The notes below the pieces were generated by a model, which saw nothing but the letters and a program-made list of their open reading frames with translations, was not told the origin of the DNA and did not search any database. 64,000 nucleotides of DNA from a virus. Location: positions 1-64,000 of the IMG/VR virus record IMGVR_UViG_3300001460_006335. One strand, given 5' to 3'. This document shows positions 1 to 64,000 of this stretch, piece by piece. The position numbers were made by a program, and so were the translations under genes. Position 1 is the first letter of the stretch. The number at the start of each line of letters is the position of its first letter.

Positions 1-1
1 T

Positions 2-646
2 CGTGAGCAGTTTGGTCCTTCATGGTACTACTATGACTATCGAGAATTGGTTACTGAAATCAATAGATTAGGATATCGTAGCACCACAGTGGTTCCTCCT
101 ACTACAGGAGATTATTTTGTTCACTTGGGTTGTAGCAATACATTTGGTCAGTATCTACATGAATCAGACAGAGCAAGCAATCTTGTAGAACAAGCAACTG
201 ATACACCAGTGATAAATTTGGGCATACTGGGCAGTGGAGCAAACATGATTGCCCAGAATATGCAAAAGCTTTGGTTCACAGACTATGCTCGACCACGTGC
301 TATTATTGTGCAATGGCCATCAATACACAGAATGACATTTCCAAACAACACAGGCGTGACTCTTGCAAATATAAGTCGGATCGACAAAAGCCAATTTAAA
401 TATTTTGCCAACGATCTTATACAAGAAGGTGTATATGAAAATCAAGCATATCATGCTTTCTGTATCATAAACAGCTTGGGAGTGCCTGTGATAAATTTTG
501 CACTTGAAGATTATATAGCTGAGTTTTATGATATACCCAGTTTGGAGTCAATCTCACAAGATCGAGCAAGAGACAATCTACACTGTGGCCCGCAGACAAA
601 CAAAGAAATTTACAAACACATAATCAAAGAGTTAAATACAGTATGA
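2..646 (+). CDS. SGNH/GDSL-like hydrolase domain protein (5' partial)
   Basis: The reading frame is open from base 2, so the gene begins upstream of the window; the TTG at 47 is not a convincing start because the frame before it reads sensibly (REQFGPSWYYYDYRE). The visible part has a GCSNTFG block early, resembling the nucleophile block of SGNH hydrolases (GDS replaced by GCS), then a GxxGSGANM stretch, and near the end DNLHCG, resembling the Asp-x-x-His block V. Family knowledge: such enzymes hydrolyse esters, often on sugars or lipids. The Gly-Cys-Ser form and the missing N-terminus leave activity uncertain. It overlaps the next gene by 4 bases (ATGA), so the two are probably co-translated. 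Confidence 0.6.
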   Translation, partial: REQFGPSWYYYDYRELVTEINRLGYRSTTVVPPTTGDYFVHLGCSNTFGQYLHESDRASNLVEQATDTPVINLGILGSGANMIAQNMQKLWFTDYARPRAIIVQWPSIHRMTFPNNTGVTLANISRIDKSQFKYFANDLIQEGVYENQAYHAFCIINSLGVPVINFALEDYIAEFYDIPSLESISQDRARDNLHCGPQTNKEIYKHIIKELNTV

Positions 647-954
647 AAACAAAAGACGAAATAATGACAGAAATTCAAACACTGATTGAAGAAAACATCA
701 ATCCAGCTGTAGAATCACATGGTGGTATGATTGAACTAAAAGACTTTGATGAAGAATCAGGTCGTGTGCTGGTTCTACTACAAGGTGGATGCTCAGGTTG
801 TGCTAGTAGTTCAATTACTCTTAAAATGGGTGTTGAAAATATGCTAACACATTATATTCCTGAAATAACTGGTGTAGATGGAATGGACGATCCTAACTAT
901 AATGATCCATATTACAGCCCTGGTATGGGTGCTGGTTATGGAGAATATTATTAA
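643..954 (+). CDS. NifU-like Fe-S cluster scaffold protein
   Basis: The 103-residue protein matches the NifU C-terminal (Nfu) domain: an N-terminal helix, then NPAVESHGG and GGCSGCASS with the CxxC pair at about C50 and C53, which in the family holds a transient iron-sulfur cluster for delivery to client enzymes. After residue 80 comes a short tail rich in Gly, Tyr, Asn and Pro that is not part of the domain. Nfu-like proteins are known in T4-like marine phages. The start overlaps the preceding SGNH-like gene (ATGA). The function in infection is unknown; maturation of Fe-S enzymes is an inference. Confidence 0.85.
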   Translation: MKTKDEIMTEIQTLIEENINPAVESHGGMIELKDFDEESGRVLVLLQGGCSGCASSSITLKMGVENMLTHYIPEITGVDGMDDPNYNDPYYSPGMGAGYGEYY

Positions 955-967
955 TTAAATGGCGTGT

Positions 968-1018
968 TTTGGACGATCGCATCGTTTGATATCAAACGAC
1001 GGGTCGTATGGGTCCAAA
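968..1018. other. GC-rich structured spacer between convergent operons
   Basis: The 119-base gap between the NifU-like gene (+) and the next gene (-) holds an extended hairpin. The outer arms TTTGGAC (968-974) and GTCCAAA (1012-1018) pair exactly. Inside is a perfect 18-base palindrome, TCGTTTGATATCAAACGA (982-999), and ACGA (973-976) can alternatively pair with TCGT (1004-1007). The element is visibly richer in G+C than its surroundings. It lies 3' to genes on both strands, so a bidirectional terminator or 3' mRNA-protecting structure is plausible, but no T-run follows on either strand. Confidence 0.55.
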
Positions 1019-1073
1019 CGAAGCGGTTAGGTAATAATTTCATTTATATACAGTTCTAGTATACGTGTACTGA

Positions 1074-1766
1074 TCAAGTATGATTCTCTACAAAACTTTC
1101 AAATTGCATATCTAAAACCATTTGCAAAGTATAACGTGGAGCATCTGCATAGTTATTGGCCATATGCCATATGTCTTGATTAAAAGCATACACAGCACCA
1201 AAGTCCCAGTCTTTGACTCCGTATATAAGTCCATCTTCCCAAAGATGCTCTGTGGGTGCATATTCTGCTCCAGGTGTGGGTATAGGACAATACAAGGTCA
1301 TCCAACGCAATGGTGAATCACGATGTGGATACATTGCAGTTAATGGTTTTATCCTTGCAAAGTTTGCTGGATCTTGTGAGGCTGTGCCTACATGATCTTT
1401 TACTATGTTTTCAAACCGATCTATTATAGGATGATCTTTTACATATCTAATGTCAATGTATTTGCCTGGTGGGCCTGATTGTTTTGACCAATCTATTTCT
1501 TCTTCACATATTCTATATAATTCTGCTAGTTCTTTGTCATCAACACGCAACCACGGAAGCTTCTTTACACAATGATCAAATATTTCTTGTGGCCATTCAC
1601 TTTCTGGTATTACTTCACTGCGATCCATTAGCACTTGTTTATCACGCAAACTGTTAAACCAACTGGTAGGAAATTTTCCTGGACCTACTTGATTCATTTT
1701 TCTTTGCCCTTGGAATCTTCCACGGGCTTGCTTTCCTTGCCAGATATTTGTTTCTATATTTTTCAT
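1074..1766 (-). CDS. 2-oxoglutarate/Fe(II) oxygenase-like protein
   Basis: This 230-residue protein has no name I recognise, but its C-terminal half has the residue order of the aspartyl/asparaginyl-hydroxylase-like branch of the cupin-fold dioxygenases: a beta segment ARIKPLTAMYPHRD with HxD at about H148/D150, then a distal His in IWHMANNYADAPRYTLQM (about H201) followed by an Arg (about R211) suited to binding 2-oxoglutarate. The first 100 residues are charged and unassigned. It overlaps the upstream TauD-like gene by 4 bases (ATGA), so the two oxygenase-like proteins are probably made together. The substrate is unknown. Confidence 0.55.
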   Translation of the reverse strand: MKNIETNIWQGKQARGRFQGQRKMNQVGPGKFPTSWFNSLRDKQVLMDRSEVIPESEWPQEIFDHCVKKLPWLRVDDKELAELYRICEEEIDWSKQSGPPGKYIDIRYVKDHPIIDRFENIVKDHVGTASQDPANFARIKPLTAMYPHRDSPLRWMTLYCPIPTPGAEYAPTEHLWEDGLIYGVKDWDFGAVYAFNQDIWHMANNYADAPRYTLQMVLDMQFESFVENHT

Positions 1767-2788
1767 TCTTCTTCCCTTGATAACCTGCCAGGAATAATTA
1801 AATTATTCTTTTGCATCCAAAAATCGTAATTACTAATATTAAATTCAAATCTATTTAACACTCTTACATCAAGTATTTCTTGTTCATGTTGTCCTCTTTG
1901 ATGTAGTGTTAGCAATTGATCCATTAATACTATATCTCCTTCTTCCCACCAATGTACATATTTGTATTCTTCATTAAAATAATGATCATAAACTTTATCC
2001 CAGATATCACCTACGTCACTGAATAGTTTTGCACTGTTCAGTGGATTAAAGAATATACCTTTTACTCCAGCTCGATTGGTTTGTAATAACCATGCTCTAA
2101 ATACACCAGCTCCTAGATTCATAGCTGTTTTTTGAAAATCTTCTATTCCTTCTGCCCATCCGTCTGGTGTTATTCTATATTGTCCATATGCTAAATGTAG
2201 GTCTCTAACAAAGTCAGGATCCATATCTGCTCTGCAACGTGCAGTATTTAAAAATTCAGTTGATGTATTTTTACAGCCTTCCCATCCTTGTAAACTTACT
2301 CCATCTGGAAAACGTATATGATTTAGATTACTATGCCATAATAATTTTCCTTTTCCAAATATACCCGAATGTATGCCGTCCTTATCTTTTTTGCCGGTTA
2401 CCCTTTGTATAGGATAATCGTTGGGCTTATCTTTATAATCTTCTGGCCACGGATAACCAGATGCCCAGTATTCATCTCTACTTGGTAATTCTGATGAAAG
2501 GCCACTGCCTAAAAATTCTATTACCTTTTCGCCAGTGTTGTTCCACCATAAGCTTTTCCAGTTGCCAATACTTTCTTCACTTGCAACACCATTCTTACCC
2601 CATCCTATATTGTGTATTAATCTAGCATGATGATATGTATCTTTTGGCTGATCTTTGAAAACTAAAATTAATTTTTCCATTAACCATTGTCTAATTTGTG
2701 AATAATCATCTACAGTGAGATTGGTAATATCCACATTTTTAACTTGCCATGCATTACCTTGGTCTATTGGTTCTATGTGTATTGTCAT
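1763..2788 (-). CDS. TauD/TfdA-like dioxygenase-fold protein
   Basis: The 341-residue protein follows the TauD/TfdA layout: N-terminal strand and helix with LILVFKDQ (about 40-47), a metal-site segment LLWHSNLNH (about H152), and a distal segment GDIVLMDQLLTLHQRG with His at about 296 followed by an Arg-rich strand (RVLNRFEF). TauD enzymes oxidise small acids such as taurine using Fe(II) and 2-oxoglutarate. The usual HxD metal motif reads H-S-N here, so iron binding may be altered. It lies 27 bases downstream of helicase gene 41 and overlaps the second oxygenase-like gene. I see no promoter in the 27-base gap, so it is probably read from the gp41 message. Confidence 0.65.
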   Translation of the reverse strand: MTIHIEPIDQGNAWQVKNVDITNLTVDDYSQIRQWLMEKLILVFKDQPKDTYHHARLIHNIGWGKNGVASEESIGNWKSLWWNNTGEKVIEFLGSGLSSELPSRDEYWASGYPWPEDYKDKPNDYPIQRVTGKKDKDGIHSGIFGKGKLLWHSNLNHIRFPDGVSLQGWEGCKNTSTEFLNTARCRADMDPDFVRDLHLAYGQYRITPDGWAEGIEDFQKTAMNLGAGVFRAWLLQTNRAGVKGIFFNPLNSAKLFSDVGDIWDKVYDHYFNEEYKYVHWWEEGDIVLMDQLLTLHQRGQHEQEILDVRVLNRFEFNISNYDFWMQKNNLIIPGRLSREEE

Positions 2789-2815
2789 ATTAAATTTACT
2801 TATTATTTCTCAAAA

Positions 2816-4246
2816 TTATTCTGAACCTAAATTATTTAAAAAACCTCTTAATGCACTTGTTGTTGTTTCAGCTTTTATCTTGCCTACCGAGTCACCATCA
2901 CTAGGATCTTCTGTAGTATCTGTGTGATCAACTTGTGTTTGGTTGCCACGTTTAATTTGGTCAAACACAGTTGATTTACGTTTTTCAAATTCTTGATATT
3001 CTTCATCATCTCCTAGATCACGTATACGTAAACTATCCACATCAAACTCTAAATCTATTTTACTATTAACACCACTACTACTACGTGTTTTCATAAGTTG
3101 TATTTGATACCTGCCACGTTCACGCATTGCTCTACTTGTAAAGATGCCTATCAAGTTGTCTGCTGTATTAATCTTCGATATACCGCCACTAATATGACTA
3201 TGGTCAAATTCTATCTCTTCTACACTTGCCCTATTCAACTGCGATGCAGTTACAAATACTGTTTTTAGTTCCATTGCTAAATTACGTAATTCTTCTGATA
3301 CATATTTGTCTTTTACAAATAAGTTCTCTGCACTAATCTTTTGACCAATTGGCATCATTAAATCTAAATAATCAACTAGTACAACATCAACTTTTTTTCC
3401 AATTTTAATTTCATATTCTTTGATATATGCTCTTAAATCGTTTGCATTTTTACCTGTGGGCATATATTTTACTTGTATTGCTCCAGATTTTTTGCCAATC
3501 ATTTTTACTTTCATTTCAACATCATCAATACTTTTAAAAATATCTCTACTTGGAATATCTGTCACCATACTATCAATACGCATACTAACAAGTGCTTCAC
3601 TAAGTTCAAAAGTAAGATACAAAACATTCATACCAGCAAGAGCCCAGTTTACTCCCATGTTTGCTAAAAATAAACTTTTACCCGAACCACTACCGCCTGC
3701 AAATATATTCAGTTCACCTCTATTAAATCCACCAAATAGTTTCTTATCTAATGTAGTCCATCCTGTGCTAACTTGTCCGTTATTATCTTTTATGCCTTCA
3801 AGCCTTGCTCTTGGATCACGCCAATAATCTGTGCCTAAGTCTTTTTGCAAACCAATCTGTACTGCATTCTTAACTAAGTCTTCAACTGGTCCATATTCTC
3901 CTTGTTCAAGTAAGTCTGCACTTTTAAGTATTGCACTTTCTAATGCTTTGTGTCTACTAAATGTTTCAAACTCTGCAAGTAACCAATCATAATGATTCTC
4001 TGCTAGTTGCCCTGGATCTTTTAATGTTTGATCAGTTGCCGCATTAATCATATCAAACGTTGGCAATGCATTGTGTTCTTCAACATATGTTTTTAAAAAA
4101 AGTGCCGGCGGTTCTAATCTTCGATCAAATGTTTTTGGATCAAATACACCTTGGCAACGCACAAAAGTCTGTGCGTCTGTCATAAACATTTCTAGATATA
4201 CTTTTTGTATATCATAACCATAATCTGTATTTTGTCTAGTTGTCAA
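2816..4246 (-). CDS. 41: DnaB-like replicative helicase (T4 gp41)
   Basis: The 476-residue protein is the hexameric 5'-3' helicase of the T4-type replisome, which unwinds DNA ahead of the fork and partners the gp61 primase. An N-terminal helical domain (1-150) is followed by a RecA-like motor with Walker A GGSGSGKS (about 184-191), the segment VLYLTFELSE typical of DnaB motif 1a, Walker B VDVVLVDYLDL (about 310) and an arginine-rich C-terminal motor segment. A polar tail (about 430-476) resembles the flexible end of phage helicases. Length matches T4 gp41 (475). The start overlaps the end of the aldolase gene by 11 bases, so both lie on one message. Confidence 0.93.
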   Translation of the reverse strand: MTTRQNTDYGYDIQKVYLEMFMTDAQTFVRCQGVFDPKTFDRRLEPPALFLKTYVEEHNALPTFDMINAATDQTLKDPGQLAENHYDWLLAEFETFSRHKALESAILKSADLLEQGEYGPVEDLVKNAVQIGLQKDLGTDYWRDPRARLEGIKDNNGQVSTGWTTLDKKLFGGFNRGELNIFAGGSGSGKSLFLANMGVNWALAGMNVLYLTFELSEALVSMRIDSMVTDIPSRDIFKSIDDVEMKVKMIGKKSGAIQVKYMPTGKNANDLRAYIKEYEIKIGKKVDVVLVDYLDLMMPIGQKISAENLFVKDKYVSEELRNLAMELKTVFVTASQLNRASVEEIEFDHSHISGGISKINTADNLIGIFTSRAMRERGRYQIQLMKTRSSSGVNSKIDLEFDVDSLRIRDLGDDEEYQEFEKRKSTVFDQIKRGNQTQVDHTDTTEDPSDGDSVGKIKAETTTSALRGFLNNLGSE

Positions 4247-5042
4247 TTTCTAATGATCCTACAGCAAAATTTATCTCGTTAATATTAGTTTGTATAGCAG
4301 AATTGAATTCTTCATCTGACATACTGTATTTTAATCCTTCGCTAAGTCCCCTACTAAAGCTTGCACCCATTTTGTTTTTAAGTAAAAGTAGACAAGCTTC
4401 TACTGTGCTATATCCTCCGCTAAGTGCTACTATACGTTTTACATTTTCATGATCATTTAAGCTATCATATAATCCTGGTTGGGTAGGTATTGTTAGTTTT
4501 AATATTACACTACCTGACGACATATCTAAAAAAGTTTGTAAACTTTTAACAAGTTCTTTCTCAATAATATCTTTGTCTAAATTATCAATAGGAACCTCTG
4601 GTTCTACTATAGGTGTTAAATTATATGCTTGAATTATTTTAGCATAAGAAAATTGTTGAGCAACTATCGAATCTATCATTGCAACTGAATTTACTATACT
4701 ACGCATTTTTGTACCTGTACAGCCTTCTGATCTTGCCCATTCAGACATTTCTGCAACATCAAAATGTTTTAGTGTTCCGTTGCTTTCTGTACCATTATCA
4801 ATCTTTACAAAAGGTTGTATGTTTTTCTTTTCAAGTTCTGTAACCATTCCTCTTTCTACAGAATCTTTATACATAATTGCAGTATCAATTTGATGACTAT
4901 CGTTATTCATACAACTTAACATACGTAAACGGAAGTTATTAATTTTTTCCATTTTGTCTTCTTCGGTCCATTCTTGTCCGTACAGATCTAATACACCGCC
5001 TGCACTTCCACCACTGTTATCCATTGCCGCTATAAAAGACAT
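4236..5042 (-). CDS. fda: Class I fructose-bisphosphate aldolase
   Basis: The 268-residue protein matches the bacterial class I aldolase type of Staphylococcus: FIAAMDNSGGS at the start, YKDSVERG, GTKMRS (about K112), LTPIVEPEVPID (about 142-153), VILKLTIP with the expected Schiff-base lysine at about K182, VALSGGYS and MGASFSRGLSEGL. The enzyme reversibly splits fructose-1,6-bisphosphate into glyceraldehyde-3-phosphate and dihydroxyacetone phosphate in the cytoplasm. It is slightly short at the N-terminus compared with bacterial enzymes, but an in-frame stop lies just upstream and AAGGAGG sits 5 bases before the ATG, fixing the start. It heads the gp41 operon and has its own sigma-70-type promoter at 5119-5146. 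All key residues look intact. Confidence 0.9.
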   Translation of the reverse strand: MSFIAAMDNSGGSAGGVLDLYGQEWTEEDKMEKINNFRLRMLSCMNNDSHQIDTAIMYKDSVERGMVTELEKKNIQPFVKIDNGTESNGTLKHFDVAEMSEWARSEGCTGTKMRSIVNSVAMIDSIVAQQFSYAKIIQAYNLTPIVEPEVPIDNLDKDIIEKELVKSLQTFLDMSSGSVILKLTIPTQPGLYDSLNDHENVKRIVALSGGYSTVEACLLLLKNKMGASFSRGLSEGLKYSMSDEEFNSAIQTNINEINFAVGSLEIDN

Positions 5043-5106
5043 TATTCCTCCTTATTGTTTCCTTACTTGTTGTATATTTGTTGTTGACTTTACACTACCA
5101 CAACTT

Positions 5107-5125
5107 TTACAATAGTTTATTGTAA
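5107..5125. repeat. Inverted repeat overlapping the aldolase promoter
   Basis: TTACAATA (5107-5114) and TATTGTAA (5118-5125) form a perfect inverted repeat with a 3-base spacer. The right arm contains the -10 box of the minus-strand promoter. Such placement is typical of a repressor or activator operator, but a small hairpin at the 5' end of the message is also possible. No protein that binds it can be named. Confidence 0.5.
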
Positions 5126-5146
5126 CACAGAATGTGTGATTGTCAA
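5119..5146 (-). promoter_or_regulatory. Sigma-70-like early promoter for aldolase-gp41 operon
   Basis: Read on the minus strand: TTGACA (5146-5141), 16-base spacer, TACAAT (5124-5119). The predicted start lies about 70 bases before the aldolase ATG. The 155-base gap (5043-5197) to the carbamoyltransferase gene holds no other gene. Class inferred from the match to bacterial sigma-70 consensus. Confidence 0.75.
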
Positions 5147-5197
5147 TCTCAATATAAGTTTTATAAGTTGTAAATTCTATATTTGAACAACAACCAG

Positions 5198-6679
5198 TTA
5201 TCTGCATACCTTTACCTTGTAATAGTTTTCAAAATCTTTAGCATCTTGTACAGTATTTACAATAGGTTTACCCTTTATGTTTAAACTAGTGTTTAGTAAC
5301 ATAGGACAACCAGTTTCCTTTTCCCAAAGTTCTAGCAACCTTCTGAAGCCTGGATTATCAGACTTAGATACTGTCTGAACTCTGCTGGTTCCATCGGCAT
5401 GGACGATTGCTGGAAATGCATCAGGTTGTCTACAAGTGGCTGTAAATTGCATATAGGGGCCTGTGGGTCCATCAAAGTAATCTGCAACTCTGTCAGAGAT
5501 AATTGCTGGTGCGAATGGTCTAAATTGCTGTCTATGTTTGATAGCATTAACCCTGTCTTTGACATCCATGCCCCTAGGATCAGCAATAAGGCTACGATTG
5601 CCAAGAGCCCTAGGCCCGAACTCAGCCCTGCCGTTAGCCACGCCAACGATACCTGTCTTTTTAAGTTCCTGTATGATGTTCTCATATGGATAATCTCCTT
5701 CTATGTTGTGGCCAAGAAAAGGTCCGGGCCATTCAATATGTTTATCATAGTGACTTAAAACAGCACCTAATGCACTGCCTGCATCACCCGGGTTAGGCAT
5801 AATCCACACATTATCAAAATAATTGTATGCTTGCGAATTAGCCGAACAGTTTAAAGCACATCCACCCATTACTACTAAGTTCTTACTACTAGTTTTCATT
5901 CTAGCCTGTTTAAGAACGTGATCAAAAATTTCTTCATACACCCGTTGGGTTGATGATGCTATGTCTAAAATATCCTGGGGGCTATTGTATTCTGGTTGCC
6001 ACCATAAGCACCCCCTATGTAAATTTTGTTTAAATTGTATAAGAGGTTTAGTACCCAGGTTATTAATAGTTAGTAAATCATTATGTATACTATCATAAAA
6101 ACGATTAGGGTCTCCATATGCGGCCATACCCATAAGTATATATTCATCTTCTTGTGGTTTTAAAGCTATACGTTGCGTCATAGCCGAATACCAAAGTCCT
6201 ACACTATTCGGATATCCTTGACTATATACACGTTTTAATTTATTACCCTCTGCATTCCAGATACTTAGTGTTTCAAACTCTCCTATACTATCTATACAAA
6301 TTACAGTAGCATCAGTAAAGCCTGATGTATAATAACCGCCAGCACAATGAGCCCTATGATGATCAACAAAATGTACAGGGCACTTAATGTTATAATTGCG
6401 TAGATACTTGCGTATGCGATTTTTCTTAAATGTTTTATAACCTTGTCCTGCATATATTTGTCTTAATGTTTTTTTATATGGATTTTCATACCAAATAACT
6501 TCTTCGGGCTCACCATAATTTAAAGCATCTTTTATTAATGCAGTATTTAAATGTGCATCATTTTTCTTGCCACTATATCGTTCACTATGACTAGCAAACA
6601 ATATTTCTAACCAAGGGTAGTGTTTAAAAACAGCTAGTGATGCATCGTGACTATTGCCACTAATACCCCATGTAATCAT
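5198..6679 (-). CDS. Carbamoyltransferase, NodU/CmcH family
   Basis: This 493-residue protein has the hallmarks of the family: N-terminal Kae1-like domain beginning [13 protein letters not shown], a metal-binding [16 protein letters not shown] segment (about 106-121), glycine-rich [14 protein letters not shown], and a C-terminal YrdC-like lobe with [15 protein letters not shown]. Family members transfer a carbamoyl group from carbamoyl phosphate to a hydroxyl on a sugar or other acceptor through an adenylate intermediate. Length is somewhat below the usual 550-600. The start overlaps the stop of the PRPP synthetase gene (ATGA). The acceptor is not evident; a sugar of the phage-encoded glycan or a modified base are both possible. 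Confidence 0.88.
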
Positions 6680-7617
6680 AATTTTTGATTGAATAATGTG
6701 CTAACAGATTCCTCATTATGCACACGTCTTATAGCTTCACCAAACAGATTAGATACAGTAACATACCTTGTTTTTTTACAATTTTTTGGACAATGATCTA
6801 AAATACTGTCAGTTACTACAAGTTCTTCTAAAACACTCTTTTCAACTTTTTGACAAGCTTCTCCGCTTAATACTCCGTGTGTAATATATGCTCTAACACT
6901 TAATGCACCTGCATCTAAAATTGCCTTTGCCGCATTACATAATGTTCCACCACTGTCTACAATATCATCTACTAGTATGGCGTGCTTGCCGGTTACATCG
7001 CCAATTAAATTCATTACTTCTGACTTGCCAGCTTCTGGTCTACGTTTATCTACTATAGCAATGTCCCCACCAAACATATCTGCAAACTTCCTAGCACGAA
7101 CAACACCACCTGCATCAGGACTTACAAACACCATACCTTGAGTTGTATCTATATTACGGCGTATGTCTTTTGCAAAAACTACCCGGCTGGTAAGATCATC
7201 TACAGGAATATCAAAGAAACCTTGTATCTGACCAGCGTGGAGGTCCATAGTAAGAATTCTATCAGCACCTGATGTTGTAATTAAATTACTGACAAGTTTA
7301 GCAGTAATAGGAGTACGTGACGCACTCTTACGGTCCTGCCTAGCATATCCAAAGTAAGGAATAACTGCTGTAATTCTATTAGCACTTGATCTACGTGCCG
7401 CATCAATCATAATCATTAGTTCCATTATACTATCATTGACTGGTGTTGATGTTGGTTGAACAATAAAAACATCTTGCCCTCTTACATTTTCTAAAAATTC
7501 AACGCTAGTTTCTCCATCTGCAAACGCACTAACATTTGCAGGAACTATTGGAGCAAAGCAATGTTCTGCGATCTCTTGTGCTAATTTTTTATTAGCATTT
7601 CCAGTAATGATTTTCAT
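6676..7617 (-). CDS. prs: Ribose-phosphate pyrophosphokinase (PRPP synthetase)
   Basis: At 313 residues this is a full-length cytoplasmic class I PRPP synthetase: N-terminal [10 protein letters not shown], the ATP-binding [20 protein letters not shown] loop, catalytic [19 protein letters not shown], a [18 protein letters not shown]-like segment, and the PRPP-binding loop [10 protein letters not shown]. The enzyme makes PRPP from ribose-5-phosphate and ATP, the common precursor of purine, pyrimidine and NAD synthesis. Nothing essential appears lost. It is followed 3' by the overlapping carbamoyltransferase gene and preceded by a 38-codon gene, all in one minus-strand run starting at primase gene 61. 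Boosting nucleotide supply is the likely role. Confidence 0.94.
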
Positions 7618-7620
7618 AAA

Positions 7621-7737
7621 TTATTTTCCTATGTTATCTGAGTTATCAATTGCATATTGCATAAGCTTTACAGGTAAGCTACCAATCCAATAATAAAATG
7701 TCCAAAATAAAATGTTGTAAAGTATAATTTCTATCAT
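7621..7737 (-). CDS. Small hydrophobic protein (38 aa)
   Basis: A short reading frame fills the gap before the PRPP synthetase gene. The product begins MIEIILYNILFWTFYYW and ends NSDNIGK; residues 3-22 are strongly hydrophobic and aromatic, suggesting one membrane segment or an amphipathic membrane helix. Its ATG overlaps the TGA of the preceding small gene (ATGA), and it ends 3 bases before the PRPP synthetase ATG, the same tight spacing seen across the operon. I cannot assign a family. A clear Shine-Dalgarno is absent, so translational coupling to the upstream gene is likely. Confidence 0.6.
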   Translation of the reverse strand: MIEIILYNILFWTFYYWIGSLPVKLMQYAIDNSDNIGK

Positions 7738-7856
7738 TTGTAAATAAACGGATCTCTTTTTTTAAGTTCTTTTAAACGTTTTCTATAACGCATTTCGTCT
7801 CTAATATATGTATAAGGATAGATTATAATATTCCATAATTTTTTTAAGTAAACCAT
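7734..7856 (-). CDS. Small basic protein (40 aa)
   Basis: The product begins MVYLKKLWNIIIYPYTYIRDE, then has a strongly basic stretch rich in Arg and Lys (residues 22-34) and ends DPFIYK. Its start lies inside the last codons of primase gene 61 (13-base overlap) and its TGA overlaps the next ATG, so it sits in a chain of coupled genes. The mix of aromatic N-terminus and basic C-terminus suggests a peripheral membrane or nucleic-acid-associated peptide, but this is a guess. It resembles short unnamed proteins common in T4-like marine phages. Confidence 0.62.
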   Translation of the reverse strand: MVYLKKLWNIIIYPYTYIRDEMRYRKRLKELKKRDPFIYK

Positions 7857-8821
7857 TTTTTTGCTTTCAATCTAATCTTAAGCGGTGAGCTTTCTGCAGA
7901 ATTAAACACACTATAAAGTGTATACAATCTACCGTATTTATTAACTGCATCTCCTATATCATTTATTCCTTCTTCCCAAGTAGGTAAACTTACACTCCAT
8001 CCTCTATCAATAGCTTGCTCAACAAGTTTACTACCAGCTTTATCTCTATCTGGTACAACAAATATATCTTTGTTAAGTCTGTTTAATAACAATGCTTGCT
8101 GATCATTTATGTCACTACCTGTCAATGCACAACCATCAATATGAATAGCATCTATAGGCCCTTCGCATAAAATACAAAATACTTTGTTTGAATTTTGTTC
8201 GTCTAGTCCATACACAAATCCAGGTTGACTATCTGTGAGGTACTTAACTTTATTATCTTTAACTGTTCTTGCTGTATAACCTACTATTCTATTTTCATAA
8301 TAAAAAGGAATTATTATTCTATCTCTATAAGCAAGTTCTGGAGACCAGTAATAATCTGTATCATCTAAGTTTAAATGTCTTGCTGACATATATTCTAATA
8401 CCGCTGTACTATGTTTATCAAATGTTGTTATATTATTAATTTTTACACTATTATTAGGAAGCTGTGTTGTTGCAAATTCTGGCAGTTCTATTCTATGTTG
8501 TTGAACTTCAACTCCTTCGTTTTCACGCATAACATCTAGTGCTAATTTTGTAATATCACTATCGGCTGTGTTTAACCATTCTAAAAGTTTTTTAAATTTA
8601 TAACTTAAATTACGTCCTGGTTGCCAACTGGCTTTATATCCGCAATTAAAACAATGATATGATATTACATCACCTTCGTATATAATACCACCACGTCCTT
8701 TTTTATCCTGTGTTTCGCCGTTATGGACACAACAAGGCGCACGAAAACTAGTCCAACCACTAGGAGTAGTTTTGCGTTTTGCAGGCAAGTGTGCAGTCAG
8801 AATATCCGATACAATGCTCAT
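7844..8821 (-). CDS. 61: DNA primase (T4 gp61-like)
   Basis: The 325-residue protein is a DnaG-type primase that lays RNA primers for the lagging strand with the gp41 helicase. A zinc-binding head is visible: APCCVH (about C30, C31, H33) and YHCFNCG (about C57, C60). The Toprim catalytic core follows, with CILCEGPIDAIHIDG (about 215-229; conserved Glu) and VVPDRDKAG (about 255-263; DxD). Length is close to T4 gp61 (342). There is no Shine-Dalgarno before the ATG; instead a promoter -10 box ends 6 bases upstream, so the message may be leaderless. Genes for two small proteins, PRPP synthetase and carbamoyltransferase follow in overlap. Confidence 0.9.
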   Translation of the reverse strand: MSIVSDILTAHLPAKRKTTPSGWTSFRAPCCVHNGETQDKKGRGGIIYEGDVISYHCFNCGYKASWQPGRNLSYKFKKLLEWLNTADSDITKLALDVMRENEGVEVQQHRIELPEFATTQLPNNSVKINNITTFDKHSTAVLEYMSARHLNLDDTDYYWSPELAYRDRIIIPFYYENRIVGYTARTVKDNKVKYLTDSQPGFVYGLDEQNSNKVFCILCEGPIDAIHIDGCALTGSDINDQQALLLNRLNKDIFVVPDRDKAGSKLVEQAIDRGWSVSLPTWEEGINDIGDAVNKYGRLYTLYSVFNSAESSPLKIRLKAKKWFT

Positions 8822-8827
8822 ATTTAC

Positions 8828-8855
8828 ATTGTAGCATCATTTATTAATTTGTCAA
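8828..8855 (-). promoter_or_regulatory. Sigma-70-like promoter for primase operon
   Basis: Minus strand: TTGACA (8855-8850), 16-base spacer, TACAAT (8833-8828), then GTAAAT and the ATG. The -35 lies inside the 3' end of the upstream gene. The predicted +1 falls on or next to the A of the start codon. Confidence 0.72.
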
Positions 8856-9196
8856 TGATTTAATGTTATACTATTAATTGTGCCGCCAGTCCATTCACTG
8901 ACATTAGCTCTTACCCAAACATAGTTTCCAGTAAAGTTTTGCACTTTAGACCCAGTTAAACTAATTTCAGTAATAGAAGTGATATCAAACCAATCAGCTT
9001 CAGCTGGTATAGATGCTAATGTAGCTTGCATTGTAATAGTACCTATAAACTGGTTTAAGTTATACTGCACAGTATGAAGACCGTCGGCTCTACTGTAATA
9101 TCCGTCGCCTTTAGCTTTGTCTCCAGTAGCAGTTTGCACAGTACTATCTTCTGGGTGTGTTTGAGCTGATAAAATTATTTCACTATTACTTGGCAT
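8852..9196 (-). CDS. Beta-rich virion-like protein, paralogous to next gene's C-terminus
   Basis: This 114-residue protein is rich in Thr, Ser and Asn with alternating beta-type sequence. After a short N-terminal segment it has LHTVQYNLNQFIGTITMQA, a D-W-F core and YVWVRANVSEW. The same order, LHTVAVYTDGYIGGLEVQA, NNW and YNYLRFKA, occurs in the last 110 residues of the gene immediately upstream, so the two share a domain. Similar small jelly-roll or carbohydrate-binding-like modules are frequent in tail accessory proteins, but I do not recognise a named family. It lies 12 bases downstream of its paralogue and is read from the late promoter at 10229-10236. Confidence 0.6.
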   Translation of the reverse strand: MPSNSEIILSAQTHPEDSTVQTATGDKAKGDGYYSRADGLHTVQYNLNQFIGTITMQATLASIPAEADWFDITSITEISLTGSKVQNFTGNYVWVRANVSEWTGGTINSITLNH

Positions 9197-9208
9197 ACTA
9201 TATTTACC

Positions 9209-10204
9209 TTAATTTCGTACTAATACTTTTGTTATTTTACTTGAAGGATCTGCACTTGCTTTGAATCTTAGATAGTTATATATTCCATTAAAATTTGTAG
9301 GCTGTGGCTGTGTTTCTGATCCTGTAAATGTTAAAGTGCTTACAGTTGTCCAGTTATTAGAACCTGTAATTTGATTGTCTAAGGTTGCCTGTACTTCTAA
9401 GCCACCTATATATCCGTCAGTATAAACAGCAACAGTATGTAATGCGTTATTGCCATTTAGTGCAGGTTGAGCTGTAATCTGAGTAGCACTACTAGATCCT
9501 GCATACCAAAAATCATTAATTTCTACAAAGTCTTTTACAGAAACACTAGACTTTGGTCCAGGCATTGACGTACTATCTACATGGATAGTACCTGAGAAAT
9601 CAAAATCTGCTCCGCTATAAGTAATTGTTCTTTCTTTAGAACTATCTTCTAAATATACAACATATTTTAAATATTGTTGGTTAATTGCTAGTAGATCGTT
9701 TTCTGTAACATTAACAGTGAACACACCTTTTTTGCTACTAGTTTGGAATGTTATATTGGTTGCTAATGGTACTACGTTTGTTGTAGATTTGCTTAATGTA
9801 ACAGTATCAGATGTAATAGCAGTTACTATTGTTCCTCTAGTGATGTATGTTCCACTTACAATTTGGCCAAGCACTATACCTGTTGTTAATCCAAATTTCA
9901 AAGTTGTTCCTTTTGCACTTTGGGCGGCTGAAGTTTCTTTTGTTACAACATCGTCTAAGCTAGTTCCTGTTTTTTCAATTACTAAAGTATTTTCATCATT
10001 CCAGGCCATTAGCATTGGAGTATAGCCTGATAAGCTTACATTTTTTTGATCGTGATTTTTAATTTCAAAATAGAGTAAATTATCTATTCCTCGATATACT
10101 TTTAAATTTTTTTGATACACTGGTCTGTACTCCGTAATAAATCCAGCCAAATTGGCTACAACTATAACTTTATTTTTTGCTAAATATCTATACGTTTTTT
10201 GCAT
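9209..10204 (-). CDS. Putative virion/tail accessory protein (331 aa)
   Basis: The protein opens with a basic MQKTYRYLAKN segment, then KNLKVYRGIDNLLYFEIKNHD and MLMAWNDEN, resembling the N-terminal beta-sandwich of baseplate upper proteins (BppU-like) that describe how a structural protein docks. The middle is Thr/Ser-rich beta sequence (about 90-200), and the last 110 residues match the whole next gene (shared LHTV...G...QATL...W pattern). No enzyme motif is seen. A T4-type late promoter box (TATAAATA on the minus strand) lies 25 bases upstream, which supports a structural role even though its neighbours are replication genes. Confidence 0.6.
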   Translation of the reverse strand: MQKTYRYLAKNKVIVVANLAGFITEYRPVYQKNLKVYRGIDNLLYFEIKNHDQKNVSLSGYTPMLMAWNDENTLVIEKTGTSLDDVVTKETSAAQSAKGTTLKFGLTTGIVLGQIVSGTYITRGTIVTAITSDTVTLSKSTTNVVPLATNITFQTSSKKGVFTVNVTENDLLAINQQYLKYVVYLEDSSKERTITYSGADFDFSGTIHVDSTSMPGPKSSVSVKDFVEINDFWYAGSSSATQITAQPALNGNNALHTVAVYTDGYIGGLEVQATLDNQITGSNNWTTVSTLTFTGSETQPQPTNFNGIYNYLRFKASADPSSKITKVLVRN

Positions 10205-10222
10205 CGACTGGAAACCTTTTTG

Positions 10223-10236
10223 TATAAGTATTTATA
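10223..10236. promoter_or_regulatory. Overlapping divergent late promoters
   Basis: The 39-base gap between divergent genes contains TATAAGTATTTATA. Read on minus it gives TATAAATA (10236-10229), a perfect T4 late box for the 331-aa gene; read on plus it gives TATAAGTA (10223-10230), a one-mismatch late box placed 13 bases before the ATG at 10244, with GGAA as ribosome site. The near-palindrome may serve both directions. Confidence 0.65.
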
Positions 10237-10243
10237 GGAAATT

Positions 10244-10609
10244 ATGTTATTAAAAGATATTGAAAAAAACTTCCCATACGTAAGTGTGGTTGCATACGGT
10301 GGACACGAATATGTAGGTATTGTATCTAATCAAGATGCATATGTCACTACTATGTTTGTTTTCAACAAAATTAAATCAGATATAGAAAAAAAAGTTTTTC
10401 TTGAAGTAGGAGAAATTTGGTGGTGGGAATCAAATAGAATGATTCCTATTAATATATTTCTAAAAAAAGAAATGGAAAAATTTAACTATTGCATGATGAC
10501 AATGAATACAAAAGATGTCAAAGTAAGTGTTGGTCCGTGTGTCAATATCAATAATTTATCTAGTAAAAGAATTAAAAGAAAAAGCGTTCAAGTATTACGT
10601 AAAAGATAG
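10244..10609 (+). CDS. Conserved-type hypothetical protein (121 aa)
   Basis: I do not recognise the family. The protein begins MLLKDIEKNFPYVSVVAYGGHEYVGIVSNQD, a compact beta-type start similar to small SH3-like barrels, continues with a helical middle (FNKIKSDIEKKVFLEVGEIWWWESNRMIP) and ends in a basic Lys/Arg tail (about 108-121). It is the only plus-strand gene between 1 and 20 kb and has its own late-type promoter. Its 3' end overlaps the convergent DnaE-like gene by 22 bases. GGAA sits 4 bases before the ATG. The basic tail could bind nucleic acid, which is only an inference. Confidence 0.7.
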   Translation: MLLKDIEKNFPYVSVVAYGGHEYVGIVSNQDAYVTTMFVFNKIKSDIEKKVFLEVGEIWWWESNRMIPINIFLKKEMEKFNYCMMTMNTKDVKVSVGPCVNINNLSSKRIKRKSVQVLRKR

Positions 10610-11166
10610 CTTTCACAAACTAAATTCATGTGTACAATTACACTTACAGCATATGCAATAGCATGAGCTTTCTTAAAAAAATATTCACCGTCTTTTGGTT
10701 TTATCCAAACTTGTTCCATTATTGTTTGCCACGATTGATTTGCTAAATTTCTTTTGGCTGGTCTTATTATCGCTAGTGTCGCGGCCAAATGCTCTACCGA
10801 TGTAGGTTTCAATTGTTTTAATAGTTTGTCGTGTCCGCTTAGATGAAACAGCTGATCGACGAAGTCTTTGTGTTCCAGTAGTTCCCATATTGGTTCCTTA
10901 TTCATTAATTGGTTTAAATGTTGTTCGTTGGTTATTTCTTTATAGATAGAAACATTTAAAAAGTCAAGTTTAAAGTATCCTCTTTGTTCTGCTTCTTTGT
11001 GGTCGATTGTTGATAAATTATCAACAGGATTGTGTGGGATCTCAGTTGCATAAATTCCAGTATTATGTTTTTTACCAGAATCTAATTTTGCCACACGATG
11101 TTTTATTTTATCTAAAATTTTAGATCTATCTGCAAAATCGATATCTATGTCAGGCATATTATTCAT
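10588..11166 (-). CDS. Miniature DnaE-like (C-family polymerase palm) protein
   Basis: This 192-residue protein contains, in order, the signature segments of the bacterial replicative polymerase alpha subunit: MPDIDIDFADR (residues 4-14; compare PDFDVDF holding two catalytic aspartates), GYFKLDFL (63-70; D68 matches the third), a QLFHLSG...LLKQLKPTSVEHLAATLAIIRPA stretch like the DnaE region ending in the RPG motif, and FFKKAHAIAYAVSV like FNKSHAAAYA. The linkers, including where the thumb should lie (57 residues between the first two motifs), are drastically shortened, and PHP, beta-binding and OB domains are absent. The start overlaps the zinc-finger gene (ATGA). Whether it polymerises DNA is unknown. 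Confidence 0.75.
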   Translation of the reverse strand: MNNMPDIDIDFADRSKILDKIKHRVAKLDSGKKHNTGIYATEIPHNPVDNLSTIDHKEAEQRGYFKLDFLNVSIYKEITNEQHLNQLMNKEPIWELLEHKDFVDQLFHLSGHDKLLKQLKPTSVEHLAATLAIIRPAKRNLANQSWQTIMEQVWIKPKDGEYFFKKAHAIAYAVSVIVHMNLVCESYLLRNT

Positions 11167-11858
11167 AAGTTTGCTTCTTTTACTACTTGTTGTACCAATT
11201 CTAAATCTTTAATTTGTCTTCTAAATCTAACTGCCCAGTGTCTAGGATCTAACACATTTGTAAGCATTGTAAGTTGTTCTTCGTTTAAATTATTAAGAAC
11301 TGCTTTTCCTGTTTTACAATTTAATAATATCCACGGAGATATTTTGCCATCTTTTATATCCCAAGTAATTCTATTTGTACTAGCGTATAAAAAATAATGA
11401 TTATAAGAACTATCATGTTCTTTGGCCCATTCAGCCATTGTATTTATACTACGTTCTAATGCAGTTTCGACTCCTTCCTTCCTGATTAATTCATTTGCAT
11501 ATGTTTCATACATTTCATCTTTACACCAGTGATCTAGTTTTACACGTGATGTAACTACCCAGTCAATATACTTGTCTGGATATAAAGGGCGAACATTGCT
11601 TACAAAACTACCAAATTTTACAAATGCGTTATAAAAACTAGACTTAACAAATTCGTTATATGTTTTTTCTTTTTTAGATCCTGCACTTAACTTGTAAAAT
11701 CTTTGAAATGCATAGAACCCTAATTGTACACGTTTTTCATCTTTCTGTAACCAACGCCTTTTAGGCTCACACATATGAGCAATGAGTGTGCTTTCTTTTG
11801 TGTAGCTTTTATTACAATATTCACAAGTATACTTAGATGTCAACTTTTTCGTAACCAT
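11163..11858 (-). CDS. Zinc-finger protein of unknown function
   Basis: With the ATG at 11858 the protein has 231 residues and starts MVTKKLTSKYTCEYCNKSY; a TTG start 48 bases earlier is possible but would overlap the preceding gene much more. Residues 10-32 form a C2H2-like finger (CEYC...H-M-C). The rest is helical and aromatic (FYAFQRFYKL, WVVTSRVKLDHWCKDEMYETYANEL) and ends with a basic helix. It lies between the gp62-like gene and the DnaE-like gene in overlapping order, so a replication or late-transcription role is likely from context only. Similar unnamed proteins accompany replication genes in T4-like marine phages. Confidence 0.65.
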   Translation of the reverse strand: MVTKKLTSKYTCEYCNKSYTKESTLIAHMCEPKRRWLQKDEKRVQLGFYAFQRFYKLSAGSKKEKTYNEFVKSSFYNAFVKFGSFVSNVRPLYPDKYIDWVVTSRVKLDHWCKDEMYETYANELIRKEGVETALERSINTMAEWAKEHDSSYNHYFLYASTNRITWDIKDGKISPWILLNCKTGKAVLNNLNEEQLTMLTNVLDPRHWAVRFRRQIKDLELVQQVVKEANL

Positions 11859-12303
11859 GTTCTTTGGCGAGTTGCTTAATTTCTTTCTTTGTAGATATTC
11901 TAGCAAGTGTTTCTACCTCGTCCATTTTCATATTTGGATATATGTTTGCTAATACTTTTACTGCTTTACTGCTATCGTCTTTTTTCTTTTTCAAGCCAAT
12001 CCATGGATGAAATTTCTTTTTTCCAAAATTGCCTGCTACACATAATAGTTGCCATTGCAATTTTACATGATCTGTTCCGCCTAATACGTTCCAATTTCTA
12101 TTATAATATTCATTAACTTTAAATACAGCTAATTCTTGTTCTTCTCTACTACCTTTGATACTACTAATATAACGGTTTAGATTCCATAAGTCAAGTTTAA
12201 TATCTTTCTTTCCGTCTTCTCCTGCGGCATCATATAATTCTTTAATACCATTATCAATGCTTGGTATTAGCTCTTTGAATAAGTCTAGTTCTTTGTTTGC
12301 CAC
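11833..12303 (-). CDS. Probable clamp-loader small subunit (gp62-like)
   Basis: The 156-residue helical protein begins ELDLFKELIPSID, has FKVNEYYNRNWNVLGG, then LQWQLLCVAGNFGKKKFHPWIGLKKKKDD and a helical end with an A-R-I-S-T-K-K-E repeat. This order (DLF...IPSI; N-Y-N; LQ-x5-G-x-K-F-x-x-W) resembles the short gp62 subunits of marine T4-like phages, which with gp44 load the gp45 clamp. Similarity to T4 gp62 itself is weak and no gp44 or gp45 is in the window. It overlaps KdsB (19 bases) and the zinc-finger gene (26 bases). An unrelated helical replication factor is the alternative. Confidence 0.5.
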   Translation of the reverse strand: MANKELDLFKELIPSIDNGIKELYDAAGEDGKKDIKLDLWNLNRYISSIKGSREEQELAVFKVNEYYNRNWNVLGGTDHVKLQWQLLCVAGNFGKKKFHPWIGLKKKKDDSSKAVKVLANIYPNMKMDEVETLARISTKKEIKQLAKEHGYEKVDI

Positions 12304-12947
12304 TTTTCTAAATCCTCCGGAGTGTTTATTTCAATCCCATCAAATTCTACTTCAACTACACCAATCTTTATACCGTTTTGTATCCAGCGTAACTGTTCTA
12401 ACTTTTCAATATCTTCTTCAGGAAACTTTTTACTTATATTATACATAGCTTTGGATTCTCTATTATAGCCATATATTCCTAAATGATGATCTCCGTAAGT
12501 TAAACTTGCTCGTAAAAACCAGTGTGCTCGTCCTCTGTTATGTATCATTTTAACACAGTTTGGATCATTTCGCAAGTTAAAATCCATCGGTGTATAAGCA
12601 GTTGCTACATCACTACGTTGCAGTTCTCTTTCTACAGCTTTGATAATATCTGTAGTAATATCTGGCATATCCCCTTGTACATTTATATATCTATCATATT
12701 GTAGCTTTTCATCTATAACTTGCATACAACGTTCAGTTCCATTATCTGCATCTGTTGTCATAAGACATTTACCACCCATATGATTAAAAACATCTTGGTG
12801 ATCGGTTAGTACATATGTATCATATCCAGTGCCTGCACATCTATTATAAACGTGTTCAATCAACGGCACTCCATTAAGGTGTGCCATCATTTTTCCTGGG
12901 AATCTTGTGCTTGCATATCTAGCTGGAATTAGTATAGCTGTAGTCAT
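12285..12947 (-). CDS. kdsB: CMP-Kdo synthetase (KdsB)
   Basis: The 220-residue protein is a 3-deoxy-manno-octulosonate cytidylyltransferase, which activates Kdo with CTP for transfer to lipid A or a capsule. Visible motifs: ILIPARYASTRFPGK (5-19; nucleotide-binding loop), YINVQGDMP (about 86-94; NVQGDEP in bacterial enzymes, Glu to Met here), HHLGIYGYNRE, and EQLRWIQNGIKIGVVE, followed by GIEINTPEDLE. It is about 25 residues shorter than bacterial KdsB. The Glu-to-Met change next to the metal-binding Asp should be noted. It overlaps KdsA by 29 bases, so consecutive pathway enzymes are translated together. Confidence 0.88.
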   Translation of the reverse strand: MTTAILIPARYASTRFPGKMMAHLNGVPLIEHVYNRCAGTGYDTYVLTDHQDVFNHMGGKCLMTTDADNGTERCMQVIDEKLQYDRYINVQGDMPDITTDIIKAVERELQRSDVATAYTPMDFNLRNDPNCVKMIHNRGRAHWFLRASLTYGDHHLGIYGYNRESKAMYNISKKFPEEDIEKLEQLRWIQNGIKIGVVEVEFDGIEINTPEDLEKWQTKN

Positions 12948-13698
12948 GTATCTCCTTTACTACTTTTTCAAAGTCATTTAAATTTAACATATTAGGTCCG
13001 TCACTAGGTGCATTATCTGGATCTGGATGTACTTCTAAAAAGAAATTCCTAATACCCAAAGCACTACCTGCCCTACATAAACTAGGAACGTAATTGCGAT
13101 TGCCGCCGCTACTGCCTCCGAGACCGCCTGGCTTCTGTACCGAGTGGGTGGCATCAAGAACCACAGGAGTATCGTAATTACTAAGCATATAGTCCAAGCC
13201 AGTAAAATCAACAACAAGAGTATTATATCCAAAACTTGTTCCTCTCTCTGTTATCCAAACTTCTCTGGCACCTTCTGTCTTTGACAGTATTCCATTCATG
13301 TCCCAGGGTGCAAGGAACTGGCCTTTCTTGATGTTTACAATTTTATCTGTAGCACAAGCCTCTTGTAGTAAATCAGTTTGTCTACATAAGAATGCAGGTA
13401 TCTGTAGCACGTCTACGGCAGTATTGTGGTAGTTTACTATATCTTTAATTTGTTCTACTGTATGAACGTCTGTAAGCGTCTTAGAGCCCACTATACTACG
13501 TATCTCTTGGAAGTCGTGTAGTGTTGTATTAAAGCCTACTCCACGTTTCCCACCTAAACTACTTCTATTAGCTTTATCAAAACTTGCTTTAAAAAAATAT
13601 TCTGCATTATACTTACTACATACATCATTACAATGCTGTGCAATTTCTAAACTTTGTTCTAAGCTTTCGTGCTGGCAAGGGCCTGATATTATTCTCAT
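12919..13698 (-). CDS. kdsA: Kdo-8-phosphate synthase (KdsA), metal-dependent type
   Basis: With the ATG at 13698 (MRIISGPCQHES; TAATG overlap with the previous stop) the enzyme has 259 residues. It condenses phosphoenolpyruvate with arabinose-5-phosphate. Motifs: FFKASFDKANRSS (36-48), DVLQIPAFLCRQTDLL (96-111), NIKKGQFLAPWDM (122-134), ERGTSFGYN (151-159) and LDATHSVQ. The four metal ligands of the Aquifex-type enzyme are all present: C8, H185, E222 and D233, so it belongs to the metal-dependent class rather than the E. coli Asn class. An upstream in-frame ATG would add 15 unrelated residues and is rejected. The Kdo-8-P phosphatase and arabinose-5-P isomerase are not in the window. Confidence 0.92.
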   Translation of the reverse strand: MRIISGPCQHESLEQSLEIAQHCNDVCSKYNAEYFFKASFDKANRSSLGGKRGVGFNTTLHDFQEIRSIVGSKTLTDVHTVEQIKDIVNYHNTAVDVLQIPAFLCRQTDLLQEACATDKIVNIKKGQFLAPWDMNGILSKTEGAREVWITERGTSFGYNTLVVDFTGLDYMLSNYDTPVVLDATHSVQKPGGLGGSSGGNRNYVPSLCRAGSALGIRNFFLEVHPDPDNAPSDGPNMLNLNDFEKVVKEIHDYSYTNSS

Positions 13699-13931
13699 TA
13701 TTTTTGAAATCTTTTCCATGCTGTATGTAACACATAAAACCATACACCATTAATAATAGGTTCAACTAAGGCATCAATTGCCGCAAGTTCAATACTTGCA
13801 CCTGTAATGGTGATTACGCATACAATAGCAATAAACATATGACCTATTGTATAAACGATTGCTAATGTAATACTACTACCACCAATTAGCCATTCTAAAA
13901 GTTTATTTAACATTGAATTTGTTTTTAACAT
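13698..13931 (-). CDS. DUF2061-like small membrane protein
   Basis: The 77-residue protein has two hydrophobic segments (about 18-42, ITLAIVYTIGHMFIAIVCVI, and about 47-66) and ends FYVLHTAWKRFQK. The layout, a basic start, SxT before the first segment, and an E-P-x-x-x-x-x-x-Y-x-x-H-x-x-W ending, resembles DUF2061 proteins, small inner-membrane proteins of unknown function often found near sulfur or glycan genes and in marine phages. Start and stop overlap both neighbours (TAATG on each side), so it is firmly inside the kdsA operon. Confidence 0.65.
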   Translation of the reverse strand: MLKTNSMLNKLLEWLIGGSSITLAIVYTIGHMFIAIVCVITITGASIELAAIDALVEPIINGVWFYVLHTAWKRFQK

Positions 13932-14218
13932 TATTTGTGTTCCTTTATAATATAATATGTTGTTACAAGTTTATCTAACAACTTTTTTAATGTGGGATTT
14001 TGAATTGCAATTTCACATAAGTTTTGCCATTCACTGTAATCTAATAATTCGCCTTGTTCTCTTGCTACTGCGGCAGGGTCTCCTCCTATTATCCATCTTG
14101 GAATTTTATTATGCGGTGGATCTCTATAATTAGCGTATATTACACCATTTGCTCTAGTATATATTAAAGCCTCGCCTTCTATTAACTTTACTCCTGCCTT
14201 TATTCTTTGATTTATCAT
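13931..14218 (-). CDS. Conserved-type phage hypothetical protein (95 aa)
   Basis: I do not recognise a named family. The protein reads as a small alpha/beta domain: a beta start (INQRIKAGVKLIEGEALIYTRANGVIYANYRD), a PP-x-N-K-I-P-R-W-I-I-G-G-D turn, then two helices (YSEWQNLCEIAIQ and LKKLLDKLVTTYYII). Short proteins of this style, with Y-A-x-Y-R-D-P, are common unnamed genes in T4-like marine phages. It overlaps the GAPDH stop at its start (ATGA) and the next ATG at its end (TAATG), so it is certainly translated as part of the operon. Confidence 0.7.
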   Translation of the reverse strand: MINQRIKAGVKLIEGEALIYTRANGVIYANYRDPPHNKIPRWIIGGDPAAVAREQGELLDYSEWQNLCEIAIQNPTLKKLLDKLVTTYYIIKEHK

Positions 14219-15174
14219 AAGCTACCTATATAATTTCCAACATCGGCCATCCTACACGAAAAAGCCCATTCATTATCATACCATGCGAGTATTCTTACTA
14301 AATGGTTATCTGAAACTCTTGTTTGTTCTGGAGCAAATATTGCACTCTCTCTTGTAGTATTAAAATCAATACTTACACAAGGATCTTCTTCATAACCAAT
14401 TATATCTTTCATATCGTTTTCTGAACTAAGTTTAAAAATAGTATTAATAGTATCACTATCTACTTCACGCCCTACTTGCACAGTCAAATCAACACAACTT
14501 ACATTAGGTGTTGGAACACGTATCGAACTTCCTTTTATTTTACCAGCAAGTTTAGGATATACTATATCTAATGCTTTAGCGGCTCCTGTGCTAGTTGGTA
14601 TCATATTTGCACCTGCGGCTCTAGCACGATATGGATCTTTATGGCGTTTATCTATTGTACTTTGGTCACCAGTATAACTATGTATTGTTGTCATTTGACC
14701 AGAAATAATATGAACTGTTTCGTCTAAGACTTTAACAAGAGGTGCTAAACAATTTGTTGTACAACTAGCATTGCTTACTATATAATCGCTACTGCCTATA
14801 TCTTTATGATTAACTCCGTATACAACTGTTTTGTCTACATTCTTTGCTGGGCTACTAATAACTACTTTTCCTGCACCCCCTGATACATGATGCATACAAA
14901 CATCGCCATCTCTAAACGCACCAGTGCATTCAAATACAATATCAACATTAAACCATCTTATTTTGCTTATATCACGTTCTTGTGTCCACAGTATAGGATC
15001 TTGTATTGGCCCTGTGTATCGTCCATGTACACTATCATATTTTAACAAATGCAAGTTCGTTTCTTGCCCACCTGTTGCATTAATTTGTACAAGTTCCATA
15101 TCACTGCGTTCGCTCATAATATGTCTTGCTAAACACCTTCCAATTCGGCCAAATCCATTTATACCTACTTTCAT
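14215..15174 (-). CDS. gap: Glyceraldehyde-3-phosphate dehydrogenase
   Basis: The 319-residue protein is a full GAPDH, which oxidatively phosphorylates glyceraldehyde-3-phosphate (or the reverse) using NAD(P). Seen: Rossmann start VGINGFGRIGR, LLKYDSVHGRY, VISSPAKN, the catalytic SNASCTTNC (C138), TTIHSYTGDQ (H165), RARAAGANMIPTSTGAAKA and the C-terminal WYDNEW. The residue after Asn32 at the cofactor ribose pocket is Ala33 followed by Thr, where NAD-specific enzymes have Asp, so NADP use is possible. It is slightly short (usual 330-335), with trimmed loops. It overlaps both neighbours. With the aldolase and PRPP synthetase it suggests redirected triose-phosphate metabolism. Confidence 0.95.
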   Translation of the reverse strand: MKVGINGFGRIGRCLARHIMSERSDMELVQINATGGQETNLHLLKYDSVHGRYTGPIQDPILWTQERDISKIRWFNVDIVFECTGAFRDGDVCMHHVSGGAGKVVISSPAKNVDKTVVYGVNHKDIGSSDYIVSNASCTTNCLAPLVKVLDETVHIISGQMTTIHSYTGDQSTIDKRHKDPYRARAAGANMIPTSTGAAKALDIVYPKLAGKIKGSSIRVPTPNVSCVDLTVQVGREVDSDTINTIFKLSSENDMKDIIGYEEDPCVSIDFNTTRESAIFAPEQTRVSDNHLVRILAWYDNEWAFSCRMADVGNYIGSL

Positions 15175-15365
15175 TTTTTGTCTCTCAATTTCATATGTTG
15201 TTTAGTGAACCATACAGGAACTCCAGGATTTAAGTCAATTAGTTCTTGCTCTGTATATGTTTCTGGAAGTCTAACACCATGCTTTTTGAATTGTTCATAA
15301 AATATATCAGCAATTTCATCTTTGTCTTTGTTTCTATATGGAGAATTTTTAGTCCAGTTTTTCAT
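15171..15365 (-). CDS. Small charged protein (64 aa)
   Basis: A short hydrophilic protein, MKNWTKNSPYRNKDKDEIADIFYEQFKKHGV and so on, with one likely amphipathic helix (DEIADIFYEQFKKHG), then PETYTEQELIDLNPGVPVWFTKQHMKLRDKK. I do not recognise a family. It is retained because its stop overlaps the GAPDH start (ATGA), and its start lies 4 bases after the methyltransferase stop, the same compact packing as all neighbours. Composition matches adjacent genes. Confidence 0.62.
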   Translation of the reverse strand: MKNWTKNSPYRNKDKDEIADIFYEQFKKHGVRLPETYTEQELIDLNPGVPVWFTKQHMKLRDKK

Positions 15366-15369
15366 TAAA

Positions 15370-15918
15370 TTATTCCGCTTTATTTCTTAATAAGACAATG
15401 TATTTTATAACATTAAGATTAAATTTTTCTCTATAATTTTCTTTTATTTTTTCACTAACTATTTCCCAATTATATTTTTGAATTTTATTTTTCCACCACT
15501 CCGGAGATTCAACAATCAAGTGTGCATTCCTTCCATCTGATAATAATTTTTTTGCAGGATGACACGCTATTAAATGATACTGATACTTTTTGGTTATACT
15601 AAACAATGTATCTAATGTTTGATCTATGTGTGCAGGTTCAACGTGTTCTAGTACATCACTACTATAGGTAATATCAACTTCTGTTGGTAATTGTATAGGC
15701 GAAGTAACTGGGTCATATGTATAAAGATTAATATTAGGATATGTATTTTTTATCCATTCGGATGTATATCCTTTACCACTACCAAAGTCTAAAATAGACT
15801 TTGTATCATTATTAATTAAATCTACTACATCCTTAGGTAATCCTTTACCGCTACCAAAAGATGAAGTACTATGTAGTTTTTTAAGTTGTTCTAAGTATTC
15901 AGTTGAAAGTTTTGTCAT
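15370..15918 (-). CDS. Class I SAM-dependent methyltransferase-like protein
   Basis: The 182-residue protein has the Rossmann methyltransferase signature: motif I ILDFGSGKGYTSEWI (about 40-54), a motif II-like acidic segment LYTYDPVTSP (about 62-71), and VDITYSSDVLEHVEP (about 77-91), where SSDVLEHV is typical of small-molecule or sugar methyltransferases (Methyltransf_11 type). It ends with a helical basic segment. The target is unknown; the adjacent cupin and Kdo genes suggest a sugar. It overlaps the cupin gene by 4 bases. Confidence 0.78.
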   Translation of the reverse strand: MTKLSTEYLEQLKKLHSTSSFGSGKGLPKDVVDLINNDTKSILDFGSGKGYTSEWIKNTYPNINLYTYDPVTSPIQLPTEVDITYSSDVLEHVEPAHIDQTLDTLFSITKKYQYHLIACHPAKKLLSDGRNAHLIVESPEWWKNKIQKYNWEIVSEKIKENYREKFNLNVIKYIVLLRNKAE

Positions 15919-16259
15919 ACATTTGATCCGGCGGTCCTTCTTACAATATCATCGTGATTAAATTCAGCCCAATATAATTCAAATGCAACGCCGTCTTCTA
16001 GTCCTTCAAATTGATGTATTTTACCCGGCTTTACTTGTGTAAACTGTCCACCGGTAAGAATTGTTTCGTCGACAAGTCCTTGATCTTCTTGCCAAACTCT
16101 GACAATCATTTTGCCTGACTCAACAAAGAATCCATTCCATTTAAATTTATGCTCATGCTCAGAACATTTGAATCCTGCTTTGTATTCAATACGATGAAAT
16201 TCAAGCACACCGTTTGCGTGGATTAATTCAGTTTGTCCCCAAATTTTTCCTGCCTTCAT
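15915..16259 (-). CDS. Cupin-domain protein
   Basis: This 114-residue single-domain cupin has the two conserved blocks: GFKCSEHEHKFKWNGFFVESGKMIV (about 29-53; HxH metal pair, with E/G/G positions) and QVKPGKIHQFEGLEDGVAFELYW (about 76-98; PGxxHxF). The family resembles mannose-6-phosphate isomerase-like or dTDP-sugar epimerase-like small cupins that act on sugar phosphates or sense metabolites. It overlaps the small membrane gene at its start (ATGA) and the methyltransferase at its end. A role in glycan precursor metabolism is inferred from neighbours only. Confidence 0.78.
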   Translation of the reverse strand: MKAGKIWGQTELIHANGVLEFHRIEYKAGFKCSEHEHKFKWNGFFVESGKMIVRVWQEDQGLVDETILTGGQFTQVKPGKIHQFEGLEDGVAFELYWAEFNHDDIVRRTAGSNV

Positions 16260-16408
16260 TCGCTCATCTCCTTTAGCATAGTGTTTATATCTTCGATCTT
16301 ACTTTCCATATTATCTAGTCTATTTTCAAGTTGATCAGTTGCAATATAACCAAGTACACCTGCAACAACTAGCATTGACCAAAAAATTATTCCTAAATAT
16401 TTGTTCAT
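16256..16408 (-). CDS. Small membrane protein with coiled-coil tail (50 aa)
   Basis: A short gene with a textbook ribosome site (GGAGAAAAGATA before the ATG). The product begins MNKYLGIIFWSMLVVAGVLG, a single transmembrane segment, followed by a heptad-like helix with LENRLDNMESKIEDINTM and ends KEMSE. Its TGA overlaps the ATG of the cupin gene. Topology is probably N-in with a cytoplasmic or periplasmic coiled coil. Spanin, holin accessory or membrane anchor roles are possible; nothing in the sequence decides. Confidence 0.75.
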   Translation of the reverse strand: MNKYLGIIFWSMLVVAGVLGYIATDQLENRLDNMESKIEDINTMLKEMSE

Positions 16409-16419
16409 TATCTTTTCTC

Positions 16420-16926
16420 CTATAATAATTTACCATAATCTATAACTTCACTTTGCCTGTTAATGTCTTTTACAAAAAATGCACAATCAGGATTGTTTCC
16501 TGTAGTTATAGGAATACTTAGTAATTGTCCAGTTTTTATTTTTGGAAAATACCATTTCACATCATTATAAAAACTTGTAATTTCTATTTTGCCAAATTTA
16601 GGTTTGCTTCCTGTAAGAGGATTAAACAAGTAAGCTTCGAAGCCACGTTGATTAAGACTTGTTAATGGAAGGACTTCTAAATCACTTCCTGATTGACTAC
16701 ATCCAACTGCTACACACCAATCTAATGGCATAGTAACAGACTGTCCGTCAATATCTAAAACTACTGCTGGCGCACTGAAGCTTTCTAAAAAAATCAATGG
16801 TATAAAAAAGAAATCCGGATCTTGCGGATTACTATTATCTAAAACACTAAATCTTAAAGAATCATCAACTTCGTCAGGTATAGTAGTTAAATTAAAACTC
16901 TGGTTCTCGAGCGTGAGTATATTCAT
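16420..16926 (-). CDS. Hypothetical protein downstream of uvsW (168 aa)
   Basis: The ATG at 16926 (TAATG overlap with the uvsW stop) gives MNILTLENQSFNLTTIPDE and 168 residues. The protein is beta-rich: FFFIPLIFLESFSAPAVVLDIDGQSVTMPLDWCVAVGC, then FEAYLFNPLTGSKPKFGKIEI and DVKWYFPKIKTGQLLSIPI. It contains no motif I recognise. The pattern of short beta strands and a conserved-looking PLDWC turn occurs in unnamed proteins that follow uvsW in marine T4-like phages. It probably shares the uvsW message; a start three codons earlier is less likely. Confidence 0.65.
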   Translation of the reverse strand: MNILTLENQSFNLTTIPDEVDDSLRFSVLDNSNPQDPDFFFIPLIFLESFSAPAVVLDIDGQSVTMPLDWCVAVGCSQSGSDLEVLPLTSLNQRGFEAYLFNPLTGSKPKFGKIEITSFYNDVKWYFPKIKTGQLLSIPITTGNNPDCAFFVKDINRQSEVIDYGKLL

Positions 16927-18389
16927 TATTTCCAATCTACCTTTTCAATGGTGAATGGGTACTGCGCCTCTTTGTAAAACTTTTTACGTTGAGTTAGATG
17001 CCGCTTCGCAAACTTACACGTTGATGTAAGATCCCATATCTGAACGAAGTCTTTGTCTTTTGCCTTTCTTACGCCTCTACCAATTGATTGAATCACACGA
17101 ACAAATGACTTGCCAGGCTCAATAAGTACAAGATTAAATATCCTAGGAATATTGATGCCAACGGATGCAACGCCATACGTTGCAATAACAACATGGTTAG
17201 TCCCTTGATTAATTTCGTCATATGCTTCTTTTCTATCTTTTAATTTAACATCGCCTTTAACAAATGTACTATTAGGTATAAGTGTTTGTAATTGTTCACC
17301 AGCACTTATTCGGTCTACTAGTATTAATGTATTGCCTGCTTCTCTTACTGTGTTTAATAATTTGCCTAAATATTCTATTCTATCTTGATTTGTTACAAGA
17401 TATTTTAATTCTTCTTGATAATTACTGTGTACTTGGGTATCAAGTAGCTGTACAATGTTTACGTGACACTGAGCAAGTACACCTTTGTCTTGTAGTTCCT
17501 TTGCACTAATTTCTCCAATAACTGGACCTAAACTAGCGTGTATACTTTCAAATTCAAACTTTTCTTTTGGTATTGTACCAGTAAGTCCCCAACGTATTGG
17601 AGCATTTTTTAGATTGCGTGTAAGCAAATTTTTAAGTACTTCTGCCTTTGCTTGATGTACTTCGTCAACAATTACAGTTGTTACTCCATCCAAAAATTCT
17701 GCAAGACTTAAAACTGCATCACCGTCTTTATGTTTTTTATCTAATATATTTAAACTTTGCCAGGTACAAATTGTATGTGTTTTTCCTAGTTCTTTTCTAT
17801 CTCCAAAATAAACACCAACGTCTAATCCGCAATTTATATAATCTTCTTCAGTTTGTACAACAAGACTTTTGTTTGGTACAACAACAATACTTCTTCCGTA
17901 CTTTTCTCCAAGATGACTAAGTGTTGCAGTAGTTATAGTTTTACCTGCTCCGGTAGCAATTTGTTGCAAGCTTTGTGGTGCTTGTAAAAAATTATTAACT
18001 GCTTCTACTTGATAATCACGCAGAATTACATCTTCACCTTCTGCAGGATGACCTTGTGGCCATACAACACCTTGGTCGGCCCAGTAGCGTTCTGTAACAG
18101 GAGTAAAGTTCAATTTAATTGGATGCCGCCTATCGTCTATATCAACTATTTGTACTTTGTTTTTTGCTAATACATCTGTGATAGTATCAAGATGATTTAC
18201 ATAACCTGTACCACCAATACCAAAAAATGCAACCTTACCATCCCAACGTCCTAATTTATATTGAGGCATATACCTAGCATAAGGCACCTCAAACTTAAGA
18301 CTATTTGCTAACTTTCTTCGTACGTCAACATCAAGTCCTTCAAGTTTAATGTTTACCTCGTCCTCTATTATAAGTTTACAAGTTGCCAA
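16926..18389 (-). CDS. uvsW: UvsW-type superfamily 2 helicase
   Basis: The 487-residue protein matches T4 UvsW, the RNA-DNA and branched-DNA helicase that removes R-loops and drives fork regression, switching origin-dependent to recombination-dependent replication. An N-terminal alpha/beta substrate-grip domain (1-120; MPQYKLGRWDGKVAFF) precedes the motor: Walker A QIATGAGKT (143-151), Walker B IVDEVHQ (about 239-245), GLTGTIPKEKFE, and a helicase C domain with IATYGVASVGINIPR and QSIGRGVRKAKDKD. Length matches T4 (about 500). It overlaps the upstream 413-aa gene by 22 bases and is read from the promoter at 19615-19643. Confidence 0.93.
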   Translation of the reverse strand: MATCKLIIEDEVNIKLEGLDVDVRRKLANSLKFEVPYARYMPQYKLGRWDGKVAFFGIGGTGYVNHLDTITDVLAKNKVQIVDIDDRRHPIKLNFTPVTERYWADQGVVWPQGHPAEGEDVILRDYQVEAVNNFLQAPQSLQQIATGAGKTITTATLSHLGEKYGRSIVVVPNKSLVVQTEEDYINCGLDVGVYFGDRKELGKTHTICTWQSLNILDKKHKDGDAVLSLAEFLDGVTTVIVDEVHQAKAEVLKNLLTRNLKNAPIRWGLTGTIPKEKFEFESIHASLGPVIGEISAKELQDKGVLAQCHVNIVQLLDTQVHSNYQEELKYLVTNQDRIEYLGKLLNTVREAGNTLILVDRISAGEQLQTLIPNSTFVKGDVKLKDRKEAYDEINQGTNHVVIATYGVASVGINIPRIFNLVLIEPGKSFVRVIQSIGRGVRKAKDKDFVQIWDLTSTCKFAKRHLTQRKKFYKEAQYPFTIEKVDWK

Positions 18390-19609
18390 GAATTGAATCC
18401 TTTATTATAAGTTTGTTTAAAGTTACTTAAATCTGTATCATTGTATGCTATCAAATCACAATTAAAAGTAATGTAGCTAGTAACTAATCTACTAGGTCGA
18501 AGACTTGATTTACAAAATGCAGTTGTTGGTTTAAACGAACTTTTCAATAAAACTTTAGGTAGTTTATCTTTTTTAATATACACTATTTTTGTTTTATTGT
18601 CTACCCAGTTATTTAACTTTTTATCTTTTACAAATTCATTTAACTGAACATTTGTTTTATCTGAACTTTCAATTCGAAACAAAATGCTTTGTAACTCATT
18701 AGGTACGTATTTTGAAAATCCGTTATATAATTCTTGTAGCTGAAAGTAAGAATCATCTTTATCTAAGCAAACAATTATTGGATATCTATTGAGATGATCA
18801 AATACATCGGCAATGTTATATATAGTATATTTGTTTTGATCTGCTAATACTGCTGGTTCTTTTCTATAAGCAATCTTATCTAACAGTGTATCTATTTTTT
18901 TATTATTGTTTAAAAAGAAGCCATATTTAATTGACTTATCTGCTATCGATTTTTCGTCAGATAGTTTTTGTACAATATCGGTAACATTTGGTGATATGTT
19001 AAAAAATTTATTATCTTTATAATAAGGTATGTAATTATTTTTGTTGTTGATAATATCTTCAACTTTTTTAGCAGTATCTATAATAACTTTATCTGTATTC
19101 CATGTAGGAAAATTATCAACTAAATTATAACATATTTTTGAATCAAACAAAAAATAATGCTCGTGTGAATTTTTTTCATGAAAGTATTCATTTCTTTTTG
19201 TTTTTAGTAAACAGCTTTCTAATTTAGAAATATGTTTTTTATTAAATGGAAATCTTACTTTTATATAATCTCCATCTTTAAGTGTAAGATACGATCTATC
19301 ATGTCCAATAATTTTTGATTTATCTACAACAGTAATATACTTACTACGGTCAATTTCTCTAAACGGACTTCTTGTTGTTTCAAGAGAATATTGCCAGTTT
19401 CTAATTTCATATTTTATAAATTGATTTTTATAAATTTGTAATTTTGTTTTTAATAAATTATGTTGCCTATCAGTTAACGCAACACCTTTGTTTATTTGTC
19501 TATCAAAACTATTTAATAAAGTAAGATCAGCATTTTTTAAAACAAACTCATGATTGTGTTTGCCCAGAACTACTTGTAACAAATCTTCTATGTTTTCTGT
19601 ACTTGTCAT
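18368..19609 (-). CDS. Hypothetical protein preceding uvsW (413 aa)
   Basis: I do not recognise this protein. It is very rich in Lys, Asn, Asp and Ile. A helical N-terminus (IEDLLQVVLGKHNHEFVLKNADLTLLNSFDRQ) is followed by a basic domain with short strands and, near the end, FKPTTAFCKSSLRPSRLVTSYITFNCDLIAYND. No nucleotide-binding loop is present. It sits directly ahead of uvsW with a 22-base overlap, so a recombination or repair role is plausible by context. There is no Shine-Dalgarno; a perfect sigma-70 promoter ends 5 bases before the ATG, making a leaderless message likely. The next in-frame Met is too far downstream to be the true start. Confidence 0.65.
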   Translation of the reverse strand: MTSTENIEDLLQVVLGKHNHEFVLKNADLTLLNSFDRQINKGVALTDRQHNLLKTKLQIYKNQFIKYEIRNWQYSLETTRSPFREIDRSKYITVVDKSKIIGHDRSYLTLKDGDYIKVRFPFNKKHISKLESCLLKTKRNEYFHEKNSHEHYFLFDSKICYNLVDNFPTWNTDKVIIDTAKKVEDIINNKNNYIPYYKDNKFFNISPNVTDIVQKLSDEKSIADKSIKYGFFLNNNKKIDTLLDKIAYRKEPAVLADQNKYTIYNIADVFDHLNRYPIIVCLDKDDSYFQLQELYNGFSKYVPNELQSILFRIESSDKTNVQLNEFVKDKKLNNWVDNKTKIVYIKKDKLPKVLLKSSFKPTTAFCKSSLRPSRLVTSYITFNCDLIAYNDTDLSNFKQTYNKGFNSWQLVNL

Positions 19610-19614
19610 AGTTT

Positions 19615-19643
19615 ATTATAACAAACTATATATAGTTTGTCAA
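19615..19643 (-). promoter_or_regulatory. Consensus sigma-70 promoter for the uvsW operon
   Basis: Minus strand: TTGACA (19643-19638), 17-base spacer, TATAAT (19620-19615), then AAACT and ATG. Both boxes are exact consensus. The -35 lies inside the last codons of the upstream glycosyltransferase gene, and the predicted +1 is at the start codon. Confidence 0.82.
19621..19640. repeat. 20-bp perfect palindrome in promoter spacer
   Basis: ACAAACTATATATAGTTTGT is a perfect palindrome that fills the spacer between the -35 and -10 boxes of the uvsW-operon promoter and slightly overlaps the -35. Position and symmetry suggest an operator for a dimeric regulator. A hairpin role for the upstream gene's 3' end is less likely, as no T-run follows. 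Confidence 0.65.
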
Positions 19644-20477
19644 TCTTTTCAAGGGAATGCCTTTACTTATTTCTTCTTCAGTAAATTCTGTCCATGCATA
19701 ATCATTTAACCATTGTTGTCTTTCTGGTTTATTTGGATTGTTGATTGTTTTTAAGCCTGTGTTAGAAACCGGCCATGCTAAACTACTTGGACCAGTAAAT
19801 GCAGGAATACCATTAATAACAGCTTGTATTCCAGGATTACTACTCCAGTTTATAACAGCATAACTGTCTTTAAAACTAAGATTAAAGTCGTCATATGTTC
19901 CGTTTACTTTTTGCGGCGCATCAGTATATACATTTGTATATTGATTTTCAAGTGCTTCTAATAAACATCTTGGATGCGGTCTAAATACAATTGATAAGTC
20001 TGTATACAGTTTTATTTCGTCTATTATACTTGTTACCCATTTACTCATTTTTGGCATATTTTGCCATTGTAAACTTTTTTCATGTTGACCACATATTAAT
20101 ATATGATCTCCTGCTTTACGCCAAGGTTTTAAAGATAACCCAAGGCTATTAGCACGATCAGCATTGTTACCCATAGTGCCAAACTGTGCGTCACGATTGA
20201 TTCCATTAAGTCCTACCTTCCATGTTATTCCTCTTTTTATACTGCCTACTTCTAATACAATAACCGGCTTTTTGCGTTTTTGACAACTGGTCCAAATATG
20301 TTTATTACTAGCCATTCGCCCGTTAAAAAGCACACTCCAAATAACATGAACATCGGAATTGTTAATATTAGTATCATTACTAATAGTATGCCCATTACTA
20401 ATACAAGAATGTTCGAAAGCATCAAAAATAGTACGGGAATTGTTCGCTCCATATTCTCTCCATAATCTGAATTTCAT
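19626..20477 (-). CDS. GT-B-like glycosyltransferase/glycan protein
   Basis: Starting at the ATG at 20477 (MKFRLWREYG), the protein has 283 residues; earlier in-frame starts would run into the divergent gene. The segment GDHILICGQHEKSLQW, then IKLYTDLSIVFRPHPR, then YAVINWSSNPGIQAVINGIPAFTGPSSLAWPV resembles the C-terminal donor-binding half of GT-B enzymes such as capsular or CDP-glycerol-type transferases. The same order appears in the two other local proteins at 21348-22289 and 22286-24052, so the three are paralogous. Its role is probably glycan assembly or modification. A GTTAAATA late-type box lies 21 bases upstream. Confidence 0.6.
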   Translation of the reverse strand: MKFRLWREYGANNSRTIFDAFEHSCISNGHTISNDTNINNSDVHVIWSVLFNGRMASNKHIWTSCQKRKKPVIVLEVGSIKRGITWKVGLNGINRDAQFGTMGNNADRANSLGLSLKPWRKAGDHILICGQHEKSLQWQNMPKMSKWVTSIIDEIKLYTDLSIVFRPHPRCLLEALENQYTNVYTDAPQKVNGTYDDFNLSFKDSYAVINWSSNPGIQAVINGIPAFTGPSSLAWPVSNTGLKTINNPNKPERQQWLNDYAWTEFTEEEISKGIPLKRLTNYI

Positions 20478-20478
20478 A

Positions 20479-20505
20479 AGTAAATACTCCAGTACACTAT
20501 TTAAC
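20479..20505. promoter_or_regulatory. Divergent late promoter pair
   Basis: In the 40-base gap between divergent glycosyltransferase genes, the plus strand has AGTAAATACTCC (20479-20490), close to the T4 late consensus TATAAATACTCC, 27 bases before the ATG at 20518. The minus strand has GTTAAATA (20505-20498), 20 bases before the ATG at 20477, with GGAG between. Both are single-mismatch type boxes. Confidence 0.5.
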
Positions 20506-20517
20506 AAGGGAAACAAA

Positions 20518-21360
20518 ATGTCAGCAATAACTGTGGTAACAACATTCAATAAACAAGGAATGGATTTATACGGACAGAGATTTATCGAATCGTTTGAAGA
20601 AAATGTTGACGAATCTATCAAGTTATTTGTGTATGCAGAAGATTGCTTTCCGGCTATTGTAGGAAGACATCGTGTTTTTGAACTTCAGACAAGACAACTA
20701 TTACCTAAACTTATGGAGTTCAAAAAACGCTGGAAAGATGTTCCAAAAGCAAATGGCATTCCGCCAGACGATATTAAAGCTCGTAGACCTCGAGATCATC
20801 ATAAAGAATTTAAATGGAATGCTGTACGCTTTGCTAATAAAGTTTATGCAGTATTAGATGCATTTGAACGAAGTACAGATTGGTGTGTATGGATGGACGC
20901 AGATACATTTGTTCATAGCAATTGGTCACAAAAGCAATTTGAATCTTTACTACCAAATGATAAATGGTTAACTTATGTGGGCAGGGGTAAAGGATCACAA
21001 ACATGGCCAGAGTGCGGATTCTACGGTATGAATAAAAATCATTCAATGTGTGTACAGTTCTTAAAAGAATTTGAAAGATTTTATGAAGACGCTGAGAATG
21101 GAATTTTTAAATTAGAAGAATGGCATGATAGTTATGTATTTGGACATATATTAAACATAATGAAAGCTACTGATAATAATGTATTGGATTATAGTGCAGA
21201 AATGTATTTAAAAGAAGCTAAAACCGGAGGCGGTGGCCATCCGTTAATTAATACTGAATTAGGAAAATATATTGATCATATGAAGGGCGATAGAAAAAAT
21301 ACAGGTAAAAGTTTACAAAAAGATTTAATGGTTAATCGCAAAGAAAACTACTGGCAGTAG
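20518..21360 (+). CDS. GT-A-like glycosyltransferase (280 aa)
   Basis: The start ATG at 20518 has AAGGG upstream and gives MSAITVVTTFNKQGMDLYG. Around residues 121-131, DWCVWMDADTFV, is a DxD metal motif (D127, D129) typical of nucleotide-sugar-dependent GT-A enzymes. A Trp/His-rich acceptor region (WHDSYVFGHIL) and a basic C-terminus (DRKNTGKSLQKDLM) follow. It probably transfers a sugar to the phage-directed glycan. It is the only plus-strand gene of the glycan island and its 3' end overlaps the convergent gene by 13 bases. Upstream in-frame extension is antisense to the neighbour and rejected. Confidence 0.72.
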   Translation: MSAITVVTTFNKQGMDLYGQRFIESFEENVDESIKLFVYAEDCFPAIVGRHRVFELQTRQLLPKLMEFKKRWKDVPKANGIPPDDIKARRPRDHHKEFKWNAVRFANKVYAVLDAFERSTDWCVWMDADTFVHSNWSQKQFESLLPNDKWLTYVGRGKGSQTWPECGFYGMNKNHSMCVQFLKEFERFYEDAENGIFKLEEWHDSYVFGHILNIMKATDNNVLDYSAEMYLKEAKTGGGGHPLINTELGKYIDHMKGDRKNTGKSLQKDLMVNRKENYWQ

Positions 21361-22289
21361 TTCCTTATATGGTTCCAACATTCGCCACTTTCTAATTCTT
21401 GAAAATTCCAATGAAACATACTTATACGCCTAAGCCATTTTAATCTATCAAATTCTTTAGGGTTATCAATATCTAATATACTATGATTACTTACTTCTGC
21501 ACATTGACTTTTTGTAGGATCAGTAGTAAAAGCATGATAGCCTTGTATAATTGGTCCAACAATTCCGCTACTATTTTTGTTTACTACTGCATAACAATTT
21601 TGTAAATCGTTTTGTAACCAGTTGTTTGGATCCACAACTTCAACTTTTTTCAAGTGCCTAAACGGGTTACTCTTTTGCTCTATAAAAAAGTTACGTGATT
21701 GTTTACAGCCTGGATGAGCTCTTATTTTTATTCTTCTTTTACAACCAGCACTCCTAATTTTTTCTATTGTGCTAATAGTCCAGTCAATTACACTTTCTCC
21801 GCTCATACTCCAACCACCTTGCCTTTGTAATAGTAGTAAAATATGATCGCCATCTTTTTTATAATCTTGTAATTGTAGTCCGCTATTGATTGATATTTTA
21901 TTCCATCTTTGTTCGTCTATAATATCATCGCAATATATTCCTGTGTTAGGAAAAACTCCGTTCAAACTATAACGCAAATATCCATGTCTATTTTTCTTGT
22001 CAGCATATAAAAATAGATTTGCATCTGCAACTATAGTATGTTTATTATTTTTAATTTGATGATTAATTACTTTTTTTCTTAATTGTAAATGGCTAGGATT
22101 TACATCTGAATATACCCACCCTTGTATTACAGCGGCATCACAATCTATAGGGTGATAATCTCTATGTAGCGTTGCACTATCACCAGTACGTAAAACACCA
22201 TTATAAAACTTAATTAGCAGTTCTTCTTTTTGGACATTAGTATTACCTCTTGGAACACTAGTTAAATAACTTACAACAGTTTTCTTCAT
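21348..22289 (-). CDS. GT-B-like glycan protein, paralogue of neighbours
   Basis: The 313-residue protein has a basic start (MKKTVVSYLTSVPRGN), a middle with YCDDIIDEQRWNKISINSG and DGDHILLLLQRQGGWSM, then RRIKIRAHPGCKQSR, and CYAVVNKNSSGIVGPIIQGYHAFTTDPTKS. The last two blocks correspond to the FRPHPR and YAVINWSSNPGIQAVINGIPAFTG blocks of the gene at 19626-20477. Proteins of this type accompany capsule or LPS genes and may be glycosyltransferases or polysaccharide-export related; no DxD or HxGH motif is seen. It overlaps the bifunctional transferase gene by 4 bases. Confidence 0.58.
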   Translation of the reverse strand: MKKTVVSYLTSVPRGNTNVQKEELLIKFYNGVLRTGDSATLHRDYHPIDCDAAVIQGWVYSDVNPSHLQLRKKVINHQIKNNKHTIVADANLFLYADKKNRHGYLRYSLNGVFPNTGIYCDDIIDEQRWNKISINSGLQLQDYKKDGDHILLLLQRQGGWSMSGESVIDWTISTIEKIRSAGCKRRIKIRAHPGCKQSRNFFIEQKSNPFRHLKKVEVVDPNNWLQNDLQNCYAVVNKNSSGIVGPIIQGYHAFTTDPTKSQCAEVSNHSILDIDNPKEFDRLKWLRRISMFHWNFQELESGECWNHIRNYCQ

Positions 22290-24052
22290 AGCTTTTCATT
22301 TAAAATTGCCCAGGCAGTGCCATCTTGCATTTCTCTTCTTGTAAATTGGCAATAACTTAAATGAGCCGCATACTGGAGCATTTGTTCTTCTTCGTAAACA
22401 TATAAATTATTAATATCGCTTAATTTATCATTACACAATACACTAGCCGCATTATTTCCTAAAGTAATAGCAGGTATTCCATTTAGTAGTGCTTCTGTTG
22501 CGGCTATACTATTATAAGTCACTACACAATATACGTTATCTCTTAATGCAAATAAAATATTTTTATCTGCTATACGTTCATTACGTTTTGGTTTTAATCT
22601 AATCTCAATAGGTCTATCTGTATATTGTTTTAATTCTTTACTAACTTTTGCAACCCATTGGTTAGGTGTTTCTTGGCCCCAAAACTTCATAACTTTATCA
22701 CTAGGTGGAACTAAAAGTATTTTTTCACCTTTCATTTTAAAAGGAGAATATGAGTACTTTAGAGGCATAAGCCTTTTACGTGATCTAGGAAAAATAGGTC
22801 CAGTGTTTTGTAAACCGTTTTTTGTAATACGATGATATATTTTACTTTTTGTAGTTTCATTGCCCATATATCCGCTATCAATATAATAAAATTCTCTACC
22901 TGTTTTCATACAATGTTTTATAGCAAGCTGACTCTGTTTACCTAACCCTCTTATTAATAATGTATTCTTTGTATGTTCTTCTGCTTCCCACGATGATAAT
23001 TTAGCACCATCTGCTCCTAATACAAATGCTTCTAAATATTCATCAAACAAAAATCCTTTCTTTTCAGGTTTAAAACCAAACTCATCGTCGTTACCAGGAT
23101 GTAAAGCGGCAACTCTGGGTTCTCGTAAAGCCATTATATTCTCCCATTTATGTTCTCTTTTGTAATATGTTCCATCAGGGTCTTTAAGGTAATGAATAAA
23201 GTCAGTTACTAATTTTTTTTTTTGATCCGAAAGGACTAGCGTGTCTGTTGTAGTTTTTAAACGTTCGACTTCGAACTTTTCCATTTGCCGTTGCCGTTTA
23301 TTTTCTCCACTCTCTAATGCTTGATTATATTTTACATTAAGATATTCTTCATAACTTATTCTTGCTTTATACCAATGGTATGCATAATCGCAGTTTTCAT
23401 ATTCAGGAAACCAAGGACCTCCTTCTGTATAATGTAATGCTTTAGGCTCACCATCTGTAGGCTCTTCGTACCAGCCAACAAGCCAATTCCACTCATGACT
23501 ATATTCGCCAACTAAACTATCATCTAACCAACTAAACCTATGAAAATATGCTCCGCCCTTACTTGGATCATTTACAAGATCTAAATTTATCTGTGCGTTA
23601 TTTGGATGACCGCAATTGAACAGTACACAACTTGACCAATTTTTTCTTGGATATATATGCTGTGCTTGTCCGTCCATTTTTGTTAATTGTTTAGGAGAAT
23701 AATCATGATGAGCACACATAACTGCATAACTATCATTTGCTTGATCAAATAACTTTTTAATATCATCAAGAAATACAAAGTCGCAATCTATAAACAATGC
23801 CCAGCCAGTAAAGTCATTTAAATGTGGAACTAAAAATCTTGTAAAGGTAAATTCAGTGCTAGCCATTGCATCTGTTTCTCTTGTATAGATTCCGTCTCTT
23901 CTTAAATCTTTTTGCTTTAAAGGTATTACATCAACAGGTACACTTGCATGATCTAATATACTTTGTTTACAAACTTGAAATGCAATATCTTCTCTACTGT
24001 CCCAGCCTACGTATACTTTTAATGGTTCAATTTCTGTAATCTGCTCGTTCAA
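22286..24052 (-). CDS. Two-domain glycosyltransferase (GT-A + GT-B-like)
   Basis: The 588-residue protein is a fusion. Residues 1-250 form a GT8-like GT-A domain: LKVYVGWDSREDIAFQVCKQS, then GWALFIDCDFVFLDDI with DCD at 89-91, and WNWLVGWYEEP. Residues 330-588 form a GT-B-like half paralogous to the adjacent genes: GEKILLVPPSDKVMKFWG, RPIEIRLKPKRN, YCVVTYNSIAATEALLNGIPAITLG. The link is a charged helix (about 240-300). Such two-activity enzymes usually add two sugars in sequence. It overlaps the cytidylyltransferase gene by 26 bases. Domain identities are from motif layout; donor sugars are unknown. Confidence 0.72.
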   Translation of the reverse strand: MNEQITEIEPLKVYVGWDSREDIAFQVCKQSILDHASVPVDVIPLKQKDLRRDGIYTRETDAMASTEFTFTRFLVPHLNDFTGWALFIDCDFVFLDDIKKLFDQANDSYAVMCAHHDYSPKQLTKMDGQAQHIYPRKNWSSCVLFNCGHPNNAQINLDLVNDPSKGGAYFHRFSWLDDSLVGEYSHEWNWLVGWYEEPTDGEPKALHYTEGGPWFPEYENCDYAYHWYKARISYEEYLNVKYNQALESGENKRQRQMEKFEVERLKTTTDTLVLSDQKKKLVTDFIHYLKDPDGTYYKREHKWENIMALREPRVAALHPGNDDEFGFKPEKKGFLFDEYLEAFVLGADGAKLSSWEAEEHTKNTLLIRGLGKQSQLAIKHCMKTGREFYYIDSGYMGNETTKSKIYHRITKNGLQNTGPIFPRSRKRLMPLKYSYSPFKMKGEKILLVPPSDKVMKFWGQETPNQWVAKVSKELKQYTDRPIEIRLKPKRNERIADKNILFALRDNVYCVVTYNSIAATEALLNGIPAITLGNNAASVLCNDKLSDINNLYVYEEEQMLQYAAHLSYCQFTRREMQDGTAWAILNEKL

Positions 24053-24830
24053 TGTCTTTCTCCGTTAATTTATCAGTTGGTCCTTTCCACACTTCGACTA
24101 TGTGTGCAGGCTTATCAGTATCATTACAACCTTGATGCCATATTCCTACAGGAATATCTACAGGATTATTTGGATGTAAATTCCAAATTGAACAACCGTC
24201 AAATGGATTGTCTGATAGTGTTACATTCGTTTTAACATATGCTTCACCAGAAACAATATTCCATGTTTCACTTCTATACTTATGTCTTTGCATACTTAAT
24301 TTACTCTTTGGTGAAATAACTAATTCTTTTACTTGAAAGCCTTCGCCCTGATATAATTCTCTATAATGCCCCCATTCACGTTCTACTTTTGGTGCCCGCC
24401 ATTCTTTTAATATCCAACTGCTAGAATTTTTCTTGTCCTCACCTCCAATACCAAATACAAATTCTACACCAGGATGATTACCGTACACTTCCATTTCAGG
24501 AATGTTTACATCAGTTCTGTCTCCGCCATTGGCAAAAATAATTTTTCCACTTTCAGTTGACATTGTATTAAAAATAGCATGAGACGCAGTATTATCATCA
24601 TCGTTAAAACTAATAACTTTATCTACAACAGAAAGTCCTTTAATTATTTCTACTCTTTCTTGTAGCGGCATAAATGGTTTACCTTTTTTTCTAGTTAACC
24701 ATTCATCAGAGTTAACACCAACAATTAATCTATTACCTAAGTTTTTAGCCGCTTTGAAATATGCAAGATGCCCTGAATGTATTGGATCAAAGCCGCCAGT
24801 GACTAAAACTGTTTTATTGTTACCAGCCAA
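24027..24830 (-). CDS. Cytidylyltransferase-cupin fusion
   Basis: Residues 1-130 are a cytidylyltransferase-like nucleotidyltransferase: VLVTGGFDPIHSGHLAYF (HxGH at 18-21), GVNSDEWLTRKKGKPFM and FANGGDRT, as in TagD or RfaE2 enzymes. Residues 155-267 are a cupin like the C-terminal part of ManC and type II phosphomannose isomerases: FQVKELVISPKSKLSMQRHKYRSETWNIVSGEAYV and VDIPVGIWHQGCN. The fusion suggests making and perhaps isomerising or sensing one activated sugar. It overlaps the FkbM gene by 11 bases and the two-domain transferase by 26 bases. Confidence 0.8.
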   Translation of the reverse strand: MAGNNKTVLVTGGFDPIHSGHLAYFKAAKNLGNRLIVGVNSDEWLTRKKGKPFMPLQERVEIIKGLSVVDKVISFNDDDNTASHAIFNTMSTESGKIIFANGGDRTDVNIPEMEVYGNHPGVEFVFGIGGEDKKNSSSWILKEWRAPKVEREWGHYRELYQGEGFQVKELVISPKSKLSMQRHKYRSETWNIVSGEAYVKTNVTLSDNPFDGCSIWNLHPNNPVDIPVGIWHQGCNDTDKPAHIVEVWKGPTDKLTEKDIERADYRN

Positions 24831-25440
24831 AAATATAATCCTTCCTTACATTACTAAGTTCTTTAGCACCTAAATCTTTTAAAAATTTTCCTGCACATTC
24901 TTCAGTTATAGGTTGTTGTTCAATAATAATAATAGGTTTGTATTTTAATAATGTGTTAACTGCACCTTTAAGAACTTCAAGCTCGTGTCTTTCACAGTCA
25001 ATTTTTATAAGATCAAATGGAGGCATAAAACTTTTGTCAAGTGTTTTAACTTTGATACTTCCTTCATTACCATTTATAAAACTATTTCCTGTATTGTTTG
25101 GATCATATGTCATATCTACGTTTTTTTGTTCACTACCTAGTGCAAAATTATTTAAAATAATATTATCAATACCTTTTGTATTTTCTAATAAACATTCATA
25201 AACTTGTGTCATAGGCTCAAACGATATTACTTTGTTAAAGTTTTTTGATAACGGAACAGTCCATAATCCTACATTTGCACCAACATCGATTGCTGTATTG
25301 AATTGTTGTACATACTTATATGCTTCGTCTCTAACATCATCTTGATATTCTGCAGGACCGCCTTGACTTATACGTTTATTAATCATTTTTTCAAAATGTA
25401 CATCTGAATCAGGAAGCCAATAATTAAAAACTTGTTTCAT
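24820..25440 (-). CDS. FkbM-family methyltransferase
   Basis: The 206-residue protein shows the FkbM layout: FNTAIDVGANVGLWTVPLSK (about 47-66, SAM-binding), VISFEPMTQVYECLLENTK (about 71-89), and FDLIKIDCERHELEVLKGA (about 141-159). FkbM enzymes O-methylate hydroxyl groups on sugars, polyketides or lipids. It is a full domain, lacking only a few C-terminal residues relative to larger family members. It lies in the glycan island with overlaps on both sides (11 and 17 bases), so the methylated product is probably a sugar. Confidence 0.87.
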   Translation of the reverse strand: MKQVFNYWLPDSDVHFEKMINKRISQGGPAEYQDDVRDEAYKYVQQFNTAIDVGANVGLWTVPLSKNFNKVISFEPMTQVYECLLENTKGIDNIILNNFALGSEQKNVDMTYDPNNTGNSFINGNEGSIKVKTLDKSFMPPFDLIKIDCERHELEVLKGAVNTLLKYKPIIIIEQQPITEECAGKFLKDLGAKELSNVRKDYIFGW

Positions 25441-26347
25441 TTAATATCTTCCTTTCTAAATTTAACCATTTTGTTACTATATGTTTAGGTGTGTAGTACT
25501 TATTAATATGTTCTTGTCCAAGTGTGATCTTTTGAACAACTTCATTAGGATTATCTATAGCATAGCGTAATCCTTCTGCAATATTTCCAGCCCAAAGGAA
25601 ATTATTTAAATCTACATAACTTGGTATTGTGTTATTTGTAATTACAAATTTTCCTTGTTGTATACCATCGATTGGTCTATTATTGCCCTTTGACTTTAAA
25701 AAAGCTTTTTTCTTTTCTGTGTAAGCAATAGGTAAAATTATAAAATCAGCTTCATGCATAAGTTTTTCTTGTAAATCAAAACTCCACTCGAACCATTCCG
25801 TAGGATCTCCTATGCTTTTATTTGTAATTATTTTTAAATGTATATTTTGATGTATGTCAAATAATTGTTGTTTTAAAATTTCAAAGTTTATTGATCCTAT
25901 GTTTTTTCTAGCACCATAAGTTACTAAGTTGATATTATCATTTTTAGTAAATATTTTTTTATTTGGTTTGATTTGTTTACGTTCAGTAGGATCTTCTATC
26001 ACAATACAAGGTTTTCCAAAAATTTTCTTTATTTCATCAGCAAGATGATCGCAAGTAGTAACTATTGCCTTACAATTTTCTGTAGCTTTTTTATATAGTT
26101 CTAATACTGAATTTTTATAAAATTTATAATCTGATATATCTAAAACGTACTTTATGTTGTTTTTATTACAATGTTCTATAATATCATTAGTAAATTCTTT
26201 ACTAATAATGTACAATTCATTTGTGTCTTTAATTAATTTATAATCCTTTATATATCCATGACTATTTGGCATATTTTCTAATAATAATTTTCCTCTAGCC
26301 CTAAAGCTATATCTATCTATCACAGAATCAGGAATAAAAAATTTCAT
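25424..26347 (-). CDS. GT-B glycosyltransferase-like protein
   Basis: The 307-residue protein lacks a DxD motif but has a GT4-like architecture: a degenerate N-terminal Rossmann half (YVLDISDYKFYKNSVLELYKKA, IVTTCDHLADEIKKIFG, CIVIEDPTERKQIKPN), a hinge, and a C-terminal half with NLVTYGARKNIGS, KIITNKSIGDPTEWFEWS, EADFIILPIAY and NRPIDGIQQGKFVITNN. The last blocks resemble the E/D-x7-E donor site where the first Glu is not obvious. It is Lys/Ile/Asn-rich like its neighbours. It overlaps both adjacent genes (17 and 4 bases). Confidence 0.68.
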   Translation of the reverse strand: MKFFIPDSVIDRYSFRARGKLLLENMPNSHGYIKDYKLIKDTNELYIISKEFTNDIIEHCNKNNIKYVLDISDYKFYKNSVLELYKKATENCKAIVTTCDHLADEIKKIFGKPCIVIEDPTERKQIKPNKKIFTKNDNINLVTYGARKNIGSINFEILKQQLFDIHQNIHLKIITNKSIGDPTEWFEWSFDLQEKLMHEADFIILPIAYTEKKKAFLKSKGNNRPIDGIQQGKFVITNNTIPSYVDLNNFLWAGNIAEGLRYAIDNPNEVVQKITLGQEHINKYYTPKHIVTKWLNLERKILNETSF

Positions 26348-27075
26348 GGTTCGTCCTCATGCAATGCAAGTAATTTTCTAATTTCTTTCCAAGTTCCTAG
26401 ATCAACATAATCGTCAACTTCTATTCCTTCTGTATTATAAAAAGGAGTAAGCGTCATTTGTTTAGTATTAAATTTTTGATTAAGTGTACTTTTTTCCATA
26501 TAACTTATAGAGTCAGCAAAACTAGAAACCCTAAAAGCAAAACTACACCAATAAGCATTATAATTTTGAAAATTTGTTTGAGGCTTATCTTCATATAACT
26601 TTACTAGATTATTTTCTATTTGTAACGCACCTTTTGTTGATAGCATTGATGGATTTGATTCTTTTTTATAAAAAAATACAAATTCATTTGTTTCTAATCT
26701 ATCTTTTACTGTTGTATACAAATCTACGTTATTTTTTAATTTTAAAATTGTATCAGGTAGCAGTACTAGATTATCTTCGCCAAACCAGTTATAAGCACTT
26801 TTTATTGCACCCGTGTATTCTAATTCTTTAGGATTTTGATAAACAAATGCAATATTGTACTTGTTTTTATATTTTGACAAGTATTCAACTATTTCAGTTT
26901 TATACTCGTTAATTACAATTACAAAATCAACATCGTTTTTTGTATAGTCTTTAAAAAAGTCAAAACTATAATCTATTAAAGCTTGATTTTTATCAAGTCT
27001 TAAGATTTCTTTTGGATATGGTAAATTTAATCTTGCACCTTTACCGGCGGCAGGAAGAATAACTGTTAGTGTCAT
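26344..27075 (-). CDS. Sugar-phosphate nucleotidyltransferase
   Basis: At 243 residues this is an NTP-transferase domain of the glucose-1-phosphate thymidylyltransferase or N-acetylglucosamine-1-phosphate uridylyltransferase type: VILPAAGKGARLNLPYPKEIL (5-25; nucleotide loop with GxG-x-R and PK), LVLLPDTILK (about 102-111; metal Asp), and a later VDDYVDLGTWKEI end that matches the G-T-x6-L helix of the family. It activates a sugar as a nucleotide derivative. The exact nucleotide and sugar cannot be read. It heads the glycan operon and lies 8 bases downstream of the 151-aa gene. Confidence 0.82.
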   Translation of the reverse strand: MTLTVILPAAGKGARLNLPYPKEILRLDKNQALIDYSFDFFKDYTKNDVDFVIVINEYKTEIVEYLSKYKNKYNIAFVYQNPKELEYTGAIKSAYNWFGEDNLVLLPDTILKLKNNVDLYTTVKDRLETNEFVFFYKKESNPSMLSTKGALQIENNLVKLYEDKPQTNFQNYNAYWCSFAFRVSSFADSISYMEKSTLNQKFNTKQMTLTPFYNTEGIEVDDYVDLGTWKEIRKLLALHEDEP

Positions 27076-27083
27076 AACAGTAT

Positions 27084-27539
27084 TTACAAAGTTGCATCTT
27101 CCATTCCAGCAACTCTGAGTTTTACTATATTAGTAATTTGCCATTGTTTTTGATCTAAGCCTTTTAATACACCTAACCATTTATTCCTCAACAATGCAAA
27201 TTCATTAATAATCTTTTCATAGTCAACTACGTCTGCTTCGCCGTCAACATACTTCTCAACGTCTCTACTAGATAATGCACGTTGATAGTTTTCAAGATAT
27301 GTCTTAAAAAACGAGCTACGCAATCTACGTAGCTCGATATTTAAGTAATGTAGTATTGCTTCGATCTCTTGTAATTGATTAAATCTATGTTCAACAATAC
27401 CTGGCATTTCAGAAGATGCTTTTTCTACACTTCCTTTTAACTTTACTTCGGCTCGAGCTTGAGTAAGCTCTGCTTCAAAATGTTGTATAGCACCGGGTAT
27501 TTGTGATATATCTCGTGATACTTGACTGTACCAACCCAT
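27084..27539 (-). CDS. Helical protein downstream of uvsX (151 aa)
   Basis: This is an all-helical, charged protein: FEAELTQARAEVKLKGSVEKASSEMPGIVEHRFNQLQEIEAILHYLNIELRRLRS, then RALSSRDVEKYVDGEADVVDYEKIINEFALLRNKWLGVLKGL and KLRVAGMEDATL. I recognise the type as a conserved unnamed gene next to uvsX in marine T4-like phages, but not a functional family. Size and position recall the recombination mediator UvsY, yet the sequence does not match UvsY as I know it. Its start overlaps the preceding stop. A coiled-coil accessory for recombination is the most that can be inferred. Confidence 0.65.
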   Translation of the reverse strand: MGWYSQVSRDISQIPGAIQHFEAELTQARAEVKLKGSVEKASSEMPGIVEHRFNQLQEIEAILHYLNIELRRLRSSFFKTYLENYQRALSSRDVEKYVDGEADVVDYEKIINEFALLRNKWLGVLKGLDQKQWQITNIVKLRVAGMEDATL

Positions 27540-27769
27540 TATTCATCCCAATCGTTGTCTTCGTCGACTTCGTCATCGTCCATTTCTAAATAATACTGAA
27601 TTGCATAATCCAACGTTTTATCATTGCCTAGTAAATCATTTAATTGATCATCTTTAAATCCATAGTCTATTAGCGTATCAACAAATCTCTCTGCCGCCAT
27701 TTCAACGTGTTTCTTATCAAGATAATCTTTAAAAACATTCCATAAGTCCGCAACAAATTCTTCATCCAT
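27539..27769 (-). CDS. Small acidic protein (76 aa)
   Basis: The protein is strongly acidic with a C-terminus of Asp and Glu (residues 62-76). Residues 5-55 form two helices: EFVADLWNVFKDYLDKKHVEMAAERFVDTLIDYG and QLNDLLGNDKTLDYAIQYY. Such DNA-mimic-like acidic tails occur in phage replication accessory factors, but no family is recognised. It starts inside the last codons of uvsX (8-base overlap) and its stop overlaps the next ATG (TAATG), so it is coupled to uvsX. Small acidic proteins in this exact place are common in T4-like marine phages. Confidence 0.7.
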   Translation of the reverse strand: MDEEFVADLWNVFKDYLDKKHVEMAAERFVDTLIDYGFKDDQLNDLLGNDKTLDYAIQYYLEMDDDEVDEDNDWDE

Positions 27770-28847
27770 TAGTAACAGGCTCCTCGTAATGATCCACAGC
27801 TTCTATGTCTGCGTTGTCGGTATTTACCTCAGTTGCCTGTTTTTTAATGTAATCCGACATGACCATTTCGAGAAGATCGCCTGTCCAATTCTTACGATAT
27901 TCTAGATGTTCAGTACCATCTAAAGCAATATATTTTAATCTATTACCTTGCTTTTCAATTACGCTCTTAGCTTCAAATAACTCAACGAGTCCGCTATATG
28001 GATTCATGCCTGTTTCGTATGGAATCTTCACTTGCACACCTTCAAATGGTTTAGCATAACGAGTCTTCATTACTTTACAACCTGCACGAATACCCATAAC
28101 TTGACTAATTTTGTTACCGTCTTCGTCTTCTTTTAGTTTTAACTTCTTCATTGCAACAACAATACTTGATGCATAGATAAAGCCTTGTCCACCTGATATC
28201 TTATCATCTGGATCAAACATATCCTGTGATGCATAAGTGTGGTTGGTACATACTAGTCCTACATTATGTGAACCAATCATATTAACTGTGTTACGAACAA
28301 GTGAGGTAAGTGCCTTAGGCTTTCTACCCATGTCACCTTTCATATCACCCTTGTTAAACTGATCAACATCAGTAGGAGTTAGTAGCATACCTAAGCTATC
28401 AATAACAAACAATACCTTAGGACGATCTGTTTCATCCATTGCCTTATAGTCTGCCATAAACGTACTTATAGTTTTTGCTACATCATCGATCATTGACATA
28501 TTAAGTTTAAGAAGTTTTTCTTCACTAGTGTCAACGTCTAATGCTTGTAACCAACTTTCGTCAAGTGCATTCTCTGAGTCAATTAATACTACAAAGATAC
28601 CTTGATCTTGTGCGTGTTTTACAATGTTACCAGCACAAAAATAACTTTTACCTGCACCCGACTCTCCTGCAAAAACTGTTACTTTACCTAGAGGTACTCC
28701 TTTTTTAAAGTCACCACTTACTAGATAGTTTAGTGCATATGATCCTGTTGAGATCCAGTCAGTTGGATCATTAAAGCCGGAACTCATGCCTGAGATGCTT
28801 TTTGTTAAGTCCTTACGGAACTTGCTAACGTCAAAAGATTTAGCCAT
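27762..28847 (-). CDS. uvsX: UvsX RecA-like recombinase
   Basis: The 361-residue protein forms the presynaptic filament that drives homologous recombination and recombination-dependent replication. Visible: Walker A FAGESGAGKSYF (59-70), a VVLIDSENALDESW segment after the first helix, Walker B VLFVIDSLGMLL (about 140), loop region with MKGDMGRKPKALTSLVRN, VGLVCTNHTYAS, and SGGQGFIYASSIVVAMKKL. The C-terminus is a polar tail with Glu/Asp (about 340-361). Length is close to T4 UvsX (391). TAGGAG lies before the ATG. It follows a terminator after gp32, so it is either weakly expressed by read-through or has a promoter I could not find. Confidence 0.94.
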   Translation of the reverse strand: MAKSFDVSKFRKDLTKSISGMSSGFNDPTDWISTGSYALNYLVSGDFKKGVPLGKVTVFAGESGAGKSYFCAGNIVKHAQDQGIFVVLIDSENALDESWLQALDVDTSEEKLLKLNMSMIDDVAKTISTFMADYKAMDETDRPKVLFVIDSLGMLLTPTDVDQFNKGDMKGDMGRKPKALTSLVRNTVNMIGSHNVGLVCTNHTYASQDMFDPDDKISGGQGFIYASSIVVAMKKLKLKEDEDGNKISQVMGIRAGCKVMKTRYAKPFEGVQVKIPYETGMNPYSGLVELFEAKSVIEKQGNRLKYIALDGTEHLEYRKNWTGDLLEMVMSDYIKKQATEVNTDNADIEAVDHYEEPVTNG

Positions 28848-28861
28848 ATTTTCTCCTAAGT

Positions 28862-28916
28862 AGAAATAAAGGGAGACCTCGCTGGTTACCGTGCGGAGGT
28901 TTTTGCCGGAACTCCC
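28862..28916 (-). terminator. Rho-independent-like terminator after gp32
   Basis: On the minus strand, GGGAG (28916-28912) pairs with CTCCC (28875-28871), and ACCTC (28900-28896) pairs with GAGGT (28880-28876) inside it; the stem is followed by TTTATTTC. It lies 10 bases past the gp32 stop and before uvsX, so it should reduce read-through from the highly expressed gp32 gene. Confidence 0.68.
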
Positions 28917-28925
28917 AATTAATAA

Positions 28926-29906
28926 TTACTGTTGTCGTGCTCTAATCATTGCAAGAATGTCTTGGGCTCCGCCTTCAGCAGGTGCTTGTTCTGTTGCAGG
29001 AGTAGGAGTAGGAGCAGGTGTTGCTACTGGCTCTGTTGCTTCAACAACTGGTGCTGGTGCCGGAGTTTCTGCTACTGGAGCAGGTTTAGTATGTGCCGCT
29101 TTATTAGGATCACCAGTACGTGCTTGCATTCCACTGGGCCTAAAATATTGGCTCCATTTTTCTGCATCATATGCTTCGCCATCCACACTTGCTTCAAACA
29201 TCTCAGTAAGAACTTTAACCCCAACATCTTCGGGCTTCTTAGGCAAGAAGTCGCTTAAATTAAACAATCCATTTGTTTCGATTGCTTTCATTTCTGCATC
29301 TCCTAGTGGTCGCTCTCTACGTGCCCAATTACTTGCACCGTAGTCAGCATATCCGCCTTTAGATCCTTTAGATAAACGGAAGTCAACTCCAGCAGTATAA
29401 TCTGTTGGTAATTCTTCCATATCTGGATCCATAAGTGCCGCTTTAATAAGTTGAAAGATTTGTGGTCCAATAATGAAACGTCTAACTGGATTTTCTGGCT
29501 TATCCTCACCAAGAGGATCTTCTGTTACAAAACCTTGGAAAACATAAGAACGCTTTTTCCAATATTTACGACCCATATCTTCAAGACTTGGATCTTTAAA
29601 CCATCCACGTACTTCTCCTAAGATAGGACATGATTCTCCATACATTTCCATACACGGAACTTGTACTTGAATTGGGCGAGAATCAGTATCGCCTTTTACT
29701 CCTGCAAACGGAAGTTTAATCATCAAACGCTCTTTCCAAAAGAAAGTGTTTGAATCATCTCCGTCAGGCAAGAAACGCAGGGTTGCCTGCTCGCCTTCTT
29801 TCATATTCCAAAATGGGTAAATTGCGTTATCGCCACCAGTGTTATTTCCACCTGTACGATTTTCTTGTTCTTTGAGCTTTGCTCGTATTTCTGCTAATGA
29901 TGCCAT
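28926..29906 (-). CDS. 32: Single-stranded DNA-binding protein (T4 gp32)
   Basis: The 326-residue protein coats ssDNA in replication and recombination. The N-terminal basic segment (MASLAEIRAKLKEQENR) corresponds to the gp32 B domain used for cooperative binding, the core (about 28-235) holds FWNMKEGEQATLRFLPDGD, FWKERLMIKLPFAG, CMEMYGESCPI and a FQGFVTEDP strand, and a long Pro/Ala/Thr/Glu linker (about 265-310) ends in AQDILAMIRARQQ. Length is close to T4 gp32 (301). A consensus-like sigma-70 promoter lies 60 bases upstream, with AAGGAGG 8 bases before the ATG. High expression is expected. A terminator follows the gene. Confidence 0.9.
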   Translation of the reverse strand: MASLAEIRAKLKEQENRTGGNNTGGDNAIYPFWNMKEGEQATLRFLPDGDDSNTFFWKERLMIKLPFAGVKGDTDSRPIQVQVPCMEMYGESCPILGEVRGWFKDPSLEDMGRKYWKKRSYVFQGFVTEDPLGEDKPENPVRRFIIGPQIFQLIKAALMDPDMEELPTDYTAGVDFRLSKGSKGGYADYGASNWARRERPLGDAEMKAIETNGLFNLSDFLPKKPEDVGVKVLTEMFEASVDGEAYDAEKWSQYFRPSGMQARTGDPNKAAHTKPAPVAETPAPAPVVEATEPVATPAPTPTPATEQAPAEGGAQDILAMIRARQQ

Positions 29907-29966
29907 AGTTATGCCTCCTTATAAATTTGCCTATGCATTGTGCCTTTATTGTGTAGCACAGTTTAT

Positions 29967-29995
29967 ATACTACACAACTTTATTTATCTTGTCAA
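29967..29995 (-). promoter_or_regulatory. Sigma-70-like promoter for gp32
   Basis: Minus strand: TTGACA (29995-29990), 17-base spacer, TAGTAT (29972-29967), about 60 bases before the gp32 ATG. The spacer also contains GATAAATA (29988-29981), a late-type box, so both early and late transcription could start here. Confidence 0.72.
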
Positions 29996-30036
29996 CTGTT
30001 TTTTTTATTTTTCTTGAAAAAACAATAAGTTATATG

Positions 30037-32076
30037 TTAACCTAAATATTTTGTCATAAACATTTTAGGCATTTCGTGATAATCTTTAATATCTAAAAAA
30101 TCATGTAAGCCATTTGATGTTTGTATGTCTTTTAGGAATCTACTCTTAACCATTGGTTTTACGTTTTGAGCTGTTGCCATCATTCTTAAGACTCTAGCTT
30201 GTTGTGCAGAAACTGGAAGAGATTTCCCATCATCAGTTTTCACTGCTTTAACAGGGTTAGGACTACTTTGACTATCTATAACTTTTCCTAGTTGATCAAA
30301 CATAGGTGGTTCTTTAAATCCAGCCTCGTCGTTATCTTGATCGAGTTCTTTACCTAAATCTTTCAAACCAAAGTCATCAAAACTTCCTTCTTCCAGTCCT
30401 GCGTTCATTCTCATTTTATATGTTTCAAATGCATGGCCTAGACGTTCTATGAATCGACTTGCGTTTCTTACGTATTGTTCGCCGTAATCTTTTTCAATTG
30501 CTGTTAATACTGCTGTTTCGCCTTTTGGAAATTGTCCAGTCTGTACGTCAAAATGACTCATTATATATTCGCCTATAGGTGTCTTATCTTTTTCAATTAC
30601 AATATCATCTTCATCTGAATCTGGGTGGTCAACCTTGTCGCCTTTTGTTGCGCCTTTCATCTTTGCTTTTCTTACAGCGTCACCGTATGCGTTACCTTCT
30701 TCTGTTTCCATTATGTCAGGAACACCGTTTCCGTTTTTATCCTTCCACCAGCTACCTGATTCGTCATCACAATCATGTTTACAATTACAATCATCTTGTC
30801 TTACGTGCATTTGGCAACCGCAATCTTCACAAAAATAATTTTTATATCCTGTCATGTATCTTTCTGATAAGGTTTGTGTTTCACTAAATTGACCCATCAT
30901 TTTTTCAAAAAAGTTTTCTAAATCTTCATCGTAACTTTTGGAATCGTTTACTTTATGACAGCTATTGCCTTTTCCTCTACGATATCCTTTCCAACATACT
31001 TTGCCATGTGAACCTTTTTTCTTTTCTTCTGATACTGCTGACCAATTAGCATTTCCGCAATCTTCGCATATAGAATCATCTATCTCGTCTAAAATATCCT
31101 CTGGCATAATTGAAACAGTTTGCATTTCGCCTATTAGGTTATATATGTATGGAAATACATCTTTAAGTTCTTCGTTAAATTGTTTAATAGTAAGCTGATC
31201 TATCCAATTTTCTGCAACATCAACAGGTACATCTTTTACATTTGTTGGTGAAAAGCTTTCAAATGTTTCTTTATAGTAATTTGGTTTTTGTAAATTTTGT
31301 ATTTCTTTTTTAATAGAAACTGTTCTGTCTTTTACAATGCCTGTATATTCTTGCAAAGTTTCTGCCATTACTGTACTACGATTTAAATACTGATTAAATT
31401 TTCTTAATTTTGAAAGTTCTTCACTAAGTCCTGTAATATACTTTCCAAAATCATCATATGGATTTCCGCCTTCTGAAACGTGCATAGCTAAAGCTCTTGC
31501 TCCGCTTAAATGTTTAAAAGGATACTTGAATTTTTCGCCTTCATTATTTTCAATAAAAATAAAGCCTATTTTTTTATTACGGCTTTCGTCTTCACCTAAT
31601 GATGCATTATGTTTTATTGAAAGTTTTGCACTTCCAATTTTTTGGAAACTTGTTTTATGAGTTCCATACATTTTTGATTCTGACATTGTATTATCTCCAG
31701 GACGATTATTTGCTAAAAATTTGTAGTCTCTTTTTTGTAAATTTGATCTATTAACATCTCTTACTTCAAATTTAAGTAACCTTTTTTTACTAAAGTGTCT
31801 CATATCTTTTAAAAATGAAAACCAACTATCTTTACCAATACCGTAGTTTTCGTCTATTATATCTTTATTGTATATTATAGTAACTCCGCTATCTTCGTCT
31901 AAGCTAACACTTACTTTACCTAAGGTATTTTCTTGCACTCCAAAATCAAAGTCAAAAAATCTTGCTTCTTTTGGCGTGTTGGTTATGTCTCCATTTTCGT
32001 CACCTATTACAAGGTTAGAAAATCGACTCTTAACTGAATTGAACAGTTGTTCTGCTATTAAATCTAAATTCAACAT
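30037..32076 (-). CDS. Large virion-associated protein with Cys clusters (679 aa)
   Basis: I do not recognise the family, but large proteins next to gp17 are common in marine T4-like phages. Residues 1-250 are beta-rich with a basic middle (FLKDMRHFSKKRLLKFEVRD). Cys clusters follow: CEDCGNANW with CWKGYRRGKGNSC, and further on CEDCGCQMHVRQDDCNCKHDC (about 415-435), looking like zinc-ribbon pieces. DKNGNGVPDIMETEEG is an EF-hand-like calcium loop. The C-terminus (ARVLRMMATAQNVKPMVKSRFLKDIQ) is helical. It starts 11 bases after the gp17 stop and lacks a ribosome site; a GATAAATA box lies 8 bases before the ATG. Portal-proximal structural or packaging role is inferred. Confidence 0.6.
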   Translation of the reverse strand: MLNLDLIAEQLFNSVKSRFSNLVIGDENGDITNTPKEARFFDFDFGVQENTLGKVSVSLDEDSGVTIIYNKDIIDENYGIGKDSWFSFLKDMRHFSKKRLLKFEVRDVNRSNLQKRDYKFLANNRPGDNTMSESKMYGTHKTSFQKIGSAKLSIKHNASLGEDESRNKKIGFIFIENNEGEKFKYPFKHLSGARALAMHVSEGGNPYDDFGKYITGLSEELSKLRKFNQYLNRSTVMAETLQEYTGIVKDRTVSIKKEIQNLQKPNYYKETFESFSPTNVKDVPVDVAENWIDQLTIKQFNEELKDVFPYIYNLIGEMQTVSIMPEDILDEIDDSICEDCGNANWSAVSEEKKKGSHGKVCWKGYRRGKGNSCHKVNDSKSYDEDLENFFEKMMGQFSETQTLSERYMTGYKNYFCEDCGCQMHVRQDDCNCKHDCDDESGSWWKDKNGNGVPDIMETEEGNAYGDAVRKAKMKGATKGDKVDHPDSDEDDIVIEKDKTPIGEYIMSHFDVQTGQFPKGETAVLTAIEKDYGEQYVRNASRFIERLGHAFETYKMRMNAGLEEGSFDDFGLKDLGKELDQDNDEAGFKEPPMFDQLGKVIDSQSSPNPVKAVKTDDGKSLPVSAQQARVLRMMATAQNVKPMVKSRFLKDIQTSNGLHDFLDIKDYHEMPKMFMTKYLG

Positions 32077-32087
32077 ATTAATATTAT

Positions 32088-33674
32088 TTATCCATAATTG
32101 CTAGATACAAAGATTGGCATTGGAGTTTCGTAATCGCCTATTTCCTCGGCTTGTGTAAATGTATTATACACATCTGGGTTCCAATCTCTCATAACAGTTA
32201 TAATCCGTAGAGTTAATATCAACGCACTAACTAAGTCATCAGTAGCGCCAGGCTTTGCTTTGAATGAACTACCTATTGATACAAATGCTTTTAATTCACT
32301 TACTAATGGTTTACTTCGGATAATTAATTTATCATTCTCAACCATTGTTTTTAATCTTGCACAAGAACTTGTTTTGCTTCCATGTGTAGTATTAAATCCT
32401 TTTCGAAACTTCCTCACATGGCCTTTTCTAATAGGTTCACTAATAAAAAGTCCTGGTATATTTTCTTCCCCAAAATCCTGTATAACAATTAATGCCGCTT
32501 CTCCAATACCATTATTTTCTACACTCCAGTAAATATTTGCACCTTCGTTTCTACAAGTTTCTGCTATATATGTGCAAATATCTTTCATTACACGTATTTG
32601 CCCGGGGATACCTGTAACATTATGTTGCCATTCGGCAACTTGTTCGTATGTAGGAAGTTCTACTACTTGTATAGCCGCAAAGTCTCCTCCTGTACCCATA
32701 GATGGATCTAATGCTACTGTATAACTTTTGTCTGGATCAGGAGTTTTATACCAACGTACTTGACCCATATTCATTTTAGGTATTACACCTTCCATTTGTG
32801 CAAGTTTTAAGCTGTTAATTAAAGTTTCATCAAATACTAAAAATTCACAACCGTATTCTCTTCTAAATTTTTCTTCACCTATACGCCCTAGTTCATCAAC
32901 TTTCCATTTTTCATCTCTATCCGGATGTTCATCCCAATAGCTTCTAAAACTATGAAATCCGTTAATTCCTACATCACGCTCATTTCCATTTTCATCAAAC
33001 TTTTGTTCAGCTTGTTTCCAAATAGTTGCAAATGTATCTTCATCTGAATTTGGTGTACTTGTAATAATTGCTCGACCACCTGTTGCTAGAGTTGGTGATA
33101 TAGAAGTCCAAAATTCTTCAGCAATATTAGGCATAACAAACGCAAACTCGTCACAGTATAATAATGAAATAGATAAACCACGTCCTGTTGTTCCTGTTGT
33201 TGTTTGACTTATAATCCTTGATCCATTTTCAAACTCAACAGATCCTTTGTTATAACTGGTTACGCCTGCTCTTATATAATCAGGACAAAGTTCATATACA
33301 TATCTGATACGTGCCATAATTTCTTGGGCACCTGTATATTTGTGTGCGGCAATTAGAATAGTTTGATCAGGATTAAACATAGCATACCAACACAAATATA
33401 TTGCGGCACAAGTTGTTTTACCTGTTTGCCTTGGCATCATATTAATGTTAAACCTATGATTATGATAGCTTTGCATAAGTCTATCTTGGTATTCATACGA
33501 ATCAAATAATAGTTTACCCTCGACAGGATGTTGAATATAGGCAAACTTACTTGCAAAATAAACATAGCCTGTTTCAGGATCCATACACTTCATCAAATCT
33601 TCTACTTGATCATTTGTATATGTTTCTTGCTGATTTGCTTTTTTGGTTAAAACACCATCTAAACTTTTACTCAT
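32088..33674 (-). CDS. 17: Terminase large subunit (T4 gp17)
   Basis: The 528-residue protein is the packaging motor ATPase and nuclease. N-terminal ATPase: MMPRQTGKTTCAAIYL (79-94; Walker A with the terminase-type Arg), Walker B SLLYCDEFAFVMP (about 170), coupling motif ITSTPNSDEDTFA. C-terminal RNase H-like nuclease: VALDPSMGTGGDFAAIQVVEL (first catalytic Asp), YWSVENNGIGEAAL, and a late KPGATDDLVSALIL with the last Asp. Length is a little below T4 gp17 (610). A strong terminator lies upstream, so its message probably starts nearby; TAAGTATTACT just before the ATG resembles a degenerate late box. Confidence 0.94.
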   Translation of the reverse strand: MSKSLDGVLTKKANQQETYTNDQVEDLMKCMDPETGYVYFASKFAYIQHPVEGKLLFDSYEYQDRLMQSYHNHRFNINMMPRQTGKTTCAAIYLCWYAMFNPDQTILIAAHKYTGAQEIMARIRYVYELCPDYIRAGVTSYNKGSVEFENGSRIISQTTTGTTGRGLSISLLYCDEFAFVMPNIAEEFWTSISPTLATGGRAIITSTPNSDEDTFATIWKQAEQKFDENGNERDVGINGFHSFRSYWDEHPDRDEKWKVDELGRIGEEKFRREYGCEFLVFDETLINSLKLAQMEGVIPKMNMGQVRWYKTPDPDKSYTVALDPSMGTGGDFAAIQVVELPTYEQVAEWQHNVTGIPGQIRVMKDICTYIAETCRNEGANIYWSVENNGIGEAALIVIQDFGEENIPGLFISEPIRKGHVRKFRKGFNTTHGSKTSSCARLKTMVENDKLIIRSKPLVSELKAFVSIGSSFKAKPGATDDLVSALILTLRIITVMRDWNPDVYNTFTQAEEIGDYETPMPIFVSSNYG

Positions 33675-33687
33675 AGTAATACTTAGT

Positions 33688-33714
33688 CAAAAAAATAGCA
33701 CCCGTAAGTGCTAT
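33688..33714 (-). terminator. Strong rho-independent terminator
   Basis: On the minus strand ATAGCAC (33714-33708) pairs with GTGCTAT (33701-33695) around a 6-base loop and runs into a T-tract of seven bases. It lies downstream of the 532-aa gene and 14 bases before the gp17 start, so it separates two late units. Confidence 0.85.
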
Positions 33715-33742
33715 TGAGTCTGGGGGATTATTGATTAACTAG

Positions 33743-35341
33743 TTACTTTTTGCCTGCAATAGCTTTCTGCAAGCCTGCTGGAAGTTTCTTTTGTTTTGCT
33801 GATAAGCCTTTTGAGTCTGAATCTTTTGAATCGCCTTTTTCTTTTGCGGCTTTTTTCATTGGTTCTTTTGTATTACCATCACCATCTATATCAGGAAAGT
33901 CTGGCTTTGCTTTTTTCTCAGCTAGTGCGTTCAACAGTGTATTTTTTATAGATGCTTCTGTATTCATTGGGTTATCACCGCCTGATGTTGCTTTATATGA
34001 CTTTTTAACTTTGTGCAAATCATTACCAGCTGGTACACTTGCACTAACATTATTCATATATTTTTCATCTGGTTCAGTTGACGCATCAGGAAAATTACCA
34101 TCATAGTCTTCTGCTTCATCTTCAGTTGACATCATATGAATCATATCTCCCATAGATGGAGACCCTTGTGGCTCCATTGACATACGTGGGCTTATGTCAT
34201 CTGGTCCTACTTCTTTTGCACCAGAAGCTCCTGCCAATTGCATCATGCGTATTAGATCATCAACTGATCCGGATATTGTAACTTTTCCATCTGAGCCCAT
34301 ATCCATGCCTTCTGTGCCTTCCATGCCGCACTCGTTTGTGGTTTCGTTCATGGTGTTCTCCTTATTGTTTATTGATTCTGCATTTGATGTAGCTTTTGTA
34401 GTGTCTACAGTCCATTCAATGCCCATATCCTCTAAATGATCAATAACAGGCTTTATATCATCATCATTTAATTCGCTATCAATTCTTGTCCATAGCGGAG
34501 CAGATTGTCTACTAATCTTTCTTTTAGTAGAACCAAGTGTTGCGGCATCTAGTAATATTCTTCTAAATGCTTCGCTGACTTGATTCCAATCTGCTTGTGT
34601 TTGTATTTGTTCAATTGACGAAATTATATCGGCTTCTGTTGTGCCTATTCCGTCTACTGCATCATACAACACTTGTGCAATCGAAGAATGATTTATATCG
34701 CTTGTTTGTTCTTGATCTTTTTCAGCATCAGTATTTGGGCTATTATCTTGTCCAGCACCATCGCCTTGTGGTTCACTCTTTGGTAGTGCTTCGTCACCGC
34801 CTGGTCCTGTTGGTAGTTCGTTATTGCCATCTGGACCTGTCATTTTTGAATAATTCTGATCAAGTCCACTTAAATCAACATTATTAACATTAAGGCGTAA
34901 CGCATTCATCATTTGCAAACCAAGTTTATTATTTTTTGGATCGTACTGCACATTATTACCTTTGTAATGTTCGAAATCAGCTTGTCCAGGTCCTGAGGAA
35001 TTGCCTTTATGTTTTGTTAAACCAATTTTAGCATATTTACTACCATTTGTAATAATTGCTTTACCTTGTTCACGACCATACCCGTTTGGTTGAGGAACAA
35101 CTGCTTTCCATTTGGCTTTTGGTGCGGCCTTTGGTGCGGCGTCTAATCCACCTTTGTCTTTGTCTTTATTTCCACTGATAGCTTTTTCTAAGGCGTCAAT
35201 TCTTTTTTGCATTTCAGCACCTAGTTCTTTATCGTCGGGGTACATTTTCAAAGCATTTTTTAATGTTTGAATCATTTGTTTTGCCGCATCTATTTGCTCT
35301 TTTGGCAAGCTTTCTTTAATTGCGATTTCTTTAATTATCAT
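33743..35341 (-). CDS. Virion-associated protein, probable in-frame fusion (532 aa)
   Basis: The protein has two unlike halves. Residues 1-330 begin with a helix (EIAIKESLPKEQIDAAKQMIQTLKN), then a Gly/Asn/Pro/Asp-rich region including LPTGPGGDEALPKSE, then a helical domain (TEADIISSIEQIQTQADWNQVSEAFRRIL). Residues 331-532 begin MNETTNECGMEG, with VTISGSVDDLIRMMQLAGASG, an EF-hand-like PDIDGDGNTKEP loop and a basic tail. The second half has its own strong ribosome site (see 34349-34363), and proteins like it are usually separate in marine T4-like phages. I see no enzymatic motif; a head or neck accessory role is likely. A strong terminator follows. Confidence 0.65.
   Translation of the reverse strand: MIIKEIAIKESLPKEQIDAAKQMIQTLKNALKMYPDDKELGAEMQKRIDALEKAISGNKDKDKGGLDAAPKAAPKAKWKAVVPQPNGYGREQGKAIITNGSKYAKIGLTKHKGNSSGPGQADFEHYKGNNVQYDPKNNKLGLQMMNALRLNVNNVDLSGLDQNYSKMTGPDGNNELPTGPGGDEALPKSEPQGDGAGQDNSPNTDAEKDQEQTSDINHSSIAQVLYDAVDGIGTTEADIISSIEQIQTQADWNQVSEAFRRILLDAATLGSTKRKISRQSAPLWTRIDSELNDDDIKPVIDHLEDMGIEWTVDTTKATSNAESINNKENTMNETTNECGMEGTEGMDMGSDGKVTISGSVDDLIRMMQLAGASGAKEVGPDDISPRMSMEPQGSPSMGDMIHMMSTEDEAEDYDGNFPDASTEPDEKYMNNVSASVPAGNDLHKVKKSYKATSGGDNPMNTEASIKNTLLNALAEKKAKPDFPDIDGDGNTKEPMKKAAKEKGDSKDSDSKGLSAKQKKLPAGLQKAIAGKK
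34349..34363 (-). promoter_or_regulatory. Internal ribosome site and start within 532-aa gene
   Basis: On the minus strand AAGGAG (34363-34358) precedes ATG (34351-34349) by exactly 6 bases, in frame with the surrounding gene. Initiation here would give a 202-residue protein (33743-34351) identical to the C-terminal part. The spacing is as good as any true start in the window. Confidence 0.65.
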
Positions 35342-35342
35342 A

Positions 35343-36365
35343 TTAGCTCCCGTACTTACTTAACCAACTGTCAACATCTGGTAACACTCGTTGACGCAAT
35401 CTTAGTCTACTAGGTGCAGTACTACCTTTTGGTCTATTTGGATTTGGTTCTGCTAATCCTGCGGCTCTTCTTGCGGCTGGATCTGTAATGCCTTTTTGTG
35501 CTTGTTTCTCTCTTTCAGCATCTATAGCATCTAAATCTCTAGGTTTTACTAATCCAAGCTGTTTAGCATCTGGTGCTTGATCAACATATGCTTTTGTTCC
35601 ATCTGGATCTACTTGCGTAGCTTTAGCTGTTGGTCTTGCTTTTGGTTTTACTTTAGCCAATTTTAATGCGGCTCTAGTATTTGGTCCAACAATACCATCA
35701 ACTTTTAATGGCTTACCTTTTAGTATTGCAGATTTTTGAAAGTCCATTACTGCTTTTTCAGTACCGCTTCCAAAGATACCATCAGCGGTAATACCTAGCT
35801 GTGCTTGTATAGCTTTAACTTCAGCGCCTCTACTACCTTTACGTAGTAAGTTACTTGTTCCTGCTTTTCCTGCTGGTTTTGCATCTGGGTTTTTCCAACT
35901 TTGTGCTGGTGCTTTGCCTACTTGATTAGAAGGTGCATTCTTAAAGTTTTCTCCTTGACGATAAGAAATTTTTCTTCCGCCTTTAACAATACCTTTTATT
36001 GTTGCTGGGTTCCATTTACCAAAAAATCCTTCGCCGGAAGGATTACCATTCCATCTAACTATTTCTTTACCGCCGACAGCCATTCCGTCGCGTCCAGTTT
36101 TTGGTTTTTGAAAGTAAAGATTACCATCAGGGGCGTGCATAATCATATTGCCACCACCAGGTCCTCCATAGTGTGTTGGAATAAATGTTGTTGGTACAGC
36201 TTCGCTTACGATTGCTTCTTTTTTAGCTGTCTTTGCGGCATTTTTCCAGTCTTGGCTTGAAGGAGCATCTGGGTGATCAGCATCTCTACTTGTGCCGGCT
36301 TTCTTACGCTTGTTTACGTTGTAGTATAAGCCTTTAGACTTTTCATTAATTTCTTTTATTCTCAT
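35343..36365 (-). CDS. Peptidoglycan-binding-domain virion protein
   Basis: With the ATG at 36365 (MRIKEINEKSKGLYYNVNKRKKAG; GGAG 7 bases upstream) the protein has 340 residues. The middle (about 173-240) is a peptidoglycan-binding domain 1: NLLRKGSRGAEVKAIQAQLG, TADGIFGSGTEKAVMDFQ and VDGIVGPNTRAALK. Before it lies a Gly/Pro-rich region with NLYFQKPKTG; after it come Lys/Arg/Pro-rich segments. No hydrolase residues are visible, so it may anchor a virion part to the cell wall rather than cut it. It sits between probable terminase small-subunit-type genes and the 532-aa gene; its stop is followed immediately by the next ATG. Confidence 0.75.
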   Translation of the reverse strand: MRIKEINEKSKGLYYNVNKRKKAGTSRDADHPDAPSSQDWKNAAKTAKKEAIVSEAVPTTFIPTHYGGPGGGNMIMHAPDGNLYFQKPKTGRDGMAVGGKEIVRWNGNPSGEGFFGKWNPATIKGIVKGGRKISYRQGENFKNAPSNQVGKAPAQSWKNPDAKPAGKAGTSNLLRKGSRGAEVKAIQAQLGITADGIFGSGTEKAVMDFQKSAILKGKPLKVDGIVGPNTRAALKLAKVKPKARPTAKATQVDPDGTKAYVDQAPDAKQLGLVKPRDLDAIDAEREKQAQKGITDPAARRAAGLAEPNPNRPKGSTAPSRLRLRQRVLPDVDSWLSKYGS

Positions 36366-36366
36366 A

Positions 36367-36927
36367 TCATGCTCCTGCAATGGTGCTTTTTGTATTTTCT
36401 ACATCACCAATGTCTTTGCTTTCTCCTTGCGGAGCACCATCTAACGGGTCGTTATCTCTTTCTTTACGTGCAGTTTCTAATTCTTTTAACAAGTCCATAA
36501 CTCTATTAACACCTGAGTCTTGTTGTGCTGATTCTCCGCCCATGTCTTCCTGGGTTAGTTTTGCAGTATATTCCTCTTCAGATTTTTCTTGCTGATATAA
36601 TTCTTGAGGTTCATTTGGATTACGTACAATAATATGACTCTGTGGTACATCACAGCATGATCCAATATATTCTTGTAATACTTGTACAGTGGTTGGATAT
36701 GTACAGGTTACTTCATAATAGTGTACTTCTGTATTTTCTAACTGTGGAAAATCTAACGGACGTTCTTGTATTGGTGTCTTTTTACCTGCTGACATTTTTG
36801 TACAACCAAATTTCTGCAAGCATCTTTCTATCATATCTTCACAATTATCAGGCAAATTACCCGCTATTCCAATTTTAAAATCATAAGTCTTTTTAGACTC
36901 TTGTAAATAATCAGCAAATTCTTTCAT
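36367..36927 (-). CDS. Virion-associated hypothetical protein (186 aa)
   Basis: An alpha/beta N-terminal domain (DFKIGIAGNLPDNCEDMIERCLQKFG, VHYYEVTCTYPTTVQVLQEYIGSCCDVPQSHIIVRNPNEP) resembles a small ferredoxin-like fold. It is followed by an acidic, Gln/Glu/Asp-rich tail (about 110-186) with a helix (NRVMDLLKELETARKERDND). The order, compact domain plus acidic tail, recalls prohead core components, but no family can be named. A GATAAATA late box lies 28 bases upstream and AGGA before the ATG, supporting late expression. Stop and next start overlap closely. Confidence 0.62.
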   Translation of the reverse strand: MKEFADYLQESKKTYDFKIGIAGNLPDNCEDMIERCLQKFGCTKMSAGKKTPIQERPLDFPQLENTEVHYYEVTCTYPTTVQVLQEYIGSCCDVPQSHIIVRNPNEPQELYQQEKSEEEYTAKLTQEDMGGESAQQDSGVNRVMDLLKELETARKERDNDPLDGAPQGESKDIGDVENTKSTIAGA

Positions 36928-36954
36928 TATAACATCCTAATTTAATGTATAGTA

Positions 36955-37440
36955 TTATTTATCTTTATCAAGGCCTTTTAGTCTTTCTAATAGACTATTT
37001 CTATCAGTGACTACATATCCTTCGCCACTTACTATTCCTTCAGATGTTCCACTATCTTTATCTAGTTTTTCCTTTTTTAATTGCAAATCAATCATTTTTA
37101 ATTTTTTATCTATTTTCGCAACTTTTGCATCTAACGTAGTTTTAAGCATATTACCTGCTACTTCAAAAACTCTTCCACTATAACGACTTTCTACATTCAT
37201 ACCTAAGTCCATTAAATCATCATAAGCTTGCATGGCTTTTCCTGCTACTTCATTTAATTCATCATCGGCCATTTGACCTAAACCTTTAACAGCTGGTAAT
37301 GCACTAGCAATTTTGTCAAACTCTGCTATGTCACGAAACGTGTCGCTTTGTTCTGTAATTGCTGTTTCTGCCTTTTTATCTGGTGTATTAGTTGTATCTG
37401 TATCAGCAATATTTAAAAGGTCTTCAAGTTTTTTTGTCAT
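36955..37440 (-). CDS. 16: Probable terminase small subunit (gp16-like)
   Basis: The 161-residue helical protein starts MTKKLEDLLNIAD, followed by a disordered Thr/Asp-rich stretch and a central helical hairpin: FDKIASALPAVKGLGQMADDELNEVAGKAMQAYDDLMDLGMNVESRYSGRVFEVAGNMLKTTLDAKVAKIDKKLKMIDLQLKKEKL. The layout and length match T4 gp16 (164), whose central coiled-coil hairpin forms rings that regulate gp17 and recognise DNA. Three genes separate it from gp17, whereas they are adjacent in T4. CTAAATAA, a late-type box, lies 26 bases upstream. The prediction rests on architecture more than on motifs. Confidence 0.58.
   Translation of the reverse strand: MTKKLEDLLNIADTDTTNTPDKKAETAITEQSDTFRDIAEFDKIASALPAVKGLGQMADDELNEVAGKAMQAYDDLMDLGMNVESRYSGRVFEVAGNMLKTTLDAKVAKIDKKLKMIDLQLKKEKLDKDSGTSEGIVSGEGYVVTDRNSLLERLKGLDKDK
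36956..36963 (-). promoter_or_regulatory. Late promoter box (GATAAATA)
   Basis: GATAAATA on the minus strand (36963-36956) followed by ATACTATAC, 28 bases before the ATG of the 186-aa gene, which has AGGA in between. It overlaps the stop codon of the preceding gene. Confidence 0.55.
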
Positions 37441-37465
37441 AAAAGTAATCCATTATATACTAGTA

Positions 37466-37473
37466 TTATTTAG
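37466..37473 (-). promoter_or_regulatory. Late promoter box (CTAAATAA)
   Basis: CTAAATAA on the minus strand (37473-37466) followed by TACTAG, 25 bases before the ATG of the gp16-like gene. The same box, with the same following A/T, precedes the sheath gene at 44359-44366. Confidence 0.5.
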
Positions 37474-38100
37474 TCAAATATTATTCAGCAGTGCATTTAT
37501 TTTTTGTTGGGCTGTATACACTGCACTAGTTCCAGCAGTGATCCAATGTGTATAATCTTTTAATTCTTGTTTGTTTTCTGTTTTAAGTTGCTGTTCACTT
37601 TTGTGTTGATATTGTGTTAGATTTTCTATTTGCCAAATATTCATTAGGTGATCTGTTGTAGGTGGATTGGTCAACATTATTTTTGCTTTTTCTACAACTT
37701 TTTGTGAGGCGTTAGATGTGAATATACTTGCTGACACTCCTCCTAAGTATCCTCTTTTTTGTCTTTGTATACGCCACTGTTCTACAGTAATTTTAGGAAA
37801 ATTTTGTTTCTTAACTGCTAAACAATTTATTTGTGTACAAAGTATATTTACTTTTTTGTAGTAGGGTAAACCTAGCCAACGCATTAAATAGAAATGTTCA
37901 CGTTTTGGATTAGATGGAAGCAAATGTGTAACATCTATACTTTCTACTTTGTAATCTTTACATTTTTGTAATGAGCTTTTGCTTGGTTTATATAAAGCAA
38001 TTACTTTATCATTATTATAAAATTTATTTAATTGCTTATTCCATAAATCAAAATAAAGATCAAAGTATACAGGATCAGCCGCACAATATATTATCATCAA
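37474..38100 (-). CDS. Hypothetical protein, possibly GT-like (208 aa)
   Basis: I do not recognise this protein. The N-terminus MMIIYCAADPVYFDLYFDLWNKQLNKFY and VIALYKPSKSSLQKCKDYK resembles the first Rossmann strand of glycosyltransferase A-type folds, but no DxD follows. Then come REHFYLMRWLGLPYYKKVNILCTQINCLAV, KITVEQWRIQRQKRGYLGGVSASIF and a Gln/Lys-rich helical end. It overlaps gp4 by 4 bases in a block of head-completion genes. Alternative: an assembly factor unrelated to sugars. Confidence 0.5.
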   Translation of the reverse strand: MMIIYCAADPVYFDLYFDLWNKQLNKFYNNDKVIALYKPSKSSLQKCKDYKVESIDVTHLLPSNPKREHFYLMRWLGLPYYKKVNILCTQINCLAVKKQNFPKITVEQWRIQRQKRGYLGGVSASIFTSNASQKVVEKAKIMLTNPPTTDHLMNIWQIENLTQYQHKSEQQLKTENKQELKDYTHWITAGTSAVYTAQQKINALLNNI

Positions 38101-38531
38101 CGTTTGCCTTGATGGAAAATATCTCCTTCATTTATAACTCTAAAGAATATACCTTTTTGTTTACTGTATGCCCTAGCCGCAGACCATTTTGCTTGGTTTA
38201 AAACATAATGTGCTTTATTATGTTGGCTGTTACCTATTTTCTTTAAATCAGTTTGGTTAGCTGGTTTAACTTCTATAAGTTCAACTTTTTGAGATCCATT
38301 TTTATCGTTATAAACAACAAAAAAATCAGGAACATAAACTGTATATTTTCCAGTAAATGGATTTCTATATGGTATTTTAATTGATTCACTTGCCCATTTA
38401 GATATATTAGGATTGTTATCACACATACGCATAAACGCCCATTCCCAACTACTTCTATATGTAGGGGAACGTCCACCTACATATTTGTCAGGGTTTTTCA
38501 GTGTATACTTTCCTTGAGCAAACCTTGCCAT
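38097..38531 (-). CDS. 4: Head completion nuclease (T4 gp4-like)
   Basis: The 144-residue protein matches the gp4/gp50 head-completion family: GKYTLKNPDKYVG, SPTYRSSWEWAFMRMCDNNPNISKWASESIKIPYRNP, YVPDFFVVYND and KVELIEVKPANQ. The PD (about D76) and E-x-K (about E91-K93) spacing is the PD-(D/E)xK nuclease core, and the W-E and Y-R-S-S-W-E segment fits the same family. In T4, gp4 is needed late in head maturation before tails attach. The start overlaps the previous stop (TAATG) and the end overlaps the next gene (ATGA). Confidence 0.85.
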   Translation of the reverse strand: MARFAQGKYTLKNPDKYVGGRSPTYRSSWEWAFMRMCDNNPNISKWASESIKIPYRNPFTGKYTVYVPDFFVVYNDKNGSQKVELIEVKPANQTDLKKIGNSQHNKAHYVLNQAKWSAARAYSKQKGIFFRVINEGDIFHQGKR

Positions 38532-38899
38532 TATAATAAAATATTTCTTTGTTCTTTGCTAGGATTTTGAGGTTCTACTTTAAAACCTAATTGACTTGAT
38601 TTACTTCTATTTACATTAAGTATAGTAGTAACTAATCTACTTAATTGAACTTCATCCAATCCACGGAGAGTGTCAAGAATAGTATATACTGGAGTGCCTT
38701 CTAACTTAGCCTGTTGTAGTATAGCCACACTAGTTGATACGGCACTAGATTTTCCAAATCCTCTTTTTTCAAAAAATCCTACACAACTGTCTACTTCGTT
38801 TGATGTAAAATTTACTTGTTTAGAAAAGTACTTATTATAAAATTCTTTAACTTCTCCTGCACTATCAGTATTTGCTAGGGTACTAGTAACATCTGTCAT
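38531..38899 (-). CDS. Conserved-type head/neck-region hypothetical protein (122 aa)
   Basis: A helical protein: EVKEFYNKYFSKQVNFTSNEVDSCVGFFEKRGFGKSSAVSTSVAILQQAKLEGTPVYTILDTLRGLDEVQLSRLVTTILNVNRSK, then a short polar end. This unnamed family is regularly found between the tail-tube-like gene and gp4 in marine T4-like phages, which suggests a virion or assembly role, but I cannot name it. The start overlaps the previous stop by 4 bases and the stop overlaps gp4, consistent with equal-level expression. Length and composition look complete. Confidence 0.7.
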   Translation of the reverse strand: MTDVTSTLANTDSAGEVKEFYNKYFSKQVNFTSNEVDSCVGFFEKRGFGKSSAVSTSVAILQQAKLEGTPVYTILDTLRGLDEVQLSRLVTTILNVNRSKSSQLGFKVEPQNPSKEQRNILL

Positions 38900-40230
38900 T
38901 GTGAATTCCTTATGTTATCAAAGTTGTCTATTGCTAATGTTCCAAATGCATCTTTTTGGGATCTACTCAAGTTATTCCATGCACCTTTTCTGTCATTTAA
39001 ATTGCCAGATTGTTGATTATTACTATATGCATTTTTAAATGCAAAATCATCTCTTGCTTGTTGGTTATTTGCTAATACATTTAAAGCATCTTGTCTTGGT
39101 AAATTAAAAATTGTATTATTATTATCTTGCAGTGTACTTGTTTGCGTAAATGCTTGTGTATTAGATTGTTGTGGAAAAAGGTTATTAACTAATCCATTTA
39201 AAGCTATTGTTGAAACAGCTACTAATGCTCCGTCTATTATATTATTTTTTTCTGCTTCTTTTGCTTGATCAGAATAGTTTTCTATATTTTGTAAAGTATT
39301 ATATCCTGTAAGAATAGTTTGTAAATCTACATTTTGATTTTCTATATCTTTGAATACCGATGTTATACCGCTAAGTATTCCGCCGTCACCAAATATATTA
39401 GACACACCTCCTCCTTCAACTGAAAGTGGACTTTTTCCAACATCATAATGAGAAGGATCTGCAAATCCTGCTGGATTATCTACAGTGGTTAGTCCTCTAC
39501 CATACATTACAGATTCGTATTCAACTTGCATTTGATTTTCTGTAAACTGACTGGCGCCTTGTTCTAAATTATCATGTCTTAAACTTGTTATTATTGGATT
39601 TATTAATGTGTAGCTAGTAAAATTACTTACTCCACTATTTCCATGTAATTGATTAATTGTAATTGAATTGAAGAAAGGTGCAGAAGGTCTAGTTTTATCT
39701 AGTCCATATCTATAACTATTACGTAACTCTGACCCATATGTATTATCAGGATTATTTATAAAAGGCAACGGAACAGTTGTATCAGGTTGGCCGATAGCAT
39801 TTTTTCTAGCATAATTTGGATCTTGATAATAATACCTAAAATATGTTTCCCATAACAATGTTGTTAGTCCTGCTTGATCATCATGGAATACAACAGATAC
39901 AGGGTCATATCTAAGTTTTGTTTGAACAATCTTTTTTCTATTATATTGATTTTTTACATCAGTATCAATACTATATCCAGGCATATCAATACTTCTAACC
40001 AGTAAATTTACTTCTTTCTTGTTTAAAAGTTGACCTACCGCTTGTCCTAACGATGCTAATGCTATTTGATTAATATCAAATACTACATGATATAGGAATT
40101 TTTGTTTTGGAGTAAGACGTAAATTATTACGTACATATAAAGCACTCGCATGGGCATAGTCACCTAAATTGCCTTTAGGGTTTCCTAATGCACTTGAAAA
40201 GTTATCAAAAAATCCGGATAGTTTACTCAT
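38896..40230 (-). CDS. Tail-tube-like baseplate protein (gp48/gp54 candidate)
   Basis: Residues 30-160 resemble the tail-tube fold and the baseplate tube-initiator proteins: FLYHVVFDIN, LLVRSIDMPGYSIDTDVKNQYNRKKIVQTKLRYDPVSVVFHDDQAGLTTLLWETYFRYYYQD. The N-Y-N-R-K/Q-T-K and F-H-D-D blocks parallel the tube protein. The C-terminal half (about 280-444) is Asn/Gln-rich with a hydrophobic segment (IDGALVAVSTIALNGLVNNLF). In T4, gp48 and gp54 cap the baseplate and start tube growth; which one this is cannot be decided. No ribosome site precedes the ATG; GATAAATA lies 4 bases upstream. A terminator isolates it from gp19. Confidence 0.7.
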   Translation of the reverse strand: MSKLSGFFDNFSSALGNPKGNLGDYAHASALYVRNNLRLTPKQKFLYHVVFDINQIALASLGQAVGQLLNKKEVNLLVRSIDMPGYSIDTDVKNQYNRKKIVQTKLRYDPVSVVFHDDQAGLTTLLWETYFRYYYQDPNYARKNAIGQPDTTVPLPFINNPDNTYGSELRNSYRYGLDKTRPSAPFFNSITINQLHGNSGVSNFTSYTLINPIITSLRHDNLEQGASQFTENQMQVEYESVMYGRGLTTVDNPAGFADPSHYDVGKSPLSVEGGGVSNIFGDGGILSGITSVFKDIENQNVDLQTILTGYNTLQNIENYSDQAKEAEKNNIIDGALVAVSTIALNGLVNNLFPQQSNTQAFTQTSTLQDNNNTIFNLPRQDALNVLANNQQARDDFAFKNAYSNNQQSGNLNDRKGAWNNLSRSQKDAFGTLAIDNFDNIRNSQ

Positions 40231-40234
40231 ATAG

Positions 40235-40242
40235 TATTTATC
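40235..40242 (-). promoter_or_regulatory. Late promoter box (GATAAATA)
   Basis: GATAAATA on the minus strand (40242-40235) followed by CTAT and the ATG at 40230. The T4 late start lies about 6 bases past the box, that is inside the start codon. A second box, TATAAATC, lies about 10 bases further upstream. Confidence 0.58.
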
Positions 40243-40261
40243 ACTTGATTTATATACGTAT

Positions 40262-40292
40262 AAAACAACGAAAGGAGCTCAAGGCTCCTTTC
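40262..40292 (-). terminator. Rho-independent terminator after tail tube gene
   Basis: On the minus strand GAAAGGAGC (40292-40284) pairs with GCTCCTTTC (40278-40270) around a 5-base loop and is followed by GTTGTTTTAT. A weaker hairpin AACAAT/ATTGTT (40295-40312) precedes it. It lies 24 bases past the tube stop, consistent with high expression of gp19 being closed off. Confidence 0.82.
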
Positions 40293-40315
40293 ATAACAAT
40301 CTCTAAATTGTTTTA

Positions 40316-40942
40316 TTAAGTTCCGCCACCTGTTGCGGCTACGCTTACATTTCTTGCAACAGTTGCACCAACTCCATTTCCTATTGGAGTTTGTACAGCG
40401 TTATCATACATTATTGTAAGTGAGACTGTAACAGGATCACTATTAGCGTATGCTACTGAACCATAATCTACTGAGGTTAAATATGCTCCGTATATTTCCC
40501 AAGTTTCTAAAACATTTGGTGTGTTTACACCGTTACCACCATCTAGTATTTCTAGCCTTTGTAAAAACTTATAATCAATACCTGATGCGGCACTAGCTTG
40601 TTCGAAGAAATCAAATTGCTTCTGTAGCTGTTCGCCAACTAATTTTTGAACATTACCGTTTACATCATCACGTAAATTTACAGTAATTTCATTCCAAGTA
40701 TGCTTACCTGCAATATTTACTTTACTACCATAAACATGAAGTTCTTGGTTTTCAAATGAAACTGTAGGCCTTGAAGCATCAATTACCTGTTTTGTTAATT
40801 CTTGTGTTTCGTTAGATACACCAAAATTTTCTAATGTAATTCTAAAACGGTATTGTAGCTTCGGCATAAGCAAGCCTTGACTGCTTGCACTAGTGTCGTT
40901 TGCTAAAGGTACCGTAATATTTGTTAGTGTTGAGATTGCCAT
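40316..40942 (-). CDS. 19: Tail tube protein (T4 gp19)
   Basis: The 208-residue protein is the major tube subunit, stacking as hexamers through which DNA leaves. The sequence fits gp19 of marine T4-like phages: LMPKLQYRFRITLENFGV, TKQVIDASRPTVSFENQELHVYGSKVNIAGKHTWNEITVNLRDDVNGNVQKLVGEQLQKQFDFFEQA, then LQRLEILDGGN, VLETWEIYGAYLTSVDYGSVAYANSDPVTVSLTIMYDNAVQTP. N-terminal 20 and C-terminal 20 residues are flexible Ala/Thr/Gly-rich. Length is above T4 gp19 (163). AGGAG and a late box (40964-40971) lie before the ATG and a terminator after the stop, so it is an independent late unit. Confidence 0.92.
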   Translation of the reverse strand: MAISTLTNITVPLANDTSASSQGLLMPKLQYRFRITLENFGVSNETQELTKQVIDASRPTVSFENQELHVYGSKVNIAGKHTWNEITVNLRDDVNGNVQKLVGEQLQKQFDFFEQASAASGIDYKFLQRLEILDGGNGVNTPNVLETWEIYGAYLTSVDYGSVAYANSDPVTVSLTIMYDNAVQTPIGNGVGATVARNVSVAATGGGT

Positions 40943-40963
40943 ATTTGTACTCCTATTTGCAAG

Positions 40964-40971
40964 TATTTATC
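40964..40971 (-). promoter_or_regulatory. Late promoter for tail tube gene
   Basis: TGATAAATACTTGC on the minus strand (box 40971-40964), then AGGAG and ATG 21 bases after the box. Best-formed late promoter in the tail block: box, leader and ribosome site are all in canonical spacing. Confidence 0.75.
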
Positions 40972-41003
40972 ATATTTAAATGTTAATTCATTAACACCCT
41001 ACT

Positions 41004-44000
41004 TTATGATCCCAAGCTTGCTATCTCTCCTGTATTTTTCAATCTCAACGGAATGTAAATAAATTCCACTGCTTTGACTGGTTCTACTGCAATATCAACA
41101 TAAAGTTCATTTCTGTCAATTCTTGCTGGTGTATTGTTTGTTTCGTCGCATACAACTAAGAAATCATATAATGCTCTAAGTCCAACTAATTCAATCATTA
41201 AACTTTCAGTTGCTTGTTTAATTTCATCACGGGTGATTTTATCATTTGGTTCAAACAAATATGGTTTTGCAAGTTGGTTTAGCTGACTACGTAGATATAC
41301 TGTAAGTCTTGCTACATTAATTCTATCTAATGAACTTGCATTAGCCGCTCTAGTTTTTTGGCCAAATACAACTAAACCTGCACCTGTTAAGAATGTTATT
41401 GGATTTACATTATTAGCATAAAGCGTATCACGCTGTCCTTCATTAAGAGCAATGCTACTAAATTCACCTTCTGCTGTAATAAACCCTGTTGCAGTTGCAT
41501 TAGTTACTCCACCACGTCTTGTACCTGCTGGTGCAAACCATGGAAACGCAACTTGGTCATTTAATGCAATAGTTCTTAGAACCATATGACTTGGAGGTAC
41601 AACAATATTGTTACCTGCATTATCACTTGTAAATCCGCTTGGATAGTATACACCTAAGTATTCATTACTTGTTACAAGTCCGTCATCGTTATCTTCTGGT
41701 GCTAATGCAACATTTGTTGCCCAATTATTAAGTGTGGTTGCATCTGATGCTAATCTAAATGGTGAATCACCAATTACAAATGCTGTTAATCCTCTATCAG
41801 CATTTAAGCTATTCATTTCGCCAATTAGTTCTGAATATCCAGGAGTTGCTATCAAGTTAAAAATTCTTGATTCGTCGTCTCTAATATCTGCATTACTATT
41901 AACCATTGCTTGTAATGCTTGAACAACAACTTTACGCTGTGATTGTCTACCAAATGATCCTGAGCCATCGTTATTATTAGCTGATTCAGTTACCCAACGA
42001 TGTGGATAGTATGATGCCATAGACGCTCCGTTTTGTCTTGTATTTGTTAATGTAAGGTCAATGCTGTTTCTTACAAATTTCTTAACATTAAATCCACTTC
42101 TACGTAGGTTCCATAAAATCATACCTTTTGGATATAAAGCTGGATCAGGGCAATCTGGATCAACATAATCACTAATCATCATGTCTTCGATTGCACCTAT
42201 TGTATGTGTACTTGCACTACCGCCTGTTGTTGCCCAACGTGCATCTGCAAATAAAACACCATTTTCTGTAGTTTGATCTGTGTTGTCAAGTAGTACCCAT
42301 TTGTTCACTGTAAGTGCTGAGTTATATTTGTATATCTTAGGATAATTTTCAAGATCTGCTGTGCTTACCCAAATATCTCCTGTTACAAGTGCATTACCAT
42401 CTGTCCTACTTGTGTCTGTTGGTTCTGTTGCACTTACAATTGGCCCTGCCGCACTTGGTGCGTTTGCTGGTGTAGCATTATAGAACGGTGAACTTGTAGC
42501 TGATGTTCCAGTTCCGCCTTGATATAAGTATCCAACCCAATCAGTTCCATTGTGTACCATAATATCAATTTCATCTACAACTGAGCTATACCATAGGGCA
42601 CCGTCTGCCGCTAACGCTGTTGGTGCACTCGCACTCGCAGTGTATGTTAAACCTGCCCAAAGCGATGCATTTAATTTTTCTGGATTACTTCCGCTTTCAC
42701 CTGGTTGCCAGTATAAGTTAGCTGTTGTTCCAGCAACTAGTCCTGCTAGTGTTAATCCGTTATCAGTATCAACTAGGTTAATCTCTCCTCCTAATGAATG
42801 CTGTATAACTACTCTATTTTGACTATCAACACTTGCACTTACATTTACAAGACCTAAATTGTTAATAGCTGTTGCCATTAAGTCTGAGTCTGTGCTTGCA
42901 CCTGTTGCAGTAAATGATGCTGAAACTGGTGATGTCATCGTAGCATTATCTTTAAGTGATTCACTTACAGTAAATGCATATGCTTGTGCTGAGAAACTTG
43001 TTGCTGTAATTTTACTTGATGTAATAGTAGTTGCACCAGTTTCTTTTCTGTAATATACATAATATGATGCTAATATTGTTGCATCATCAGCCGCATTATA
43101 TTTTACATACAATTGATTTGCTGTTAAATTTGCACCGCCGCCTGCTTTATCTAATTCTTTTAATGCTGTAGCATTATTTGTGTAAAGTGGTGCTGATGAA
43201 AGATCCCATTTTTCTGTAGTTGAATTCCATCTACGCACTTTCCAGTCTGCACCTAAGTTTGGATTTGTTGTTTTAATCCATAGTGATCCAGTAGGTCTAG
43301 GATTTGTGTCTCCTGATTTATACTCTGGTACACTTGTATGCGGTGCAATAGTTAATGCTGTAGTATAGTATGTTCCAGCAGTTAAACCTATGTCTGCTAA
43401 TGGTGTTCCTGATCCGTCAGCAATAGCAATATAGTCTCTGCCAGTACCGTCATTATAAATTTCTAGTTTATTATCTACAACTGCCGCTGTAATACCTGTA
43501 ATAGCGGCTGTGTTAATGTCACCTGCTAAAGCTGATAATGTTGTGCTACTTGTTGTAATAGTAGTAGGTGTTCCACTAATGGCAATAGTGAATTGCTCAC
43601 CTGCACCTGTTGTTCCGCCAGATGTACTTGAGACACTTGGCCAAGATTTTTTCCAAAGAGCACTTCCTACTTCTACCCATGTACCTGCAGTATTTTTATA
43701 ATATGTTTTTACTGTTGTTGTAGTTGCTCTAACAGCATAGTCACCTACTGCACCAATTGACCCTTTTGGTGCGCCGGTAGCTGAATTTCCAACTAGTTTT
43801 GTTGAATCTGTAATTACAATAGGAGCCTTATTACCAAACGTTTGTCCGCCAGTAGTTGTTACTGCGGCGGCATTCCATTGTTGAATTCCAAACAGTGATG
43901 TGCTAGTATCTAACCACCAAGTTCCGTTAGCTGGATTAGCTGTTGTAGCTGTAGCACTTGCTGAAAGTGCATTTAAATCTACATCTCCTCTAACTACATA

Positions 44001-44321
44001 AGCTCTATTACTTACACCTAAGAAGCTATATGCGGCTTGGAGCCCATATTCGTTTTGCTCTCCGCCGTGTATCGGATTATTGTTTGCATCCGTTTTAAAG
44101 CTTGGATCTCCAAAAGTTTCTACTAAGTCTCTTTGTGATGATAACAAATAAACTTTTCCTGCGCCTGCTTTTGTAGTTCCAGGTGCAATACCTGTTCCAG
44201 CACCGTTCAGTTTATTTTCTGCGGTAGCAACAAAGATGATTGGAGTAGTACCTGGTTCAGCTGGAGTATAAAAACTCTCATCTATAACGCTAACCTGTAC
44301 ACCTGGTGATGTTAATGCCAT
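41004..44321 (-). CDS. 18: Enlarged tail sheath protein (T4 gp18)
   Basis: At 1105 residues this is much longer than T4 gp18 (659). The start ALTSPGVQVSVIDESFYTPAEPGTTPIIFVATAENK and the last 350 residues (NRLDRINVARLTVYLRSQLN-like section INVARLTVYLRSQLNQLAKPYLFEPNDKITRD, and ELYVDIAVEPVKAVEFIYIPLRLKN) are standard sheath core. Between about 120 and 700 lie inserted Thr/Ala/Ser-rich domains with repeated G-x-x-W or W-x-Y modules, such as GSLWIKTTNPNLGADWKVRRWNSTTEKW and DIWVSTADLENYPKIYKYNSA. The inserts probably protrude from the sheath surface. It has its own late box (44359-44366) and AGGAG. Contractile function is expected because the core looks whole. Confidence 0.92.
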   Translation of the reverse strand: MALTSPGVQVSVIDESFYTPAEPGTTPIIFVATAENKLNGAGTGIAPGTTKAGAGKVYLLSSQRDLVETFGDPSFKTDANNNPIHGGEQNEYGLQAAYSFLGVSNRAYVVRGDVDLNALSASATATTANPANGTWWLDTSTSLFGIQQWNAAAVTTTGGQTFGNKAPIVITDSTKLVGNSATGAPKGSIGAVGDYAVRATTTTVKTYYKNTAGTWVEVGSALWKKSWPSVSSTSGGTTGAGEQFTIAISGTPTTITTSSTTLSALAGDINTAAITGITAAVVDNKLEIYNDGTGRDYIAIADGSGTPLADIGLTAGTYYTTALTIAPHTSVPEYKSGDTNPRPTGSLWIKTTNPNLGADWKVRRWNSTTEKWDLSSAPLYTNNATALKELDKAGGGANLTANQLYVKYNAADDATILASYYVYYRKETGATTITSSKITATSFSAQAYAFTVSESLKDNATMTSPVSASFTATGASTDSDLMATAINNLGLVNVSASVDSQNRVVIQHSLGGEINLVDTDNGLTLAGLVAGTTANLYWQPGESGSNPEKLNASLWAGLTYTASASAPTALAADGALWYSSVVDEIDIMVHNGTDWVGYLYQGGTGTSATSSPFYNATPANAPSAAGPIVSATEPTDTSRTDGNALVTGDIWVSTADLENYPKIYKYNSALTVNKWVLLDNTDQTTENGVLFADARWATTGGSASTHTIGAIEDMMISDYVDPDCPDPALYPKGMILWNLRRSGFNVKKFVRNSIDLTLTNTRQNGASMASYYPHRWVTESANNNDGSGSFGRQSQRKVVVQALQAMVNSNADIRDDESRIFNLIATPGYSELIGEMNSLNADRGLTAFVIGDSPFRLASDATTLNNWATNVALAPEDNDDGLVTSNEYLGVYYPSGFTSDNAGNNIVVPPSHMVLRTIALNDQVAFPWFAPAGTRRGGVTNATATGFITAEGEFSSIALNEGQRDTLYANNVNPITFLTGAGLVVFGQKTRAANASSLDRINVARLTVYLRSQLNQLAKPYLFEPNDKITRDEIKQATESLMIELVGLRALYDFLVVCDETNNTPARIDRNELYVDIAVEPVKAVEFIYIPLRLKNTGEIASLGS

Positions 44322-44358
44322 TTTAATTTCTCCTATGGGTCTAAATCTCTTATTACTA

Positions 44359-44366
44359 TTATTTAG
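44359..44366 (-). promoter_or_regulatory. Late promoter box for sheath gene
   Basis: CTAAATAA on the minus strand (44366-44359) followed by TAGTAA, 37 bases before the sheath ATG, with AGGAG close to the start. Variant of the TATAAATA class. Confidence 0.52.
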
Positions 44367-44418
44367 CAGATTTGGTTATTTTTATTAATTTTAGTCCAGT
44401 AATACACGCATTTTTCTA

Positions 44419-44447
44419 TTGACTAAGTGTAATTAATCGTGTAAAAT
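44419..44447 (+). promoter_or_regulatory. Sigma-70-like promoter for DUF3310-like gene
   Basis: TTGACT (44419-44424), 17-base spacer, TAAAAT (44442-44447) on the plus strand, 19 bases before the ATG, with AAGGAG between. It lies in the 145-base gap upstream of the sheath gene, whose late promoter points the other way. Confidence 0.75.
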
Positions 44448-44466
44448 AAAAATTAAGGAGTTGTTT

Positions 44467-44739
44467 ATGACAAAATACAAATTTAAAGAAGATGAATATA
44501 TTAAAGAGTTTGCAAAATATATAGATACAACTTATGGTGCTCATTATTCAAAAGATAAATTTCAAGCTACAGAATTTATAATTGATGGTGGACACGGTAC
44601 TGGGTTTTGTGTTGGAAATGTTTTAAAATATGGTCAACGCTATGGCAAAAAAGGTACAAAAGAAGATGCTAGAAAAGATCTTATGAAAGTGTTACATTAT
44701 GCACTTATGCAACTATATGTGCATGACGAAGATCTTTAA
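44467..44739 (+). CDS. DUF3310-like small protein (90 aa)
   Basis: The ATG at 44467 follows AAGGAG by 6 bases; an in-frame TTG directly after the ribosome site is rejected on spacing. The 90-residue protein has IDGGHGTGFCVGNVLKYGQRYGKKGTKEDARKDLMKVLHYALMQLYVH, matching the F-x-x-G-N-x-x-K-Y-x-x-R-x-x-K-K-x-x-x-x-E-D-L-x-K-A-x-x-Y pattern of DUF3310, a domain common in phages and once linked to nucleotide kinases. It is a stand-alone early gene set within the late tail block, and its 3' end overlaps the neck gene by 4 bases. Confidence 0.75.
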   Translation: MTKYKFKEDEYIKEFAKYIDTTYGAHYSKDKFQATEFIIDGGHGTGFCVGNVLKYGQRYGKKGTKEDARKDLMKVLHYALMQLYVHDEDL

Positions 44740-45506
44740 CCTATTAGAAATCCGTAACCAGTACCACCTGCTACTGCCATAAACAAATCCTGTTCAAGCT
44801 TTTCCATTTCCTGTTGTGCTTCAGCCTTAAGTGTGTCACCGTTTAATGTAGTTCCGCCGCCAGGGCCAGCTATAGTACTAAACTTACTTCTTGCTTCACC
44901 TAGCATATATTTACATCCTGCTAGTGTATAATCTTTAATCCATTGTGCGGCTTTATAATCAGCAAATAATTCAAAATCAGGTCTATAGTTATAAACTTGT
45001 AAAAGAACTTCTTCTTCGGCTCTTGGTCTTTGAAGTATAGTTAATTTATGACTTGTAGGGTTCCATTTGAATTCCATAAATGAACCAAACATTCTTCCAA
45101 TTAATTCTTGCTGTTGTGCAAAAAAGTCATATGTAGCTAATCCGCCTATACCTGATCCTGCAAGCAAATATGTATTAGTATATGCTAAATTAAAAGGTTC
45201 AAATAAACTACCTCCGTCGGCACTTGCTCCTAGTCTACTTCCAACACTTCTTCTAAAAATTTTTCTTACTTCGATAATTTCCTGTGGTAGGATATAGGCA
45301 TTTTGACTTTCTACTAAAGTAATAGTTGCATAACTTTCTTCTACACTATTTTCACTTCGCTGTCTGTACTTTGTTAATGATTTGGATAAAGCAGTTTCAT
45401 AATGTATAGGATCAAGTTCTACATCAACCATTCCTCCACCAAGAAATGCATTCACATAATCAAATATTTGTTGTTTTTCTGTTGTTAGATCAGGTATTGC
45501 GTTCAT
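44736..45506 (-). CDS. 13: Neck protein (gp13-like)
   Basis: The ATG at 45506 (MNAIPDLTTEKQQIFDYVNAFLGGGMVDVELDPIHYETAL; GGAGAG upstream) gives 256 residues; an extension to 45581 crosses the divergent promoter and is rejected. The protein is typical of the marine T4-like neck family: LSKSLTKYRQRSENSVEESYATITL, LPQEIIEVRKIFRRSVGS, YDFFAQQQELIGRMFGSFMEFKWNPTSHKLTILQRPRAEEEVLLQVYNYRPD, CKYMLGEARSKFSTIAGPGGGTTLNGD and a GYGFLIG end. In T4, gp13 and gp14 close the head-tail junction. The next gene, divergent, is gp14-like. TATAAATA lies 16 bases upstream. Confidence 0.62.
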   Translation of the reverse strand: MNAIPDLTTEKQQIFDYVNAFLGGGMVDVELDPIHYETALSKSLTKYRQRSENSVEESYATITLVESQNAYILPQEIIEVRKIFRRSVGSRLGASADGGSLFEPFNLAYTNTYLLAGSGIGGLATYDFFAQQQELIGRMFGSFMEFKWNPTSHKLTILQRPRAEEEVLLQVYNYRPDFELFADYKAAQWIKDYTLAGCKYMLGEARSKFSTIAGPGGGTTLNGDTLKAEAQQEMEKLEQDLFMAVAGGTGYGFLIG

Positions 45507-45522
45507 TGAATCTCTCCATATA

Positions 45523-45539
45523 TATTTATACGATAAATA
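45523..45539. promoter_or_regulatory. Back-to-back late promoters for neck genes
   Basis: TATTTATACGATAAATA: read on minus it gives TATAAATA (45530-45523) for the gp13-like gene, with GGAGAG before its ATG. Read on plus it gives GATAAATA (45532-45539) for the gp14-like gene, whose ATG begins 5 bases later without a ribosome site. Both boxes are separated by one base. Confidence 0.72.
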
Positions 45540-45544
45540 TACAT

Positions 45545-46699
45545 ATGCCGAGACTAAGTTTATATAGACCAGAAAAATCAAAAGATTACAGTTTTCTAGA
45601 TGGAATTATTCTAGAACAATTTACTGTTGGTGGTACCGATGTACTTTTACACAAATATGTCGGAACAAAAAATCCTACAGCTGAAGAAGCTACAAAAGAA
45701 AAACCAATTTATGAAAATGAATCAGTATCAAATATTCAAGATTTATTATTTTTAGAAAATAGAGATAGAAAATATGATCAAGATATTTACTCAATTAGAG
45801 GACATTACAATGTTCAAGATAACGATTTTGATTTAACTCAATTTGGTTTGTTTTTACAAAACGATACATTGTTTATGACAGTGCATATTAACAGTAGTGT
45901 GAAAACATTAGGGAGAAAAATTATAAGTGGTGATGTTATTGAATTGCCACACTTAATAGACGAATATGCACTAAACGATGCAACAGTAGCATTAAAAAGG
46001 TTTTATGTAGTTGAAGATGTTAACAGAGCAAGCGAAGGCTTTAGTCAAACTTGGTATCCACATTTGTATAGACTTAAACTAAAACAAATATATGATGGAC
46101 AAGAATATAAAGACATACTTGATTTGCCTTCCGAAGAAGGAAGCGATCAAACATTACGAGATGTATTATCAACGTTTGAGACAGAAATGCAGATTAACAA
46201 TGCAGTAGTTGCACAAGCAGAAGACAATCTTCCACAAGCTGGTTATAATACAAAACATTTTTATACAATAAGTGTTGATACTAACGGAGAAGTAAGTATA
46301 GTGACTGTTGACGATGATGTACTACGAGCTGATTTTGATGTTGATGTTTCAAGCGTGATTGATCCTGCTCCTCAAAGTGGTTATAAAGGATATTTAGTAG
46401 GCGATGGTACTCCTCCTAATGGAGCTCCATTTGGAACGGGAATTGGGTTCCCGTCAAATAGTAGTGTTGGAAGTTACTTTTTACGTACAGATTTTGTACC
46501 CAACAGACTATTTAGATATAATGGAAATAGTTGGAAGAAAGTCGAAGATGCTGTACGAACAACAACTACGCCAGACACTGTTAAAAATACTCTAAAAGGA
46601 ACATTTATTAATAATGCTACTGTAAATACAATCAACGGCGAACAAGTTACTGAAAGACAGTCTCTTAGTAAAGCATTAAAACCAAAGGCAGATAATTAA
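45545..46699 (+). CDS. 14: Neck protein (gp14-like)
   Basis: The ATG at 45545 (MPRLSLYRPEKSKDYSFLDGIILEQFTVGGTDVLLHKY) starts a 384-residue protein. Its core, DFDLTQFGLFLQNDTLFMTVHINSSVKTLGRKIISGDVIELPHLIDEYALNDATVALKRFYVVEDVNRASEGFSQTWYPHLYRLKLK, matches the neck family of marine T4-like phages, in which gp14 has a short F-G-x-x-x-x-D core. A C-terminal extension (about 240-384) with QSGYKGYLVGDGTPPNGAPFG and an S-Y-F-L-R-T-D-x-x-P-N-R-L-F-R-Y-N module resembles virion surface inserts. It is coupled to gp15 (ATG on the last base). There is no ribosome site; GATAAATA precedes the start. Confidence 0.6.
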   Translation: MPRLSLYRPEKSKDYSFLDGIILEQFTVGGTDVLLHKYVGTKNPTAEEATKEKPIYENESVSNIQDLLFLENRDRKYDQDIYSIRGHYNVQDNDFDLTQFGLFLQNDTLFMTVHINSSVKTLGRKIISGDVIELPHLIDEYALNDATVALKRFYVVEDVNRASEGFSQTWYPHLYRLKLKQIYDGQEYKDILDLPSEEGSDQTLRDVLSTFETEMQINNAVVAQAEDNLPQAGYNTKHFYTISVDTNGEVSIVTVDDDVLRADFDVDVSSVIDPAPQSGYKGYLVGDGTPPNGAPFGTGIGFPSNSSVGSYFLRTDFVPNRLFRYNGNSWKKVEDAVRTTTTPDTVKNTLKGTFINNATVNTINGEQVTERQSLSKALKPKADN

Positions 46700-48441
46700 T
46701 GCAATATTTTTATGATGGACAAATAAGAAGGTATCTTACACAAATTGTAAGAGCTTTCAGTAATTTTAATTACAAAGACGGTGACGAAGAGTTACGTCAA
46801 GTGCCTGTAACATATGGTGATTTGACAAGACAAGTTGCAAATATTATTAGAGATAATAGTGAAAATAAAATGCCTTCTGTACCAAGAATGGCTGTATATA
46901 TTACTAGTATGCAAATGGATAGAAGCAGACTAAGTGATAGTAGTTTTATAAGTAAAATTAATATTAAAGAACGTGCATTTGATGAAACTAGTCAAACATA
47001 TTCAACTACACAAGGAAGCGGATTTACGGTAGAAAGATTACATCCGACGCCTTATGTTTTAGGTGTAAATGTGGATGTATGGAGTTCTAATACAGAACAA
47101 AAATTACAGCTATTAGAACAAATTTTTATGATGTTTAATCCTGATTTAGAATTCCAAACAAATGACAATTATGTAGATTGGACAAGTTTAACTGTACTAC
47201 AACTTGAAAATATTAATTTTAGTAGCAGAAGTATTCCGGTGGGAACAGAAACAGAAATAGATATTGCTACATTAAGTTTTATTGCTCCTGTTTATATTTC
47301 ACCGCCAACAAAAGTTAAAAAGCTTGGTGTTATTACTGAAATAATTAATAGTGTGTTAAATTTAGATGCTAATACAATAACTTTAGATGGATTTAATCCT
47401 GATACAAGTGATCAAACAAAAGTTGCAGACGGATTTGTCGTATTACCTGATGGGTCAGTAGTTAGTAATAATCCAAATGAACCAAAAGAAGCAAAATACG
47501 ATGAAGATGGTAATGTTGTTTATGATGGATTACGCCCTGAAGATAGTAGAACTACTGTTATAAAAACTTCAAATGACGGAAATATAAATGTAGCTAATGT
47601 TAACACAGCAACCTATAGAAATTTTGATATATTAATTGAAAAACGATTAGCTAAACTTGCTAAAAATGCGGCAAATCTCAATAACATAAATTGGTTAAAT
47701 GTTTTAGAAGCAGAAGCTCCAGCAAAATTCCAACCAGGAATAAGTCAAATAAGACTAAAAAGAGCTGAATTATTAACATCTATTGTAGCTACATTTGATT
47801 TTGTTAATAATAATACACAAGAGATTGTTTTGACATACGATGTTGATACTTTACCAGCAGATACACTTTTACAAGGGCCAACTAAAAATGCAGGAACAGT
47901 TGATTATATTATTAATCCACGTAACTTTGATCCTACTACTGTAAAAGCAAACGGTGTTCGACTTTTACTTTTACAACCCATAGGCGGACAAATTGAAAGA
48001 ATATTTACCGCAAGTAATAGCACCACACGAGTAGAAACAGAAGTAGATGCTGATAGAGTGTACGATATTGATTTGTATATTAATAATATACGTAAAACTG
48101 ATGTTACATCACAAGAAACTATTGATGGTAGTTTAGTATTAAAAATACAGCCAGACGATATGCCAAGACCAGGCGAAGAAGTAAGGTATGTTTTATACAT
48201 AAACGAAGATGGAGCAGATGCGTGGAAATCTACAACTGACCGAGACTTTGTAGCAGATACTGGAGATATTTGTGAATGGTCTGGTACTGAATGGCAAATA
48301 ATTTTTGATGCTAGTCAAACAAAAACACCAACTTATGTAACAAACTTAAACACAAGTCAGCAGTTTTACTGGAATAGTTTTTACTGGCAGTTTTCAGTTG
48401 ATGGATATTATCCAAGAGGAAGTTGGGATTTAATAATATAA
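46699..48441 (+). CDS. 15: Tail terminator/sheath stabiliser (T4 gp15)
   Basis: Residues 1-230 match gp15, which caps tube and sheath before head joining: MQYFYDGQIRRYLTQIVRAFSNF (compare YFYNSSFRRY), VPVTYGDLTRQVANII, RLHPTPYVLGVNVDVWSSNTEQKLQLLEQIFMMFNPDLEFQTND and ATLSFIAPVYISPP. Residues 300-580 are an extension absent from T4 gp15: VNTATYRNFDILIEKRLAKLAKN, beta-rich repeats and a Trp/Tyr-rich end (WNSFYWQFSVDGYYPRGSWDL). Length is about twice T4 gp15 (272). It overlaps the gp14-like stop by a single base (TAATG) and is followed 13 bases later by the Nudix gene. Confidence 0.8.
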   Translation: MQYFYDGQIRRYLTQIVRAFSNFNYKDGDEELRQVPVTYGDLTRQVANIIRDNSENKMPSVPRMAVYITSMQMDRSRLSDSSFISKINIKERAFDETSQTYSTTQGSGFTVERLHPTPYVLGVNVDVWSSNTEQKLQLLEQIFMMFNPDLEFQTNDNYVDWTSLTVLQLENINFSSRSIPVGTETEIDIATLSFIAPVYISPPTKVKKLGVITEIINSVLNLDANTITLDGFNPDTSDQTKVADGFVVLPDGSVVSNNPNEPKEAKYDEDGNVVYDGLRPEDSRTTVIKTSNDGNINVANVNTATYRNFDILIEKRLAKLAKNAANLNNINWLNVLEAEAPAKFQPGISQIRLKRAELLTSIVATFDFVNNNTQEIVLTYDVDTLPADTLLQGPTKNAGTVDYIINPRNFDPTTVKANGVRLLLLQPIGGQIERIFTASNSTTRVETEVDADRVYDIDLYINNIRKTDVTSQETIDGSLVLKIQPDDMPRPGEEVRYVLYINEDGADAWKSTTDRDFVADTGDICEWSGTEWQIIFDASQTKTPTYVTNLNTSQQFYWNSFYWQFSVDGYYPRGSWDLII

Positions 48442-48454
48442 AATAACTATTTGT

Positions 48455-48913
48455 ATGGACAAAATAGTTTGTAGTGGTGCATTATTTTATGCACAAGATA
48501 CTGAAAGATTTTTACTTCTACATAGAACAAAAGGAAAAACCAAAGGCAAGTGGGGGCTTGTTGGCGGAACAGCTGAGGATCAAGAATCTCCGTGGGAATC
48601 TTTAAGTAGAGAAATAAATGAAGAAATAGGCACAGTAAACAAAATAAAAAAAGTTTTTCCTTTAGAAACTTTTATAAGTAGTGATCAACATTTTAATTTC
48701 CATACCTATCTTTGTATTGTTCAAAATGAATTTTTACCAAAGTTAAACGACGAGCATGATGGGTATTGCTGGGTAACATTAAACCAATGGCCTAAACCAC
48801 TACATCAAGGTGTCCAAAATACATTAAGAAATAAAAGAAATTATAATAAATTAGAAACAGTAATAAAACTCATTCATGTGTTTCTTGACGATCAAGCTGT
48901 TGACTTAACTTAA
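48455..48913 (+). CDS. Nudix hydrolase
   Basis: The 152-residue protein has a complete Nudix box: G38, E44, R52-E53, E56-E57 and G59 in GGTAEDQESPWESLSREINEEIG-type order, with catalytic glutamates intact. The N-terminus (VCSGALFYAQDTERFLLLHRTKGKTKGKWGLVGG) is the usual lead-in. Nudix enzymes hydrolyse nucleoside diphosphates linked to other moieties, such as oxidised nucleotides, ADP-ribose or cap-like structures. It is the last gene of the plus-strand neck operon, out of place for a structural block. It lacks a clear ribosome site, so it may be coupled to gp15. Its 3' end overlaps the convergent gene by 44 bases. Confidence 0.92.
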   Translation: MDKIVCSGALFYAQDTERFLLLHRTKGKTKGKWGLVGGTAEDQESPWESLSREINEEIGTVNKIKKVFPLETFISSDQHFNFHTYLCIVQNEFLPKLNDEHDGYCWVTLNQWPKPLHQGVQNTLRNKRNYNKLETVIKLIHVFLDDQAVDLT

Positions 48914-51900
48914 TAACTTGTAAAATATCACCTTTATAAGTTATACTTTTTTCCTGTAATGCATCAACAACAGATAATTCATTTTCTAATATTTGTTCAA
49001 ATATCTCTTGATCAAGTTCAATATATGTTTCTTTTTTGTTATCTTTCTCTATAATACCATTATTATCTATGCTAATTGATCCAACTTTATTAATGTTTAT
49101 TTGCATATCTAATAATTCATTATCAACAATACTTGATAGAGCTATTCTATGTAATGCTATTTTGGTCTCTTCTTTATGTAAAACCTGCTGTTTTAAATCA
49201 TCAAAAAATAGCATTGCTAAGTCTGCATCACCTTCTAATAAAAAATCACCACGCTTGTACATTTCTACAGAATCATCTTCCATTTTTAGAAGTTTTAAGC
49301 CTGTTTTAAGATCTGTTGTTATCTCTGTATCTGCATATTCGCTACTTACTCTTACACCTTTTTTATCCCAAAATAAATCTCCAACATTAGTGACTGATAA
49401 CTTTACACTACCATGCTGAAATTTATAATTCTTTCCTAGCTTATTTTCAATTTCTTTAAACATTGTGCTTACAATAGGATTAAACGCTTTAAGACTTTCT
49501 TCCTCAGAATAATCTAAAAAGTCCAAATCAAAATCAAAAGATTTTGGTGGATAAGTATCCTTAAATCTTTTCTTCAACCATTCAAAATCATTTATTTTTT
49601 TCAAAGCATCTGGATTATTTTTCCATTTAATTCCATACTTTGCTCCTTCATATGCACCTGTTATTGTTTCAGCACCAAACTCCTTTTCTTGTCCTCTTGA
49701 ACACCAAGACTTTAATCTAAATGTTGTTTCGTCATCCTTTTGTCTATTAATTGTCCTACTAGAAAGTTTTACACATTCTCTAAATCCACTTCTCCAAGCA
49801 CTAAAGCTATCAGTATTGAATGCTGTAATATTACTCATGCGAGGAATACCTTTAAAGTTTTTACTTATACTTGTGGTCATATCAGCAGTATTAACATCCA
49901 TATTCAAAGTAAGGTTTGTTGGTAAAAGTTTTACGCCGCCATATCCATAAACTAATCCGTTAACAGGATTCATACTCCTCCATACATATACAGTACGTTT
50001 CCCATCTATGTCGTAATATGCAATTTGATAATCTAACTCAAAGTCCATTAGTAATTCGGCATCACCGTCAACTACCCAAAACATTTCAGTATCTACAAGC
50101 TTTGCGGCTTCGATATGTGCTTGGTGTATTCCTTTAACTTTATCAACTCTTTTAGCATTAGGGTATGATGAAGTCAATCTTTCATAATTTTTATCAGCAT
50201 TATTTTCACCGTTACTAATAAAGACAATATCAAATGTACTAGGATAACTTCCAACCTCGGTATATTCTTTTTTAATTGCTAAAAATCTATAATCTATTTC
50301 GTGTTTTGTAAGAACTATATTTTTTGTTACTAGTGCAACTCCATCGTAGTATTCACCATTCTTCCACACATGATTAATTTTTCTTTCATATTGATTATGA
50401 TGCGATATGTACATATTAAAATTAAAATCTTCCACAACATTAATATCATGATATATAATCCAAAACATTCCTGTTTTTGATGTTTCTTTTGCTTTTAAGT
50501 AATCGTCATAATCTTTTATAATAAATTTATCAAATGGTTTAGGAGTACTTGCAACTACTTCATGTTCTTTTTTATTAATAAAAAATCTATGATTAATTTC
50601 TTTTTCAGTTGCTATACATTCTTTGCTCATTAAAGCTATTCCATCATAGTTCTTATCATTTAAAAATACATGATTTATTTCTTTATCAAATTTATTGTGA
50701 TGACTAAAGTACAAATTAAAATTGAAATCGTCTTTTACATCTACATCGCTAGGAATAAGCCAAAACATTTCTGTTTTAGAATCTTGTAGTGCTTGTAAAT
50801 AATCTTCATAATTATTAATTGTAAACTTTTCATAAGGGCGAGGAATGCTTGCTATTATATTATGTTCTTTATTACTTACAAGAAATCTATGATTTATTTC
50901 TTTTTTTGTAACCTTAAAACTTTTACTAAAAAGAGCAACACCATCATAATGTTTATCATTTAAAAATAAATGTGTAGTTCCTGTATCTAAGGTTTTTTGT
51001 TCTGCTATCCATTCGTCTATATTAAAATTTTTATCCAATATCACATCATCTGGAACACCGAGAAAAACATGAGTTTTACTTGTTTCTAATGCCTTTTCGT
51101 AGTCTGCATAATTGTTCATTCTAAACACTTTAATAGGGTGAGGTTTAGAAGCTACGATATTAGTTTCTATAGGATTAACAACAAATCTATATGCAATTTC
51201 TTTTTTTGTAACAATAGAATGTTTGCTAAACAAAACAACTCCGTTGTATTTGTTTTTATTTAAAAATACATGATTTTGTTTTCTTAAAGATTTATCGTGG
51301 TGACTAATATAATAATCAAAATCAAATTCTTCAATAATTTCTACATCAGACGGAACTCCCCAGAACATATCATTAGTTGATTTACGTGATGCATTTTCGT
51401 AGTCTTCATAATTATCAATGATAAACCTTTCGTATTTTTTTGGAGTACTTGCCATAATACGAACTTCTTTTTTATTCACATAAAATCTATGTTCTAATTC
51501 TTTTTCTGTTATATTATAATTTTTTGGAAATAATGCTACTCCGTCTAGTTGATCAATATCGCCATTGCCAAACACATGGACAAAATCATGACTCCATTCG
51601 TCTGGCTTAAAACTAAATTTAAATGTATTTCTAACATCAACATCTTCCCATATTACCCAAAACATATCTGTGTAGCTACGTTGTTGTGCTTCTTGCCATG
51701 TTTTAACTGTTTGTAGATGCGGAACTTTTTGCTGTATAGAATTTATATCGTCTTGATTTTCTCCTATGTAAAAGCAATCAAATTTGCTATTGCCTTTATA
51801 TACATCATATTCTCCACAGATGTGAATATGCTGTCGTGGTTCATGCTGTGTTTTTTTAGTTGGTACTAAACGCACTTTATCCCAACTTTTTATTTTTCTA

Positions 51901-52169
51901 CTTTCTTTGTACACATAAGGAAATTCGTGTATTTGTATAATGTCGTTTGACCTTGGTTTGAACCACCAAGGAAAGCTATCAAATACTTTAATGTTTTTAT
52001 CAACTACCCACACATAATCGCTATCTATATTTTGTTGATAAACTTTGTCAAGATCACAATAGTCATCTATCCTTAATACTGGATATCTATCAAATATAAG
52101 ATTTTTTAACTGATCTTGTCCGTTGTGTAAAGGCTTAGAAAATTTGTTAAATCTGTCTATGGCTTTCAT
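48870..52169 (-). CDS. Repeat-bearing glycosyltransferase-like protein (1099 aa)
   Basis: Five tandem units of almost exactly 100 residues (starting near 151, 251, 351, 451 and 551) each carry (M/V)F(W/L)...D-x-(D/E/I/N)-(V/I/L), F-D/N-F...H, Y-D/N-G-(V/I)-(A/V)-L and a K-E-x-x-x-R-F block. A last unit (about 650-760) is the GT core: DIVFISNGENNADKNYERL, KVKGIHQAHIEAAKL, MFWVVDGDAEL with DGD near 701-703, and LVYGYGGVKLLPTN. After it come SNITAFNTDSFSAWRSGFRECVKLSSR and a C-terminal domain with ITTDLKTGLKLLKM...RGDFLLEGDADLAML (about 960-1010), which looks SCP2-like. Only the last unit keeps the acidic motif. It is probably a sugar transferase with pseudo-catalytic repeats; the tail neighbours suggest virion glycosylation. 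Confidence 0.65.
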   Translation of the reverse strand: MKAIDRFNKFSKPLHNGQDQLKNLIFDRYPVLRIDDYCDLDKVYQQNIDSDYVWVVDKNIKVFDSFPWWFKPRSNDIIQIHEFPYVYKESRKIKSWDKVRLVPTKKTQHEPRQHIHICGEYDVYKGNSKFDCFYIGENQDDINSIQQKVPHLQTVKTWQEAQQRSYTDMFWVIWEDVDVRNTFKFSFKPDEWSHDFVHVFGNGDIDQLDGVALFPKNYNITEKELEHRFYVNKKEVRIMASTPKKYERFIIDNYEDYENASRKSTNDMFWGVPSDVEIIEEFDFDYYISHHDKSLRKQNHVFLNKNKYNGVVLFSKHSIVTKKEIAYRFVVNPIETNIVASKPHPIKVFRMNNYADYEKALETSKTHVFLGVPDDVILDKNFNIDEWIAEQKTLDTGTTHLFLNDKHYDGVALFSKSFKVTKKEINHRFLVSNKEHNIIASIPRPYEKFTINNYEDYLQALQDSKTEMFWLIPSDVDVKDDFNFNLYFSHHNKFDKEINHVFLNDKNYDGIALMSKECIATEKEINHRFFINKKEHEVVASTPKPFDKFIIKDYDDYLKAKETSKTGMFWIIYHDINVVEDFNFNMYISHHNQYERKINHVWKNGEYYDGVALVTKNIVLTKHEIDYRFLAIKKEYTEVGSYPSTFDIVFISNGENNADKNYERLTSSYPNAKRVDKVKGIHQAHIEAAKLVDTEMFWVVDGDAELLMDFELDYQIAYYDIDGKRTVYVWRSMNPVNGLVYGYGGVKLLPTNLTLNMDVNTADMTTSISKNFKGIPRMSNITAFNTDSFSAWRSGFRECVKLSSRTINRQKDDETTFRLKSWCSRGQEKEFGAETITGAYEGAKYGIKWKNNPDALKKINDFEWLKKRFKDTYPPKSFDFDLDFLDYSEEESLKAFNPIVSTMFKEIENKLGKNYKFQHGSVKLSVTNVGDLFWDKKGVRVSSEYADTEITTDLKTGLKLLKMEDDSVEMYKRGDFLLEGDADLAMLFFDDLKQQVLHKEETKIALHRIALSSIVDNELLDMQININKVGSISIDNNGIIEKDNKKETYIELDQEIFEQILENELSVVDALQEKSITYKGDILQVIKLSQQLDRQETHE

Positions 52170-52750
52170 AATGTGTATGCCTTTGTTCCTATATGTGCTA
52201 ATTTTATATCAGCATCTATCCATACATCTACGCCGTGATGCATTGCCTGATTGCAAAAGTATATATCTTCTCCGCTAAACGTATCGTCTATTTTATTATA
52301 TTCGTGATTAAACCAAGGTTTAGGCAATGTATAAAATACATTTTTATCAATCAACATACATCCCATTCCTACAGCCCAAATTTTATGTAGCCCACTAGAA
52401 ACACCTAATCTATCTTTTATATTATCTGGATTAGTAAATGCTACAGTTTGATAAGGTGGATATCTTGTGCTATAAGTTGCTCCAACAATATCTTTATTAT
52501 GAGAATTTAGCTTGTCTACTACATTTGAAGGAAATTGTATATCACTATCCAAAAATAATATTTTATCACTATTTACAGATAAAGCTTCGTTAACAAGTCT
52601 TGTGCGTGACTCACAGATTACACTTCCGGCAAACAGATGCAATTCGAAATCTATTTGCTTGCGGGTAAGTCTATTGGTCAGATTAACTAAACTTTGTGTA
52701 AACAGAGTGTGTACTTGATCTCTGCAAGGAACACATATACTAATTTTCAT
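52166..52750 (-). CDS. GT-A glycosyltransferase (family 2-like)
   Basis: The 194-residue protein starts MKISICVPCRDQVHTLFTQSLVNL, the first strand and helix of GT2-type folds, and has KILFLDSDIQFPS with DSD at 68-70, then KDIVGATYSTRYPPYQTVAFTNP and CMLIDKNVF...EDIYFCNQAMHHG, where the E-D (about 160) matches the catalytic acidic pair. It is about half the usual length but includes the whole catalytic domain. It overlaps the repeat-bearing gene (ATGA) and is preceded by a TAATG overlap, so the pair is co-expressed. Substrate unknown. Confidence 0.8.
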   Translation of the reverse strand: MKISICVPCRDQVHTLFTQSLVNLTNRLTRKQIDFELHLFAGSVICESRTRLVNEALSVNSDKILFLDSDIQFPSNVVDKLNSHNKDIVGATYSTRYPPYQTVAFTNPDNIKDRLGVSSGLHKIWAVGMGCMLIDKNVFYTLPKPWFNHEYNKIDDTFSGEDIYFCNQAMHHGVDVWIDADIKLAHIGTKAYTL

Positions 52751-53124
52751 TAAATTGTAGTATTTGGTATAAGTTCTTCGTTTAGGTCTTTTTCAGCATC
52801 GATGGTATTTTGATTTAATTTCCTTGCTGTGCTTGTTGCAACTTTTACAGCTTCTTGAAAATCATCACCTAATCCTCTCATAGCCAACATATTTTCTGGC
52901 TGTACTTTGCCTAATGTAAGCAAATCGATACCTGCTGTGATACCAAATTTTTGTATCCAATGATGTCTTTCATCATCTTCTGGAATATCCATAGCATCAA
53001 TAGCTTCAACAGCTTGATTAAACAAATCTTTTTCTAGCTCCATTGTTGTGACTAGATGTTTTTTCCTTGCTTTTGTATATTCATCAGCTAGGTGTACGTT
53101 CATAATTTCGTATAATGTTATCAT
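52750..53124 (-). CDS. Helical hypothetical protein (124 aa)
   Basis: The ATG at 53124 (MITLYEIMNVHLADEYTKARKKHL; AGGAG 5 bases upstream) is preferred to an upstream in-frame start. The rest is helical: MELEKDLFNQAVEAIDAMDIPEDDERHHWIQKFGITAGIDLLTLGKVQPENMLAMRGLGDDFQEAVKVATSTARKLNQ, ending in ELIPNTTI. I do not recognise a family. It lies between a small virion-like gene and two glycosyltransferases, with stop overlapping the next start; an assembly or chaperone role is possible from context only. Confidence 0.68.
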   Translation of the reverse strand: MITLYEIMNVHLADEYTKARKKHLVTTMELEKDLFNQAVEAIDAMDIPEDDERHHWIQKFGITAGIDLLTLGKVQPENMLAMRGLGDDFQEAVKVATSTARKLNQNTIDAEKDLNEELIPNTTI

Positions 53125-53140
53125 AAGTTCTCCTGTTAAA

Positions 53141-53311
53141 TTATGGAAAATAATATCCGCCAAAACTACTACTCATTGATATAGTAGCCTGGTTACCTAT
53201 ACCTATATATGGTCCTAAATCGGCACTGAGTCTAATTGTGGACGATGGTCCACTGAAATAGTTAGAGATTTGACTCATTGTAATTGTGCTTCCTGTATTA
53301 GGTAAAGCCAT
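53141..53311 (-). CDS. Small virion-type protein (56 aa)
   Basis: This short gene in the gap between the fibre gene and the 124-aa gene reads MALPNTGSTITMSQISNYFS and ends SMSSSFGGYYFP. Proteins beginning MALP...G...(I/M)SxS are common small structural proteins in marine phages and resemble the start of larger fibre or collar proteins. AGGAAAA lies 7 bases before the ATG. A strong sigma-70-like promoter is 27 bases upstream, and a late GATAAATA box a little further. The absence of Lys and Cys and the Ser/Gly/Tyr richness suit an extracellular structural peptide. Confidence 0.72.
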   Translation of the reverse strand: MALPNTGSTITMSQISNYFSGPSSTIRLSADLGPYIGIGNQATISMSSSFGGYYFP

Positions 53312-53337
53312 ATTATTTTCCTACATTCATATTTTTT

Positions 53338-53366
53338 ATTTTAACACTTATAATTATGTATGTCAA
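53338..53366 (-). promoter_or_regulatory. Sigma-70-like promoter for small virion gene
   Basis: Minus strand: TTGACA (53366-53361), 17-base spacer, TAAAAT (53343-53338), 27 bases before the ATG at 53311. A late-type GATAAATA (53386-53379), overlapping the fibre stop codon, lies 20 bases upstream of the -35. Confidence 0.7.
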
Positions 53367-53377
53367 GTCCTTATAGT

Positions 53378-56300
53378 CTATTTATCGGTTAACTTTTTAA
53401 CCATTCTTTTAAGATCATCAATTTGAGTTTGCTGTGCTTTTATTGCTTCGATAAACACACCTGCCATAGCACCATAGTTTACAGTTTTAATACCTGATTC
53501 TTCATGTGTGGTTACAACCTCTGGGAAATGCTCTTCTATTTCTTGTGCAATTACACCCATGTGTCTTGTTTCAGTATCAGCAAGATCAGTACGAGTAAAG
53601 GTTACACCTCTTACACTTAGTATCTTTGTTAATGGATCTGCAATAATTTCGATATTGTCTTTTAGAGTAGCATCAGAGAACGCTGTAATTTCGCCTGATG
53701 CTGTAAAGTTACCACTGCTTATATCAAAAGTAAATCTTGTTGCGTTACTGCTATTACCATCTCTAAAGTATATATCATCGTCTGAATTCAGATCAAAATA
53801 CAAATCCGAACCATTATGATAAATTTCTGCATCGTCTCCTGTACCAAAGTTTAATTGAATACTATCATTAAATCTTAAACTACCTGATGTTTTTTGATCT
53901 GCTGAATCACTACGCAAGAACTGTGAACTATCTAAGTTGTCAAGTGTGCCTGCATTTGTTGCTGTAACACCAGTGATACCGCTACCATCTCCTGATAGAC
54001 TTGTACAACTTACATTTCCGCTTATGTTTATGCTTCCTGTACCGCTTAGTGTACCAGTGAAACTATCATTTGCATCGCTACGTAAAAAACTTCCTGAGTT
54101 TACACCGTCAAGTGTATCAGCATCTAATCCACTACCAGTACCGTCATTAGCTGAAGTCCATACAGTGTAACCAGTGCCATCAACATAGTGTTGTAATCCG
54201 GTTGTTCCGTTGCCAATATCTAGTCTGTCATTGTTTTCGTCACTTGCTAAACGTAGTATTCCTCCAGAGTCTACAAATTGAATATAAGCTCTTCTTGTAG
54301 TACCTTGATAAAAGCCAATATAAGGATTACCTGTTGCACTAGTGTCACTAAGTTTTAGTTGTTCGCCGCTTCTACTTGTTGTTAAAAGTCCAGTAATAGT
54401 GTCATCAGCATCACTACGCACAAACGAACCACTATCTATACTATCAAGTGTTGTAGCATCTACGTTTGTAAGCCCACTACCATTACCAGTGAATGTGCTT
54501 GTGCCGATATTAACATTACCAAAGTTAGCAGTAATTTCACCTGCGTCTAATGCACCAGTACCTGTTAAGTTACTATATGTTCCATCAATCCTTGTGTTTG
54601 GTACTGTACCGCTTGCAAGATAACTTGCATTAAGTGATTGTACGTTACTACCATCAGCAGTGTACATTGATGCGGCATATAATGCACCAGCAACACCCAA
54701 ACCACCGCTTACTCTTACAGCGCCTGTTGTAGTACTTGTTGATGAACTTGTGTTAGCAAATGTTACCACTGCATTTGAATTAAAATCAATACTAGCTCCA
54801 TTATCTGAAGTAATACTATCTAAAGCAATACTACCAACATTTGTAATATTATTATCATTAAAGCTTGTTGCACCAAAAGAACAAGCACCTGTTCCAGTAA
54901 ACGAACTTGCTCCAATATCAATGTTACCAAATCCTGTTGATATACTTCCTGCATTAAGTTGTCCGGTTGCTGTAAGATCAGCTTGGTGTTGTGTAACACC
55001 GCTTGATTGGATACGTGCATCTGGAATTGTACCACTTGATAATTGTGTAGCAACTAGATCAGTTAAGCCACCTCCATTTCCAGAAAATGTACTAGTACCA
55101 ATATTAATGCTACCAAATCCTGATGTAATACTACCACCATTTAATATACCAGTTGCAGTAATATCTGTTTGGTGTTGTGTAATTGCACTTGAAGGTACTC
55201 TTGCGTCTGGAATAGTACCACTTGTAAGGTCACTTGCACTAGCATCACCTATGAAGTTATCAGCTTTTATATCTTTTGCTACGTGTAATCCGCCTGTCAT
55301 TTTAACTGATGCACTACCACTTGCAAAATCACCTGTTGCATTTGTAGCATCTGTGAACGTAACAAAATTATTTGCTGTAAGGGTTGTAAATGCGGCTGAG
55401 CTTGGTGTTAAATTTCCAATTGGAATGTTATTAATAGCATCTGCTATAAGCACGCCACCTGCAGAAATAGTTAAGTCACCATCTGTAGTTAGATTGTTTC
55501 TTACTGTTGTTGTGCCAGTTGTTGCACCCATTTGAATAGCTGTTGCCGCTTGTCCAAATGCAATAGTAGTTACATTATCTTTAAGTAGGTTAAACGTTGC
55601 AGTTTCATCTGTATCTAATGATGTACCATTAATTGCTAAGTCGTTAGTAATAACAATGTTTGTATTTTTCAATGTCATTGTACCAGTTGTAGCACCAATA
55701 TTTAATGTTGATGCCGCATCTGCAAAATTTACAGTGGTTGGAGTAGTGTTAGCAATGTTAATACTTGCATCGCTAAATGTTAAATCTCCTCCATCAATTT
55801 CGATGTCACCGTCAACGTTTAAGTTGTTTTGTATAGTAGTTGTACCAGTAGCGGCACCCATTTTTAAAGCTGTGGCCGCTCTAGCAAAGTTAACAGTTGT
55901 AGCAGTAGCATCTATTAAGCCAAATGTTGTACTACCTGTTGTAATACTTGTTGTAATTTCTGGGCTTGTACCAAAAACAGCAACTCCAGTGCCAGTTTCG
56001 TCACTTAATACACCAGCTAATTGTGCCGAAGTAGTTGCCGCGAATTGATTTAGTCCGTCATCTACTCTTGCAATAGTACCGCTTGTTGGTAATGTTACAC
56101 TTGTGTTTCCTGTTGTAGTAATTCCTAATGTGTGAGCACCGGTGTGTGTAAACGATCCGCCTAATGTAATAGTTTTTGAACCGTTGTTAACACCTGTTCC
56201 ACCGTATGTAGGATCTATAATTGTTCCATTCCACACACCTGTAGTAATTGTGCCTAATGTTTGTAGACTGGAATTAACTACTGCTGATCCTAATGTTGTT

Positions 56301-59300
56301 GCATTTAATACACTAGCATCGTTTATAAAGTATTCTTTTCCACTAGCAAGATTAAAGTCTTGATTTGAATCCCAAGTAGTATTAGCGTGATCCCAGGTTA
56401 AAGTAGCACTTGCACCATCTATAGTAATACCTGCACCATTTGCCGCTGAACTATCTGCGGCTCCGCTTGCAATAACAATATTTTTATCATCAACTGTAAG
56501 TGTTGTACTGTTAATAGTAGTTTGACTTCCGTTAACTGTTAGATCACCTTGTACAACTAAATCATGTCCGATTGTAGTTGATCCACCACCATCGCCACCT
56601 GTACCCATTTGTATAGTAGTAGCCGCTCCAAATGCATTTACGCTAGTAGCATTTGTGTTAATTAGATTAAAAGTAGCCTGATCCGTAGTAATATCTCCAC
56701 CGTCTACTTCTAGGTCGGATGTAATTTCTACATTACCATTTGTGCCTGTAATTTTAATTCTATCTATTATAGCAGATCCGTTATAATTACCAATAACAAT
56801 ATCATTACCACCAGCATCATGCTTAATATGGCCAACAGCCGTTCCGTCTGCTTGCTCAAATACAATTTGGTTTCTATCAGTATTTGCACCTCGTTGCATT
56901 GTAAAAGTAGTATCTGTTCCAGCTGTTTCTTTAATATGTAATGTAGTGTCCGGCTCATGTTCACCGATTCCTACATGACCTTGTGTATCAATTTTCATAC
57001 GCTGTTTACTTGTATGCTTAATATCACCAGTGGTTGAAACATCACCTGTTTTGATAATTACGTCTCCGCCTGTTCCGTTACCTGTACCTAAACCGCCCTC
57101 AATACTAATACTTCCTCCGGATTTATCTGTACCAATACCAGATGTGCCTAAGAGTCTTCCAGGTTCTGGAGTAGTTGCGTGTTCTGCATTTCCTAACACA
57201 AACTTTGTATTTTTAACTACAAAGTTTGAATCAATAGTTAATGCACCAGCCGGGGTATCACCATTTGATGCTGTAACATTAGCATCTGTTTGGAAAGTAA
57301 ACGATGTAGCATTTTCTGTAGCACCAGTTACAGGCCATGACCCATCTAGATTTGCTATTGTACTTGAAGCAACATTAATTGTATCACCAACGTTTATACC
57401 TAATGTAAATGGTGTATAAGTAAAAGTTAATGTTAGTGCAGATGCTACAGTACCTGTTGTTTCTGCACTTAGATATATAAAGTTTTCAGTTACACCAGTT
57501 ACTGTTGTGTTTGCCGGAATAGATGCACTACCAGTTATAAGCATACCTGATAATATTCCTGTCGTTGATGTTAATGGAATTTCTTTATCGCCATTTGCCG
57601 CAACACCATTTGTAGTTTGAGTAATACTGGTTAAGTTAGCTACCACTGATTGGCTTGCGTTTGCTTCGTAACTAGCAAGTAGTGTAAATATATTCCTTGT
57701 ATCTGCTGTACTACCAAAAGCAATATTTGTTGCGGCGCCACCAATTTCTAAGCTTGAAACATTTGCATTATAAACTTGTCCAGCACCTGTGCTTGACGAA
57801 GTAAGTTTTGCGGCACCAACATCTAATCCTTCTGCAAGATCAAGTGCAGTACCCCACTCTGGTATACCAGTTGCTGATACTTTTAAAACAGAGTCTTTCC
57901 TACCAATATTTAACGGATTCAATGTACCTGTTGTTGAAGCATAAATTATATCTCCAACAGCATATGTGGTTAAGTTTGTGCCGCCTCTATTTACAGGAAC
58001 AGCTGATGTTAAGTTTGCTGGGTTCAAGAAGTATGCACTATCTAGTGAATCTAATGTACCAGCATCTATTACACCATCCTTAAGAAAAACTTGTCCACTA
58101 GCATCTGAAGCAACATCAAATTGTGATTGTAAAAATCGTGATGTTCCAAGTGTACTAAAAGTTCCACCAGGATTGAGATCAATATTGTTTACACCTACAT
58201 TTACTGTTCCATAAAATTCTTGACTAATGCTACTACCTGTAAGAGTTATTGGATTATCTGTGGTTGATGCTTTTTTCAATTTTTGTACAACTACAGAATA
58301 TGCACTATCACCCCTTAAGAATGTATCACTATTAGGAGTACCTGCTCCACCCAATCTACTTGGAGATACTATACCAGAAATAATGTTACTTGCGTCAATA
58401 TTTGTAACAGCAAGTGAATTCCAATTAGATACTGTTTTACTAGAGGAGTTTACTTGCGAAATAACTTGAACATTTTGTTGTATTACCTCAGCACTACCAA
58501 CACCAATACCGTCAATGTCTTGTGCATTAGTAACCAAATCATTAATACTACTTAAAGCATCTGATCTTAACGTATGCAATGTAAAAGAGTTTGTTGTTAC
58601 AGAACCAACAAAGAATCTAGAACCTGATGCAATAGCTGTTCCACCTACAGAAAATAATGCATTTGATGAGCTACCGTCTGACAAGGTAACAAGTCTAAGT
58701 GCGTTACCTGTTGTAAATCCGTGTCCTTCAACAATAATACTATTATCAGTTATGTTAACAGTTTTTCTTGTAAGGTTATGATTATTATTTGCTGGAGTTG
58801 TTAAGAACTCTACTTTGTTAAGTAACGAAAATCCTTCGTACAATTCAATTGTATTTGCATCAATAACTTTTACATAAACAACTTGAGTATTTGTTAACCC
58901 TCCAATTGGCACATTTGTAAGTGTGTCATATGAAACAGGATCACCAGTTGTAAATCCGTGGTTTGTAATTGTAATTCTATCATTAGTATAGTCTACGTTA
59001 CCACTACCACCGGATGAACCAGCTAAGAAGTTTTTAGAAATGTTATCATCTAAGTTTATTGTTTTCTTATTTGCAATAGCTGTGTTATCTTCAACAAAGT
59101 CAACACTTGATGTACTTGCAACAAATAACACACCACCAATAATATCAACATATATACGTTTTTCAATAGCAGTACAAACAATTTTAAAACCACTACCTGT
59201 GCCGCCAATGTCTGTAGGGCTTGCACCAAGCTCGTCGCCTGACGCATATCCTGTACCACCTCTTATTAGGTCAACATCTGTTATCTGTCCTGCTGTGACT

Positions 59301-62300
59301 GTAATATTTGCCCTAGCACCAGTTCCACTTCCTGTTACGGCTGTCATTGGAATATTTTTGTATATTTTACTTCCGGTAGTTGGGGTATATAAACTACCGC
59401 CAGTAATTGCCGCATTGTCAACACCAGTTGCTACACCAAATCTTGTTTCTGTAACTTTACCTTGTGCATCACCATCAGCACTTTTTACAACTGTCCCTAC
59501 TGTACCGCTAGTTACACTAAAACTACCAACATTATCAGGATCAACATTTGCATATGTAAATGATGTTGCAGTAGGTGTACTAATAACTACTGCATTTTCA
59601 TCAAATGTTGAATTATCAGCTATAGTAACATTGACAGTATTTCCAATTTGTAGATTATGAGCGCCACTGGTTGTAATAGTAGATACATTACTTGTTCTAG
59701 CCGCATTTGCTATAGCATTGGTTGTAAATGTATAATTTGGTGTAGGATCTAAAACTAAGAACTGACTACTATTAGATGTTTTTATAAAGAAGTTATCAAC
59801 TATTTCACTAACTACGCCAAGTGCAGTTGGATATACTCCGGAGTCAACACCGTCTACAAATAAATTATTTCCAGCGCCTGTTGCCCATTGTGACCCTGTA
59901 CTATCATCACCCGCAATCCATTCACCAGTAATACTTGCAACCAAAATGTTACCACTATTACCATAGAGTCCTTTAGCATAGCCTGTAGCACCAAAAGAAG
60001 TAGGTTGTGTTATTGTTGCTCCGTCTGCCGCTGAAATATTTCCACTTAATGTTAATTCTTGTTGTTCATAGTTTTCAGTACCAATATCGCCAGCCTTTAA
60101 ATCTACAGCCGGTATATCGTCAATTTGATCTAGTCTTGAAAGATATCCAAAAGTATTTGTATTTGTAAACTGTCGTGTAGCAGGAATCAAGTCAGCGTTT
60201 AATTGTCCGTTAACATTAAGTTGAACAATAGCACCCGGTACTGCCGCAGTACTCACAGTTTTATCAACAAATCCACCTAGTCTATTACTAATAAAGGATC
60301 TCACAGCTAACTGGGTTGATAATCTAGTATTAGTTGCACCACCTAATTCGTCATCACCTAAGTTAACACTTGTTGAAATTTCTTCAATAATAACATCGGA
60401 AACACTTAATCTCAAAGCATCAAGTTCGTCCACCTGTACTTTGTTTCTAAATGTAATGTTACCTGTTCTGTTAAACGCTGTAATAAAGTCACCAACTTTA
60501 AAGTCACCAAGTTCGTTTGTACCTGATGAGTATACACGCCCTGGTAGTTCTTCAAACTGTTCAAACTCTGCTTTGGTGTTACCACCGTTTTGCGGTAGTG
60601 CGTTATAGTCTGTACCCGAACCTGCATATTCCCATGTGTGAGAAGATGAGTTAACAATACTAGGTCTATGGAACCATACTTGACTTTCAGGTAAATTGCC
60701 TAAATTTGTTAAACTACTACTTCCGTCTGTAGCTTTTACTGAAAATGTAGCACTACCTAATCCTGTTTTTGCTTGAACGGCATTAACCCCAATACTTGCA
60801 TTTGGAGTTCCTGCGTGGTCTGCTGTGATAACACTTGTAGCATCAAATTGAATACGTAACAAACTACTTCCAACTGCAACTTGTTCAACACTTACAATAA
60901 GTCTACGTTCTGCTGGTTCCCAACTAGAAACAATAGCACTGTTATTACTTGAACCTGTTGTACCAGCTATCGATTTACCTGGAGTAAAAACAAAACTTTC
61001 TGATCCAGACTCTAGTTCTAATTGCTGGTATGTTGTGTGCGAAGATGTTATCTCTTGTACAAAAAATTCAATTACTCCTGATAGGAACTTATGACTTCCT
61101 GTGCTTAATACTCTAATATCGACTGGAAAATCTCCAGATTCATCAAAAGTAAGTTTAAATTCATCGTCATTAATTATGTTTATGTAGTATGTTTGTTCTT
61201 CGTCTAGTCCACCTAATGGTGTATTGCCGTTAGCAGTATAAATTACTTTTTGTAAATTTGCAAATCCATGTCCAGTAATAGTAATGACATCAACACCTAT
61301 GTTTACATCTGTAGCCGCATTAAATGATTTTTCAGTAGCATTAGTTTTAAAATTGTTTGTTGTATCACCTTCAGAACTTACATCTTGTGCATCTGGTAAA
61401 TCACCAGGATCATTAATAATTGTAGTAACAATATCAAATCTTGATGAGACAAAGTTTTGTGTTCCCGCAGATACTGATGTAATATAAGTTAATGCTAAAT
61501 CTCTTGCTTTTTTGATTGCATCAATTGTTTGTCTCTCTTGTCCACTAATACTAATTTGTGACGAGTCTGCTAAATTTTTTGTGTAATAAGAAAGTCCAGC
61601 ACTTCTTGAATATCTGTTACCAGTATCCCAGGTATCTTTTGCTACAGCCTCAACAATTAATTTTGTATCTCTTAAGCACTTGGCTGAATCGTATACAAAA
61701 TTATACCATTTAGCGGCTTCAGTTTGTGTTTCGATATATCCAGATACATTTTGTGCAATATTTTTTTGACCTTCTGCATTTAATCGGATTAAGTCATCTT
61801 GATACGCTTGTGCAACCCAGCTAACGCCTGGATCAATTTTTGTTGGTTGTGTTGCTCCATCTGCTGTGATAAAATCTATAACTTCTTGCATTCTAGCTTG
61901 TACAAAAACTGCGGTATCTGATCCGCCTGCTGTACCTGATACATCCTGTGTTACAGTATTTCCAGATTTACCTATGTTTACAGTAATAGTATTGCCAGTT
62001 ACTGATGCTATTGATAAAGCAGTGCCAGCGGCTGGATCAGTTGATCTTGGATATGTTTTGGTTACAGTATTACCATCTGTATCACAAGTAAATGATAATG
62101 AATTTGTAACTATTGTTGCTTTATCGCTTGTAGTAAAACTGTGTGAACCTATAGTAATAACACTTAGACCTGTATCAGGATCATATGTTGCATTTGTAAC
62201 ATCTCTTTGAACAGTTGATTGATTTGGTGCTGTTATAGTAACCGCATTTGTTACAGTACCACCTACATAAGTATGAACTCCTCCACCACTTTTAGTTACT

Positions 62301-64000
62301 GTTTGTTCTTGAACAATTTGACCTAATACTTCTTTCAATCTAACATAAGCGGCAAGTGTTTGTGCTTTTTCGCCATATTCTGATAGTCTATTATTAGCAA
62401 GTCCACCTGCTTGTGTTGTATTAGTAAAATTTTGATTAGCGGCATCAATAGTTTGTAAGTTACCACCATATGTTAAATCATATAAAAATGCATCTAAATA
62501 ATGTCCAATATCTTCTTCACATTTTTCTTTACTATATGTAAATGTTTTTGAAAATGGTGCAGTTCCAGCGGCAATTTGATTATTAACATAGGCTGTAATT
62601 TCTGCAACAATAAATTTTCTATTTGCAATTAATTGTGCTCTTGCATTACCGTAGCCTGCAAGGTAGCTTGTATTATAGCCTGTGGGATCTGAAAATGTTC
62701 CAGTACCTGCAACTGTAATAGAATTAGCTGTAGCACTTTCAAAAGTATGAGCTGACGAAGCGGCTGATCCTGCGTTACCAATATTTACTGTAACTGTAGT
62801 TGCATTTACTGCGGTAATTGTAACAGGAGTTTTGTATGCCGGATCTGGATCTCCGTTAGATGCATTAACTGCTCTTGGATATGTTTTAGTAGAACTTGAC
62901 GAGCCAACTGCTCCTACATTAACAGTTATTGTAGTACCGGATACTGCTGAAATAGCTATTGCAACTCCGTCGGCTGGATCTCCTACTCTTGGATAGGTAT
63001 GGTTTGTTGCATTACTATCAGCCGCACAAGTAAATGTTAAAGAATTTGTTTCTATTGTTACTGTGTCACTAGTTGTAAAACTATGTGAACCTATAGTAAG
63101 TTCCATTACGCCTGTTGCATGATTGTATGTTGCATCAGTTACATCTCTTTTAACACTACCTGAAGTAATTGTAATTGCATCTGTTACAGTACCACCTACA
63201 TAAGTATGAGCACCTTGTCCATAGTCACAGCTGAATGATAAGCTGTTAGGAGCAATTTCAATCTGGGTTCCTACAGTTAAATCGTGAGCACCTACGTTTA
63301 AAATAAGTGAACCGCTTGCCGCATTATATGAAGTACCTGTGCCAGCAGTATATGTTCCAGAGTGTTCCAGAATATCAATAACTTCATCCCATAATGCGTT
63401 AACTCTTGCATCATATGTGGAATCTTGTGTTATATTTGTAGTAAATGCTTTTGCTTGTGTAAAAGCATCTACTTCTTGTAGTCTTTGTGATTCAAATACT
63501 GCTGGTGTTTGACGTCCATTAAAGTATGTAATTACAGATGCAATTGATCTATAATTTGTGTTAAACGCCGCGTCGTACCTAATAGCATCTACTAATAATT
63601 TTGTATCTCTTTCACATTTTGCTTGCAGTGGATCGTAATCATATCCTGCCCAAATGCTTGCAGATGCACCAGCAATTTGAGTATTGATATATGAAACGGT
63701 ATCAGTTGCAATAGTATTTTTAGCTAATAATAACAAGTCACGTGCAGTTTTATAATCAGGGTCTCTAAATCTTAATACAAATTCTTCAACTGGTGAAGCA
63801 CGATTAATACCAACTACACTTAAAGTTTGTAATCCTTCAAAAGCACCTGTTGACGATACAAATGCTCTATCAAATTCAAAAGCTTTAGGTGAATACCCAC
63901 TTGATCTCAACGCATACAAACCAAAGTTTGTAGCGGAGTTAGTAATAGAACAATATCCGCCGGACTGTGTATAAACACCGTTTAGTAGGAAGATTTCAAA
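53378..64000 (-). CDS. Giant tail fibre/structural protein with S74 chaperone end (5' partial)
   Basis: The frame stays open to base 64000, so the start lies outside; at least 3540 codons are present. The first part (down to about 61,000) has three helical KC-x-R/E-D-x-x-x-x-x-D/E-A repeats (KCERDTKLLVDAIRYD; KCEEDIGHYLDAFLYD; KCLRDTKLIVEAVAKD) alternating with beta modules containing H-T-Y-(V/P)-(G/R). The middle (about 60,000-54,000) has fibre repeats such as TTINFA-like, TGTTTIQNNLNVDGD and FG-x-INIGTSTFSGNG. The last about 100 codons are the intramolecular chaperone: SDATLKDNIE (53648-53677), then MGVIAQEIEEHFPEVV and VNYGAMAGVFIEAIKAQQ. S74 ends cleave themselves off after trimer folding. 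It is probably the main receptor-binding or long fibre component. Confidence 0.88.
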   Translation of the reverse strand, partial: FEIFLLNGVYTQSGGYCSITNSATNFGLYALRSSGYSPKAFEFDRAFVSSTGAFEGLQTLSVVGINRASPVEEFVLRFRDPDYKTARDLLLLAKNTIATDTVSYINTQIAGASASIWAGYDYDPLQAKCERDTKLLVDAIRYDAAFNTNYRSIASVITYFNGRQTPAVFESQRLQEVDAFTQAKAFTTNITQDSTYDARVNALWDEVIDILEHSGTYTAGTGTSYNAASGSLILNVGAHDLTVGTQIEIAPNSLSFSCDYGQGAHTYVGGTVTDAITITSGSVKRDVTDATYNHATGVMELTIGSHSFTTSDTVTIETNSLTFTCAADSNATNHTYPRVGDPADGVAIAISAVSGTTITVNVGAVGSSSSTKTYPRAVNASNGDPDPAYKTPVTITAVNATTVTVNIGNAGSAASSAHTFESATANSITVAGTGTFSDPTGYNTSYLAGYGNARAQLIANRKFIVAEITAYVNNQIAAGTAPFSKTFTYSKEKCEEDIGHYLDAFLYDLTYGGNLQTIDAANQNFTNTTQAGGLANNRLSEYGEKAQTLAAYVRLKEVLGQIVQEQTVTKSGGGVHTYVGGTVTNAVTITAPNQSTVQRDVTNATYDPDTGLSVITIGSHSFTTSDKATIVTNSLSFTCDTDGNTVTKTYPRSTDPAAGTALSIASVTGNTITVNIGKSGNTVTQDVSGTAGGSDTAVFVQARMQEVIDFITADGATQPTKIDPGVSWVAQAYQDDLIRLNAEGQKNIAQNVSGYIETQTEAAKWYNFVYDSAKCLRDTKLIVEAVAKDTWDTGNRYSRSAGLSYYTKNLADSSQISISGQERQTIDAIKKARDLALTYITSVSAGTQNFVSSRFDIVTTIINDPGDLPDAQDVSSEGDTTNNFKTNATEKSFNAATDVNIGVDVITITGHGFANLQKVIYTANGNTPLGGLDEEQTYYINIINDDEFKLTFDESGDFPVDIRVLSTGSHKFLSGVIEFFVQEITSSHTTYQQLELESGSESFVFTPGKSIAGTTGSSNNSAIVSSWEPAERRLIVSVEQVAVGSSLLRIQFDATSVITADHAGTPNASIGVNAVQAKTGLGSATFSVKATDGSSSLTNLGNLPESQVWFHRPSIVNSSSHTWEYAGSGTDYNALPQNGGNTKAEFEQFEELPGRVYSSGTNELGDFKVGDFITAFNRTGNITFRNKVQVDELDALRLSVSDVIIEEISTSVNLGDDELGGATNTRLSTQLAVRSFISNRLGGFVDKTVSTAAVPGAIVQLNVNGQLNADLIPATRQFTNTNTFGYLSRLDQIDDIPAVDLKAGDIGTENYEQQELTLSGNISAADGATITQPTSFGATGYAKGLYGNSGNILVASITGEWIAGDDSTGSQWATGAGNNLFVDGVDSGVYPTALGVVSEIVDNFFIKTSNSSQFLVLDPTPNYTFTTNAIANAARTSNVSTITTSGAHNLQIGNTVNVTIADNSTFDENAVVISTPTATSFTYANVDPDNVGSFSVTSGTVGTVVKSADGDAQGKVTETRFGVATGVDNAAITGGSLYTPTTGSKIYKNIPMTAVTGSGTGARANITVTAGQITDVDLIRGGTGYASGDELGASPTDIGGTGSGFKIVCTAIEKRIYVDIIGGVLFVASTSSVDFVEDNTAIANKKTINLDDNISKNFLAGSSGGSGNVDYTNDRITITNHGFTTGDPVSYDTLTNVPIGGLTNTQVVYVKVIDANTIELYEGFSLLNKVEFLTTPANNNHNLTRKTVNITDNSIIVEGHGFTTGNALRLVTLSDGSSSNALFSVGGTAIASGSRFFVGSVTTNSFTLHTLRSDALSSINDLVTNAQDIDGIGVGSAEVIQQNVQVISQVNSSSKTVSNWNSLAVTNIDASNIISGIVSPSRLGGAGTPNSDTFLRGDSAYSVVVQKLKKASTTDNPITLTGSSISQEFYGTVNVGVNNIDLNPGGTFSTLGTSRFLQSQFDVASDASGQVFLKDGVIDAGTLDSLDSAYFLNPANLTSAVPVNRGGTNLTTYAVGDIIYASTTGTLNPLNIGRKDSVLKVSATGIPEWGTALDLAEGLDVGAAKLTSSSTGAGQVYNANVSSLEIGGAATNIAFGSTADTRNIFTLLASYEANASQSVVANLTSITQTTNGVAANGDKEIPLTSTTGILSGMLITGSASIPANTTVTGVTENFIYLSAETTGTVASALTLTFTYTPFTLGINVGDTINVASSTIANLDGSWPVTGATENATSFTFQTDANVTASNGDTPAGALTIDSNFVVKNTKFVLGNAEHATTPEPGRLLGTSGIGTDKSGGSISIEGGLGTGNGTGGDVIIKTGDVSTTGDIKHTSKQRMKIDTQGHVGIGEHEPDTTLHIKETAGTDTTFTMQRGANTDRNQIVFEQADGTAVGHIKHDAGGNDIVIGNYNGSAIIDRIKITGTNGNVEITSDLEVDGGDITTDQATFNLINTNATSVNAFGAATTIQMGTGGDGGGSTTIGHDLVVQGDLTVNGSQTTINSTTLTVDDKNIVIASGAADSSAANGAGITIDGASATLTWDHANTTWDSNQDFNLASGKEYFINDASVLNATTLGSAVVNSSLQTLGTITTGVWNGTIIDPTYGGTGVNNGSKTITLGGSFTHTGAHTLGITTTGNTSVTLPTSGTIARVDDGLNQFAATTSAQLAGVLSDETGTGVAVFGTSPEITTSITTGSTTFGLIDATATTVNFARAATALKMGAATGTTTIQNNLNVDGDIEIDGGDLTFSDASINIANTTPTTVNFADAASTLNIGATTGTMTLKNTNIVITNDLAINGTSLDTDETATFNLLKDNVTTIAFGQAATAIQMGATTGTTTVRNNLTTDGDLTISAGGVLIADAINNIPIGNLTPSSAAFTTLTANNFVTFTDATNATGDFASGSASVKMTGGLHVAKDIKADNFIGDASASDLTSGTIPDARVPSSAITQHQTDITATGILNGGSITSGFGSINIGTSTFSGNGGGLTDLVATQLSSGTIPDARIQSSGVTQHQADLTATGQLNAGSISTGFGNIDIGASSFTGTGACSFGATSFNDNNITNVGSIALDSITSDNGASIDFNSNAVVTFANTSSSTSTTTGAVRVSGGLGVAGALYAASMYTADGSNVQSLNASYLASGTVPNTRIDGTYSNLTGTGALDAGEITANFGNVNIGTSTFTGNGSGLTNVDATTLDSIDSGSFVRSDADDTITGLLTTSRSGEQLKLSDTSATGNPYIGFYQGTTRRAYIQFVDSGGILRLASDENNDRLDIGNGTTGLQHYVDGTGYTVWTSANDGTGSGLDADTLDGVNSGSFLRSDANDSFTGTLSGTGSINISGNVSCTSLSGDGSGITGVTATNAGTLDNLDSSQFLRSDSADQKTSGSLRFNDSIQLNFGTGDDAEIYHNGSDLYFDLNSDDDIYFRDGNSSNATRFTFDISSGNFTASGEITAFSDATLKDNIEIIADPLTKILSVRGVTFTRTDLADTETRHMGVIAQEIEEHFPEVVTTHEESGIKTVNYGAMAGVFIEAIKAQQTQIDDLKRMVKKLTDK

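Follow-up and report, generated by a model that had tools for sequence, protein, structure and literature searches.

Asparagine at the iron-carboxylate position in a viral family of TauD-fold oxygenase-like proteins

We analyzed a pair of overlapping genes in a 64,000-nucleotide stretch of viral DNA (the window), which forms part of an 82,223-base virus record. The gene for P0001 is a real open reading frame for 341 aa with an ATG start on the minus strand, and the gene for P0002 overlaps it by four bases, ATGA (Table 1). P0001 matched the Pfam profile PF02668 (TauD) at 48.5 bits (E-value, 1.4e-12), above the curated cut-off of 27, which was also exceeded by all seven relatives tested, and it matched PHROG 24590, "taurine catabolism dioxygenase," with an E-value of 7e-13. 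As judged by this profile match, P0001 belongs to the TauD/TfdA Pfam family PF02668. The TauD likeness proposed in an earlier, sequence-only reading of the window was borne out by this score together with the predicted TauD-type fold. The same reading had described the neighbor as a second oxygenase-like protein with an HxD...H...R pattern, and this also held: P0002 has H148-x-D150, H201 and R211, although its match to PF05118 (Asp_Arg_Hydrox) is borderline, at 23 bits against a cut-off of 22.6.

Table 1. Features of the two overlapping genes and of their putative active-site residues (window coordinates)
Feature	Coordinates	Strand	Basis
P0001, TauD-fold 2OG-oxygenase-like protein with HxN, 341 aa	1763..2788	-	ORF, Pfam, AlphaFold2, structural matches
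P0002, second oxygenase-like protein, Asp_Arg_Hydrox-like, HxD...H...R, 230 aa	1074..1766	-	Pfam, motif
H152-S153-N154 of P0001, first metal His and Asn at the iron-carboxylate position	2327..2335	-	Profile and alignments
T177 of P0001, aligned with Thr of the canonical GDT motif	2258..2260	-	Alignment
H296 of P0001, distal metal His	1901..1903	-	19/19 family rows, 10/10 canonical rows
R298 of P0001, distal His+2	1895..1897	-	Arg in 19/19 family rows
R309 of P0001, equivalent of the 2OG-binding Arg	1862..1864	-	17/17 family rows with letters
R313 of P0001, aligned to TauD residue 270 (1gqw)	1850..1852	-	17/17 family rows with letters
H148-R149-D150 of P0002	1317..1325	-	Sequence

An AlphaFold2 model of P0001, built without metal, had a mean pLDDT of 74 and a pTM of 0.78 and displayed the double-stranded beta-helix fold of the TauD type. 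TauD, AtsK, AAD-1/2, ScoE and Rv0097 were among its top structural matches (Foldseek and VIA-align; Z of about 25, up to 25.7), at 12 to 16% sequence identity to solved TauDs. The fold, the order of the two metal histidines and a C-terminal pair of arginines are all shared with TauD/TfdA enzymes (E. coli TauD, AtsK, AAD-2/TfdA, ScoE and CarC). A common fold alone shows no function, and we therefore turned to the residues of the putative metal site.

In 2OG enzymes the third protein ligand is considered difficult to alter: it is Asp or Glu in most hydroxylases, and halogenases and AspH have none. At this position P0001 carries Asn, as HSN in place of the HxD/E of canonical 2-His-1-carboxylate 2OG oxygenases, while it keeps their distal His (H296) and 2OG-binding Arg (R309). 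The family profile pairs WHSN with WHTD of E. coli TauD (1gqw) and LWHSN with LWHSD of AAD-2 (5bke), and N154 falls in an otherwise Asp/Glu column of the alignment with bacterial TauDs, so that the earlier proposal of an Asn replacing the acidic iron ligand proved sound. We saw no other HxD of P0001 in alignment with the metal site. Nor is the distal His frequently lost, the H296 position being His in every one of the 19 family rows.

Across these 19 Asn rows, which represent three clades, 19 positions are at least 90% conserved, among them W151, H152, S153, N154, D290, H296, R298, R309 and R313. We take the R309 position to be that of the 2OG-binding Arg of TauD and the R313 position to be that of its anionic-substrate Arg. 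T177, at what is presumably the 2OG contact in the canonical GDT motif, is invariant in our alignment A2 (34 rows, no Mosig-type row) and lies outside the set conserved over all clades. We found no family-wide acid that might compensate for the lost Asp among the positions conserved in the 19 Asn rows compared with 10 ordinary rows; D285 and D290, though conserved, are shared by 5 and 10, respectively, of those 10. The residues before the distal His are DN-S or DQ in the viral family, versus WDNR in TauD. Two residues beyond this His, the 10 canonical rows have Ala (nine) or Pro (one), whereas the family has Arg throughout, as do 12 paralogue rows, including three with Asp at the ligand position. 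By profile alignment CarC, unlike the bacterial TauDs compared, has Arg at the same place. Because CarC and the three Asp paralogues share this Arg, R298 is a family trait that is not strictly tied to Asn. Residues 294 to 298 lie in a single strand of the AlphaFold model, which would place H296 and R298 on the same side. The sequence-only reading had been silent on this family-wide Arg298 and on Asn as a family-wide rule.

To see how far that rule extends, we compared 145 distinct family sequences from IMG/VR, named phages and the window. Distinctness was judged over the part between the motif and the distal His; the set includes the window's sequence and omits a fragment lacking the distal region (L117). 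The ligand position is Asn in 142 and Asp in 3 of the 145, and Gly or Ala in none, bearing out conservation of Asn in relatives. All 64 distinct sequences of the main clade plus the window have Asn, as do all 56 distinct Mosig-type sequences and 22 of the 25 distinct paralogues in Mosig-type loci, the other 3 being the Asp sequences. Counted as genes, the paralogues number 26, with 23 Asn (mostly as His-Ala-Asn) and 3 Asp. Clustering of the 145 at 90% identity left 84 Asn and 2 Asp groups (86 in total). Since three family members carry Asp, Asn is not indispensable in every lineage. In one sequence (L245) a chance WH lies upstream of the motif, which is HSN.

The IMG/VR sequences came from two scans whose sets of relatives overlap. 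The first, with five seed proteins, returned 291 relatives, of which the best 80 were read and all had WHSN; of its two search motifs, one specified W-H-S and left the next residue free, and the other lies elsewhere. The second, led by the Pelagibacter phage Mosig protein, returned 318 relatives, and LGWHSN was present in all of the best 80 of these that were read and in two further sequences, L003 and L087. Among the 64 main-clade and window sequences Asn is encoded by AAT in 36 and AAC in 28, and Ser codons of both kinds precede it, indicating that the codons have drifted while the residue stayed constant. Asn is followed by Leu in the window and its relative L001, by Glu in the remaining 79 of the best 80 loci (of 291), and by Gly in the Mosig sequences shown, which amounts to no general deamidation motif.

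We then asked how ordinary TauDs behave at this position. Asp or Glu was found in all 43 readable bacterial TauD-family (PF02668) loci and Asn in none, the loci being drawn from a single phylum, that of one centre genome, with some close pairs and with the motif picked by eye. These 43 comprise 28 loci from a set of 29 (L294 had no ORF) and 15 from a set of 18 (L160 and L172 lacked the motif region, and L167 is the gene of hit L086, described below, itself). A DNA pattern for GELLWHS followed by Asn occurred in 44 IMG/VR stretches, every one a real family member, while the same pattern with Asp occurred in 10, all of them short frames of 23 to 70 aa and none a TauD gene. The Asn trait thus goes beyond chance (142 of 145 viral versus 0 of 43 bacterial sequences).

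With an alignment of ordinary TauDs as the query, we recovered nine viral relatives (L181 among them), all with HxD. The IMG/VR scans met the HxN family far more often (291 and 318 relatives), although the scans used different patterns and their totals are not a census. In a pattern-limited scan of 84,980 genomes just two loci matched, each reading HSN. One (L086) is a broken copy in Methylocucumis oryzae, and the other (L087) lies on a metagenome-assembled (MAG) contig of phage-like appearance. Within reach of these searches the family is essentially viral.

We built a first tree from 19 rows with Asn and 10 ordinary rows with Asp, and the former all lay on one side of a branch with support of 100/98; the result was the same without the HSN columns, and support was 100/99 after two long Asp rows were dropped. 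Three deep branches were seen: the window with L001, the pelagiphage-like Mosig type with L087, and the cyanophage sequences with other viral (freshwater-type) sequences. Paths from the window gene to the nearest main-clade rows measured about 4.6 to 5.1 changes per column in this tree and 3.6 to 4.0 in a second, and Asn is still shared over these distances. Because long branches are present, the deep branching order is less certain than the grouping. The second tree, of 32 rows, included 12 of the 26 paralogues, with nine rows left out. Here the viral family was supported at 100/99, and the Asn/Asp label needed two changes. The three Asp paralogues grouped together (96/100) inside the viral family, nested among Asn paralogues, and a single clade of all Asp rows was rejected (p-AU, 0.0027). 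This nesting suggests reversion from Asn. If the root lies among ordinary TauDs, the simplest reading is one change from Asp to Asn at the base of the family and one return to Asp. Ratios of dN/dS were low, far below 1, in all three pairs: about 0.15 for window/L001 and P-HM1/P-HM2 and about 0.08 for Mosig/L087 (dN, 0.239, 0.185 and 0.188; dS, 1.54, 1.24 and 2.35, these dS values being high and rough). On the evidence of these trees and counts, the Asn lineage appears to be an old, large viral family.

Genes of this family, found in viruses that infect aquatic bacteria, have usually been named for taurine catabolism. PHROG 24590 and the cyanophage cluster T4-GC447 correspond to the viral "tauD" auxiliary metabolic gene (AMG); the P-HM1 and P-HM2 genes are T4-GC447, annotated as taurine catabolism dioxygenase, and the Mosig gene is annotated as a "putative" one. 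Sullivan et al. (2010) list T4-GC447 among the genes common only to P-HM1 and P-HM2 (PMC3037559, excerpt). Published work treats viral tauD as a sulfur gene, and in one study no other sulfur gene detected was as abundant (PMC8940887 and PMC9469726, in the sections on this gene). In keeping with these names, the protein could be an ordinary taurine or sulfonate dioxygenase, active under sulfur starvation, in which Asn is tolerated or deamidated to Asp, and the retained R313 agrees with that. We consider this quite improbable, however, given that the defining metal carboxylate is missing in 142 of 145 sequences, that no general deamidation motif follows the Asn, and that identity to solved TauDs is so low. 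The parts of PMC3037559, PMC9469726 and PMC8940887 that deal with viral tauD list the gene or treat sulfur and 2OG metabolism, with no mention of the iron motif; a term search of available text of the Mosig announcement (PMC7892664) found none of the four terms sought. Nor did our searches of the open-licence PMC literature find a paper on an HxN motif or a 2-His-1-Asn site in 2OG enzymes. With Asn in place of the iron-binding acid and an otherwise retained active site, the viral proteins probably carry out chemistry different from that of the namesake enzyme, and the viral HxN genes are probably misnamed as taurine dioxygenases.

As the sequence-only reading had put it, Asn might change metal binding or reaction type, and judging from the residues it could well do so. 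Halogenases offered the analogy for such a change. In 2OG halogenases (SyrB2, CytC3, BesD and WelO5) the iron carboxylate is missing too, but Gly or Ala, and not Asn, stands at its position. Ala in place of the carboxylate and a halide on the iron are described for such enzymes (PMC2767507, in the passage on halogenases). A viral enzyme of this sort would place a halide on its iron, recruited by the lost negative charge and Arg298, which together we estimate to change the net charge near the metal by about +2; AspH indicates that two-His iron sites can work (PMC10947486 and PMC13168262, excerpts). Yet the Gly or Ala of known halogenases makes room for the halide, whereas Asn is isosteric with Asp, neither Gly nor Ala occurs in any of the 145 sequences, and in the available accounts of AspH the two-His site alone gives no halogenation. 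The analogy drawn from halogenases thus found no specific support, and we regard a halogenase-like reaction as very improbable.

AspH, the human aspartate/asparagine hydroxylase, is a natural 2OG hydroxylase that has no iron carboxylate. AspH belongs to PF05118 and not to the TauD family; P0002 falls in that same Pfam family. Water is found on the iron of AspH (PMC13168262, excerpt). Engineered TauD indicates that iron can be bound without the carboxylate: the D101A variant bound iron, less well, and formate gave rescue (PMC2767507, section on ligand variants). The same section reports that ligand loss costs hydroxylase activity in TauD D101A and in prolyl 4-hydroxylase (P4H) D414A/G, and that in P4H Glu alone could substitute for Asp, Asn not being among the variants it describes.

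This inactivation, together with the absence of the sole carboxylate ligand in 142 of 145 sequences, would fit a pseudoenzyme that has kept the fold and the 2OG pocket for binding, as a 2OG or metabolite sensor or as a scaffold for the neighboring oxygenase, and performs no redox catalysis. In that case loss or variation of some metal ligands would be expected, but the few positions that all clades retain include both histidines, both arginines and the S-N pair. The return of Asp in three paralogues (L253, L255 and L262) is, moreover, easiest to understand if the site still binds iron. We therefore hold a pseudoenzyme to be unlikely.

The surroundings of the genes bear on what such an enzyme might do. 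We counted neighbors within five genes on the same strand, naming clusters by the Pfam match of a representative; the counts have no matched control. Judged by longest-ORF starts, 54 of the 56 distinct members of the Mosig-type clade overlap the gene that follows, and the neighbors include a methyltransferase cluster (54 of 56), a PF05118-type cluster of Asp/Asn-hydroxylase-like oxygenases (50), an aminotransferase-like cluster (43), a desaturase (32), an acetyltransferase-like (GNAT-like) cluster (31) and a redoxin (24). Pfam support for the aminotransferase-like and acetyltransferase-like names comes only from the L087 members, below or at threshold, and two other representatives had no Pfam match; Mosig's own genes are annotated as a putative aminotransferase and an N-acetyltransferase. 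At least two TauD-like genes are present in 38 of 82 loci. The three Asp paralogues lie in the same operon type, each beside an Asn copy, which suggests that the Asn and Asp forms do related jobs.

This conserved operon was seen in the Mosig-type clade only. Main-clade neighbors are mixed, with radical-SAM proteins, tail-fibre-like genes (identified by eye) and, in some, a desaturase; in one locus (L015) a Flavodoxin_2 and S-adenosylhomocysteine hydrolase pair lies nearby. In L086, the one hit on a contig of a named bacterial isolate, genes resembling acyl carrier and ketosynthase adjoin the HSN gene. P-HM1 and P-HM2 both have an acyl carrier protein (ACP), and Sullivan et al. group an ACP and two asparaginyl hydroxylases with T4-GC447 (PMC3037559, excerpt); in a survey of pelagimyophages, the freshwater members are noted to have fabF, a desaturase and a protein of the 2OG oxygenase family (PMC7029224, excerpt). 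We rejected a carrier protein as a general partner, as PF00550 occurs in only 4 of 49 records and, in P-HM1, about 16 kb separate the ACP and TauD genes. A desaturase was rejected as a constant partner (PF00487 in 7 of 34 records, regular in the Mosig-type clade only), as was a GNAT partner constant across clades, the main-clade family c2 showing no link to the Mosig acetyltransferase (hhalign p, 0.15). The rarity of carrier-protein and desaturase genes argues against a constant pathway.

For P0002 itself, neither the phage collection nor the L001 record nor a pattern-limited scan of viral contigs yielded a relative, and similarity to the Mosig-type PF05118 proteins was weak (pairwise E-values, 0.004 and 8e-4). 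PF05118 is present in 20 of 34 records of these phages, so that its presence beside the window gene is weak evidence of partnership. It is plausible that P0001 and P0002 act as partners, perhaps on one substrate as the sequence-only reading had proposed, and among the genes of the window the PF05118-like one that overlaps P0001 is its likeliest partner.

On balance we favor, as the probable reading, a viral 2-His-1-Asn subfamily of TauD-fold 2OG oxygenases that acts on an anionic substrate and is not a taurine dioxygenase. From the residues, their conservation and the predicted fold, we infer how iron, 2OG, catalysis and substrate might fit together in such an enzyme. Fe(II) would be held by the two histidines and by Asn, through its amide oxygen or an Asn-positioned water, and 2OG would be bound as in TauD. 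An anionic group of the substrate, be it a carboxylate, a sulfonate or a phosphate, would balance the lost negative charge and the gained Arg298; Arg313, perhaps together with Arg298, would anchor the substrate. Oxidation of a small anionic metabolite or side chain may then belong to a short pathway of modification that runs during infection, with methyl transfer, PF05118-type hydroxylation, amino transfer and acyl transfer probably among the other steps in Mosig-type phages.

A bolder and more tentative version, which we think possible though doubtful, is an active lineage in which Asn is the third iron ligand, a substrate anion recruited by Arg298 completes the charge, and the electron-poor iron-oxo favors an outcome other than hydroxylation. 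Were this true, the outcome might be, for example, desaturation, cyclization or anion transfer instead of plain hydroxylation, and the paralogues in those operons that regained Asp would serve as controls provided by nature.

Taken together, these data establish the HxN feature as real, unusual and widespread in the viral contigs searched. If published viral tauD counts mostly cover the HxN family, those sulfur counts would rest on an enzyme without the metal site of taurine dioxygenase. As the viral Asn lineage comes with close Asp paralogues, the role of the third ligand can be tested on natural proteins.

Because the large terminase of the virus (window 32088-33674) is nearest to those of PA5oct-group jumbo phages of Pseudomonas, at 53% identity, we judge from sequence that this virus is not a close relative of cyanophages. 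Other genes of the window, and those beside the HSN copy on a Methylocucumis oryzae contig (L086), are listed in the table. The small CxxC protein has PHROG matches of unknown function, and we take it to resemble the NifU C-terminal domain. The carbamoyltransferase gene adjoins a gene that by eye looks like a PRPP synthetase, and a similar carbamoyltransferase gene is present in L001, the locus whose TauD-like protein shares a deep branch with that of the window (one blastp cluster).

Genes outside the TauD-like pair, in the window and beside L086
Feature	Position	Basis or remark
Small protein with CxxC pattern	window 643-954	adjoins the two oxygenase genes, on the opposite strand
Carbamoyltransferase	window 5198-6679	PF02543, PF16861
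Sugar and LPS biosynthesis-like genes	window 12285-27075	KDO-type synthase, CMP-KDO-type transferase, nucleotidyltransferases, glycosyltransferases; by eye only
GAPDH-like gene	window 14215-15174	by eye only
Radical-SAM gene	adjoins L086	Pfam match, below cut-off
Ketosynthase-like and carrier-protein-like genes	adjoin L086	by eye

L086 is the sole HSN copy that the genome scan placed on a contig of a named bacterial isolate, and its reading is broken across three frames. The gene at 111605-112671 of Prochlorococcus phage MED4-213 (HQ634174.1 / NC_020845.1) may be split, since the match there comes as two separate segments that coincide with two or three annotated genes. At L068:3871-6059, the HSN gene is duplicated in tandem, one copy reading GELGWHSN and the other GELLWHSN. 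A near-identical 26-codon stretch containing GELLWHSD, common to seven viral contigs (L095, L096, L097, L098, L100, L102 and L104), lies in a short frame and is not a TauD gene.

In the Mosig-type loci (L183-L262 and L003), named for a Pelagibacter phage, a conserved operon comprises desaturase-like, aminotransferase-like, TauD-like, methyltransferase, acetyltransferase-like and PF05118-like genes. Probable tail-fibre genes, annotated as such in Mosig, lie immediately downstream of it in many of these loci. A second TauD paralogue, carrying WHAN (His-Ala-Asn), occurs within L184, L189, L192, L194, L196, L200-L202, L204, L215, L244, L247, L248, L252, L258 and L259. The metal motif itself varies among these operons: paralogues at L253, L255 and L262 carry HSD or HTD, while closely related ones at L190, L213, L224, L248 and L256 carry HSN or HTN. 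Together, these HxD and HxN paralogues constitute a naturally occurring test pair for the metal residue.
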